A stretch of DNA of 37,795 nucleotides. Source: Deltaproteobacteria bacterium CG11_big_fil_rev_8_21_14_0_20_47_16 (GTDB lineage Bacteria; UBA10199; GCA-002796325; 1-14-0-20-47-16). The notes under the pieces were generated by a model. It did not search any database, had not been told where the DNA came from, and saw only the letters and a list, made by a program, of their open reading frames with translations. The stretch spans positions 15,153 to 52,947 of the forward strand of contig PCXA01000019.1 of the NCBI GenBank assembly GCA_002796325.1, given 5' to 3'. Shown here piece by piece: positions 1 through 37,795 of this stretch. A program made the position numbers and the translations under genes. How positions within the stretch are numbered: the stretch's first letter is position 1; each line of letters opens with the position of its first letter.

Positions 1-471
1 TTCCGTTTCTCCTGTGGACAGCTCGAAATGAACCGTGCCGGGACCCAACGCGAGAGAGAAGCTTCGTTGATCGCCTTGAGGATACGGCCCCATGGTATCG
101 AGACAATCGTTCAGGTTGATCTCGTGCTCCGATTTGGCTCCGCATGAGGCACACTCCAGATGAAAATGAATCTCACGCCCGTGGGTCAGCAACCGCGCCT
201 GAAGCAGGATGAATGTCCGGTCGCCAGTCAGCATCCCGTTGAAATCATCCGTGGTGGGATGCCCCGATTTGCCGTCGAGATTTTCCGTCACGAGAGACAA
301 AAACCGGTTGATGACCGAAAGATCCCGGGTTTGTTGAAGACTGGAGAGAAGCCGTTCGGCTTCGCCCGTGGTCTCAAACACCGTTACCGTCCGTCCGGAT
401 GGCAAGGTGATCTCGCGCTGTTCGCGTATGGGACTCGTCGAAAAAGCCCCTTTAGGTTTGTCTTCCGTCAC
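1..471 (-). CDS. T4-like baseplate/tail assembly chaperone-like protein (3' end cut by window)
   Basis: This open frame of 157 codons runs off the left edge of the window. It starts with GTG at 471, five bases after a clear AGGAGG ribosome site, and lies 19 bases below the tail tube gene, as expected for the next tail gene. The product begins MTEDKPKGAF and has an acidic, helical middle followed by a CxxC pair (ECASCGAK) near residues 115-122. The general look (small soluble protein after sheath and tube, ITLPSGRTV near the start, CxxC later) resembles the T4_baseplate (gp26/gp51-like) chaperones of contractile tails and contractile injection systems. The position is strong evidence for a tail assembly role; the family assignment is from memory of its pattern and is moderate. 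Confidence 0.65.
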   Translation of the reverse strand, partial: MTEDKPKGAFSTSPIREQREITLPSGRTVTVFETTGEAERLLSSLQQTRDLSVINRFLSLVTENLDGKSGHPTTDDFNGMLTGDRTFILLQARLLTHGREIHFHLECASCGAKSEHEINLNDCLDTMGPYPQGDQRSFSLALGPGTVHFELSTGETE

Positions 472-490
472 GATGGCCTCCTGTTATCTG

Positions 491-955
491 TTATGAAGAG
501 CGGATCACCCGGTCGCAGGACAACACGACCTTCTCGATGATGTCGTCGCTCGATTTTCTGTCGAGTTCGTCCTTTTCGATCTGTTTGGGAAAACAGCCTA
601 TGACTTGCCATTTCTCCAGAATGGTTTCGAGATCGGTATCGTGGAAGATGATGTAGCCGTTCCGCTTATATTCGGACGGAACGCCCATAGTGCCGTTTTC
701 CGGATCGCTGACTTTTTTGAACCAGTCGTAGGCCCAGTTCTCATTCTTATCCATGAACATGAGCTTCTTGAGCTCGATGTCGCCGACCTTCACCATGCCA
801 CCGGTTTTGACGAGGATGTTGCTGGAGCCGTGCTCGGCAACCTCGACGGAAAGGCCGGGAATGGTGACCTGTTGGACAAGAGCGGGTTCCAGACCCTCGA
901 ATTCGACGGTCCATGGGAATTTCTTGCGCGGGTTGATAGGTGTTGCTGTGGGCAT
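491..955 (-). CDS. Phage tail tube protein (T4 gp19-like)
   Basis: A 154-residue protein that should polymerise into the inner tube through which DNA passes. The start MPTATPINP is chosen because GGAGG lies five bases before the ATG at 955; a longer reading starting MKEVH would swallow that ribosome site. The N-terminal half, with KFPWTVEFEG followed by VQQVTIPGLSVEV, matches the pattern of gp19/PVC-type tube proteins, where a short 'xVxIPGL' strand precedes the ring-forming beta barrel. The C-terminal part contains WFKKVSDPENG and YKRNGYIIFHD, also usual for the family (the x-WYK-x region and the 'R..I.L.D' strand). It directly follows the sheath gene, the normal order in contractile tails. 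Confidence 0.85.
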   Translation of the reverse strand: MPTATPINPRKKFPWTVEFEGLEPALVQQVTIPGLSVEVAEHGSSNILVKTGGMVKVGDIELKKLMFMDKNENWAYDWFKKVSDPENGTMGVPSEYKRNGYIIFHDTDLETILEKWQVIGCFPKQIEKDELDRKSSDDIIEKVVLSCDRVIRSS

Positions 956-1023
956 GTGAACCTCCTTCACCCTGATTATGAGGCGGGGTAAAATTCGGTC
1001 TCACTACCAATCTGAAAAACTCT

Positions 1024-3210
1024 TTAGAGGCGGATATCCAGCAGTTCTTTAAAGTTCGCGTTCGACTTCGTGATGACCGCCTCGATCCCGAAATACTTGA
1101 GCGTGCGGGTCGGCTTGATGAAGAGTCTGCAGACGAATTCACCACGATCAATGCGCTCCGGCGTGTTCAGGATCGCGTCGTTGATGCTCTTGGCATCCTG
1201 GTCACACTGGATCAGGTATTCGTAGAACGCCCGCCGTTTCAGGAGATCTTCCATCCAGGGGTTGATTAAGTTGAAGACCCGACGCCAGGTGATGGGGTCG
1301 TTCGGCTCGAAAAGATAGATGCGGTTGATTTTCAGAAGAGCCTTTCTCATGTAGATGAGCAGCCTGCGGATATGAAGCGACTGGAGCGCGCTGGGTGCCC
1401 GTTGCAGGGTTTGCTCGCCCCAGATGACGGTACCTTCATCCGAGAAATCCACGATGGGGCTGATCTGGTTGTTCACCAGGTCATCCATCTCGCTAGATCG
1501 TCCGGGAGTTCCCACGTTGTAGTGAACGCCGAGGGTATTTGGAATCCGGCCGCGTTGCAGGCCCGCGGGCGCGAACCAGACCTCGGCTTTGGCGTCATTG
1601 TAGGCATGGACGCCGAACACGTCCCCGATGAGACTGATATCGGTAATGTCGTTGGTCTTGGCCGAGCGGATCTTGGGTCTGCCGAAATACATGGCCCCGT
1701 AACTGGAATTAAACGCGGCATGAACCCACAAGCCTTGCCCAAGACGAAAGTCAATTGCCTCTTCGGCGGAATCCACGGAGGCCGGAGGCTCAGCGTAGTA
1801 CACCATGTCTTCTCGGTTTTCGCAGTAGGCAACACCAGCGGCAACTACGGCCGGAGATGTGTTTTCCGGACAGGCCAACCCGAAGGCGTCATCAATGTCG
1901 TCAAAGGCATACAGTCCGGTGCGCGTGGCTGGATTACCGATCCAGTCGTCGTCATCCAGACCGCTTAACCCGTCCGCGCCGCCTGCCAGATTAGTGGCAG
2001 TGACAGGGGTCGGATTGTCTACGGTTACCGGATCTGGACTGAACGTAACGGTACCGGTAGCCGCAATGGCATCGCTGCCGCCCAATAATGTCGCTCCCGA
2101 AAGAGTCAATCCGGCACCACTCGCCGAAACCATTGTGATGCTGTTCCCGGCGGTTCCTGGATTTGCGGCCGTCACCGTAATGATCAGCCCGTCATCCGTG
2201 GCGTTCACGTTCGCGAGCGCCTCGATGAGAGCTGTCAGTTCGCCGATATTGCTAAATTCGTTGGCTCCCGGAGGTCCCGGGACCTTGGTAAAGAGGCTTC
2301 CGTCCACTGTAACCGTGTCCCCATCGGCGGGAATGCCGAAGGTGATCGTGCCGCCTGCCGCCACCGCATCAAGGCCGCCGGCAAGGTTCGCACCCGAGAC
2401 GGAAATATTCCCTCCGCCCGTCACGGCGGATAGCGCGATGGCGTTTCCGGCCACGCCAGCCACAACGGCGGTTAGAGAAATTACGTTACTGAGTGAAGTC
2501 GCCGTCACGTCACCGGAGGTTGCGTTGATGGAATCCTTCAACGAGGACGCCATCAGAGGGATGTCGTCGATGTTAATTGTAAAATCGTCACCCGAATCGA
2601 ATGTGTCGATGCCAACGGTGACACTGTCGCTCTCGAAGGGATCACCAGCCTCAAGATCAATGAGTTTTACGAGTTTGGATTGGTCATTGATGACCTTCAC
2701 GGCGTAGTATTCGGTGTCGTCTTGATTCATGGTGAGATACCGGTACGACTCGCTCAATTCGGATTGCTCGGGATAATCAATCCGCAGATCGAATCGGTCG
2801 GGGTCGACGTCGTTGGCTGTGATCGTGACCACGAGGGTGTTGCCCCAGGTTCCCTGGTTGGCCGCCTCGATTGTCAGCGTGTTACGGCTTTGCTGATCCT
2901 GCAGAGTCAACGATGCCTTGAGGGCGGCGATCGTGGATGCGTCGGCCGGATCCGTGTAGTGAACCACGCGATTGATGTAGAGCACGGCCCCGCGATCGAA
3001 GGCACGCTGGACCACGATATCGGAATCCGAACTGTCAATGGGAAGTCCGTAGTTTTCCTGGAACTGTTTCATGGATCCGACCAGTTTGACTTCGTTGACT
3101 GGCCCGCGACGTGCGGTGATTTGCACGCAGTTCCTACCTTGCGTGACGGCCTGGATGAAGAAACTCAAATCCCTTTCGGTGAATGTAACTTTTGCGGCTC
3201 CTGTTGGCAT
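1024..3210 (-). CDS. Contractile tail sheath protein with an inserted repeat domain
   Basis: A 728-residue sheath subunit that would contract around the tail tube. The N-terminus (residues 1-190) begins with GRNCVQITARRGPVNEV and has the sheath-type beta strands; the C-terminal third (about residues 430-728) contains GVHYNVGTPGRSSEMDD, WGEQTLQRAPSALQSLHIRRLLIYMRKAL and a closing VITKSNANFKELLDIRL, typical of the sheath core that mediates contraction. Between them, about residues 195-425, lies a Gly/Ala/Thr-rich insertion with two full copies and one partial copy of a beta-rich repeat (shared signatures AGNAI/AGNSI, then SGANLAGGLDAVAAGGTITF versus SGATLLGGSDAIAATGTVTF). Such insertions normally sit on the outer surface of the sheath. 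Most sheaths lacking an insertion are about 400-500 residues, so the extra length is explained by it. Confidence 0.9.
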   Translation of the reverse strand: MPTGAAKVTFTERDLSFFIQAVTQGRNCVQITARRGPVNEVKLVGSMKQFQENYGLPIDSSDSDIVVQRAFDRGAVLYINRVVHYTDPADASTIAALKASLTLQDQQSRNTLTIEAANQGTWGNTLVVTITANDVDPDRFDLRIDYPEQSELSESYRYLTMNQDDTEYYAVKVINDQSKLVKLIDLEAGDPFESDSVTVGIDTFDSGDDFTINIDDIPLMASSLKDSINATSGDVTATSLSNVISLTAVVAGVAGNAIALSAVTGGGNISVSGANLAGGLDAVAAGGTITFGIPADGDTVTVDGSLFTKVPGPPGANEFSNIGELTALIEALANVNATDDGLIITVTAANPGTAGNSITMVSASGAGLTLSGATLLGGSDAIAATGTVTFSPDPVTVDNPTPVTATNLAGGADGLSGLDDDDWIGNPATRTGLYAFDDIDDAFGLACPENTSPAVVAAGVAYCENREDMVYYAEPPASVDSAEEAIDFRLGQGLWVHAAFNSSYGAMYFGRPKIRSAKTNDITDISLIGDVFGVHAYNDAKAEVWFAPAGLQRGRIPNTLGVHYNVGTPGRSSEMDDLVNNQISPIVDFSDEGTVIWGEQTLQRAPSALQSLHIRRLLIYMRKALLKINRIYLFEPNDPITWRRVFNLINPWMEDLLKRRAFYEYLIQCDQDAKSINDAILNTPERIDRGEFVCRLFIKPTRTLKYFGIEAVITKSNANFKELLDIRL

Positions 3211-3225
3211 AATCCTTAACCTCCC

Positions 3226-3480
3226 TTAAACGTTTTCAATCCGGATGAGTCTCTTGCGTTCCAATGCCTTCGTGGCCGTAACAATCGCCGTCTGCGGCAG
3301 TATCGGCGCATCCTGACCGTGACGGCCCGTCTGCAATCTGAGATTCAGAAAGGCTGTCGTGCCGTCGGGGCTCCGATAAGGAACCGGAAAAGTCTTCTGG
3401 GTCAGGTTGATGATGCGAACCTGACCTGCGGCCTTGGCCGGTTCTTTTCGAATGGGTGCTTCCTTGTTTTTCTTTGGCAT
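3226..3480 (-). CDS. Small hypothetical phage protein, sheath-proximal
   Basis: An 84-residue basic protein between the neck genes and the sheath, 13 bases before the latter in operon direction. A GGAGCGAAACGTATG context supplies the ribosome site. The first 20 residues are lysine-rich (MPKKNKEAPIRKEPAKAAG); the rest (VRIINLTQKTFPVPYRSPDG, then LPQTAIVTATKALERKRLI) reads as a small beta domain followed by a helix. Small proteins with this architecture occur just upstream of sheath genes in contractile phages, but I do not recognise a named family. Role in tail or neck assembly is inferred from position only. Confidence 0.7.
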   Translation of the reverse strand: MPKKNKEAPIRKEPAKAAGQVRIINLTQKTFPVPYRSPDGTTAFLNLRLQTGRHGQDAPILPQTAIVTATKALERKRLIRIENV

Positions 3481-3492
3481 ACGTTTCGCTCC

Positions 3493-4146
3493 TTACGGCC
3501 CAGTGTCCGGTTGAATGGTCACTTCTTGCATTGAGATCCCGTCCGGATTCGAAGGATCACTACTCGTTGTTCTCAAAATATCGCTGTCGATCGTGGTGAT
3601 TATTTTTCCATCACGATCCGGCAGGAATCCGGTCACCCATGCTTCGATCTTGAATCGGTAAATTTTCTCTCGGATATTTTTGGTTAGATCGTCCAGATTC
3701 TGGATACCGACGAGCTCAATGGGAAAATCCGCCGGCGCTCCGTCGATCATGAGCGTCAGGACACCGCGCTCTGGGAATTTGGCCAGCAAGGCCAGATCCA
3801 TTTCCAACGATGTCTGGCTGTCATAGCACCAGGCATCGACCTCATAGAGGAGATCCAGAGGGAGCGGCTTCTTGACTGTGAATTCGGGATATACCGTAAC
3901 GGGTTCTCCGTCATAGGTGAGAGTCGTCGTGGATCCCGATGGCGTGACTACATCCGGAGTGACGCGGCCGCGATCGATATCGTAACCAGCAAACGAAATC
4001 TGCACGGCTTTCTTGGGAAGCACTGGACGGCTCTTGCCGTCATCAAAGCCAAGAAACTCAAGCGCGGGTACGGTGGCGATAGAAGCCATGCGACCGTAGA
4101 TGGCTTGATGCAACTTGGCGATGCTGTTTAGAATCGTGGCAGCCAT
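3493..4146 (-). CDS. Hypothetical phage neck/tail-terminator-like protein
   Basis: A protein of about 217 residues upstream of the sheath. Two starts are possible: a TTG at 4152 that overlaps the stop of the preceding gene, or ATG at 4146, two bases after that stop; the ATG is preferred. The sequence opens with a helix (ILNSIAKLHQAIYGRMASIA) and continues as a beta-rich domain with YPEFTVKKPLPLDLLYEVDAWCYDSQTSLEMDLALLAKFP, a layout seen in tail terminator proteins that cap the tube and sheath. C-terminal residues from about 185 look disordered (TTSSDPSNPDG). Its tight coupling to the morphogenesis gene before it and the sheath operon after it supports a neck role; no family was recognised. 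Confidence 0.65.
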   Translation of the reverse strand: MAATILNSIAKLHQAIYGRMASIATVPALEFLGFDDGKSRPVLPKKAVQISFAGYDIDRGRVTPDVVTPSGSTTTLTYDGEPVTVYPEFTVKKPLPLDLLYEVDAWCYDSQTSLEMDLALLAKFPERGVLTLMIDGAPADFPIELVGIQNLDDLTKNIREKIYRFKIEAWVTGFLPDRDGKIITTIDSDILRTTSSDPSNPDGISMQEVTIQPDTGP

Positions 4147-4148
4147 AT

Positions 4149-4631
4149 TCAATGTCCCGTGTTCTCCAGCGTTTCGCGAATGGCTTTTTTGTAGCCTCTT
4201 TCGACGTCAGGCTGGACTTCTTTGAAAGTCGGTCGGAACAGCGGTCGTGCCGTGATATTCCGCGCATGACTTCCGAATTCATGAATTTCGGCGATCAGGA
4301 CCGGTGGCTCGCCGTCCTTGCGTTTGCCGGACCGTAACACCCCGACGAAAGCCGACAGCCGATCTCCCGCCAATTCAGTCGTGATCGACTGCATCAGTTG
4401 GGAAGTGGCGATGAGGGTCGCCGTGCTCAGATGTCGCCTCTTTTTGGAGGCGAGATATGCGGGGCTTAAAGGCTTCCAGGACAGGTCCTGGTTCTGCAAA
4501 TGTTTCACCAGCACTTTGCGGACCAACTCGGCATTCTGAAGAGTCGCCAGCTGCAAGCGCGATGTCAGTTTCAGCCCGAATCCGTTCAGGTCCTTTTCCA
4601 AATCTCTCCATGGTCCGTTCATCTCGCTCAT
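4149..4631 (-). CDS. Phage virion morphogenesis / HK97 gp10-like neck protein
   Basis: A 160-residue protein. It has a helical N-terminal half (WRDLEKDLNGFGLKLTSRL, then ELVRKVLVKHLQNQDLSWKPLSPAYLASK) and a C-terminal part with HEFGSHARNITARPLFRPTFKE. The arrangement 'W.PLS..Y...K' followed by 'HEFG....I.aRPf..pt' is the signature of the Mu gpG/HK97 gp10 group of virion morphogenesis proteins, which help complete the tail-to-head joint. The start ATG overlaps the stop of the preceding gene by four bases (ATGA), showing translational coupling. Function is well supported by pattern and place; the exact subfamily is not resolved. Confidence 0.75.
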   Translation of the reverse strand: MSEMNGPWRDLEKDLNGFGLKLTSRLQLATLQNAELVRKVLVKHLQNQDLSWKPLSPAYLASKKRRHLSTATLIATSQLMQSITTELAGDRLSAFVGVLRSGKRKDGEPPVLIAEIHEFGSHARNITARPLFRPTFKEVQPDVERGYKKAIRETLENTGH

Positions 4632-5068
4632 GGGTTGCCTCCCTCGGCCCAGCGTCTCTTGATCTGGAGATAGACGAAGGACGGTTTCTTGGTCATGTCG
4701 GCCACACCACCAAAAGAGACGATATCGTAGACCTCGTTCTCCATGACCACCACGTCGTTATGATCGAGCAATACCTTGTTATCGGCATCCGTAAGTCCGG
4801 CAGCTTCAACATCATCCCAGTTGAGATATATTTTTCTCTCGTGGGCCGCGTCGGGACCGAGGTCATTGCGGAACTGGTCGGTTTTACCTTCGGAAACGAA
4901 TTCACGGATGGCGTTGAATGAAAAATCCTGGTCGGCTGACGGCGTTCGAAACGCACCGTTGGCAAACGTCGTCCTGCGGATGATGATCGGACAGGCGAAG
5001 GTGTCACTCAGGTCATGAAAGACCTTGCGAATCTGGCTGACCTGTTGATTTGAAAGTAAATCGCTCAT
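4628..5068 (-). CDS. Hypothetical head-tail joining protein
   Basis: A 146-residue acidic protein coupled by a four-base overlap to the virion morphogenesis gene. The N-terminus (LLSNQQVSQIRKVFHDLSDTFACPIIIRRT) is a helix leading into a beta barrel; the middle carries KIYLNWDDVEAAGL, and the end has NDVVVMENEVYDIVSFGGVADMTKKPSFVYLQIKRR. A beta-barrel ending in 'v.v.g..Y.I......' is what head-closure (stopper) proteins show, and this slot in the operon is where stoppers are found. The assignment is inference from fold pattern and synteny, not from a recognised family name. Confidence 0.65.
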   Translation of the reverse strand: MSDLLSNQQVSQIRKVFHDLSDTFACPIIIRRTTFANGAFRTPSADQDFSFNAIREFVSEGKTDQFRNDLGPDAAHERKIYLNWDDVEAAGLTDADNKVLLDHNDVVVMENEVYDIVSFGGVADMTKKPSFVYLQIKRRWAEGGNP

Positions 5069-5079
5069 GCGTCATATCC

Positions 5080-5562
5080 TTAATCGCAGGGACACACGTC
5101 ACCCGGTGGATCCTCGCAGGCACGTACTTTCCTGAGCAGCGCCGGCGGTCCGGAAAGCTCAGATTCGGCGTAGCCCAGCTGAGATTTGAGTCCGGAAAGT
5201 TTGTTTTCCAATTCTTCGAGAAGTGTCTTGAGCCATGCGAGCTTATCCTGACGGAATTTGGCATCGGCAGGTCCCGCCGTGGCTTCGACCACATCGTCTT
5301 TATAGTAGGAGATCGCGGTATTGATGAGTTCAATGGCCGCCGCGGTGGCGATCAGTTCCGATTGCAGAATCGTCAGATCGGATTTGTCCGCATACACGGC
5401 TTCCGATCCGTCTCCGCCGTACAGGGAGTAGAAGCTCGCAGCATATTGGAGGGAGGCGTTCTTGTTCTCATCGGTCAGAGTCGCGTCACCGTCGCCCAGA
5501 ACGTCTTTCGTCTTGAGCAAGATCCGGTTCAGGCGATGCATGGAGCCGAAAGCCAAAGTCAT
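5080..5562 (-). CDS. Hypothetical phage connector-region protein, alpha-helical
   Basis: A 160-residue protein with mainly helical composition. The first half contains LNRILLKTKDVLGDGDATLTDENKNASLQYAAS; residues about 100-140 form a likely coiled coil (DKLAWLKTLLEELENKLSGLKSQLGYAESEL). The tail is unusual, with three cysteines in the last dozen residues (CEDPPGDVCPCD). It overlaps the previous gene by four bases. Head-tail adaptor proteins are helical and sit downstream of the capsid gene, so this may be the adaptor, but no family motif was recognised. Confidence 0.65.
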   Translation of the reverse strand: MTLAFGSMHRLNRILLKTKDVLGDGDATLTDENKNASLQYAASFYSLYGGDGSEAVYADKSDLTILQSELIATAAAIELINTAISYYKDDVVEATAGPADAKFRQDKLAWLKTLLEELENKLSGLKSQLGYAESELSGPPALLRKVRACEDPPGDVCPCD

Positions 5563-5951
5563 ACGTTTCCTCCCGATTTCTTCTTGGCTTTCTTGGTTTT
5601 CGAATCGGGTTCTTCCGCCTTCGGTTTTTCATCCTCGGCTATCGCGGTCTGCTTTTCTTCCGGAGGAATTGTTCGCGTCTTTTCCTTGACAGGCTCCGGT
5701 TCGGGCATAGGAGCGTTTTCCGGCTGATGCGGTGTTTGGGGTGCCGGTTCGGAAGTCGGATCGGCCTTCGTTTGAGCCAAATATTGTGCTTCATCCACGA
5801 TGAGCAGCCCACCGCGTCGGATCCATTTCTGCATGGTGCGAGTCGGAGCTCTGTCGTACGGAACGATACGACCTCGCGGAACCTTGAAGTGATTCTCCGG
5901 ATCCATGTAGGTCATGACGGCGTTGCGGCATTTCAAATATTTCATGGGCAT
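5559..5951 (-). CDS. Hypothetical phage protein with disordered acidic/Pro-rich tail
   Basis: A 130-residue protein immediately after the major capsid gene. The N-terminal 55 residues (MKYLKCRNAVMTYMDPENHFKVPRGRIVPYD, then TMQKWIRRGGLLIVDEAQYL) form a compact domain; the C-terminal 70 residues are low-complexity, rich in Pro, Glu, Lys and Ala, ending in a basic KTKKAKKKSGGN. The start at 5951 is preceded by GAGGA seven bases upstream. Proteins with a short folded head and a charged tail just after the capsid gene are common in phages, but the function is not recognisable. Confidence 0.65.
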   Translation of the reverse strand: MPMKYLKCRNAVMTYMDPENHFKVPRGRIVPYDRAPTRTMQKWIRRGGLLIVDEAQYLAQTKADPTSEPAPQTPHQPENAPMPEPEPVKEKTRTIPPEEKQTAIAEDEKPKAEEPDSKTKKAKKKSGGNV

Positions 5952-5966
5952 GGTTCATTCCTCACT

Positions 5967-7076
5967 TTAGATCGTAGGTGCCATCCAGATCGGGAAGTCG
6001 TTGACCGCCACATCAAGTGAATCATCAACGATCACCCGAGCGTCCCGGAAGATGACTCCGAAACCCGTGGTGATGGAGGCGTAGGCTTCCTGAATCTGTT
6101 TGCTGATAATTTTGTCCCCCTCGACATTGAGTGGAGCCGACGTCAGCTGAACCAGGGCGTAACGCGGGTCGAGCAGAATGTACTGGTTTTGAGTAAGCCT
6201 TCCGCTGACGAATACCTGGCTCTGGCTGGGAAGGGTCTCATTGAGCACCATCGATGAAATGGGAGTTCCAGCTTGTTTCTGTTTGAACTCGTCCAGGTTG
6301 AGTAATCTGTTTGCACCTCGCTCGCTGGTAACGATGTGGTCATAGCGCCGACCCAAGCGGCTCGCACGGATCCAGGCATAGACCAGATCTCTATAGGTAA
6401 GCCCCGGGGGTATAAGCGTGGACACGCCGATCGTAGCAGCGGCTTCGCTGCCACTGGGCTGATCACCGTTGATGAGAACGTCGACAGCTTCGTTGTTGAG
6501 CTTGTGACCCAGTTTCACGCCCACGTCTTGAATGAAAATCGTGAGCAGATTGATCGAGGTGTACTGAATGGCCTCGTAGCTGATGCTGACGCCGATCGCC
6601 TGTTTGAAAATCTCGGTAGTCTTGTTGCCGTAGGAGATGCTTCCCTTGGAAATGGTTTCTCCCTCGGCCGTGTCCTTGGGCTCGGCGTCAGAGAGTTCCA
6701 GAAACGGCATGTTGACTTGCGGTTGGCTGACGCTTTCGCTGACCGCCACCAGGCTGTTATAAAATGGTGAGGTGCGGATACCTTTGCGAATTGCATCCCG
6801 GAAGATTTCAGGAACCAACCAGCGGCTGTCTTGATCCAGATCAATCAGCTGACTGACCGTCATCTTGTTGGGGTTGATCCCAAGCTCGCCGTACAGATGG
6901 TTTACATCGAAGATACCCTCCTTGTCGCAGCCAGCCGGGTACTGAGCGCTCAGGTATTCGACGAGACTTACGTCACGTTTGCCGCCCAGTGCGACTGGAC
7001 CCGATATGTTTCCGGATCGGATTTTTTGCAGCTCTTCGTAGGTCTGTTTGATTTTGCCTTTGAGTCCAAGTTCCAT
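5967..7076 (-). CDS. Major capsid protein (HK97 fold)
   Basis: A 369-residue shell protein. The start follows AGAGGAG with good spacing. The N-terminus is a helical arm (MELGLKGKIKQTYEELQKIRSG). It is followed by 'LVPEIFRDAIRKGIRTSPFYNSLV', 'EAVDVLINGDQPSG', 'DLVYAWIRASRLGRRYDHIVTSERGANRLLNLDEFKQ' and the closing 'LVQLTSAPLNVEGDKIISKQIQEAYASITTGFGVIFRDARVIV', the order of elements expected of HK97-type capsid proteins (E-loop, spine helix, P-domain, A-domain; fragments given separately). Unlike HK97 itself, no long N-terminal delta domain is present, in keeping with the separate scaffold encoded just upstream. Position after protease/scaffold and decoration genes supports the call. Confidence 0.88.
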   Translation of the reverse strand: MELGLKGKIKQTYEELQKIRSGNISGPVALGGKRDVSLVEYLSAQYPAGCDKEGIFDVNHLYGELGINPNKMTVSQLIDLDQDSRWLVPEIFRDAIRKGIRTSPFYNSLVAVSESVSQPQVNMPFLELSDAEPKDTAEGETISKGSISYGNKTTEIFKQAIGVSISYEAIQYTSINLLTIFIQDVGVKLGHKLNNEAVDVLINGDQPSGSEAAATIGVSTLIPPGLTYRDLVYAWIRASRLGRRYDHIVTSERGANRLLNLDEFKQKQAGTPISSMVLNETLPSQSQVFVSGRLTQNQYILLDPRYALVQLTSAPLNVEGDKIISKQIQEAYASITTGFGVIFRDARVIVDDSLDVAVNDFPIWMAPTI

Positions 7077-7106
7077 AGTGATCTCCTCTTAAAGTTTGTC
7101 TTCGAA

Positions 7107-7820
7107 TCAGCGGACCAGGACATCGATGGGGACATCCGGGGCTGTGGTTTCCGTCAAGGCGATGCCGTACGGATCGAAGATGGAAATGTCCCCGTCCTGC
7201 AAGAGCGCCACCAGAATGTCGGCACCGTCGTCACTGGTCGAAATGGGAATGACGGTATTGTTGAAGTTGGGTCCGTTATTTTGCCGTTCGATGACAACCT
7301 GATCGGGCGGGGATGCGAAAGCATTGTGGCCCGGAACCAACGCATTGATCGCTGTGGCGATATTCTGCGCGGTCGTCATGACATCGGGACCCGTGATGAA
7401 ATCGATGCCCTCGGTCATGACCACACCGTTGACCGTGATCGTCTCACCGCCGTTCCATGCGAAATCCATCACCCTGAAAATGGATTGCGGTTCGCGGTAA
7501 GTGGACATGACCACTTTTCCGGCGCTGTTCATGGTGACGGGTTTTCCGGCGGGAATCGCTTCACCGGAGGTCATCGTGATGACGGCGCGGCCCTTGGCGG
7601 CAATGACGACACGGTTGTCGTTATTGGATTTATTGCTACGAATCATCACGTAACCCAGACAGGCCGTGAAATCGGGTTGCCCCGGTCCGACATAAGGGGC
7701 GACGAGGTCCACGGCGCTCAATTTGACCGGCGTGTGTGGGGCTAACGGTCCCACAACTAAGGGATCCACTCCGAATGACAGGGTGAGCATTCCGGATAAT
7801 TCTTCTTTGACGATGGTCAT
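7107..7820 (-). CDS. Head decoration protein-like with an inserted beta repeat
   Basis: A 237-residue protein between scaffold and major capsid, the usual place for a decoration (capsid-stabilising) protein. The first 115 residues have the look of the DUF2190/decoration group: repeated short strands with GRAVITMTSGEAIPAGKPVTM and a late MSTYREPQSIFRV. About residues 120-205 hold an added domain, GGETITVNGVVMTEG, then a helix TAQNIATAINAL and VVIERQNNGPNFNNTVI, closely resembling the repeat in the sheath insertion (TVTVDG, then a helix with ELTALIEAL, then IITVTAAN and GNSI). GGAG lies seven bases before the ATG. The decoration role is inferred from place and composition. Confidence 0.65.
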   Translation of the reverse strand: MTIVKEELSGMLTLSFGVDPLVVGPLAPHTPVKLSAVDLVAPYVGPGQPDFTACLGYVMIRSNKSNNDNRVVIAAKGRAVITMTSGEAIPAGKPVTMNSAGKVVMSTYREPQSIFRVMDFAWNGGETITVNGVVMTEGIDFITGPDVMTTAQNIATAINALVPGHNAFASPPDQVVIERQNNGPNFNNTVIPISTSDDGADILVALLQDGDISIFDPYGIALTETTAPDVPIDVLVR

Positions 7821-7838
7821 GGTCTTCTCCTTTTGCTG

Positions 7839-8363
7839 TTAGAGGGCATGAATGTCCTTCACATGCTCCAATGCCTTGCGGGACAAGGGGCCTTGAGCGG
7901 GCTGGCCCTGATCCTGCGGTATCTGGGAACTTTGACGACGGATATCGGTGCCGCCGCATTTGGCGCACCGGTTCGGAAACCTGGTTTCGACTTCCTTCTG
8001 GAATTCCTGTTTGAAGGCCTGCGCGATATCGAGATCGGCTTTTTCCAAAGTCTTGAGGATCGCCTCGCTGACCGCATCTCCCTTGGCTAGGCGATACAGA
8101 CGGATCGACTCCTTGCGCTCGTCCTCGAGGTATTGGCGACCGAGGGTGGCCTGCGGCTCCAGGTCACGCACTTTGCTTTCAAGCTCTTCGATGCGGTGCT
8201 GGCCTTGTGCGATTTGAGATTGAAGGCCAACGACTTCTTGCCGGCTTTTCTGCAGGCACTCCTCGGATTTGGTTTCGAAGTGCTGATTCAGAATCTCGGT
8301 GAAGTTCTTTTCCGTCACCTCAACGCCGAACGTTTCCTTCAACAATTTATTTAAGGGATGCAT
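7839..8363 (-). CDS. Nested in-frame scaffold protein (internal start)
   Basis: Inside the protease gene, and in the same frame, an ATG at 8363 is preceded by GAGGAG with a six-base spacer, a near-ideal ribosome site. The product, 174 residues starting MHPLNKLLKETFG, would consist of exactly the predicted scaffold: an N-terminal helical segment, a long coiled coil and the C-terminal CxxC segment, without the protease. The protease-to-scaffold linker (KKIIKNNEELA) ends right at this start. Making extra scaffold from a nested start is well established for lambda Nu3 and relatives. That this start is used here is inference from the ribosome site and the domain boundary. Confidence 0.6.
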   Translation of the reverse strand: MHPLNKLLKETFGVEVTEKNFTEILNQHFETKSEECLQKSRQEVVGLQSQIAQGQHRIEELESKVRDLEPQATLGRQYLEDERKESIRLYRLAKGDAVSEAILKTLEKADLDIAQAFKQEFQKEVETRFPNRCAKCGGTDIRRQSSQIPQDQGQPAQGPLSRKALEHVKDIHAL

Positions 8364-9170
8364 GGCAAGCTCCTCATTGTTCTTGATAATTTTTTTGGGA
8401 ATGGATGCCTGGGCGGCGATCGTTTGAAGATGTTGTGATTGCTGCACGGGCCGACCGTCGTCGCCGATCTGTTTGGCGAATTCATCGGCCCCTTGCCAGA
8501 CGAGGGAAATTTCCCAGAACTTGTCGATCTTGGTGACGATGATCCGCACCGTCTCGCCCTCGATTTCCTCACCGAGATGATCGAAGAATGTGCCCGTTTC
8601 CATGAGCGCGGGATGACTCGGCTTCCATTCGAAGCTGACGGTGACGCTGGCGGAGTGGATGGCCCCCTGAAGGACGCCGCGGACCGTCATGGGGTCCTTG
8701 ACCGTGTCCAGTTTGAGAATGGCATTGATGCCGGAAGGAAAACCGGCTGTGGTTTCATCCCAGTGGGATGATTCCACGCGACCGACCCAATTGTTCACGC
8801 TGGTGTTGTGATCCTTGAAAACCGTCTGTCCGTTTAATTTGGAGACGGAGGCCTTGAGCATTTTCTCGTCCGTGAAATCGATGGGACGATCGGCCAGCAC
8901 GGTGGCTGACAAAGCCCTGAAGGTCGCGAATATGAAATCGTTCTCTGCCGGATCGACGCCATCCGTGGGTTGCAATGAAACGTCGCCCGATTCCTCGGCG
9001 AGATGCTCATGGGCAATCTTTTCGGCTTGATCGGGATTTTTCTTCGGATTTGAATTCTGGTTCTGGAGACAGTTTGGTCGGATAGATCCCACGAAAGTCA
9101 TAGACAAGCCCAGAGGCTTGCGACTTTTCCAGTTCGTGTTCGCCAGACTGATCTGTTGGTTCGTCAACAT
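7839..9170 (-). CDS. Prohead maturation protease with C-terminal scaffold domain
   Basis: A 443-residue protein. Residues about 65-215 resemble U35/S78-type prohead proteases: His in DHNTSVNNWVGRVES (about 121), Ser in GAIHSASVTVSFEW (173-175), and FWEISLVWQGADEFAK after it. Residues about 270-443 form a helical, coiled-coil scaffold (a run with EELESKVRDLE and LEDERKESIRLYRL) followed by RCAKCGG, a single CxxC. The protease would cut scaffold and capsid during maturation; the scaffold templates shell assembly. AGAAGGA precedes the ATG at 9170. The portal gene ends 96 bases upstream. Fusion of protease and scaffold in one frame with an internal start is known from lambda (C/Nu3); here the internal start is also visible (see the 7839-8363 entry). 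Confidence 0.82.
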   Translation of the reverse strand: MLTNQQISLANTNWKSRKPLGLSMTFVGSIRPNCLQNQNSNPKKNPDQAEKIAHEHLAEESGDVSLQPTDGVDPAENDFIFATFRALSATVLADRPIDFTDEKMLKASVSKLNGQTVFKDHNTSVNNWVGRVESSHWDETTAGFPSGINAILKLDTVKDPMTVRGVLQGAIHSASVTVSFEWKPSHPALMETGTFFDHLGEEIEGETVRIIVTKIDKFWEISLVWQGADEFAKQIGDDGRPVQQSQHLQTIAAQASIPKKIIKNNEELAMHPLNKLLKETFGVEVTEKNFTEILNQHFETKSEECLQKSRQEVVGLQSQIAQGQHRIEELESKVRDLEPQATLGRQYLEDERKESIRLYRLAKGDAVSEAILKTLEKADLDIAQAFKQEFQKEVETRFPNRCAKCGGTDIRRQSSQIPQDQGQPAQGPLSRKALEHVKDIHAL

Positions 9171-9266
9171 AGATATCCTTCTCTCGATATCTATGCTTCG
9201 AGCGTAAACTCCCGGTCACTTTCGTGATCCCGAAAAATATTTTTTCTTCAGAATCTTTCATAGGCG

Positions 9267-11744
9267 TCACTTGAAACGATCCACCACGTACCCGTGCCGA
9301 CAATGGGGATGGTACGGTGGCAACGCGATTCCCTGCGCAAGCAGCTGTGATGTATCCATTGCATCGACCACTACAGGGTGAATACGCCCGGGGAGAAAAG
9401 GATTGAGGTTCGGAAGGTTTTCGGGGTCCTGGTCGAGCACGTCCCGCACATGCTGCACGACGGGACCGACTTTGAAAATCTTGCCCGTCATGCTTTGGCA
9501 CCAAGGACAAGTCACGTTATCGAGAGGTCCCGTGATTTCGATCGACGCAGCCTTGGCTTCTTCAACCAGAAAAATGTTGCCCCAGTTACGTGAACGGTTC
9601 GTCGATGTTTCTACGACTCGCAGGATCTTGTAATCCTCCTGGGCGACGCGCTCTCCGAAACGACTACGAAATTTTGTCAGCTCGCCTGAGTCACGAAGGT
9701 TGCGGCCCGATGTCAGATATTCGTCCACCAGCCAATTTTTCAGGTCCTTTTTCGTTTGCGGGTTGGTGAGATAGCGACCGAAATAAAAGTCATCCGAGCT
9801 TTTGAGAAAGTTAATCGCCTTTTTGTCGATGAGATTGAACGACGGCTTAATCGGCAGATCGCCGCCGAAGGGCTCCACATCTTCCAAGCGGAAGTAGGAG
9901 TAGATCAATTTGATATTTTTGGAGGTCTTTTTATCGAGAACGGAGTTTTCCAAAGATTGGGCAAAAAACAGACCCATGGTTTCCAATACCCCATTGGCGA
10001 ACAGGTCGCTGTCGCCGGTCTCAAAATCGAAGTCCTCCAGGAAGGCTTTGACCTGCTTCAACGATTTGTTGCGGGAACCTCTCAAAACGGGATAAACCGC
10101 CGCGAAATATTCCCTCTGAAAACGATCGACCTGCTCTTGGGCGGGGTTGAGCTCGAAAGATTCCTGCCGAGGACAACACGATGGGAAATGTATGTTCAAT
10201 TCCTCAAGACAACGACGGTATTCCGATTCGACATTAATCTGTTCGTGTTCCGATAATCGCTGATGCATGACCTCGATAGGACGAGGCTCCTGGGCACGGT
10301 AGAAACCGGAGGCTTTGTCGTAAGCCATCCGAAAGGGATCCTTTGATTGTTCTGATGTGGCCGGATCTGCAGGGACAAATATCAAAGGGCTGCGCGGCCC
10401 TAACTCGGCCGGTCGGTCGTATCCGGCTTCCTGGGCGAACTGATTCTGATCAATGATCCCCTGATCATAGAGGCTTTTCAGATTGGCCAGTTTGGTCGCG
10501 TAGGTAGTTTCGTCCCGCTCGGCCGACAGAGATTTGGAAGGTTCAAATTCAATCCAGAGATTTTTGTAATCGATACCCAGCAGCGTGAGATGCAATTTGT
10601 AACCGTATTCCAGCACGCAGCGAACGGTCCGCTGGTAATTCGTGATGATGGAGAGCATTTTCTCGTACACGACACCGGCGTAGGTCTCGGTCGTCGAATA
10701 GGTTCTGCCATGCAATGCCGGATCCGCCTTGAGTCCTGAAAATACCTGCTGCTCATTCATCTCGAAGAGATCCTTGGCACCGGCGGCATCTCCCGTAATG
10801 GAGTGATGTTCCACCGTGAAGGAGTCCATGAAACCGACCGCGATGCCGTCCCGGTAATTGTGCTTGAGGCGCTGGGCCTGCTCGTCCAGAAATTGCTGAC
10901 AACGAGCGATGTACTCCTCGGTCTTTTCACCGGGGGATTGTTTGGGAGCGCGGACCAGAAAATTCACGAAACCAAGAAGCCCCATTTTTTTGGCGATGAA
11001 GCGGAGGTTTTTTACAATGTCCCGTTGGATCACGATCGACTCAAGGGCGGCCAGGATCGGGGGCACAGCGTAGGGGGAATTATCCAGCATCTGCATCGCG
11101 CAATACTGGTACGTCGCGGTGTTGAGAGTGATGAGGCCCTGGTCGCCCTGGGTCAGATCACAGGTTTTCTGATGGGGGCTATATTCGCCGGAATCGGGAT
11201 CATAAAGAAAGCGGATCTCTTTGAGCGGGACGAACACCACTTTGTCGATGCCCGTCAGATTCTCGTTCATGACCCATTCGACGCTGATGGCTCCGCCGCG
11301 GCCGATCTGGGCGAGTGCCGAATTCACGAAGCCGTCGATCCCACCGAACCGTCCGAAGACCGTCATGTTGAAACGGTTCAGCTCGTCCATGGCGGCCTGC
11401 TGGACTTGCTCCCGATCGGTTTCGACCATCACCGTGTGACCGGTGTTGCCGAGTTGGACGATGTTGTCGATCATCTGGGCCACGTCGGGATTCACGAGGC
11501 TTAAATTCTGCATCGCTTCGAGATATTCCAGGGGATAGGCCGCACCGACGGAACGCATTTCGCTGATAAGATCCCGCAGGAGATCGCCGAAGCCGACGGT
11601 ATCGACCGATACCCGTCCGACAGGGAGAGCTTTGGGATCAATTTCTTCGGGGGAGACGGTAGCCAACCCTTCGACCGATCTCTTGCGGGGAAAGTATACT
11701 TTGCCGTTCACGACCATGCGTTCCTTGACGAATGTTTGGTTCAT
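9267..11744 (-). CDS. Portal protein fused to Mu-F-like head morphogenesis protein
   Basis: An 825-residue protein. Residues about 40-500 read as a portal, the dodecameric ring through which DNA enters: FVPLKEIRFLYDPDSGEYSP, then a long helical stem region (LESIVIQRDIVKNLRFIAKKMG) and the wing-type ETYAGVVYEKMLSIITNYQRTVRCVLEYG. Residues about 530-825 read as an SPP1 gp7/Mu F minor head protein, ending with CPWCQSMTGKIF and PPYHPHCRHGY, the Cys/His pattern closing that family. The two are often adjacent genes; here they are one frame. The start at 11744 has no clear ribosome site (CACCCGC only), and no large-terminase gene precedes it, so a rearrangement just upstream is possible. Alternative start: the Met at residue 11. 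Confidence 0.8.
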   Translation of the reverse strand: MNQTFVKERMVVNGKVYFPRKRSVEGLATVSPEEIDPKALPVGRVSVDTVGFGDLLRDLISEMRSVGAAYPLEYLEAMQNLSLVNPDVAQMIDNIVQLGNTGHTVMVETDREQVQQAAMDELNRFNMTVFGRFGGIDGFVNSALAQIGRGGAISVEWVMNENLTGIDKVVFVPLKEIRFLYDPDSGEYSPHQKTCDLTQGDQGLITLNTATYQYCAMQMLDNSPYAVPPILAALESIVIQRDIVKNLRFIAKKMGLLGFVNFLVRAPKQSPGEKTEEYIARCQQFLDEQAQRLKHNYRDGIAVGFMDSFTVEHHSITGDAAGAKDLFEMNEQQVFSGLKADPALHGRTYSTTETYAGVVYEKMLSIITNYQRTVRCVLEYGYKLHLTLLGIDYKNLWIEFEPSKSLSAERDETTYATKLANLKSLYDQGIIDQNQFAQEAGYDRPAELGPRSPLIFVPADPATSEQSKDPFRMAYDKASGFYRAQEPRPIEVMHQRLSEHEQINVESEYRRCLEELNIHFPSCCPRQESFELNPAQEQVDRFQREYFAAVYPVLRGSRNKSLKQVKAFLEDFDFETGDSDLFANGVLETMGLFFAQSLENSVLDKKTSKNIKLIYSYFRLEDVEPFGGDLPIKPSFNLIDKKAINFLKSSDDFYFGRYLTNPQTKKDLKNWLVDEYLTSGRNLRDSGELTKFRSRFGERVAQEDYKILRVVETSTNRSRNWGNIFLVEEAKAASIEITGPLDNVTCPWCQSMTGKIFKVGPVVQHVRDVLDQDPENLPNLNPFLPGRIHPVVVDAMDTSQLLAQGIALPPYHPHCRHGYVVDRFK

Positions 11745-11778
11745 GCGGGTGATTACGTGAAAGGCGGGAATTTCAGCT

Positions 11779-11849
11779 TTTTCGGATCCGAAAACGAAAC
11801 TTTTCAGACGAGGCCAAAATTGCGGCTTGATGACGGCCGGTTACCGGCC
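11779..11849 (+). repeat. Two perfect palindromes in the divergent gap before the portal gene
   Basis: The 171-base gap between the portal start (11744) and the small plus-strand ORF (11916) holds a perfect 16-base palindrome, TTTTCGGATCCGAAAA (11779-11794), and a GC-rich hairpin GGCCGG-TTA-CCGGCC (11835-11849). Neither is followed by a T run on the minus strand, so they look less like terminators than like operator or structure elements of the divergent promoters. What binds them, if anything, is unknown. Confidence 0.5.
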
Positions 11850-11915
11850 TTGAAATCGGCAGGCGGCAACCCTTATCGAGTTGCTATGTTTTGCGTAAGC
11901 CGGTGTACTGGGGTC

Positions 11916-12140
11916 ATGAAAACAACGATCAAAAAAGTGAAAAGCATTTCCTACGACGTCGATAAACTCGGCGGGATTCAGCTGCTCGGAAACGATGTAC
12001 TGACGGCGGTTGCCCGGGGCGAGATGGATCTCAACCAGATCGCGATCAATCATCTGGCCGGTCGCGGGCTTGATGAAAATGGAGCATGGATCGGATTCGA
12101 CAAGGCGAAGGAACGGTTTATCGAGGAAGCCCGCCGATAA
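11916..12140 (+). CDS. Small conserved hypothetical protein, plus strand inside the prophage
   Basis: A 74-residue protein starting MKTTIKKVKSISYDVDKLG at 11916, the only likely plus-strand gene in the prophage. It contains NDVLTAVARGEMDLNQIAINHLAGRGLDENGAWIGFDKA, a layout I associate with small proteins found on plasmids and phages in many proteobacteria ('arG.ldln.ia...La.RGld..G.WvGf..A'), of no known function. A longer reading from 11736 would run through the two palindromes and is less likely. No strong ribosome site is seen. Its 3' end overlaps the end of the toxin gene abiEii (12118-12978) on the other strand by 23 bases, so the two transcripts converge. Confidence 0.6.
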   Translation: MKTTIKKVKSISYDVDKLGGIQLLGNDVLTAVARGEMDLNQIAINHLAGRGLDENGAWIGFDKAKERFIEEARR

Positions 12141-12978
12141 ACGCCTCGACCTGCGCGAAGGTTTTCGCGATGTCGCCATCAAGTCCGCATTCCTTCGCTA
12201 TCTTGCCAAATTTTGACTCCCAGTTTGCGGGAGGCGGACTGATCGCCTTCGGAATCCCGTGTGTTCCACGGTATTCGAATATCTTGCCGATCGCCGTCCT
12301 CAATACATCCGTTTTCAATGTTTTGGTCCCGATCAACAAGGCCAAGTCGATCAGGTCTTTCACCCTGGAATTTTCGGATTCCTCTCTCGGCAACGTGTAG
12401 GCGTGGAGTTTTTCCGCGAATTGCTGCTCTCTGGAAATGGCAGGGAACGGCAGTGTTTCAATGCCGGCAAACTCCAGCCAATCCTGACTGCCGATCTCCT
12501 CGACCGGATCCAACACGAGGGAGGAAACCACCACATCCATCGGGAAACGGATGAACAGTCGGCCGTCGAGATGCGCTTCGATGGGGAAACGGGAACCGCC
12601 ATAGGGCACGGCCTCCAAGTCCAAGGTCGGATTTCCGACAAGAAAAACGAAGAAATCGTTCAAATCCTCGCGGGCAGCCTTCTGCAATAGGTCGAAAATT
12701 TCCAAATCCTGCGCTTCCCGTTTGGCCAGCGTTTTTGCTCGGAGTACCAGGTCGATGTCCTTCGTGGTCCGGGCTTTTTGTATCCGTAACTCCATGGAGT
12801 ACCCGCCCTTGAGGAAGAGATTGCCGGGATGGGACTTGAAGAGGCGGCAGAGCAGACGATCGAACGCGACCTGCCGGCGCAATTTGTGCAAATCGACACC
12901 ATGCTTCTTGGAAAAATTATTGAGACGTCCCTCCAAGGCTGTTCTGAATGCCGTCGGTGTCCCGTATTTCCTGCTCAT
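12118..12978 (-). CDS. abiEii: AbiEii/AbiGii-type nucleotidyltransferase toxin
   Basis: A 286-residue protein of the type IV toxin-antitoxin/abortive-infection family. Residues 57-65 (KGGYSMELR) and 73-76 (KDID) match the nucleotidyltransferase motif I (GG..L...) with the DxD metal-binding aspartates; further on, FAEKLHAYTLP (186-196) and SRVKDLIDLALL (203-214) match the conserved Lys and the R-x-KDL-x-DL motif of the AbiEii group. The family is thought to transfer nucleotides to an RNA target, stopping growth during phage attack. The start overlaps the antitoxin stop by four bases, so the pair is coupled. All expected key residues are present, so it may be active. It occupies the place where a large terminase is expected. 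Confidence 0.85.
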   Translation of the reverse strand: MSRKYGTPTAFRTALEGRLNNFSKKHGVDLHKLRRQVAFDRLLCRLFKSHPGNLFLKGGYSMELRIQKARTTKDIDLVLRAKTLAKREAQDLEIFDLLQKAAREDLNDFFVFLVGNPTLDLEAVPYGGSRFPIEAHLDGRLFIRFPMDVVVSSLVLDPVEEIGSQDWLEFAGIETLPFPAISREQQFAEKLHAYTLPREESENSRVKDLIDLALLIGTKTLKTDVLRTAIGKIFEYRGTHGIPKAISPPPANWESKFGKIAKECGLDGDIAKTFAQVEAFIGGLPR

Positions 12979-13586
12979 GAACGCCGCTCCTTCCTGTCTT
13001 TCTCGATAAAGAATTTTGCAGCTCCGGGAACCCGGTCGACGATTGCCAACGCATCCTTGCGGGTGAGCAAACCGCGCTGCATGAATTCAGCGACCGCCTG
13101 CTGGACCAAGTGGTCCTCAATCTGTCCGGCGGCGATGATATCCAAGACCGTCCGTGGTGGCGTCGTGACCCGAAATCCTCTCATCGTCCGGCAATCCCCT
13201 TCATGGAGGTCTTCCCGATGAAGCACGAGCACAGCGGGAATCTCGCTGTTCCGACGGAATTTTTTCGGAACCGTCATGTGAAGTTTGGCGGACATGACAT
13301 CACTGGCGTCATAAATACTGAGGGCGGTATCGAAGGAATAAACCCCTTGGGGTTCGCCTTTCCGATTGCAGGACCAGAGCGACCAAAGAACATACTGGTC
13401 ATCCGGTTGATTCGGGAAATTGGACAAGCGATAGATCCCGCGATGCTCTCGAGTCCAATGTCCATGGTTGACGTGATACGGATGATTATTGATCCAAACC
13501 CCCGCCGCGATGGCCTGACGAGACGTAAAATAGCCCTGCTGGGCCGATGCTATTTCAAAAAGTCGCTTTTCTGGAGATTGGGTCAT
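12975..13586 (-). CDS. abiEi: AbiEi-type antitoxin/transcriptional repressor
   Basis: A 203-residue protein partnering the toxin. The N-terminus (FEIASAQQGYFTSRQAIAAGV, then WTREHRGIYRLSNFP) is the winged-helix domain of AbiEi proteins with the conserved 'GyFt..qa..aG' and 'RGvYRL' elements; the C-terminal two thirds (VYSFDTALSIYDASD, TVPKKFRR, RVTTPPRTVLDIIAAGQ, VAEFMQRGLLTRKDAL) match the AbiEi antitoxin domain. The start MTQSPEKR at 13586 is chosen because a GAGGT ribosome site lies seven bases upstream; a longer reading (from 13679) would translate through the operator and promoter. AbiEi proteins of known systems repress their own promoter by binding inverted repeats, and such repeats are present here. 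Confidence 0.85.
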   Translation of the reverse strand: MTQSPEKRLFEIASAQQGYFTSRQAIAAGVWINNHPYHVNHGHWTREHRGIYRLSNFPNQPDDQYVLWSLWSCNRKGEPQGVYSFDTALSIYDASDVMSAKLHMTVPKKFRRNSEIPAVLVLHREDLHEGDCRTMRGFRVTTPPRTVLDIIAAGQIEDHLVQQAVAEFMQRGLLTRKDALAIVDRVPGAAKFFIEKDRKERRS

Positions 13587-13588
13587 TG

Positions 13589-13671
13589 CACATACCTCAT
13601 AATAATTATGAGTATTGTGCAAACTAATCCATATTGCAAGCACATATACCTTAATTATTATGAGGTATGTG
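13589..13671 (-). promoter_or_regulatory. abiE promoter with palindromic operator
   Basis: A perfect 20-base inverted repeat (arms 13589-13608 and 13652-13671, based on ACCTCATAAT) brackets the likely promoter. The inner arm is also half of a 17-base palindrome CTCATAAT-A-ATTATGAG (13596-13612). On the minus strand, TTGCAA (13634-13639) and AATACT (13611-13616), 17 bases apart, are candidate -35 and -10 boxes lying between the arms, and the antitoxin's GAGGT ribosome site lies in the downstream arm. Binding of AbiEi to paired inverted repeats is established for characterised abiE operons; that these repeats serve it here is inference. Confidence 0.7.
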
Positions 13672-13711
13672 TTATTCAAGGGGCCTGTTTTTCTATAACT
13701 ATTTGAAATCT

Positions 13712-14017
13712 TTACTTATTGCTTCCACTCATCCGATCCAGATACTCCAAGGCGATCTGAGGATCGTCCTTGAGGGCTTTGAATATGGTCTGCCGGGCCA
13801 AAAGCTGGGGCCGTTGTTTGAGGATTTCCCGGCGGTCTTTGAAAACCGGGTCGGTCTTCAAGTGTTCCTGAAAAACCTGCAGGGTGATCCCCGCAAAACA
13901 ACAGGCCTCGGCATCGCTGCAGCCGAGCGAAAAGGCGTCCTCGAGTCTGCGAAGGCAATCCTCGCTCAACGTGCCGATCTTCGGCGGTTCGGGTTTGGGC
14001 TCAGTCTTTTTCGGCAT
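13712..14017 (-). CDS. Small-terminase-like DNA packaging protein
   Basis: A 101-residue protein, start MPKKTEPKPEPPK at 14017 after GGAG (spacer seven bases). A reading from 14071 would lie entirely inside the end of the methylase gene and is unlikely. After a Lys/Pro-rich lead, residues about 18-60 (LRRLEDAFSLGCSDAEACCFAGITLQVFQEHLKTDP) fit the helix-turn-helix of small terminase subunits ('A...G.sd.eAc..agIs..t...'). The remainder (FKDRREILKQRPQLLARQTIFKALK, then IALEYLDRMSG) is helical and fits the oligomerisation region. The small subunit recognises phage DNA and loads the motor subunit. It overlaps the methylase gene end by 17 bases. Confidence 0.7.
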   Translation of the reverse strand: MPKKTEPKPEPPKIGTLSEDCLRRLEDAFSLGCSDAEACCFAGITLQVFQEHLKTDPVFKDRREILKQRPQLLARQTIFKALKDDPQIALEYLDRMSGSNK

Positions 14018-15251
14018 GAATACGCTCCGCTTTCTTTCCCGTATAATTTTCCCAGCGGGTGACAATGACATCGCAATAGATCGGATCCAGTTCCACGAGC
14101 CGCGCCTTGCGGCCGGTTTTCTCGCAGGCGATCAGCGTGGTTCCCGAACCACCGAAAAGGTCGAGGACGATCCCTCCGCGCTTGCAGGAGTTTTCGACGG
14201 TTCGCACCACCAATTCGACCGGCTTCTGATTCGGGTGAAAAGCACGATCCTGTTTTTGTCCCTTGTCATCCTTCCGACCCGCGAATGAATTGAACGATGG
14301 GAATTCGAAGACATTGGGATGATTCTTCGGACCGTAAAATTCGGGATGGCCCTTGGCGATGTAGAGGATCGGTTCGTACTTCCAGGTATAGTGGCCGAAG
14401 TTCATCGCCTGCACGTCTTTCAACCAGATCAGCGTATTGCGATAATCCCAGCCAGCCTCAATGGCGCAGGTGAGGAATTCAAGGACGTTCGCTTCGGCGT
14501 AGCAAACATAGGCGGGAGCGTTGGCGGAACAGTTCGCGAAAGCGTTTCGGTAAACCTTTTCGAGAAAGCCCCGGAAGTCTTTCTGGTTGTCTCCCATGAT
14601 CTTTCTGCCGAAGGTATCCTCGTAATTCACGTTGTACGGAGGGTCGGTGAAAATCATGCCGGCCTGTTCGCCATTCAGAAAGGCTTTGAGCAACCCTTCA
14701 TCCGTGCTGTCGCCGCAGTGGAGGCGATGATCCCCCAGAATCAAAAGGTCACCGGGCTGCGTGATAGCCTTATCGGGAGGCTCCGGAACGGCATCCTCCT
14801 CGGCACCGGTAAGACTGTTTTCTTTTTCATAGCCGATCAGATCTTTCAATTCATCATAGTCGAAGCCCGTCAGTTCGATCGGATACTCGCCGATGTCGAC
14901 GTCGACGATCACGTCATGGAGTAGCTGAAGATTCCATTCCCCCTGGATCTTGTTCAGGGCGAGATTCAGCATCTTCTCTTTAGTGAGAGGGAGATCGACT
15001 ACGACCACCTTCGTCGATTTGATGCCTATGAATTCGAGTACTTTGAAGCGCTGGTGTCCGCCGACAATGTTGCCGGTTTGCTTATTCCAGACGATCGGCT
15101 CAACAAGCGAGAATTCCAGGATGGATTTTTTGAGCCGTTCCAATTGCTCGTCGGAAATCTGTCTCGGGTTATAGGGACAGGGATTCATCTCCGAGAGTTT
15201 TTTACTTACGAGGACCATGTCCATGTTCAATCTTTCGTTTGCTTCATCCAT
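14001..15251 (-). CDS. ParB-like nuclease domain fused to beta-class DNA methylase (N4-cytosine/N6-adenine)
   Basis: A 416-residue fusion. Residues about 15-110 are a ParB/Srx-like domain (NPCPYNPRQISDEQLERLKKS, then GNIVGGHQRFKVL with GGHQR at 64-68). Residues about 165-410 are an amino-methyltransferase: catalytic DPPY at 203-206 precedes the SAM-binding DLFGGSGTT at 364-372, the motif order of the beta class; AFHPNQKPVELV (338-347) is the usual lead-in to motif I. It methylates DNA, which can shield the phage from restriction. AGAGGAGG lies six bases before the ATG. It overlaps the end of the cytosine methylase gene by eight bases. Phage ParB-methylase fusions of this kind are widespread. 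The specificity is unknown. Confidence 0.88.
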   Translation of the reverse strand: MDEANERLNMDMVLVSKKLSEMNPCPYNPRQISDEQLERLKKSILEFSLVEPIVWNKQTGNIVGGHQRFKVLEFIGIKSTKVVVVDLPLTKEKMLNLALNKIQGEWNLQLLHDVIVDVDIGEYPIELTGFDYDELKDLIGYEKENSLTGAEEDAVPEPPDKAITQPGDLLILGDHRLHCGDSTDEGLLKAFLNGEQAGMIFTDPPYNVNYEDTFGRKIMGDNQKDFRGFLEKVYRNAFANCSANAPAYVCYAEANVLEFLTCAIEAGWDYRNTLIWLKDVQAMNFGHYTWKYEPILYIAKGHPEFYGPKNHPNVFEFPSFNSFAGRKDDKGQKQDRAFHPNQKPVELVVRTVENSCKRGGIVLDLFGGSGTTLIACEKTGRKARLVELDPIYCDVIVTRWENYTGKKAERIHAEKD

Positions 15252-15996
15252 CGTGTGCCTCCTCTACGATTGCCTTGCCGATCACTTCGATAACCTGCGG
15301 AACGACCGCGTTTCCGAGGCAGGTAAGCTGGTGAATCCGGTCGGGAATCCCATCAGCCACTCCACAAATCTTGGGTGCGGATACAGGCCATCCGTCGGCC
15401 CATTGCGAAGCACCTCCCGCAGGTTGCCGCGACATTTCGGCGAGCCTTTGAACCTCTCGGTAGAAGCCCCCTTGGCATCCGAGACGATCGGCGTCGGGTA
15501 CCATTCTCTTGGTCGCGAAGATCCAGATCCGTTCACGCCTATGGGGAGCGCCCACGGCCGACGCCGGTATGCATTCCCATTCGACATCGTACCCGAGCGC
15601 GGCCAGGTCTCTGAGAATTCGTCCGAAGTACCGTCCAGATTCAGTTGAAAGGATCCCCGGCACGTTTTCAGCCAGGACCCATCGGGGCTCAAGCTCGCGA
15701 ATAATTCGGGCGAATTCTCCCCACAGGTCTCGCGCATCGTCGGAGCCTTTTCGCATTCCGGCGAAACTGTGGGGCTGACAGGGGAAGCCGCCGCAAACAA
15801 GCTCGACGGGTTCGAGGTTATGTCGGCCGCAATCCCTGACATCCCGGTGGCGGGCGACGTGGGGCCAGTGTTTTTCGAGAATTCCGGTCGCATAGTCATT
15901 GATCTCCACCTGCCACAGGCATTTCATGCCGGCCCTTTCCAGGCCCAGATCGAAACCGCCGATGCCAGCGAATAGCGAACCGAACGTGATCGTCAT
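15244..15996 (-). CDS. C5-cytosine DNA methyltransferase
   Basis: A 250-residue enzyme that transfers a methyl group to carbon 5 of cytosine. Motif I is FGSLFAGIGGFDLGLERAG at residues 5-23, motif IV GGFPCQPHS has the catalytic Cys at 73, motif VI ENV is at 110-112, motif VIII GAPHRRERIW at 149-158, and motifs IX/X (LGNAVVPQVIEVIGKAIV) close the protein. It is shorter than typical Dcm (over 400 residues) because the target-recognition region is only about 60 residues, which is common in phage-borne enzymes. The ribosome site before ATG 15996 is weak. It is the first gene of the minus-strand run, next to the prophage border. No partner endonuclease is visible, so it looks like an orphan methylase. 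Confidence 0.9.
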   Translation of the reverse strand: MTITFGSLFAGIGGFDLGLERAGMKCLWQVEINDYATGILEKHWPHVARHRDVRDCGRHNLEPVELVCGGFPCQPHSFAGMRKGSDDARDLWGEFARIIRELEPRWVLAENVPGILSTESGRYFGRILRDLAALGYDVEWECIPASAVGAPHRRERIWIFATKRMVPDADRLGCQGGFYREVQRLAEMSRQPAGGASQWADGWPVSAPKICGVADGIPDRIHQLTCLGNAVVPQVIEVIGKAIVEEAHDG

Positions 15997-16064
15997 GTCC
16001 GTGAATACGGGATTGACGATAACTGTGCCGGTGATACGATCCGGAAATAGCGCTTTCCCGGATT

Positions 16065-16132
16065 GAAGGATTCACGAAAGGGTTTCCGAAAGCCTTTGCG
16101 CAATCCTTCCCTGAAGGGATCGTGAAAGGGTT
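16065..16132 (+). repeat. Imperfect 20-base direct repeats upstream of the cytosine methylase gene
   Basis: Two copies of a 20-base unit, GAAGGATTCACGAAAGGGTT (16065-16084) and GAAGGGATCGTGAAAGGGTT (16113-16132), differ at a few central positions. They lie 28 bases apart in the gap upstream of the methyltransferase, at the apparent edge of the prophage. They could be protein-binding sites for its promoter or part of an attachment or arm site; nothing in the sequence decides between these. Confidence 0.45.
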
Positions 16133-16243
16133 ACCCATTGGGTTTGCCGATCTGTTTTTTGGTTCGTTTAGGGGCAGGTGGCGGGATTATCCGCTTGCAG
16201 AGCGGCTCAGAGATGAGTACTTCGTCCTGCACTTGGGGGACGC

Positions 16244-16285
16244 AGCAATAAAAAAGGCCCACCATTTGGTGGGCTTTTTTATTGC
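16244..16285 (+). terminator. Strong bidirectional terminator-like hairpin
   Basis: GCAATAAAAAAGGCCCACCA and its complement TGGTGGGC-TTTTTTATTGC face each other across two bases, giving a stem of about 19 pairs with one bulged G and A/T tracts on both sides. This can end transcription from either strand. On the minus strand it would insulate the prophage methylase operon from the chromosome; on the plus strand no gene clearly ends into it. Confidence 0.75.
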
Positions 16286-16300
16286 TTTGTTTTTCAACTG

Positions 16301-16405
16301 AAGGAGAACCCGTAGGGTTTCGACCGAGCGCGGGTACCCACGTAGTGGGTGCGCGAGGAAGTGGTTGGAGCCGTGAGGCGGAAACCAGACTCCCGTTGGG
16401 GACGC
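16301..16405 (+). repeat. Run of small GC-rich hairpins between two terminators
   Basis: In about 100 bases four hairpins follow each other: GAACCC-GTA-GGGTTTC (16306-16321), ACCCAC-GTA-GTGGGT (16336-16350), TGGTT...GCC-GTGA-GGC...AACCA (16362-16387) and TCCC-GTT-GGGGA (16391-16402). Each loop begins with GT. The stretch TTGGGGACGCA here is echoed as TTGGGGGACGCA at 16233-16244, in each case just before a terminator. No credible protein is encoded. It may be an interspersed structured repeat or a small RNA; the sequence alone cannot tell. Confidence 0.45.
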
Positions 16406-16409
16406 AAGA

Positions 16410-16446
16410 AATCCGCAGCACCTTTTTGGTGCAGCGGATTTTTTTT
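16410..16446 (+). terminator. Rho-independent terminator
   Basis: AATCCGC-A-GCACC, a TTTTT loop, then GGTGC-A-GCGGATT form a stem of 12 pairs with a single A-A mismatch, followed by a run of six more T (eight T in total). It directly follows the small hairpin run at 16301-16405 and would end any plus-strand transcript covering it, which makes a short structured RNA ending here possible. Between this terminator and 16555 nothing convincing is encoded. Confidence 0.75.
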
Positions 16447-16554
16447 GTTCATACTGGAGTTGAACCCTGGTTTTGAAAAGGTCACCGGTTCGACCACCAT
16501 ATGGGGGAGTGTTGGGTAAACGGTTTTTATAAAATGACGCCAAACAGCTTCAAT

Positions 16555-16743
16555 TCACACCAAAATCTCAATTGCAAATTTGATGGTCTGATCGGCAACC
16601 AAGTCTTCATTGCGACGAACGTCGGACTTGATGGGCAGGATATAAGCACCTCGCTTACTATCTGGGAAAATAGAGGTTTTCCAAGCGGCGTTGCCTTGGT
16701 ATTTCCAAAGCTTTTCGTTCATTCGAAAGTGGGTCTTGATCAT
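16555..16743 (-). pseudogene. Decayed DUF1905-like gene fragment
   Basis: A frame of about 62 residues beginning MIKTHFRMNEKLWKYQGNAAW and ending LPIKSDVRRNEDLVADQTIKFAIEILV. The beginning ('LWKYqGkgAW') and the end ('gaYiLPIK..iRr.....g..i.f.iei') match the two ends of DUF1905 proteins, but the middle of the domain, some 30 residues with 'fvtlP', is missing (only KTSIFPDSKRG lies between). No clear ribosome site is seen, and the start region overlaps the promoter of the next plus-strand gene. This reads as a gene shortened by an internal deletion. A short plus-strand ORF over the same bases (16501-16791) shows no family pattern. Confidence 0.4.
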
Positions 16744-16764
16744 AGGAATCATCTTATATATAGC
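16736..16764 (+). promoter_or_regulatory. Candidate promoter for the secreted protein gene at 16788
   Basis: TTGATC (16736-16741) is followed, 13 to 17 bases on, by an overlapping TATATATAGC run (16755-16764) that offers several -10 boxes. The region is A/T-rich compared with its surroundings and lies just upstream of AAAAGGAG and the start of the next gene. Box spacing is not unique, so the call is tentative. Confidence 0.3.
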
Positions 16765-16787
16765 CATATTTACCAAAAGGAGCGCCA

Positions 16788-17117
16788 ATGAAATCAAACA
16801 TATTGCTGATAATTTTGAGTATTGCAGTTTCAATCCCTGCATTTGCTGGAACGGGGACCTTGGCCGGCGATGTTGATGATGCGTACGGTACACCACTGCC
16901 TGGTGTCATTGTCACAGTGACAAATGCGGACACCTCAGATGCACATACAGTTGCTACCAATTCTGGGGGTGTTTTTTTCGCAGAAGACTTGCCCTCCGGA
17001 AAGTACTCCGCAAAGGCACAGATGCCCGGCTATAAAACGGCCTCTGCTTCAAATATAAAAGTCAAAGATGGAAAAATGACTAAAATAAAACTGATCATGG
17101 TGATTGGGGTTGATTGA
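16788..17117 (+). CDS. Secreted carboxypeptidase-regulatory-like (beta-sandwich) domain protein
   Basis: A 109-residue exported protein. Residues 1-20 are a signal peptide (hydrophobic NILLIILSIAVSIPAFA, cleavage likely after AFA). The rest is one CarboxypepD_reg-like beta sandwich: GTLAGDVDDAYGTPLPGVIVTVTN, then HTVATNSGGVFFAEDLPSGKYSAKAQMPGYKTA, the 'G.v.d..g.plpGv.V.v.......t.t...G.f....lp.G.Y.....apGy' pattern. It should fold in the periplasm or at the cell surface and has no catalytic residues. AGGAG lies six bases before ATG. It ends 13 bases before the YHYH lipoprotein gene and is probably cotranscribed with it. Confidence 0.75.
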   Translation: MKSNILLIILSIAVSIPAFAGTGTLAGDVDDAYGTPLPGVIVTVTNADTSDAHTVATNSGGVFFAEDLPSGKYSAKAQMPGYKTASASNIKVKDGKMTKIKLIMVIGVD

Positions 17118-17130
17118 TTTAGGGGGCTGC

Positions 17131-18126
17131 ATGAATTTGTTCATTGTAATATTACTCTCTCTCGGAATGACTGCATGCGGCGCTGCAACAAGTAGTACTT
17201 CATCGGGAAATAGTGTACAACCCAGTAGCCCGCAAACCAATGCCAGTGCGAGTAAATCGGTCTGCAATGGGGTAAATGACTTTACGAATATACCGAGTGC
17301 CTTTCTGGCAGCGCTGAAAAAATACACCACAACCAATGCGGAGCATGTCGTTAATGTGTGTACCGAAGATAGTAATAGCGACGGTGCCGCCGATTATATT
17401 GTTGTCGAATCCACCGATCAGCCGAACCATGAGTCGGTGTATTATGACGATTCAGATAGTCATCATGAGGATTATGATTTCAATACCAACGAGTATCGTT
17501 ATAGTGATTTGTACACAGATCAAACACCCGGCTCAGCTGGAAACAACATGATCGAAGCCCAGAGTATTGTCATGCGCATGCCAATTAATCCCGCATCAGC
17601 GACAACGAAAACAGCCACCACATATAACACTATCGGTCTTGGGCTGAATGGCGTTTCATTCTTCAATGAAAATGCAGGACCGGGCGATGACATTACAGAC
17701 GAGCTTTTTACTTTTGATCAATGCTCAGGACATCCGCAGCAAGACGGAGTGTATCACTATCACGTTGGGCCAATTTGCCTGATTCGTGATCTAGGTGGCG
17801 CAGTCGTGATAGAATCAAAAACAGTAAAAGGGAAGACATACACATGGATCGACGATGCGGGGACTAATGCCGGTTTACTACTTGGTTTTCTCATGGATGG
17901 TTTTCCTGTCTACGGCCCAATTGGTACAAGTGAAACGGATTGTAATGGTAGCGCTGTGTCTACACCGATAGATGATTACAATGGCCATACACACTGTACC
18001 GCAGACTTTGGTGATGCAATCTACCACTATCATGTAAAGACCGCAAACAAAGGTGGGACCAGTTCTCCAATTTTTTGGATTACGAATGAATATTACTACG
18101 GCACTCCCGGTAGTGTTTCGAATTAA
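17131..18126 (+). CDS. YHYH-domain lipoprotein
   Basis: A 331-residue protein starting MNLFIVILLSLGMTACG: a signal sequence with the lipobox LGMTAC, so the Cys at residue 15 is likely lipidated and the protein anchored in a membrane. A reading from 17104 only adds nine residues before the signal. A Ser/Thr/Asn-rich linker follows, then CTEDSNSDGAADY, a DxNxDG calcium-binding-type loop, and the YHYH domain (about residues 160-325): GLGLNGVSFFNE, DGVYHYHVGPIC, GFLMDGFPVYGP, and DAIYHYHV near the end. YHYH domains occur in many secreted proteins of unknown function. A second YHYH protein is encoded at 22175. Confidence 0.8.
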   Translation: MNLFIVILLSLGMTACGAATSSTSSGNSVQPSSPQTNASASKSVCNGVNDFTNIPSAFLAALKKYTTTNAEHVVNVCTEDSNSDGAADYIVVESTDQPNHESVYYDDSDSHHEDYDFNTNEYRYSDLYTDQTPGSAGNNMIEAQSIVMRMPINPASATTKTATTYNTIGLGLNGVSFFNENAGPGDDITDELFTFDQCSGHPQQDGVYHYHVGPICLIRDLGGAVVIESKTVKGKTYTWIDDAGTNAGLLLGFLMDGFPVYGPIGTSETDCNGSAVSTPIDDYNGHTHCTADFGDAIYHYHVKTANKGGTSSPIFWITNEYYYGTPGSVSN

Positions 18127-18182
18127 TGTATAACTGTACGCAAGTTGTTGCTTATTACTGATTTTTTGGTAAGAGTAGCGCA

Positions 18183-18959
18183 ATGATGCTTTCACTTTTC
18201 CCACCACAGGTTGTGGATTTTTTTGTCTCGGTTGCAGATTTTTTTCTGTTTCTGTGTCGTGTCCTCAAGGAGGGGTTTTCGCGCCGTTTTGAGTTTCGAG
18301 AGTTTTTCCGTCAATGCTATCAAATTGGTTACAAAACACTGCCGCTGGTTTCTGTGACGGGTATCATTGTGGGGCTCGTCATGGCCATTCAGTCACGACC
18401 TGTGCTGCTCAAGTTTGGTGCAGCGACCATGCTACCAGGTATGGTGGCGGTGTCCATCATCCGCGAAATGGGCCCCGCGTTTATTGCGCTGATTTGCGCA
18501 GGCAAAGTAGGGTCCAGCATGGGCGCCGAATTGGGCTCCATGAAGGTCACCGAACAAATCGATGCCATGGAAGTTTCGTCCACCAATCCCATGCGCTTTT
18601 TGGTCGTTACGCGCGTTCTGGCAGCAACTCTCATGATTCCACTCCTCATTTTATATGCCGATGCATTGGCTATTTGGGGTAGCTGGGTGGGCACCAATCT
18701 GCAGGGGGATGTCACGCTCCATCTATTTTTTACGCAGGCATTTAAAGCAGTTGGATTTCGGGATCTCATTCCTGCTGTCATCAAGTCCTTCTTCTTTGGT
18801 GGCGTGATTGGTTTAGTCGGCTGCTATCAAGGATATCACGCGGGACGCGGTACGGAAAGTGTGGGGAAGGCGGCAAACGCCGCGGTGGTAATGGCGTCAC
18901 TGTTGGTGGTTTTAGTCGATGCCGTGGCCGTTCAAATTACAGACATTTTGGTTAAATGA
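18183..18959 (+). CDS. mlaE: MlaE-family lipid ABC transporter permease
   Basis: A 258-residue inner-membrane permease of the MCE/Mla phospholipid-transport type. After an amphipathic start (FFRQCYQIGYKTLPLVSVTGIIVGLVMAIQ) come several membrane segments and the family signature REMGPAFIALICAGKVGSSMGAELGSMKVTEQIDAMEVSSTNPMRFLVVTRVLA (residues about 95-150; quoted in parts of the continuous stretch: EMGP, GKVGSSMGAELGSM, EQIDAMEV). The end contains FFGGVIGLVGCYQGYH and AVVMASLLVVLVDAVAVQI. Its stop overlaps the ATG of the ATPase gene by four bases. With mlaF and mlaD it forms an exporter or importer of lipids across the envelope. No clear terminator separates it from the YHYH lipoprotein gene 57 bases upstream. 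Confidence 0.9.
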   Translation: MMLSLFPPQVVDFFVSVADFFLFLCRVLKEGFSRRFEFREFFRQCYQIGYKTLPLVSVTGIIVGLVMAIQSRPVLLKFGAATMLPGMVAVSIIREMGPAFIALICAGKVGSSMGAELGSMKVTEQIDAMEVSSTNPMRFLVVTRVLAATLMIPLLILYADALAIWGSWVGTNLQGDVTLHLFFTQAFKAVGFRDLIPAVIKSFFFGGVIGLVGCYQGYHAGRGTESVGKAANAAVVMASLLVVLVDAVAVQITDILVK

Positions 18960-19714
18960 TGCAGAACATTGTTATCGAAATTCGGAACGTCAAAAAATCC
19001 TTCGAGAGCCAGCATGTCTTGAAAGATGTAACATTGGATCTAACCAAGGGTGAAAACCTGGTTATTGTGGGCAAGTCCGGTATTGGCAAATCCGTTTTGG
19101 TCAAGTGCATTGTGCGTCTCTTAAAGGCAGATAGTGGAGTCATCAAAGTCTTGGGTGAGTATGTCAATGCTTTGGATAACGATGCCTTGAATGAATTGCG
19201 AAAGAAGATTGGATTTTTGTTTCAAGGGGGCGCGTTGTATGACTCCATGACGGTGAAGGAAAACCTGGAGTTCCCGCTAAAGCGCATTCATCGTGGCTTG
19301 AAGCGTGCAGAAATTGATCAAAAAGTCAAAGAGGCGTTGGAACAAGTGGGGCTTTTGGATGCGCTCAATAAAATGCCATCCCAATTATCGGGCGGCATGT
19401 GCAAGCGCATCAGTGTGGCGCGCACCATTATTGTGAACCCTCAGATCATGCTCTACGACGAACCCACGGCCGGTCTGGATCCCGTCACATCCTCTGAAAT
19501 CAGCACGCTGATCAATGATGTGCAGAAGAAATACAACACCTCATCCATCATTATTACGCACGATATTGAATGCGCTCGCATTACGGCAAACCGTGTGATT
19601 ATGCTGGAAGATGGTACGGTATATAAAGAAGGCAGTATTGAATCATTTGAAACATCACGGGATTCGCTCATTATGTCGTACTTTAATCCATCGAGCAATC
19701 CCACACATTATTAG
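18956..19714 (+). CDS. mlaF: MlaF-family lipid ABC transporter ATP-binding protein
   Basis: A 252-residue ATPase that powers the MlaE permease. Walker A is GKSGIGKSVLVK (about residues 38-49), the signature is LSGGMCKRISVART with the 'GGM.KR' typical of Mla ATPases, and Walker B is IMLYDEPTAGLDP; the H-loop is IIITHDIECA. The start overlaps the permease stop (ATGATG; the second ATG is also possible and would remove one residue). It is followed 14 bases later by the MCE-domain gene after GGGGGAAG. Length and motifs are complete. Confidence 0.92.
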   Translation: MMQNIVIEIRNVKKSFESQHVLKDVTLDLTKGENLVIVGKSGIGKSVLVKCIVRLLKADSGVIKVLGEYVNALDNDALNELRKKIGFLFQGGALYDSMTVKENLEFPLKRIHRGLKRAEIDQKVKEALEQVGLLDALNKMPSQLSGGMCKRISVARTIIVNPQIMLYDEPTAGLDPVTSSEISTLINDVQKKYNTSSIIITHDIECARITANRVIMLEDGTVYKEGSIESFETSRDSLIMSYFNPSSNPTHY

Positions 19715-19728
19715 TTAGGGGGAAGAAC

Positions 19729-20478
19729 ATGCTATTTAAACTGCGGTTGGGGCTTTTTATTGTTGGTGGCTTGGCAATCTTTGTTGCAGCCGTCTTCATC
19801 ATTGGAAAGCAGCAAAACTATTTTGACCAGATGTTCCGGTTAAGCACCACGTTCAAAAACGTGAGTGGATTGGAAGTGGGTAGTAATGTTCGTTTCACAG
19901 GAATCAATGTGGGGACCGTGGAAAATATTGTCATTTATGATACTAGTACCGTTCGCGTGGACATGCTTATTAAAGAGAACGTACAGAAATATATCAAAAC
20001 TGATTGTATTGCGATGATTGGTTCATCCGGAATTGTGGGCGATCGTATTTTGAGTATTACACAAGGTAGCAGTGCAGCACCGCACGTCAAAGATGGCGAA
20101 ATGATCGCCTCAAAAGAACCCATTGAAACGGATACCATTATTTCAGATTTGAAGGATACCGTGGATAAAGCCAATAAGTTTGTAGATAAAGCCAATACCT
20201 TTGTTACCGGAGCTGAGCAAATTGTAAACAAGGTGAATAATGGGCATGGCACCGCTGCAAAACTCCTTAATGATCCCAAGATGGCGCAGAATATCAATCA
20301 GACAGTCATTAATCTTAAGGATGCAACAAAGACATTAGATGAAAATATGGTTGCAGCAAAAGATAGCTTTTTGCTGCGTGGTGCTTACAGACGTCAGGCT
20401 AAAAAGGAAGCCAGAGCGAGAAGGATTGCGGAAAAGCAAGCGGCACAAGCACTTGCAGAGCGTGAAAAGAATCAATGA
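19729..20478 (+). CDS. mlaD: MlaD/MCE-domain substrate-binding protein
   Basis: A 249-residue protein anchored by one N-terminal membrane helix (RLGLFIVGGLAIFVAAVFIIG). Residues about 35-118 are the MCE domain: LSTTFKNVSGLEVGSNVRFTGINVGTVENI, then CIAMIGSSGIVGDRILSITQG. MCE proteins form rings in the periplasm that carry lipids. The C-terminal part is helical (DTVDKANKFVDKANTFVTGAEQIVNKVNNG and 'GTAAKLLNDPKMAQNINQT') and ends with a very charged, Ala/Arg/Lys/Glu-rich tail. The 'G.G...kLL.Dp.......' element is frequent in long MCE proteins. GGGGGAAG precedes the ATG. Confidence 0.92.
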   Translation: MLFKLRLGLFIVGGLAIFVAAVFIIGKQQNYFDQMFRLSTTFKNVSGLEVGSNVRFTGINVGTVENIVIYDTSTVRVDMLIKENVQKYIKTDCIAMIGSSGIVGDRILSITQGSSAAPHVKDGEMIASKEPIETDTIISDLKDTVDKANKFVDKANTFVTGAEQIVNKVNNGHGTAAKLLNDPKMAQNINQTVINLKDATKTLDENMVAAKDSFLLRGAYRRQAKKEARARRIAEKQAAQALAEREKNQ

Positions 20479-20479
20479 T

Positions 20480-20992
20480 ATGAGCCCATTATCACCCAAA
20501 CATCAGGCGATGGTAGATCTATTCCAAAAGCATGTTGATGCCGAATTGGCAGGGGACATTGAAACCACAATGGCCACTATGACGGATGAACCTCATTTGT
20601 ACAATGTGGCCAACATGATGGGTGGTGAAGATAAAGCTGGGGTCCGCAAATTTTATACAAATCATCTTGTGGGTAAATTTTTTCCGCCCGATGTCAAAAT
20701 GACCACCATTTCTCGAACGGTTGATGATCATCAAATCGTTGAAGAAGTGGTGATTCAATTTACGCACACTACCGAAGTGGAATGGATGTTACCTGGCATC
20801 AAACCAACAGACAAACGTGTCGAAGTAGCATTGGTGGTTGTGGTTGGCGTTAAGGACGGTAAAATTGCGCACGAACATATCTATTGGGATCAAGCCACTG
20901 TGCTTGCCCAAATTGGCTTGTTAGATCCAAAAGGGTTGCCCGTCTGTGGCGCTGAAAGTGCACAGCGCATGCTTGGAAAAGTTGCTTTATAA
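20480..20992 (+). CDS. NTF2/SnoaL-like protein
   Basis: A 170-residue protein whose ATG follows the mlaD stop by one base, so it is translated with the Mla genes. A reading from 20339 overlaps mlaD in another frame and is not credible. It begins with a helix (HQAMVDLFQKHVDAELAGDIETTMATMTD), then 'VRKFYTNHLVGKFFPPDVK' and beta strands EEVVIQFTHTTEVEWML, VALVVVVGVKDGKIAHEHIYWDQATVLAQIGLLD. This is the cone-shaped NTF2/SnoaL fold ('g.v..k....w D...ll.qlGl') seen in ester cyclases and many small-molecule-binding proteins. No signal peptide is present, so it is cytoplasmic. The substrate is unknown; linkage suggests a lipid-related role. Confidence 0.7.
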   Translation: MSPLSPKHQAMVDLFQKHVDAELAGDIETTMATMTDEPHLYNVANMMGGEDKAGVRKFYTNHLVGKFFPPDVKMTTISRTVDDHQIVEEVVIQFTHTTEVEWMLPGIKPTDKRVEVALVVVVGVKDGKIAHEHIYWDQATVLAQIGLLDPKGLPVCGAESAQRMLGKVAL

Positions 20993-21006
20993 CCTGAAAG
21001 TAATTC

Positions 21007-21786
21007 ATGAAAAGGAAGCTCATTACTATAATACTTGTCGTTGTCTATGCTCTGCAGCTGGCATCACCGCTTTATGCACAAGATACCACTGATGTTTCTG
21101 CCCCAATTTCTGAGCCAAAACCCAAACAGAAAATTCGCATACCTCTGGCATTCAAACATGCGGCAGGGGATATTCGCTATACCTTTGGCTATTGGCCCGC
21201 TTTGATCATTGCTGGTGGGGCTATTGCTGCGGGCGCCTTGACAGCGGTTGACCACTCTGTAGCTAGCCATTTTACAAGTCGCCATCTTGGGAAGCTAGAT
21301 GACATCGGCAACTATATTGGTAGTCCTTACGTCTTAAACCCAGCGGCATTTGTCGTATGGGGGGCATCCGCACTTGCACATGATAAAAAGGCGACTGTCA
21401 CTGGCGAAACTCTTGTCGAGTCACTGTTGTTTGCAGATGTCATGGTGGGAGGGCTGAAGCTTGCATTTCGGCGTACTCGCCCCAATGGAGGTAACTATAG
21501 TTTCCCCTCTGGCCACGCCGCAGGGACCTTTGCGGTGGCCACCTCACTCCAAACTCTATTTGGTTGGAAGGCCGGTGTTCCTGCATATGCTGTGGCGACA
21601 TTTGTCGGCTTGACGCGCATCGATATGAATGCACATTATCTGTCCGACGTGGTTTTTGGGGCAGCATTGGGCTCCGCAATTGGATGGGGCACAGCGCACT
21701 ACCATAAATTGATCCACAAAAATTTATTTGTGATGCCCATGATGGGTGGCAATAGTACAGGTGTTAACATTTCAGGAACGTTTTAA
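21007..21786 (+). CDS. PAP2-family membrane phosphatase (lipid phosphatase)
   Basis: A 259-residue protein with an N-terminal signal (ILVVVYALQLASPLYAQ, cleavage about residue 24) and PAP2/phosphatidic-acid-phosphatase motifs in order: KLAFRRTRP (151-159), PSGH (167-170) and R204...HYLSD (210-214), giving the three-part vanadium-haloperoxidase-type active site with His170 and His210. Members remove phosphate from lipids such as undecaprenyl pyrophosphate, phosphatidic acid or phosphatidylglycerol phosphate. Gly/Ala-rich membrane segments run through about residues 65-85 and 190-230. GAAAG lies eight bases before the ATG. Next to it lies a lipid kinase gene (21792), a natural opposite in a lipid-recycling pair. 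Confidence 0.85.
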   Translation: MKRKLITIILVVVYALQLASPLYAQDTTDVSAPISEPKPKQKIRIPLAFKHAAGDIRYTFGYWPALIIAGGAIAAGALTAVDHSVASHFTSRHLGKLDDIGNYIGSPYVLNPAAFVVWGASALAHDKKATVTGETLVESLLFADVMVGGLKLAFRRTRPNGGNYSFPSGHAAGTFAVATSLQTLFGWKAGVPAYAVATFVGLTRIDMNAHYLSDVVFGAALGSAIGWGTAHYHKLIHKNLFVMPMMGGNSTGVNISGTF

Positions 21787-21791
21787 ATTTT

Positions 21792-22154
21792 ATGACAGCT
21801 TCATTTTCAATCAAACGTCGTCTCAAGAGTTTTCAATACGCTGCAAAAGGGATTGCTCACCTTGTTGCTTCTCAGCACAATGCTTGGATTCACTTGGTCG
21901 CAACGGTTTTGGTTGTGTGCTTTGGATTCTACTGTCAATTATCAGCGTCCGACTGGAGCCTCATAGTTGTGGCCATTACTATGGTTTGGACAACCGAGGC
22001 CATCAATACCGCCATTGAACTTCTATGCGATTTTGCAACTTCGGATCGCCACTCCCTCATTGAAAAAACGAAGGATCTTGCAGCCGGTGCGGTTTTAATT
22101 GCGGCCATCGGTGCAGCGGCTATTGCTATTCTGGTGTTTTATCCATATCTCTAA
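21792..22154 (+). CDS. dgkA: DgkA-type diacylglycerol/undecaprenol kinase
   Basis: A 120-residue, three-helix membrane kinase. The family motif EAINTAIELLCD (glutamate and the 'E.iNtaiE...D' core) is at about residues 71-82, followed by KTKDLAAGAVLIAA ('KD.aAgAVl'). Short length and three hydrophobic helices match DgkA/UdpK, which phosphorylates diacylglycerol or undecaprenol. No ribosome site stands right before the ATG; AGGAACG lies further up inside the end of the phosphatase gene, so translation is probably coupled to it. The substrate cannot be told from sequence. Confidence 0.88.
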   Translation: MTASFSIKRRLKSFQYAAKGIAHLVASQHNAWIHLVATVLVVCFGFYCQLSASDWSLIVVAITMVWTTEAINTAIELLCDFATSDRHSLIEKTKDLAAGAVLIAAIGAAAIAILVFYPYL

Positions 22155-22174
22155 ATTGCGCAAAGGGAGGTGTT

Positions 22175-23137
22175 ATGCAATTTTTACTTACCATATGCTT
22201 TCTGCTAGCATCACCCATACTTTGGGCGCATGGTGTGCATGGTACAGGTGCCGGTCGCCAGTACCAAAAACCGGATACTGATTTTTGGTCGATTTTTATT
22301 CCAAGCACTGAAGCAGCAATTACGCATATGGACATCGACGAAAAATTAGGTCTTCGGATTATTGATAGCGATGGTTTACCGAATCACAAAACAGGCGCAT
22401 TTCCCAATGCGCACAATCCCAATCATATTGAAGAACAGTACTACCAATTCAAGGTGCCACTTCATCCCCAAAAGGCAGCTCATACAACACCATTAAATCA
22501 TGCGGACTTTGGTGTTGCGCTCAATGGCGTGCCATTTGATCCTGAGAGTGCTGAATTTTGGAATGGTAATCGCGACTGGAATGAAGAGGCCATGAGCCCC
22601 GATGTTAATTTGGGCTTGGACTCCAATAATGCCCATGTTCAGCCCACTGGGGCCTACCACTATCATGGTATGCCGATAGGGTTTGTTGACAAGTATAACT
22701 ATCGCAGTACGCCGGTTATGATTGGTTATGCTGCCGATGGATTCCCAATTTATACCCCCTATGCACAAGATGTGAATGGCCAGAAAAAAACACTGCGGTC
22801 CAGTTATCGGCTGAAGACTGGCCAACGTCCAAGCCCGCCCAATGGTCCTGGTGGTACATATAATGGCCTTTATTCAAATGACTACGAGTTTGTCTCTGGG
22901 GCAGGGGATTTGGATCAGTGCAATGGTCGTACTGCTGTTACAGCTGACTTCCCACAAGGCATATACTATTATGTTATCACTCAAGATTTTCCGTTCATTC
23001 CCCGGTGTTGGGTTGGAACAGCAGATGCGTCGTTTCGTAAGGGCCCACCAACTGGTAACAGACGCGGCATAGGACCACAAGGTCCCGGTATGAATGGCCC
23101 AATGGGTATGCGACCGCCACCACCGCGTCGGTTCTAG
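22175..23137 (+). CDS. Secreted YHYH-domain protein
   Basis: A 320-residue exported protein with a signal peptide (MQFLLTICFLLASPILWAHG, cleavage about residue 19). The YHYH domain spans about residues 100-285: FGVALNGVPFDPESAEFWNG, GAYHYHGMP, MIGYAADGFPIYTPY, and, in place of the second HYH, QGIYYYVITQDFPFIPRCW. In the lipoprotein at 17131 the second element keeps the HYH, so this copy has diverged there. The last 35 residues are Gly/Pro/Met/Arg-rich and look disordered. AAAGGGAGG stands six bases before ATG. It closes the Mla-PAP2-DgkA run. Some relatives are annotated as metal- or tail-fibre-associated, but no function is established. Confidence 0.82.
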   Translation: MQFLLTICFLLASPILWAHGVHGTGAGRQYQKPDTDFWSIFIPSTEAAITHMDIDEKLGLRIIDSDGLPNHKTGAFPNAHNPNHIEEQYYQFKVPLHPQKAAHTTPLNHADFGVALNGVPFDPESAEFWNGNRDWNEEAMSPDVNLGLDSNNAHVQPTGAYHYHGMPIGFVDKYNYRSTPVMIGYAADGFPIYTPYAQDVNGQKKTLRSSYRLKTGQRPSPPNGPGGTYNGLYSNDYEFVSGAGDLDQCNGRTAVTADFPQGIYYYVITQDFPFIPRCWVGTADASFRKGPPTGNRRGIGPQGPGMNGPMGMRPPPPRRF

Positions 23138-23146
23138 AATAACTAA

Positions 23147-23785
23147 TTAAAATCGATAAGCGACAGATAGGTTCCCATTTACTGTGCGCAAGAAGTTGAG
23201 GGATGTAATAGCGTCTGGTGCATCAGAGCTGACGTCGAGTATGTGAATACTCATTGCTCCATGTACCATCAGCTTGATCTCTATGGGGCCAGCATAATAG
23301 CCCAAACCGAGATTGGCGATGAGACCGTGTGTTTGATACGCTGATTCTCGATCAATTTTGAGCTGAATTTCTTCGACCTGCAATTGTGCTCCCAGTGACA
23401 TCGTTCCTACAGTGAAGAGGTAACCGCCACTCAATTCAAAGGCAAGGTGCTTGTTCATGGCAATACTTCGTGTGGCAACGATTGGAATGCGTGTGCCAGT
23501 TTTCTGAATTGAGACCTTCTGTGAGTCGATAGATGTTGTAAAATTTGCCTCATCGCGCCCAATACCAATACGTACGCCTCTGTAATCATGGGCGCCACAG
23601 CGATCTCCCCATAGAAGGGTCAGATTGGCCTCAAGTTGGCCGGAATTGCCACTAACGCTCTCTGAATAATTTTCACCGTAGTACAAAACGTCACGGCCAA
23701 ATGCAGAGCTAACCCCCATGGAGAAACCAGGGCCTTCACCATTTTGACCGAGTGGCGTGTACTGTTTTCGGCAAACTACTGTCAT
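23147..23785 (-). CDS. Putative outer-membrane beta-barrel-like protein
   Basis: A 212-residue protein with alternating hydrophobic and polar residues in many short strands (VRIGIGRDEANFTTSI, AFELSGGYLFTVGTMSLGAQLQ, GLIANLGLGYYAGPIEIKLMVHG) and a C-terminal LSVAYRF: the closing aromatic residue and pattern recall the last strand of outer-membrane barrels. No signal peptide is seen at the chosen start (GGAGA eight bases before ATG 23785), which is odd for such a protein; a start or frame error, or truncation, is possible. The gene converges with the YHYH gene 9 bases away. No family was recognised. Confidence 0.55.
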   Translation of the reverse strand: MTVVCRKQYTPLGQNGEGPGFSMGVSSAFGRDVLYYGENYSESVSGNSGQLEANLTLLWGDRCGAHDYRGVRIGIGRDEANFTTSIDSQKVSIQKTGTRIPIVATRSIAMNKHLAFELSGGYLFTVGTMSLGAQLQVEEIQLKIDRESAYQTHGLIANLGLGYYAGPIEIKLMVHGAMSIHILDVSSDAPDAITSLNFLRTVNGNLSVAYRF

Positions 23786-23909
23786 GAAAAAATCTCCATA
23801 TGTTGTTCTACATACTTATTATCGGCAGAAAAATGAAAAGGTTGCTTATTTATCACTATCATTTTTTTGGAAATCAATTTATAAGACGGGCATTACAAGG
23901 AGGCCATTC

Positions 23910-24245
23910 ATGGCAAAGAAGAAAGCAAAAAAGAAAGCTGCGAAGAAAACGGCAAAAAAGAAGGTTGTAAAGAAAGCCAAAAAGCGTGCCGGTCCCAAAA
24001 AAAACTCGGCCTTCATGAAGGCCTTACAACCTGATGCCGCATTGGGTGCAGTTGTTGGTAATAAGCCATTGCCACGCACCGAAGTGGTCAAGAAACTTTG
24101 GGTCTACATCAAGAAGCACAAACTTCAAGATTCAAAGAACAAGCGCAACATTAATGCCGATGCCAACTTGAAAGCTGTCTTCAATGGCAAGAAGACGGTA
24201 AATATGTTTGAGATGACCAAGTTGGTATCCAAGCATTTGAAGTAA
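23910..24245 (+). CDS. SWIB/MDM2-domain protein with histone-H1-like lysine-rich N-terminus
   Basis: A 111-residue protein. AAGGAGG sits seven bases before ATG 23910, fixing the start; longer readings are not credible. Residues 1-33 are a run of Lys and Ala (KKAKKKAAKKTAKKK-type repeats) like histone H1 tails. Residues about 34-111 form a SWIB domain: LQPDAALGAVVGNKPLPRTEVVKKLWVYIKKHKLQDSKNKR, NINADANLKAVFNGKKTVNMFEMTKLVSKHL. Stand-alone SWIB proteins with basic tails occur in Chlamydiae, Bdellovibrio and some other bacteria; a role in nucleoid or chromatin organisation is proposed, not established. A strong terminator follows the stop. Confidence 0.9.
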   Translation: MAKKKAKKKAAKKTAKKKVVKKAKKRAGPKKNSAFMKALQPDAALGAVVGNKPLPRTEVVKKLWVYIKKHKLQDSKNKRNINADANLKAVFNGKKTVNMFEMTKLVSKHLK

Positions 24246-24270
24246 TTTAAATTGAATAGTTGCAATAAAA

Positions 24271-24300
24271 AGGCCCCTCAAGTGAGGGGCCTTTTTTATT
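24271..24300 (+). terminator. Bidirectional terminator between convergent genes
   Basis: AGGCCCCTCA and TGAGGGGCCT form a perfect 10-pair stem around an AG loop, followed by TTTTTTATT; on the other strand the stem is followed by TTTTTATTG. It ends both the SWIB gene (plus) and the peptidase gene (minus), and the T run contains the peptidase stop codon. Confidence 0.9.
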
Positions 24301-25891
24301 TGGTTAGGTGTTCAATTAGCGCATATGCAGCATTATGGGCCAATCTTGTGAGTTTCTCACGCGGTGTACTATCACCAACCTCATAGGTAACGGCGGGTGC
24401 ATTAAATGTCTTATCAATCCACCCCTCAGAAGTTTTTGGGACAATGGGGTTACTTCTACTCAGGGGAATGAGTTTAATTTGGTAGTCCTTTTCACGTGCG
24501 CTGAGTTTCTCCATCCAATCTAAGACACGACTATCCAATGCGGCTTTGCCAGATGCATCTTCGTTTACTTCAATCAGATACATCACGTCCTTATATGTGG
24601 AGTGAAAATCAATGAAGAATGCAATGCCCTTTTTAGAATGCACTTCAATGGCTTGTTTCACTGCCCGTGTCTCAGGTTCATTAGAGGATTGCCAGTCACG
24701 ATTTAAGTCAATGCCACCCTTACCAGAATCGCAGGCACCATCATTGTTGTTGTCTGTGCATGGGCCAATGCCATTATGACGCCAATGACCTTGGTCGACG
24801 CCATCAGGATTTACATTGGGTATGACAATAACATTATACTTAGCCAAAAATTGCTTTGATAGGTAACCATTGTCGCAGAGTGCTTCCACAAAGCTCATTT
24901 GTGCCAGTGTGCCTGTGACCTCGGGTGGATGCTGTCTGCCCATGAGTACAACTGTTGGTTTTGGCGTGTTGCCCTTGTTGATCGTGAGCATTGGAATGTC
25001 ACGTCCACCATTCGACTTTCCGATAGTGCTGAATGAAATAAAGGGGTGAGCGTTCACCATTTTCTGTGACCATTCCAAGATGCGATCAGATGTAATCAAC
25101 TCCTGTGCTGCGATCCAGATAGTATGACCATCTAGTGCCAGTGGAAAACTTGCAGTAAAGCCCTTACCTGTACCATCACCCCAAGTACCATCCTCAACTA
25201 AACCATTACGCGAAACAATTGATGGATCAATAGATTGCCAATGAGTTCCATCATAGCTGATCTTAGGTAAATAGCGGTGGAGGCCTGCTGTGTATGCAAA
25301 TTCAATGGTGATAATCTGATGTTTCTCTGCGCTATTGATGCGGAAGGCATACCATGGACTATCATTGATAGGGGGCTCATTTTCAGGTGACGAAACAATT
25401 GTAAATTTTGAAGGACCCGTTTGAATAACATTAGCAAGTCGACCACCAGGAAAATTGTTATCGAATGCGATTTTTACCTTTTCAGAACTTGGTTCAGTAA
25501 ATCGGAAGAAGCGTTTTGGTTCAAGGCGAACACCACGATGCGCTTGTCCCTTGGTTGGATCCTCTGGTGGGTAGAGCGCTTTGGAAACTTCTATCTTGGA
25601 TGATGTACTTTTGCATTGAATAGCAACTCGTGAATTATGTTTCCAAACATCTACAAAGTTAAATGCCTGACTTGAACTTGCTTGGATTGCTTTAAGCAAA
25701 CTATCGTGTACTTGGTCTGTATATTTGGCGCTCTTGGAATTGTGCTGACTATTCAGAAGGGCAAGAATATCTTCCTTCGATAATGTATGGTCCGCACTAC
25801 CACCCACGCGTTGAGCGACCTTCTGAATGGGCTCACCTAGAATTTGGATACAGGAATATTGTGGCGCACTCGCATCTAATTTAGTGGTCAT
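24296..25891 (-). CDS. M14 metallocarboxypeptidase, cytosolic-carboxypeptidase-like
   Basis: A 531-residue zinc peptidase. Residues about 135-275 form an N-terminal beta domain typical of the cytosolic carboxypeptidase (Nna1/CCP) branch (WYAFRINSAEKHQIITIEF, YLPKISYDGTHW). The catalytic domain (about 280-531) has zinc ligands H321 and E324 in GRQHPPEV, NVNPDGVDQGHWRHNG, DLNRDW (395-400), the third ligand H430 in FIDFHS, and catalytic E504 in TYEVGD. Between the second motif and DLNRDW is an insertion CTDNNNDGACDSG (378-390) with paired Cys and a DxNxDG calcium-type loop. The first 130 residues are unassigned. No signal peptide. CCP enzymes remove C-terminal residues from proteins; the bacterial substrate is unknown. 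AGAGGAG precedes the ATG. Confidence 0.88.
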   Translation of the reverse strand: MTTKLDASAPQYSCIQILGEPIQKVAQRVGGSADHTLSKEDILALLNSQHNSKSAKYTDQVHDSLLKAIQASSSQAFNFVDVWKHNSRVAIQCKSTSSKIEVSKALYPPEDPTKGQAHRGVRLEPKRFFRFTEPSSEKVKIAFDNNFPGGRLANVIQTGPSKFTIVSSPENEPPINDSPWYAFRINSAEKHQIITIEFAYTAGLHRYLPKISYDGTHWQSIDPSIVSRNGLVEDGTWGDGTGKGFTASFPLALDGHTIWIAAQELITSDRILEWSQKMVNAHPFISFSTIGKSNGGRDIPMLTINKGNTPKPTVVLMGRQHPPEVTGTLAQMSFVEALCDNGYLSKQFLAKYNVIVIPNVNPDGVDQGHWRHNGIGPCTDNNNDGACDSGKGGIDLNRDWQSSNEPETRAVKQAIEVHSKKGIAFFIDFHSTYKDVMYLIEVNEDASGKAALDSRVLDWMEKLSAREKDYQIKLIPLSRSNPIVPKTSEGWIDKTFNAPAVTYEVGDSTPREKLTRLAHNAAYALIEHLTK

Positions 25892-26104
25892 TTTATCTCC
25901 TCTACTTGGTAACTTATTGTTTTATAATAATAATGATGCCCTCTATAAATGGCCGATCACTATTATCTTATTAGGTATCGTCTGTAGCAAAAAAAAGTTG
26001 CGTGCACTATTTAATCGTTTTCTTTCTGGATAAGTCCCGCTATAGGCTGCCGCGCCAGTGTTGGCGGCCTGAACAAGTTACTCAAACAGCGAGAAGGGAG
26101 TCGT

Positions 26105-27382
26105 ATGGATAGATGGATAGGTGTTGTTGGTATTGCCGTAATTCTTTTATTTGCTGTCCTCTTATCATACAGCCCCAAGAAAATTAATATTCGCACTGTT
26201 GCTTCTGGTCTGATTTTGCAGATGCTGATTGGTGTAGTTCTGTTAAAATGGGAAACTGGCAACTTGTTCATGCAATGGGTTGCAGGCAAAGTGACATCCT
26301 TTCTCAACCTGGGATATCAAGGTAGTCATTTTCTCTTCGGTAACATTGTGGATCCGCAACACTTTGGCACATTCGGTTTTCAGTTTGCGTTTTCAGTTTT
26401 GCCTACCATTATCTTTTTTGCATCATTCATGTCCTTTCTCTATTACCTGGGCGTCATGCAACATGTTGTCAAAGCCTTTGCATGGCTGATGCAAAAGATC
26501 ATGGGGACATCAGGTGCAGAATCATTGTCATGTTCAGCAAATGTCTTTTTGGGGCAAACGGAAGCGCCTCTTTTGGTACGCCCATTCTTGCCGGGTGCCA
26601 CAAAATCTGAACTCTGCGCCATTATGGTCGGTGGGTTTGGCACAATTGCTGGAAGTGTGATGGCGGGGTACATTCAGATGGGTGTTCCTGCAGCGCATAT
26701 CATTATTGCCAGCTGTATGGCAGCACCCGGGTCCCTCATGATTGCCAAAATTATTTTACCTGAAACTGAAAAATCCGAGACCTTGGGCAGTGTGCATATG
26801 CCGAAGTTGAACGTGGGATCCAATGTGTTAGACGCCATTTCTCACGGAACTACTGATGGCTTGCATTTGGCCTTGAATGTGGCAGCCATGTTGGTCGCCT
26901 TCATTGCGCTGATTGCCTTTGCCGATAAAGTACTCTTAAATTTTGACCATTGGATTGATGGTAGCCTGGTAAAGGGTGTTCAAATGGCGAATGGTGAATT
27001 TGCCGGCTACTTCCCTGGAAGTTTGAAAACACTCTTTGGTAGCATTTTGGCACCGATTGTCTGGCTTATGGGCGTGCCTCAAGCCGACCTTAATACGGTG
27101 GGGGGACTGTTAGGTATCAAGTTGGCGGCTAATGAATTTGTGGCCTATGCAAATCTGTCACCCATGATCAAAAGTGGACTCATTTCGTCAAAGGCCGGCA
27201 TTATGGCTACCTACATGCTTTGCGGCTTTGCCAATTTTGCATCGATCGGCATTCAAATTGGGGGTATTAGTGCGTTGGCACCCAATCGTCGCTCAGACCT
27301 GGCCAAATTGGCGTTTCGCGCGATGTTGGGTGGTGCGCTGGTTTCCTGTATGACAGCTACGATTGCCGGCCTTCTGCTGTAA
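26105..27382 (+). CDS. nupC: Concentrative nucleoside transporter (CNT/NupC family)
   Basis: A 425-residue inner-membrane carrier that imports nucleosides driven by an ion gradient. Motifs in order: a hydrophobic N-terminus, FGFQFAFSVLPTIIFFASFMS, FLGQTEAPLLVRPFL (the CNT 'gqtEap' ligand-binding element), AIMVGGFGTIAGSVMAGY, IASCMAAPGSLMIAKIILPE, ISHGTTDGLHLALNVAAML, GIKLAANEFVAY and LCGFANFASIGIQIGGI. Length and motifs are as in CNT proteins; ion and substrate cannot be read from the sequence. GAAGGGAG lies five bases before ATG. The 213-base gap to the divergent peptidase gene holds A/T-rich stretches suited to two promoters and a short GCCGC/GCGGC hairpin, but no further gene. Confidence 0.92.
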   Translation: MDRWIGVVGIAVILLFAVLLSYSPKKINIRTVASGLILQMLIGVVLLKWETGNLFMQWVAGKVTSFLNLGYQGSHFLFGNIVDPQHFGTFGFQFAFSVLPTIIFFASFMSFLYYLGVMQHVVKAFAWLMQKIMGTSGAESLSCSANVFLGQTEAPLLVRPFLPGATKSELCAIMVGGFGTIAGSVMAGYIQMGVPAAHIIIASCMAAPGSLMIAKIILPETEKSETLGSVHMPKLNVGSNVLDAISHGTTDGLHLALNVAAMLVAFIALIAFADKVLLNFDHWIDGSLVKGVQMANGEFAGYFPGSLKTLFGSILAPIVWLMGVPQADLNTVGGLLGIKLAANEFVAYANLSPMIKSGLISSKAGIMATYMLCGFANFASIGIQIGGISALAPNRRSDLAKLAFRAMLGGALVSCMTATIAGLLL

Positions 27383-27444
27383 GTAAAAAAACTAAATAAA
27401 ATCAGAGATATTTATTGTCATTATTAAACCCCTACACTAAAGGG

Positions 27445-27460
27445 CCCCCGCAACAGGGGG
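27445..27460 (+). promoter_or_regulatory. GC-rich hairpin upstream of the ribosome site of the 901-residue protein gene
   Basis: CCCCC-GCAACA-GGGGG forms a short strong stem 5 bases before the AGGAG ribosome site of the gene starting at 27476. No T run follows, so it is not a usual terminator for the transporter gene; it may affect translation or mRNA stability of the next gene. Confidence 0.4.
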
Positions 27461-27475
27461 AAGACAGGAGCTGGT

Positions 27476-30181
27476 GTGAGCGTCGCATTACATCCATTTC
27501 AATGTTCAACCCCGTTGTCACCTGCGGCGGCCCCTTTACTTTGTGAGTCTCAACCGTCTGCAGCTCATTATCAAAACGAATTAAATCAAATTGAATCACG
27601 TCGGCAATACGCTGTTGGTGATACACAATCCATGGTCGCGCTAGATTTGTATGAGGCTATGGTACACCTGTCAGATCCTGAAGGTTTCATGCCCAAGGTC
27701 ACAGGTCTTTTGAACCACGCCAAGAGCGGGCTTTTACAATTACCTGTAGGCAGTTCCCAACAATTATTATTGCAACAAGCCAACGTGGCAGAAGCCCGCT
27801 ACTATGTCAGATTGGCGAGCCAAAGCCGTGATACGAGCTCTGCACAAGACCATGTGCGCCATGGTATTGCCGCCATCACACCCGTTTTGAATGCTATTAC
27901 TGCTGCTGAGACCAGTTCAAAGGTAGTGGAGGATTCACAGGCCCGTTTATGGGTGGATGCACTCATGTTGCGCCAAAGCTTGGCGCAGTTGGAGCGTATT
28001 CATGACATGGATGTACATGATTCCTGGATGGCTACACGTGACACCGAAATTTGTGCGGCACGTTCATTGATTTCTGAGTTACCTGAAGGGGACCGTGCAA
28101 GTCGAATGGCCGAACTCACACAACTTCATGCCCGCACGTTATTGATTTCACATGAATACGCCGAGGCAATGCGCCTGAATCCATCGCTCAATGAAAATGA
28201 TGATGCTGGCTTTTTATCCAGAGTCCAATCCGCTGCCATGGAAGCCGCAGCACAGTCGGACCGCTTTGGTGGCTGGGCGTCATTTAGTGCATCACTAGCA
28301 GGCTGTTTTATTGGAACCAAGATTGCGGCCACTACAGGCGCAGCCGCAGGTGCAGGCGTTGGATCCATTGTGCCAGTAGCGGGTACCGGTGCGGGAGGAG
28401 CAGCAGGAGGTACTGTTGGCGCGGTTGGTGGTTGTGCCACAGGTGCCGTGGGTGGATTTTTGTTACTGCGCAGTGCTGCAGCGTTATCGGCTCCACAAGT
28501 CTGGGATGCTTACCAAACGGGGTACACCGCTGAAGATTGGCAAAGCGCTGCATTCAACACCGCTGCATTGACTGCTGAAGGGGCGTTGTCCGCCTGGGGC
28601 GCAACAGGTGTAGCGCAAGGTGGCAAACAAATTGCGAGAGTTTTTGTTGAAGACTTGCCGATCGTCGGACGCGCATTACTCAATTTACCTGCGCGTATGG
28701 CCGCATTGAAAGTAGCCGATTTGGCGCCGCGTATTGCCTTACCCAAGTTATCCCATCTCATAAAACCTGCTACTGAAACTGTCGCATCCCCGTGGCTTAG
28801 CATGAGCGGTGATGTGAGCGCTGCGCGTATTGCCAAAGCGCTTGGCTATGCAGCTTTTTATGCAATGACAGGAATTATTACGATACCCACAGCTGCGCAG
28901 GCCAATCCCAATGCCAGCAAAGGGGTTTCACCGTGGTCAGACCCTGTTAGTGAAGTTCTGGCACCCATCGGCTTGGTTGCGTCAAACCTTGTTGTTGCCC
29001 GTCTACTCAGGGCCCCGCATTTATTAGTCCAAGGTTTTGGCTTGGCCTACTATGGATTATGGCGCTGGGTGGATTATCGCGGTGGAAATGAGGCTGCACC
29101 ATTTGAGGCTGCCAGTAAAATTGCAGTAGGTGGTGCAATTTGTACATTTTTAGTTAAAAATCCGTTGAGTGAAAACATCAGATTGGATGGACTTGGCACA
29201 GTTATGGGCACGCTAATCTCAACTTATCCTTGGATGACCTCTGCAATTGAAGCTGGTAATGCAAAGGGTGAAGGGGTGATGTTGCCTATCCTCATTGGGC
29301 ACGCGTTTGTTTTTGTTCATAAGGCTTCGTTTGCCTTGGACTTTAAGCTCATTAAGCCATTTTTTGAGCGTACGCCATTCTTGCGCGCTTTCTCGGATAT
29401 GGCGCGTGGCGATGTTATAACAGGACCTATTTTTGATGTGTTTCGACGCGTTGGGTTTCCATTACATCGTATTAATCTGTTGGGCTATCAGCGCTTTTTC
29501 TGGCTCTCCAACTTTGTTTGCATTACCTCGGCACTAGAGGTCTTAGGCCAATCAATTGGTGCTTCAATGGATGATAAATATGGCTCAATCATGGGACCTT
29601 GGCGCAAGCGCACAGCCGAACAAATGTTGGGCTGGAGTCCGTTCCGAACAGCAGCAATTATGGCACTAGACTTTGATACTGTGGGTGCGCGTATCCTTGC
29701 TGCAGTATGGTTTGGTATTGAAGATACAATTCTCAATAAGCATCACAAGATTTTCAGTCACCAACGCCGATGGGTTTCTGATTTTGGTGCGTTATTGGCA
29801 ACAACTCCCTCATGGCCGGAGTGGACTAAATTTTTTGAAGGAGCCATGATGAAGATGACCTATTTAAATGGCAATGAGTTGGATGTGGATTTTGATGATT
29901 TATATGAAGATATGCGTGATGCTAAGTTTAAGCTCAATCCCGAACAACTCAAAATGATTACCGATAAATTCAGAGATTTTGAGACGATCACTCGCCAAGA
30001 TCAACGCATCTGTCTCTTCCTGCTGGCGGCGATGGCCAAGGTTGCTCATGACCAAAACACGCTACTCGATCCAAAGCTTCGGCCATATTATGAGCAATAC
30101 CTCCCCAAACTTAAGCTACCCAAACCCGTGGAAGAAACCCCCATCCGCCAAATCCGCGACCAAATTAATGATTGGGAGTAA
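27476..30181 (+). CDS. Large unrecognised protein with Gly/Ala-rich membrane segment
   Basis: A 901-residue protein starting with GTG at 27476, five bases after AGGAG. No family was recognised. Residues 1-250 are mostly helical with repeated Gln/Ala/Leu pairs (LDLYEAMVHL, QQLLLQQANVAEARYYVRL). Residues about 265-340 are a long Gly/Ala-rich hydrophobic stretch with small-residue repeats (TTGAAAGAGVGS, GAGGAAGGTVGAVGG) like glycine-zipper membrane segments. Residues about 455-540 hold more hydrophobic segments (AAFYAMTGIITIPTAAQA, EVLAPIGLVASNLVVA). The C-terminal 300 residues contain many aromatics (FWLSNFVCIT, WRKRTAEQMLGWSPF) and end in a charged helical region. There is no N-terminal signal peptide. 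It stands alone between the nucleoside transporter and histone genes. Confidence 0.75.
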   Translation: MSVALHPFQCSTPLSPAAAPLLCESQPSAAHYQNELNQIESRRQYAVGDTQSMVALDLYEAMVHLSDPEGFMPKVTGLLNHAKSGLLQLPVGSSQQLLLQQANVAEARYYVRLASQSRDTSSAQDHVRHGIAAITPVLNAITAAETSSKVVEDSQARLWVDALMLRQSLAQLERIHDMDVHDSWMATRDTEICAARSLISELPEGDRASRMAELTQLHARTLLISHEYAEAMRLNPSLNENDDAGFLSRVQSAAMEAAAQSDRFGGWASFSASLAGCFIGTKIAATTGAAAGAGVGSIVPVAGTGAGGAAGGTVGAVGGCATGAVGGFLLLRSAAALSAPQVWDAYQTGYTAEDWQSAAFNTAALTAEGALSAWGATGVAQGGKQIARVFVEDLPIVGRALLNLPARMAALKVADLAPRIALPKLSHLIKPATETVASPWLSMSGDVSAARIAKALGYAAFYAMTGIITIPTAAQANPNASKGVSPWSDPVSEVLAPIGLVASNLVVARLLRAPHLLVQGFGLAYYGLWRWVDYRGGNEAAPFEAASKIAVGGAICTFLVKNPLSENIRLDGLGTVMGTLISTYPWMTSAIEAGNAKGEGVMLPILIGHAFVFVHKASFALDFKLIKPFFERTPFLRAFSDMARGDVITGPIFDVFRRVGFPLHRINLLGYQRFFWLSNFVCITSALEVLGQSIGASMDDKYGSIMGPWRKRTAEQMLGWSPFRTAAIMALDFDTVGARILAAVWFGIEDTILNKHHKIFSHQRRWVSDFGALLATTPSWPEWTKFFEGAMMKMTYLNGNELDVDFDDLYEDMRDAKFKLNPEQLKMITDKFRDFETITRQDQRICLFLLAAMAKVAHDQNTLLDPKLRPYYEQYLPKLKLPKPVEETPIRQIRDQINDWE

Positions 30182-30224
30182 CACCAAAATCCTCGGAAAC
30201 GCAGTCCTGTAGCGATAATATCCA

Positions 30225-30253
30225 TTGACAAGGTCTAGGGGAGAGATTAGCCG
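30225..30253 (+). promoter_or_regulatory. Candidate promoter of the histone gene
   Basis: TTGACA (30225-30230) matches the -35 consensus exactly. At the expected 17-base distance lies TAGCCG (30248-30253), a poor -10 box, so the promoter is either weakly matched or uses another factor. It leaves a leader of roughly 50 bases before the AAAGGAGGAAG ribosome site at 30296. Confidence 0.3.
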
Positions 30254-30308
30254 GCGCCTCCACGTTAGGTTTAAATCAACTGAAATGCCAATTCCAAAGG
30301 AGGAAGTT

Positions 30309-30500
30309 ATGGCCAAGGCAAGTAAGAAGGAAATCGCAGTCGTTGTTTCAAAGGTAAAAGATTACGTGAAGAGCAAGGGTTGCATGACATCCGCCGAAGC
30401 AATCCCAACATTGTCCGACAAGATCTACTGCTTGATCGACAAGGCCATTGAACGCACAAAAGCCAACGGCCGTCAGACCATTAAGCCACAAGATTTATAA
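30309..30500 (+). CDS. Bacterial histone (single histone fold, HBb/Bd0055-like)
   Basis: A 63-residue protein, start fixed by GGAGG five bases before ATG 30309. Pattern: helix 1 in KKEIAVVVSKVKDYVKSKG (about 6-24), a long central helix in LSDKIYCLIDKAIERTKANG (about 35-54), then RQTIKPQDL (55-63). The last element matches the archaeal histone ending 'AGRKTIKAEDI', with the Arg-Thr pair and the acidic residue that holds it. Layout and size match the short bacterial histones, best known from Bdellovibrio bacteriovorus (HBb, Bd0055), an abundant nucleoid protein that binds and bends DNA. It is flanked by a strong ribosome site and its own terminator, as for an abundant protein. Functional role here is inferred from family. 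Confidence 0.85.
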   Translation: MAKASKKEIAVVVSKVKDYVKSKGCMTSAEAIPTLSDKIYCLIDKAIERTKANGRQTIKPQDL

Positions 30501-30524
30501 AATTGTTTTTGTCTTGAATTAAGA

Positions 30525-30560
30525 CCCTCGGTAGCCGATAGCTGCCGAGGGTTTTCTTTT
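30525..30560 (+). terminator. Terminator hairpin of the histone gene that carries the ccmE ribosome site
   Basis: CCCTCGGTAGC and GCTGCCGAGGG form an 11-pair stem (one G-U pair) with a four-base CGAT loop, followed by TTTTCTTTT. It can terminate the histone transcript. The T tract ends right at the ccmE start (ATG 30561), and the only ribosome-site-like sequence for ccmE, GAGGG, is the last part of the 3' arm. Readthrough transcripts would thus have the ccmE ribosome site paired away. Confidence 0.75.
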
Positions 30561-30950
30561 ATGAATCGATACATTGTTGGCACAATTTTGATAGTAGCTG
30601 GGCTCGTCTACATGGGCGTCACCGTCTTTCGCTCGTCGATGCAGTACTATGTTACGGTAAGCGAGTTTCGCAGTAATGAATCCAAATACGATGGTAAGAC
30701 ACTTAAGGTTGCAGGCAAAGTAAAAGAGGGTAGTGTCCAAAAGACAGTTGATGCGGGCATGCCTGTTTATACGTTCACGGTCGTCGATGCGGGCCAAGAG
30801 TTGCAGGTGGTTTATCGCGGCTTGGTGCCGGATACCTTTAAAGCAGGCTCCGATGTGGTGGCCACAGGCCACATGCAGGGGGATCACTTTGAAGCGAATC
30901 ACATTCTTGCCAAATGCGCATCTAAATATGAGGCCAAGGTCCAATCATGA
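30561..30950 (+). CDS. ccmE: CcmE heme chaperone with CxxxY heme-binding motif
   Basis: A 129-residue periplasmic heme chaperone of cytochrome c maturation, with an N-terminal membrane anchor (YIVGTILIVAGLVYMGVTVF). The beta-barrel part contains YDGKTLKVAGKVKEGSV, YTFTVVDAGQELQVVYRGLVPDTFKAGSDVVATGHM, the conserved CcmE pattern ('vy.G.lpDlF..g..vva.G'). The heme-binding segment is LAKCASKY: Cys119 and Tyr123 replace the usual His...Tyr (HxxxY, as in LAKHDENY of E. coli). CxxxY variants are known from Desulfovibrio and some archaea and define 'system I*'. The stop overlaps the ccmF start (ATGA). The start codon follows a T tract, see the terminator at 30525. Confidence 0.9.
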   Translation: MNRYIVGTILIVAGLVYMGVTVFRSSMQYYVTVSEFRSNESKYDGKTLKVAGKVKEGSVQKTVDAGMPVYTFTVVDAGQELQVVYRGLVPDTFKAGSDVVATGHMQGDHFEANHILAKCASKYEAKVQS

Positions 30951-32818
30951 TTCCTGAAATTGGCAGTGCCATGATCACACTTGTTATTCCCGCCAGCATC
31001 TTTAGCCTGGTCGCTGGGCTTTTGGGTGGACGCATGGCCAATGCCGCATGGCAAACCACACGCCTCATCATGATGATGCTTGTGGGTGCTTCCATACTCT
31101 TAATTCTGGCCTTCATCGCAAACGATTATTCCATTGCTTACGTTGCCCATTATTCCAACCGATCACTACCGTTCTTTTATAAAATTACCGGGTTGTGGGC
31201 AGGTCTCGATGGATCATTGCTTTTTTGGGTGACGATTTTGTCAGTGTTGGGGTTTGTCATGATGCACCGCTTGCAAAAGCAGGCACCTGAGTTAGTAGCC
31301 GTTGCCAATGCGAGCGTTATGGGTGTAATCTTCTTTTTCGCACTCATGCTTTTGTTCCCAGCCAATCCGTTTACGCGACTTGTGACAACACCCGCCGACG
31401 GCACAGGGCTCAATCCACTTTTACAAAATGAATATATGGTTATTCATCCACCCAGTCTTTACATGGGCTATGTGAGCGCGGCGATTCCATTTGCGATTGC
31501 AATGGCCATGATGTGGCGCCGCAAGGCGACGGATATTGATTCGCAAATCCTGCGCCCATGGTTGTATCTGTGCTGGACATTCTTAACATTGGGCAACTTG
31601 TTGGGCATGCACTGGGCCTATGTGGAGCTGGGTTGGGGCGGCTTTTGGGCCTGGGACCCCGTGGAAAATGCCGCGGTCATGCCGTGGTTTGTCCTGACCG
31701 GACTACTCCACAGTATGATTGTGCAAGAGCGCCGTGGTCAATTCCGTATGTGGAACATGGTGCTGGTTGTGCTCGCATTCATGCTCACACTGTTTGGAAC
31801 GTATCTAACACGTAGTGGTATCGTGCAATCGGTACACGCGTTTTCCAATTCAACATTGGGGCCTTATTTTATTTCACTCATGATTGTGACAGCGCTTGTG
31901 GGATTCGGCAGTATCGTTGCCCATCGCAAATCACTCCAGCCTAGGGCACTTTTCGAATCTGTGGTGTCAAAAGAGGGCGCGTATCTTTTGTGTACAATTT
32001 TAATGGTTGCAGCAACGGTTGCCATCATCTGGGGCACCATGATGCCAACAATCACAGAAGCAATCTCTGGTGACCGTGTGACCGTTGGTCCACCGTACTT
32101 TAATCGGATGATGGCGCCCATCGGCTTATTCGTCTTACTCCTGATGGGTGTTGGTCCCGTTGCCAAGTGGACGCATGATGAGTTGTTGCCACTACTCAAG
32201 CGGATTTGGTTGCCGACTTTTGTAGCGGGATGCGTTGCATTGATTGCATGGTATAAGGGTCTATTGAATCCCTACATGTATAGCGCCGCAATAATGGTGG
32301 CGTTTGCGTTTACCACGACTGTCCATAAGCTTTTTACTGGTAAGCGGCGCAATCCCAGACGCGAAGGTGCGTATATTGTGCACCTTGGTTTTGTCATCAT
32401 GTTCCTTGGCTTTGCAGGAGCTGCTTATCAAGGAGAGCGTTCTGTTGAATTGCATGCCGGTGAAACAGCCAGCTTCCGTGGCTATGAATTTGAAATGAAG
32501 GGGATTAACTACTGGCGCGATCGCCATAAAGAAACGATCGAAGCTGTCGTTAATGTGACTTATGCGGGTAAGGAAATTGATGAACTGCGGCCTTCACACT
32601 TTTTATATGTCGGCTCCGAGCAACCCACAAGTGAAGTCGATATTCATCGGCGGTTTGGTGAGGACGTCTATTTGATTATGGGTGGTTTTGATTACGACAA
32701 AAAATCAGCAGAGTTTAAAATTATGATTAACCCGCTGGTGAATTTAATTTGGCTCGGCGGTGCCATCATGGGGCTCGGCATTGGCTGGATGTGGTGGCCA
32801 CGGAGGAAATATGCGTAA
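30947..32818 (+). CDS. ccmF: CcmF cytochrome c heme lyase subunit
   Basis: A 623-residue, many-pass membrane protein that joins heme to apocytochrome c. It has the heme-binding WWD motif WGGFWAWDPVENAA (230-243), histidine motif IHPPSLYMGY (166-175), 'MHWAYVELGW' leading into WWD, and later THLTRSG-like GTYLTRSGIVQSVHAF and the C-terminal periplasmic domain (ELHAGETASFRGYEFEMKGI). The length is in the normal range. Its ATG overlaps the ccmE stop; its stop overlaps the start of the next gene, so the operon is tightly coupled. Confidence 0.95.
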   Translation: MIPEIGSAMITLVIPASIFSLVAGLLGGRMANAAWQTTRLIMMMLVGASILLILAFIANDYSIAYVAHYSNRSLPFFYKITGLWAGLDGSLLFWVTILSVLGFVMMHRLQKQAPELVAVANASVMGVIFFFALMLLFPANPFTRLVTTPADGTGLNPLLQNEYMVIHPPSLYMGYVSAAIPFAIAMAMMWRRKATDIDSQILRPWLYLCWTFLTLGNLLGMHWAYVELGWGGFWAWDPVENAAVMPWFVLTGLLHSMIVQERRGQFRMWNMVLVVLAFMLTLFGTYLTRSGIVQSVHAFSNSTLGPYFISLMIVTALVGFGSIVAHRKSLQPRALFESVVSKEGAYLLCTILMVAATVAIIWGTMMPTITEAISGDRVTVGPPYFNRMMAPIGLFVLLLMGVGPVAKWTHDELLPLLKRIWLPTFVAGCVALIAWYKGLLNPYMYSAAIMVAFAFTTTVHKLFTGKRRNPRREGAYIVHLGFVIMFLGFAGAAYQGERSVELHAGETASFRGYEFEMKGINYWRDRHKETIEAVVNVTYAGKEIDELRPSHFLYVGSEQPTSEVDIHRRFGEDVYLIMGGFDYDKKSAEFKIMINPLVNLIWLGGAIMGLGIGWMWWPRRKYA

Positions 32819-33341
32819 ACTATTTGTATTACTCACCTTAATTTTTGCATCGCACGTTGCACATGCGCAATCTATGGCGGATCAGCTTAAAAATTCGCCG
32901 CTGGGCAAAATTCCCGTGGGTGTTTTGACGGGCGTGCTAACGAAAGAGGGCAAGCCGCTTGCAAACTATCCACTCGTCATTCAGGTACAGCAATCTGGTC
33001 AAACGGTGTTGACGCTACCCAAAAACACAGACGCCAACGGCACGTTTGAATTTAAAAATATATTCCGCGCACCAGAATTTTCTTATTCCGTATTTTCCGA
33101 AGACGCCGGAAAAGTGTACCGCTATGGCCCCTTTGCTATGAAGGATGCCAAACTTAAAATTAGCTTCGCCATTAGCGCAAAGACCGAAATTGGTGAAATG
33201 CCGTCTCAGCCCAAAGCTGCTGCTTCTGAACCTGTCCCAGAAAAGGGGGAGTGGGTTTGGTATCAAGTGGTTGCACTTCTAATGTTGGGCGCAGTCTTGG
33301 GTGCATTGGGCACTGTGATCGTCAATCGACGGAGAAAATAA
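32811..33341 (+). CDS. Unknown secreted, C-terminally membrane-anchored protein inside the ccm operon
   Basis: A 176-residue protein starting at 32811, overlapping the ccmF stop. Signal peptide MRKLFVLLTLIFASHVAHA (cleavage before Q20); residues about 35-115 form a beta-sandwich (GVLTKEGKPLANYPLVIQVQ, NTDANGTFEFKNIF) of carboxypeptidase-regulatory type; a Pro/Ala/Glu linker; one membrane helix at about 150-170 ending in RRRK, so the domain faces the periplasm. It sits where ccmH/ccmG-type genes are often found but has no CxxC, so it cannot be a thiol protein. A similar gene may exist in other 'system I*' operons; I do not recognise a name. Its stop overlaps the ccmA start (TAATG). Confidence 0.75.
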   Translation: MRKLFVLLTLIFASHVAHAQSMADQLKNSPLGKIPVGVLTGVLTKEGKPLANYPLVIQVQQSGQTVLTLPKNTDANGTFEFKNIFRAPEFSYSVFSEDAGKVYRYGPFAMKDAKLKISFAISAKTEIGEMPSQPKAAASEPVPEKGEWVWYQVVALLMLGAVLGALGTVIVNRRRK

Positions 33342-33931
33342 TGCTCAGCTTGCAAAACATTGGCCATCACTATCAGCACTGGGTGTTGAAAGACGTGTCG
33401 ATGAAGTTGCGTGTGGGGCAACGGTGTATTCTTACAGGTGCTAATGGGTCGGGCAAAACCACACTACTCAAAATTTGTGCCGGTCTTCTTACGTCTACGC
33501 AGGGCAAGCGCATCATCGATCGCGATACAAAAGTGTCATGCGTTCTCGCATCTTCCTTTTTATATGCTGAACTCACCGTTCTTGAAAATCTCAAACTCTA
33601 TGCCACTCTTCAAAATCAAAAATCCGATGTCGTGGATTGGGCAATTCACACCTGGGGATTAAAATCATTTATGCAGCAGTCTGTCGCCACGCTTTCGTTG
33701 GGGCAGACGCAACGTGCGTCACTCGCACGCGCCACATTTTCCAGTCCCAATTTCTTGTGCCTCGATGAACCAAGTAATGCGCTTGATGCGGAAGGCCTGG
33801 GATTGCTAGAGGCCTATCTTCAGTCTTTTGATGGTCTGGCACTGATTGCCACACACGATCCAGGCAGTTTTGAACCACTCGCCAACACTCATTTGCGATT
33901 GCATGACGATCATCGATTGGAGCTGCGATGA
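33341..33931 (+). CDS. ccmA: CcmA heme exporter ATP-binding protein
   Basis: A 196-residue ABC ATPase that works with CcmB and CcmC to load heme on CcmE. Walker A GANGSGKTT (33-41), signature LSLGQTQRASLARA (118-131), Walker B FLCLDEPSNALD (138-149), H-loop THD (171-173). The signature has SLGQ in place of SGGQ, as in many CcmA. The start ATG at 33341 overlaps the previous stop; a reading starting at 33251 runs inside that gene and is not used. Stop and next start overlap by four bases. Confidence 0.93.
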   Translation: MLSLQNIGHHYQHWVLKDVSMKLRVGQRCILTGANGSGKTTLLKICAGLLTSTQGKRIIDRDTKVSCVLASSFLYAELTVLENLKLYATLQNQKSDVVDWAIHTWGLKSFMQQSVATLSLGQTQRASLARATFSSPNFLCLDEPSNALDAEGLGLLEAYLQSFDGLALIATHDPGSFEPLANTHLRLHDDHRLELR

Positions 33932-34587
33932 TTTTTCAGCTGCTCAAATTAGAATGGCGCTTAAGTCGTGGCTCACTTGCAGTACTCATGAAGTTGGGCT
34001 TCTTTGCATTGCTACTTACAATTTTGTTTTACATTGCACTCGCGCAAGGCATGGGCGAGGCCGCGCGTTATGCCACACAAGTGGTGTGGATCATCTTAGT
34101 CATGGGTGGCATCTTGCAGTGCAACCGCAGCTTTGATTCTGAACGGAACGGCAATGTACTAGACGGCTTGCGCATGATCCCTGGCGCAATCTCAGCATTA
34201 TATATCGCCAAGTGGGTGGCAAACCTTGTCACACTTTGGATTTTACTGGGGCTACTCAGTGTTATGATCATGATATTTTTCAATCTTGCTGCAGATCAAC
34301 TTAACGCCGCATTTTTTATTCCAGCTGCTCTTGGCCTTGTGGGTCTGACAGCAATCGGTACACTTTTTTCCGGAATGGTACGCATGCATCGCGCGCGTGA
34401 CATGGTATTGCCTGTGCTTCTCATTCCCATCATTCTGCCACTTGCCCTGATGGTATCGCGATGGTATGCGGCAATTTCAATTGGTGAGGGAATGTGGGAC
34501 GTCGCTTGGGGCCACTTGGTCGTGGCAACAGACATTTTATTCTTTGCGAGTGCCTGGCTGCTATTCCCAAGTGTGGTGAAGGACTAA
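33928..34587 (+). CDS. ccmB: CcmB heme exporter permease
   Basis: A 219-residue inner-membrane protein with about six hydrophobic segments. 'LLKLEWRLSRGS' at the start, 'VWIILVMGGILQCNRSFDSERNGNVLDGLRMIPG' (the 'l....rlf..D...G.ld.ll..P' element of CcmB) and 'LPVLLIPIILPLALM' later fit the CcmB family. Stop overlaps the ccmC start. Placement between ccmA and ccmC is the classical order. Confidence 0.9.
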   Translation: MIFQLLKLEWRLSRGSLAVLMKLGFFALLLTILFYIALAQGMGEAARYATQVVWIILVMGGILQCNRSFDSERNGNVLDGLRMIPGAISALYIAKWVANLVTLWILLGLLSVMIMIFFNLAADQLNAAFFIPAALGLVGLTAIGTLFSGMVRMHRARDMVLPVLLIPIILPLALMVSRWYAAISIGEGMWDVAWGHLVVATDILFFASAWLLFPSVVKD

Positions 34588-35213
34588 TGAAAAAAATAAT
34601 TTACTTATTTCTACTAATCGCACTTGCCGCCAGCGGCTACGCCATTTTCTTTTATGCGCCAGAAGAAGTCACCCAGGGCATTGTTCAAAAGATTTTCTAC
34701 ATTCATGTGCCATCTGCTTTTGCCATGTACGCCACACTCATCACGGGTGCTGCGCTCGGACTTGGGTATTTAATTCGCCGTGACGATGCACTTGATCAGT
34801 GGGCAGTGAGCTGTATGGAAGTGGCGCTACTTTTTTGTACGATTGTGCTTACCACGGGGCCCATCTGGGCCAAACCGATTTGGGGTGCCTGGTGGACGTG
34901 GGATGCGCGTCTCACATCCACATTCTTTTTGTGGCTCATTTTGATTGCCTACTTTTTGCTGCGCAAGGCGTTTACTGGTACAGAGGCCAAACGCTACTCC
35001 GCGATTCTGGCATTGATTGGCCTACTCGATGTGCCGATTATCATGTTTGCCGTCAAACTCTGGCGCGGAGCCCACCCATCGGTCTTGAGTGCGCGGGAGT
35101 ATCTGCCAAGCGAGATGCGCCAGGTATTTATCCTTTGCATACTAACAATTCAATTCTTGGCGTGGACATTGGTGATCATTCGCAAGTCGATAGAAGCCAA
35201 AAGGAGGGGATAA
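34587..35213 (+). CDS. ccmC: CcmC heme-handling protein
   Basis: A 208-residue, six-helix membrane protein that passes heme to CcmE. The WWD motif is WGAWWTWDARLT (99-110), with the flanking histidines H40 (FYIHVPSA) and H163 (WRGAHPS). The start ATG 34587 shares a base with the ccmB stop; a longer reading from 34494 is inside ccmB. The stop is followed directly by ccmD. Confidence 0.94.
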   Translation: MKKIIYLFLLIALAASGYAIFFYAPEEVTQGIVQKIFYIHVPSAFAMYATLITGAALGLGYLIRRDDALDQWAVSCMEVALLFCTIVLTTGPIWAKPIWGAWWTWDARLTSTFFLWLILIAYFLLRKAFTGTEAKRYSAILALIGLLDVPIIMFAVKLWRGAHPSVLSAREYLPSEMRQVFILCILTIQFLAWTLVIIRKSIEAKRRG

Positions 35214-35315
35214 GTGGACACCAGCACGTATTGCTTTGCAGGCTATGCCGTATTTGCAGTCCTAATTGCATTGTATGTAGGACGTTTGGTTTGGATTTCG
35301 ATCACTCATAAATAA
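35214..35315 (+). CDS. ccmD: CcmD-like small membrane protein
   Basis: A 33-residue protein starting with GTG immediately after the ccmC stop, with AGGAGGGG six bases upstream. Sequence: a short polar N-terminus, then one membrane helix (GYAVFAVLIALYVGRLVW) and a short basic end (ISITHK). CcmD proteins are tiny single-helix proteins that help release heme-loaded CcmE, and this is their standard place after ccmC. The call rests on position, size and topology. Confidence 0.7.
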   Translation: MDTSTYCFAGYAVFAVLIALYVGRLVWISITHK

Positions 35316-35424
35316 ATTTGTCACAAAGAGTTCACACACCTCCAGCCGCTTTCTCACTTGCACACCCATTTTAAATATGACAGATGGCAACGCAAGCTGA
35401 TCCCAACATTCTGGAGGAACTTCA

Positions 35425-36336
35425 ATGGCTGCCCCAACACTGAGTACGACTTACCCTCAAGTCTGGCATGTGCGCATTCCAGACCCAGCTTGTACCAAGC
35501 CACTGAGTCAGTGCCAAAGTGTAGCCATTCCGATCCAGGATCCACAGGTTCAAACCCAACTATGGAGTTATGACCTAAATGGAGATAACGTTTTGGACTG
35601 GCGGGATCTTGAAAAGAGCTATTCAGCAAATGGAGCTATTCACCAGCTTTCTGCACAATGGATTAGCGCTCAAAATGCAGTGGGCAGTGCCTCACTATTC
35701 AAAAGCGAAAAGGTAGTCATTGATTGGGCGCGTTTTGATATGGCCGTTCATGCAGCATACAACAGTGTTCAAGACGTTGATTCTCTACAGTCCCATCATG
35801 TCGATGAAGGTTTTTGGAATTCAGAACACCAATTCAATGCGAATGACTGGCAGACCCTCACACGAGTTTACGGCGCTAATGCGGAGTTACTCGTCTCTCA
35901 AATGCAAGATGCATACACAACCCTGTGGTCATTTACAAAGTCCGCAGGATTGTTTTCTAACGAGATTGTTAGCATCAAGGGAATAGCTGTAGATAGAAAG
36001 TATATTGTTGATCCGGCGCCATTGCCTGCCGGCATGAGACAAGAATTTACTGCTTTGCTGAATAGAATGTCCAAAATTGATGCCTTTTATGGTGCAAATT
36101 TGTTCATGTGCGTTGGCAAGAATTGCCCAGTTAATTCAACTTCAACTCGTCCCCTTGTCAATCACTCCCATAATGGTCAGATTTTGACATGTAGTCACTT
36201 AGAATCGACTGGCACCCCAGATCAACCTGAATGCTCAAGTTTGGTCACACCTCAACGGACATCGTACTCACACAATTTGACGTTCCCTAAGGGTGTTATT
36301 ACCGAGGCTTCAATCCCATATCCTGCTGCTCTGTAG
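35425..36336 (+). CDS. Hypothetical protein with EF-hand-like loop
   Basis: A 303-residue protein of no recognised family. Residues about 48-62 (SYDLNGDNVLDWRDLEK) fit a calcium-binding EF-hand/dockerin-type loop (DxNxDxxxDxxD). A second, weaker version may be EHQFNANDWQTL at about residue 135. The protein has no N-terminal signal peptide. It is rich in Ser, Asn and Gln, with several Cys in the first and last third. TGGAGGAA supplies the ribosome site. It stands downstream of the Ccm operon, but 109 bases of gap and no shared function suggest its own transcription. Confidence 0.65.
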   Translation: MAAPTLSTTYPQVWHVRIPDPACTKPLSQCQSVAIPIQDPQVQTQLWSYDLNGDNVLDWRDLEKSYSANGAIHQLSAQWISAQNAVGSASLFKSEKVVIDWARFDMAVHAAYNSVQDVDSLQSHHVDEGFWNSEHQFNANDWQTLTRVYGANAELLVSQMQDAYTTLWSFTKSAGLFSNEIVSIKGIAVDRKYIVDPAPLPAGMRQEFTALLNRMSKIDAFYGANLFMCVGKNCPVNSTSTRPLVNHSHNGQILTCSHLESTGTPDQPECSSLVTPQRTSYSHNLTFPKGVITEASIPYPAAL

Positions 36337-36341
36337 CAGCC

Positions 36342-37001
36342 CTACATCCGCCGCAATATGGAGCCAGCACGTCGACTCATGCGGTATCCCCGGCGCCCAA
36401 GTCTTTTGGGGTTGGGTAAGATTGATGCCAAAAATGCTGATTCACTGGCACTGAGCTTGGCTGCGGAGTGTTTGAAGTAATATTGTGAAGCTGCTTCGGC
36501 ACCGTATACCCCAGGTCCCCATTCCACGACGTTCAAATACAATTCCAAGATGCGCTGTTTGCTTAGTTCGCGCTCCAACTTGAGTGCGATCAAAAATTCT
36601 TTTAATTTGCGAAATGGATTTTTTGATTTGGAGAGATATAAATTACGGGCCAATTGTTGGGTTATCGTGCTGGCGCCACGCGCAAGCTTTTTCTTCTTCC
36701 AATCATAAATTGCTGCTCTTTTGATTGCTTCCCAGTTAAATCCTTCATGTTCGTAGAATTCATCATCCTCAGCAGCAATGACGGCGCGTTGAAGAGTGGG
36801 GCTGATTTTATTAAGAGGCACCCACTCATAACTAAATGGTGCTGTACTGGTCAGGAGCTGGCGATCCATGAAGGCCGTGGTGATTGGATTAACCGTTCGA
36901 AGTTCGGAAACGTTAGGAATGTTAAAGGTGTCGTAAAGCAATGCCACCCAGATCACACCCAAAATCACCAAAAAACCGATTTTGCGATTGCTCATTTTCA
37001 T
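36342..37001 (-). CDS. mtgA: Monofunctional peptidoglycan glycosyltransferase
   Basis: A 219-residue GT51 enzyme that polymerises lipid II into glycan strands. One N-terminal membrane anchor (IGFLVILGVIWVALLYD) is followed by the GT51 motifs: AAEDDEFYEHEG (76-87, catalytic Glu), GASTITQQLARNLYLS (109-124), RKLKEFLIALKLE (131-143), and ILELYLNVVEWGPGVYGAEAAS (151-172). There is no transpeptidase domain, and the length is that of MtgA. A second Met at residue 3 could be the start. It is divergent from dcd, with 37 bases between the start codons, and convergent with the EF-hand-like gene. Confidence 0.93.
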   Translation of the reverse strand: MKMSNRKIGFLVILGVIWVALLYDTFNIPNVSELRTVNPITTAFMDRQLLTSTAPFSYEWVPLNKISPTLQRAVIAAEDDEFYEHEGFNWEAIKRAAIYDWKKKKLARGASTITQQLARNLYLSKSKNPFRKLKEFLIALKLERELSKQRILELYLNVVEWGPGVYGAEAASQYYFKHSAAKLSASESAFLASILPNPKRLGRRGYRMSRRAGSILRRM

Positions 37002-37038
37002 TGCAAAGAATCATCCCCACGGTTATCCATTCCACACT

Positions 37039-37593
37039 ATGCCAAAACCTGACCACTGGATATGCCGAATGGCGATCGAACACAAGATGATTGAGCCATT
37101 TGCACCCGAGCAAGTACGTGACGGTGGAATCTCCTATGGCACATCCTCATATGGCTATGATTTTCGTGTCACCGAACGGTTTTTGATTCCCAAGCCTACC
37201 CAAGACGGTGTCTTGGACCCCAAAGCCGTTCGCGAGGATATGTTTACTGAATTTATTGGTCCGCATTATGATCTGCCTGCACGCAGCTTTTGTATGGCGC
37301 GCACAGTTGAGTATTTTAGGATTCCGCGTGACATTTTGACAATTGCCACTGGGAAATCCACTTACTCGCGTTGTGGTGTCACGTTGTATATCACGCCATT
37401 TGAACCTGAATGGGAAGGGCATGCCACAATCACAGTTGTTAATTCTAATAATTGCCCTGTACGTATTTATGCCAACGAGGGTATTGGCCAATTGATTTTT
37501 TTGGAAGCATCTGAAGTGTGTGCAACATCATATGCAGACAAGAAGGGCAAGTATCAGGCCCAAAAGGACATTACACATGCCAAATCAGGATAA
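37039..37593 (+). CDS. dcd: dCTP deaminase
   Basis: A 184-residue enzyme converting dCTP to dUTP for dTTP synthesis. Start MPKPDHWICRMAIEHKMIEPF at 37039 matches the usual N-terminus ('...dr.I...a....mI.Pf'). Conserved elements: ISYGTSSYGYDFRV, FCMARTVEYFRIPRDI, GKSTYSRCGVTLYITPFEPEWEGHATI, IYANEGIGQLIFLE. The GKSTYxRCG motif is the substrate/metal-linked core of Dcd trimers. No clear ribosome site precedes the ATG. Its end overlaps the DUF2203 gene by 17 bases. Confidence 0.93.
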   Translation: MPKPDHWICRMAIEHKMIEPFAPEQVRDGGISYGTSSYGYDFRVTERFLIPKPTQDGVLDPKAVREDMFTEFIGPHYDLPARSFCMARTVEYFRIPRDILTIATGKSTYSRCGVTLYITPFEPEWEGHATITVVNSNNCPVRIYANEGIGQLIFLEASEVCATSYADKKGKYQAQKDITHAKSG

Positions 37594-37795
37594 CGACGTT
37601 ACATCTGACGAAAAGCGCTATTTTGAAATTGAGGAGGCCAACGAGACGATTCCATGGCTGAATCACGTTTTCTCGGACATCGCCAAACTTCGATCACGCA
37701 TGACAAACTGCACAGTTGAAGTAGCTGCCAAAATTCAATCTGAAATCGAGGACCAGCTGGATAAAATTGTCGATGAAGGTATTGAAGTGGTTGAT
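37577..37795 (+). CDS. DUF2203-family protein (3' end cut by window)
   Basis: The first 73 codons of a gene running off the right edge. The start ATG at 37577 lies inside the end of dcd in another frame, so the two are cotranscribed. The product contains RYFEIEEANETIPWLNHVFSDIAKLRSRM and a later DQLDKIVDEGIEVVD, the 'RyFtveEAn.llP.l..l...i..lr' opening and 'l...GvevkD' element of DUF2203 proteins. Function of that family is not known to me. Confidence 0.75.
   Translation, partial: MPNQDNDVTSDEKRYFEIEEANETIPWLNHVFSDIAKLRSRMTNCTVEVAAKIQSEIEDQLDKIVDEGIEVVD

Follow-up and report, generated by a model that had tools for sequence, protein, structure and literature searches.

To our knowledge, both structure and function have been characterised for no more than two bacterial histones, namely HBb, which bends DNA, and HLp, which wraps it, and their hosts are distant bacteria. 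HBb of Bdellovibrio bacteriovorus bends DNA as a dimer (HBb work as cited in PMC11390915), and this species is described as possessing, besides its dimer histone, a second histone of the ZZ type (PMC11390915). HLp was found experimentally to form tetramers that wrap about 60 bp of DNA (PMC12701072), and the histone has been proposed as the main nucleoid protein in Leptospira (PMC12701072). As described in these sources, bacterial alpha3 histones of the face-to-face (FtF) type are tetramers carrying R48/N52, i.e., R49/N53 in HLp (PMC11390915, PMC12701072), and bacterial dimer histones lack the R48/N52 pair and carry RKT (PMC11390915); bacterial FtF histones are there reported chiefly from Spirochaetota, Planctomycetota, Bdellovibrionota and Myxococcota (PMC12701072, PMC11390915).

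The window, i.e., the whole stretch of 37,795 nucleotides analysed here, carries on its plus strand an open reading frame with an ATG at 30309 and a stop codon at 30498-30500, the product of which is a protein of 63 amino acids (MAKASKKEIAVVVSKVKDYVKSKGCMTSAEAIPTLSDKIYCLIDKAIERTKANGRQTIKPQDL) with a computed pI of 9.55 and net charge of +5.5. This establishes the following gene, flanked by two expression signals:

30299-30308, plus strand: Shine-Dalgarno GGAGG and spacer preceding the histone ATG (sequence)
30309-30500, plus strand: FtF-type alpha3 histone gene, 63 aa (ORF, phmmer, AlphaFold model, Foldseek, family alignment)
30521-30555, plus strand: Rho-independent terminator in the gap between the histone gene and ccmE (15-bp stem and T-rich tail)

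The 63-residue frame has exactly the coordinates given in the original prediction, which had also granted it a strong ribosome site and a terminator of its own; both are borne out, the former by a GGAGG core 5 nt before the ATG (AAAGGAGGAAGTT-ATG), the latter by a stem whose RNA fold reaches -28.2 kcal/mol with a z of -6.7, none of 200 shuffles being equally stable. GGAGG-like sites likewise precede most of the histone orthologues. Upstream starts at TTG 30225 and ATG 30285 were rejected as neither has a ribosome site, and a reverse-strand ORF at 30307-30459 was rejected as unsupported. No sigma-70-like promoter was found for the gene, the Rfam search of its upstream region gave no match, and when four upstream regions were aligned for a conserved regulatory element, the ribosome site alone was clearly conserved. 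Compared with two same-order orthologues, the gene shows a dN of 0.20-0.23 and a dS of 2.0-3.7, the latter being near saturation so that only the direction of the dN/dS signal is reliable, and third codon positions hold 31 of the 53-54 differences; judged from these codons, the gene is under purifying selection.

The encoded protein is a genuine single-histone-fold bacterial protein, as had been proposed from its RQTIKPQDL pattern. The AlphaFold monomer, computed from 29 aligned relatives (mean pLDDT of 86.4), adopts the histone fold, with helices alpha1 at about 13-22, alpha2 at about 31-52 and a short alpha3 at about 60-62; the model thus displays the shortened alpha2 and truncated alpha3 of alpha3 histones, with an rmsd to HLp/HBb of 0.7-1.0 Å, and the RxTxxxxD motif, i.e., the loop 2 RD clamp, is present as R55-Q-T57-IKPQ-D62. 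A phmmer search against solved structures puts HLp from Leptospira perolatii first (9QT0; E 3.2e-16, ungapped, 62 residues), followed by HBb of Bdellovibrio (E 2e-8) and the archaeal HTkC (E 1e-4). Foldseek likewise places HLp on top (9QT0/9QT1; target-normalised TM 0.95-0.96, rmsd 0.7-0.8 Å), then HBb (TM 0.84-0.89) and HTkC (TM 0.89-0.90), then archaeal and eukaryotic histones, the best matches being all histones rather than unrelated helical proteins. The comparison originally drawn with Bdellovibrio holds insofar as a short bacterial histone is concerned but not for the nearest relative: HLp is closer by sequence, model, residues and tree, and the Bdellovibrio histone is thus the second-closest kind. 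Generic histone models score below their cut-offs, namely Pfam CBFD_NFYB_HMF with 14.6 bits (cut-off 21.4) and NCBIfam archaea_histone with 14.7 (cut-off 50), and automatic annotation would therefore probably miss the gene; these sub-threshold matches were counted neither for nor against its identity.

Among histones, the window protein belongs to an already known family, i.e., the bacterial FtF alpha3 histones. It possesses R49, N53, R55, T57 and D62, the residues that mark tetrameric FtF alpha3 histones, and the dimer-dimer interface pair R49 and N53 is shared by every one of the 24 FtF orthologues in the phylum; in the 29-row alignment of relatives, S14, A46, R49, N53, R55, T57 and D62 are invariant. 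With the roles of DNA-contact and interface residues taken from HLp as described in PMC12701072, the DNA-contact positions S14, K15, K17, K21, T27 and T57 match HLp, the HLp contacts A13, G29 and T56 are replaced by V, A and Q, respectively, and two interface positions are changed, S52 to A and T61 to Q. In a tree of 54 histones, an FtF group including HLp splits from a dimer/ZZ-like group including HBb at 80/85 when all columns are used; without columns 49 and 53, this split stands at 99/93 with three long rows left out but at only 77/73 with all rows kept. The window histone lies in the HLp clade, i.e., together with known bacterial FtF histones. Since its best match is HLp and it bears the FtF residues and most of the HLp DNA contacts, it would most likely be a tetramer wrapping some 60 bp, and we consider it highly probable that the protein is an FtF histone assembling face to face and wrapping DNA as HLp does. 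By analogy with HLp, two monomers would form a head-to-tail histone dimer, and two such dimers would close face to face via R49, N53 and R55, giving a tetrameric ring, the positive rim of which (S14, K15, K17, K21, T27 and T57) would be wrapped by about 60 bp of DNA without sequence preference.

Downstream of the histone gene, the window comprises the following genes:

30561-36336, plus strand: ccmE-ccmF-orf193-ccmA-ccmB-ccmC-orf303, cytochrome c maturation (Pfam), not part of the histone unit
36342-37001, minus strand: mtgA-like transglycosylase (Pfam PF00912, synteny), about 5.8 kb from the histone
36982-37593 (start approximate), plus strand: dcd-like dCTP deaminase (Pfam PF22769, synteny)

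ccmE starts at 30561, just past the terminator, which makes the histone a unit separate from the ccm genes; co-transcription with them was considered and is unlikely given this terminator. The search for a ccm cluster beside the 23 other FtF loci found none (one weak ABC-ATPase match). Near the FtF histone, an mtgA-like gene is found in 14 genomes, including that of the window, and a dcd-like gene in 15, the usual order being the FtF histone, a convergent mtgA adjoining it directly or nearly so, and then dcd; dimer-type histone genes are devoid of this neighbourhood. The window retains the histone-mtgA-dcd order with the ccm cluster in between, which looks like an insertion or rearrangement particular to this lineage. 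The orthology of the gene is likewise established, and this neighbourhood, which is shared across families of the phylum, argues that the FtF histone is old there and vertically kept, not a stray acquisition. Within the ccm block, orf193 (32760-33341) shows weak DUF6795/Ig-like similarity, and the last ORF (35425-36336) encodes 303 aa. Directly upstream of the histone, a protein of 901 aa (27476-30181, plus strand) has glycine/alanine-rich, apparently membrane-spanning stretches and no Pfam match. In about 10-11 relatives, genes for a DnaJ-type chaperone and a thiolase, as named from their sequence, accompany the FtF histone-mtgA-dcd block, sitting 1-4 kb beyond dcd (L071, L069, L068 and other FtF loci).

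At its other end, the window harbours phage-like genes:

1024-15996, minus strand: phage-like region (family matches), comprising the six genes below
1024-3210, minus strand: tail sheath
4149-4631, minus strand: virion morphogenesis protein
5967-7076, minus strand: capsid-like protein
12118-12978, minus strand: AbiEii-type nucleotidyltransferase
14001-15251, minus strand: ParB-N/DNA methylase fusion
15244-15996, minus strand: C5-cytosine methylase

A phage origin of the histone was rejected, this region (about 1-16 kb) lying 14 kb off and the chromosomal neighbours being kept.

The genome to which the window belongs (1.95 Mb, 20 contigs, 99.75% complete, 0.07% contamination) encodes a second histone on another contig:

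G000:C14:17704-17895 (L059:5001-5192), plus strand in L059: second histone, 64 aa, HBb dimer type (sequence match, residues)

This second histone, likewise established here, is closer to HBb (E 3e-14) than to HLp (E 9e-7), lacks R49/N53 and carries RKTVMDRD, as in dimers of the HBb type, and its three helices are modelled in the same arrangement (pLDDT 86.5). By analogy with HBb, it should bend DNA as a dimer. A Peptidase_C26/glutamine amidotransferase gene directly follows it. The genome also encodes four proteins that pass the Pfam cut-off for the HU/IHF family, a family present in all 46 phylum genomes; the window histone, which would act beside both the HBb-type DNA-bending dimer and the HU/IHF-family proteins, is therefore not necessarily the main nucleoid protein.

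At least one histone match is found in 39 of the 46 phylum genomes. As judged from extracted ORFs and diagnostic residues, the FtF type occurs in 24 of them, including that of the window, with G013 and G041 as the most divergent calls; the dimer type occurs in 20, G002 being the least certain call, and a ZZ-like type in 7. FtF and dimer histones co-occur in at least nine genomes (G000, i.e., that of the window, G004, G007, G012, G014, G018, G019, G033 and G038), and absences are soft because many of the other genomes are incomplete. Longer histones of an MGRDF kind, related to the dimer type (L010:5344-6207, L102, L103 and L105), represent a third histone type within the phylum, and in L010 and L102 the N-terminal part is rich in Cys/His, as in ZZ histones. 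Outside the phylum, relatives are found in metagenome-assembled genomes (MAGs) labelled Deltaproteobacteria, Hydrogenedentota and Proteobacteria; eight genomes checked via such loci gave one histone match each, one of them (SKS1.bin41) being apparently the phylum member G027. In two Hydrogenedentota MAGs, FtF-like histones (L008:5950-6162 and L011:5962-6162) bear lysine-rich N-terminal tails (MAKKAAKKKAAKKG... and MAKKASKPAS...).

Two other readings of the window protein were weighed. It might be a bacterial dimer of the HBb kind, bending rather than wrapping DNA, as HBb is the next-best solved relative and nearly as close in fold; the protein, however, has RQT and not RKT in its L2 motif together with R49 and N53, a pair absent from bacterial dimers as these are described in PMC11390915, it groups with HLp in trees, and a different gene of the same genome is the one that fits HBb, which leaves such a dimer improbable. 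Elsewhere there are histone-fold proteins that play no part in organising DNA, and the genome is split over 20 contigs, so the protein could be conceived as acting on something other than chromatin, or its gene as an assembly contaminant. Against this stand the conserved DNA-contact residues, the orthologues with common neighbours in many related genomes and the completeness and low contamination of the assembly, and we give this reading hardly any credence.

A further alternative concerns the functional unit, which would be heteromeric if the two histones formed mixed dimers or mixed tetramers. Hetero-dimers are possible among archaeal histones, as described in PMC10627809, and both histone types do occur together in the genomes named above; yet many genomes, some of them incomplete, have one type without the other, the FtF and dimer genes lie on different contigs, and their interface residues differ. 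Mixed assembly as the working form is accordingly very unlikely. With the FtF tetramer kept as the preferred reading, and wrapping, bending and a division of labour carried over from HLp and HBb, members of this uncultured phylum may, as a tentative proposal that we hold somewhat less probable than its converse, possess a three-layer chromatin made of an FtF wrapper, a dimer bender and HU/IHF, acting together or at different times and possibly with mixed histone assemblies.

More interesting than this new family member is that a predicted DNA-wrapper and a predicted DNA-bender co-occur with HU. No bacterial genome with both an FtF and a dimer histone is described in the main texts of the sources cited above, the supplementary tables of which may list cases. 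Here, orthologues of HBb and HLp are found together, with HU/IHF, in a single small genome and at least eight of its relatives, and the cooperation of histone variants and classical nucleoid proteins thereby becomes directly testable with a single protein pair.

Respective to named histones, HTkC of Thermococcus kodakarensis (9F2C), an archaeal FtF histone, has the fold and R49 in common with the window histone, but shows only 34-36% identity in structural alignment, has E instead of N at position 53 of the present alignment and falls in the archaeal cluster. HBb (Bd0055; 8FVX, 8CMP, 9EZZ, 9F0E) shares the alpha3 fold, the short alpha2/alpha3 and RxTxxxxD, but lacks R49/N53, reads RKTVMARD and has one extra residue in loop 1. 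HLp (9QT0/9QT1/9QT2; PMC12701072) is of the same 63 aa and aligns ungapped at about 50% identity, with the tetramer and RD-clamp residues, the alpha1 lysines and the short alpha3 alike, but comes from a different lineage and differs at positions 13, 29, 52, 56 and 61. While Leptospira is described as having one FtF histone and lacking HU (PMC12701072), the genome of the window adds to its FtF histone a dimer-type histone and HU/IHF proteins.
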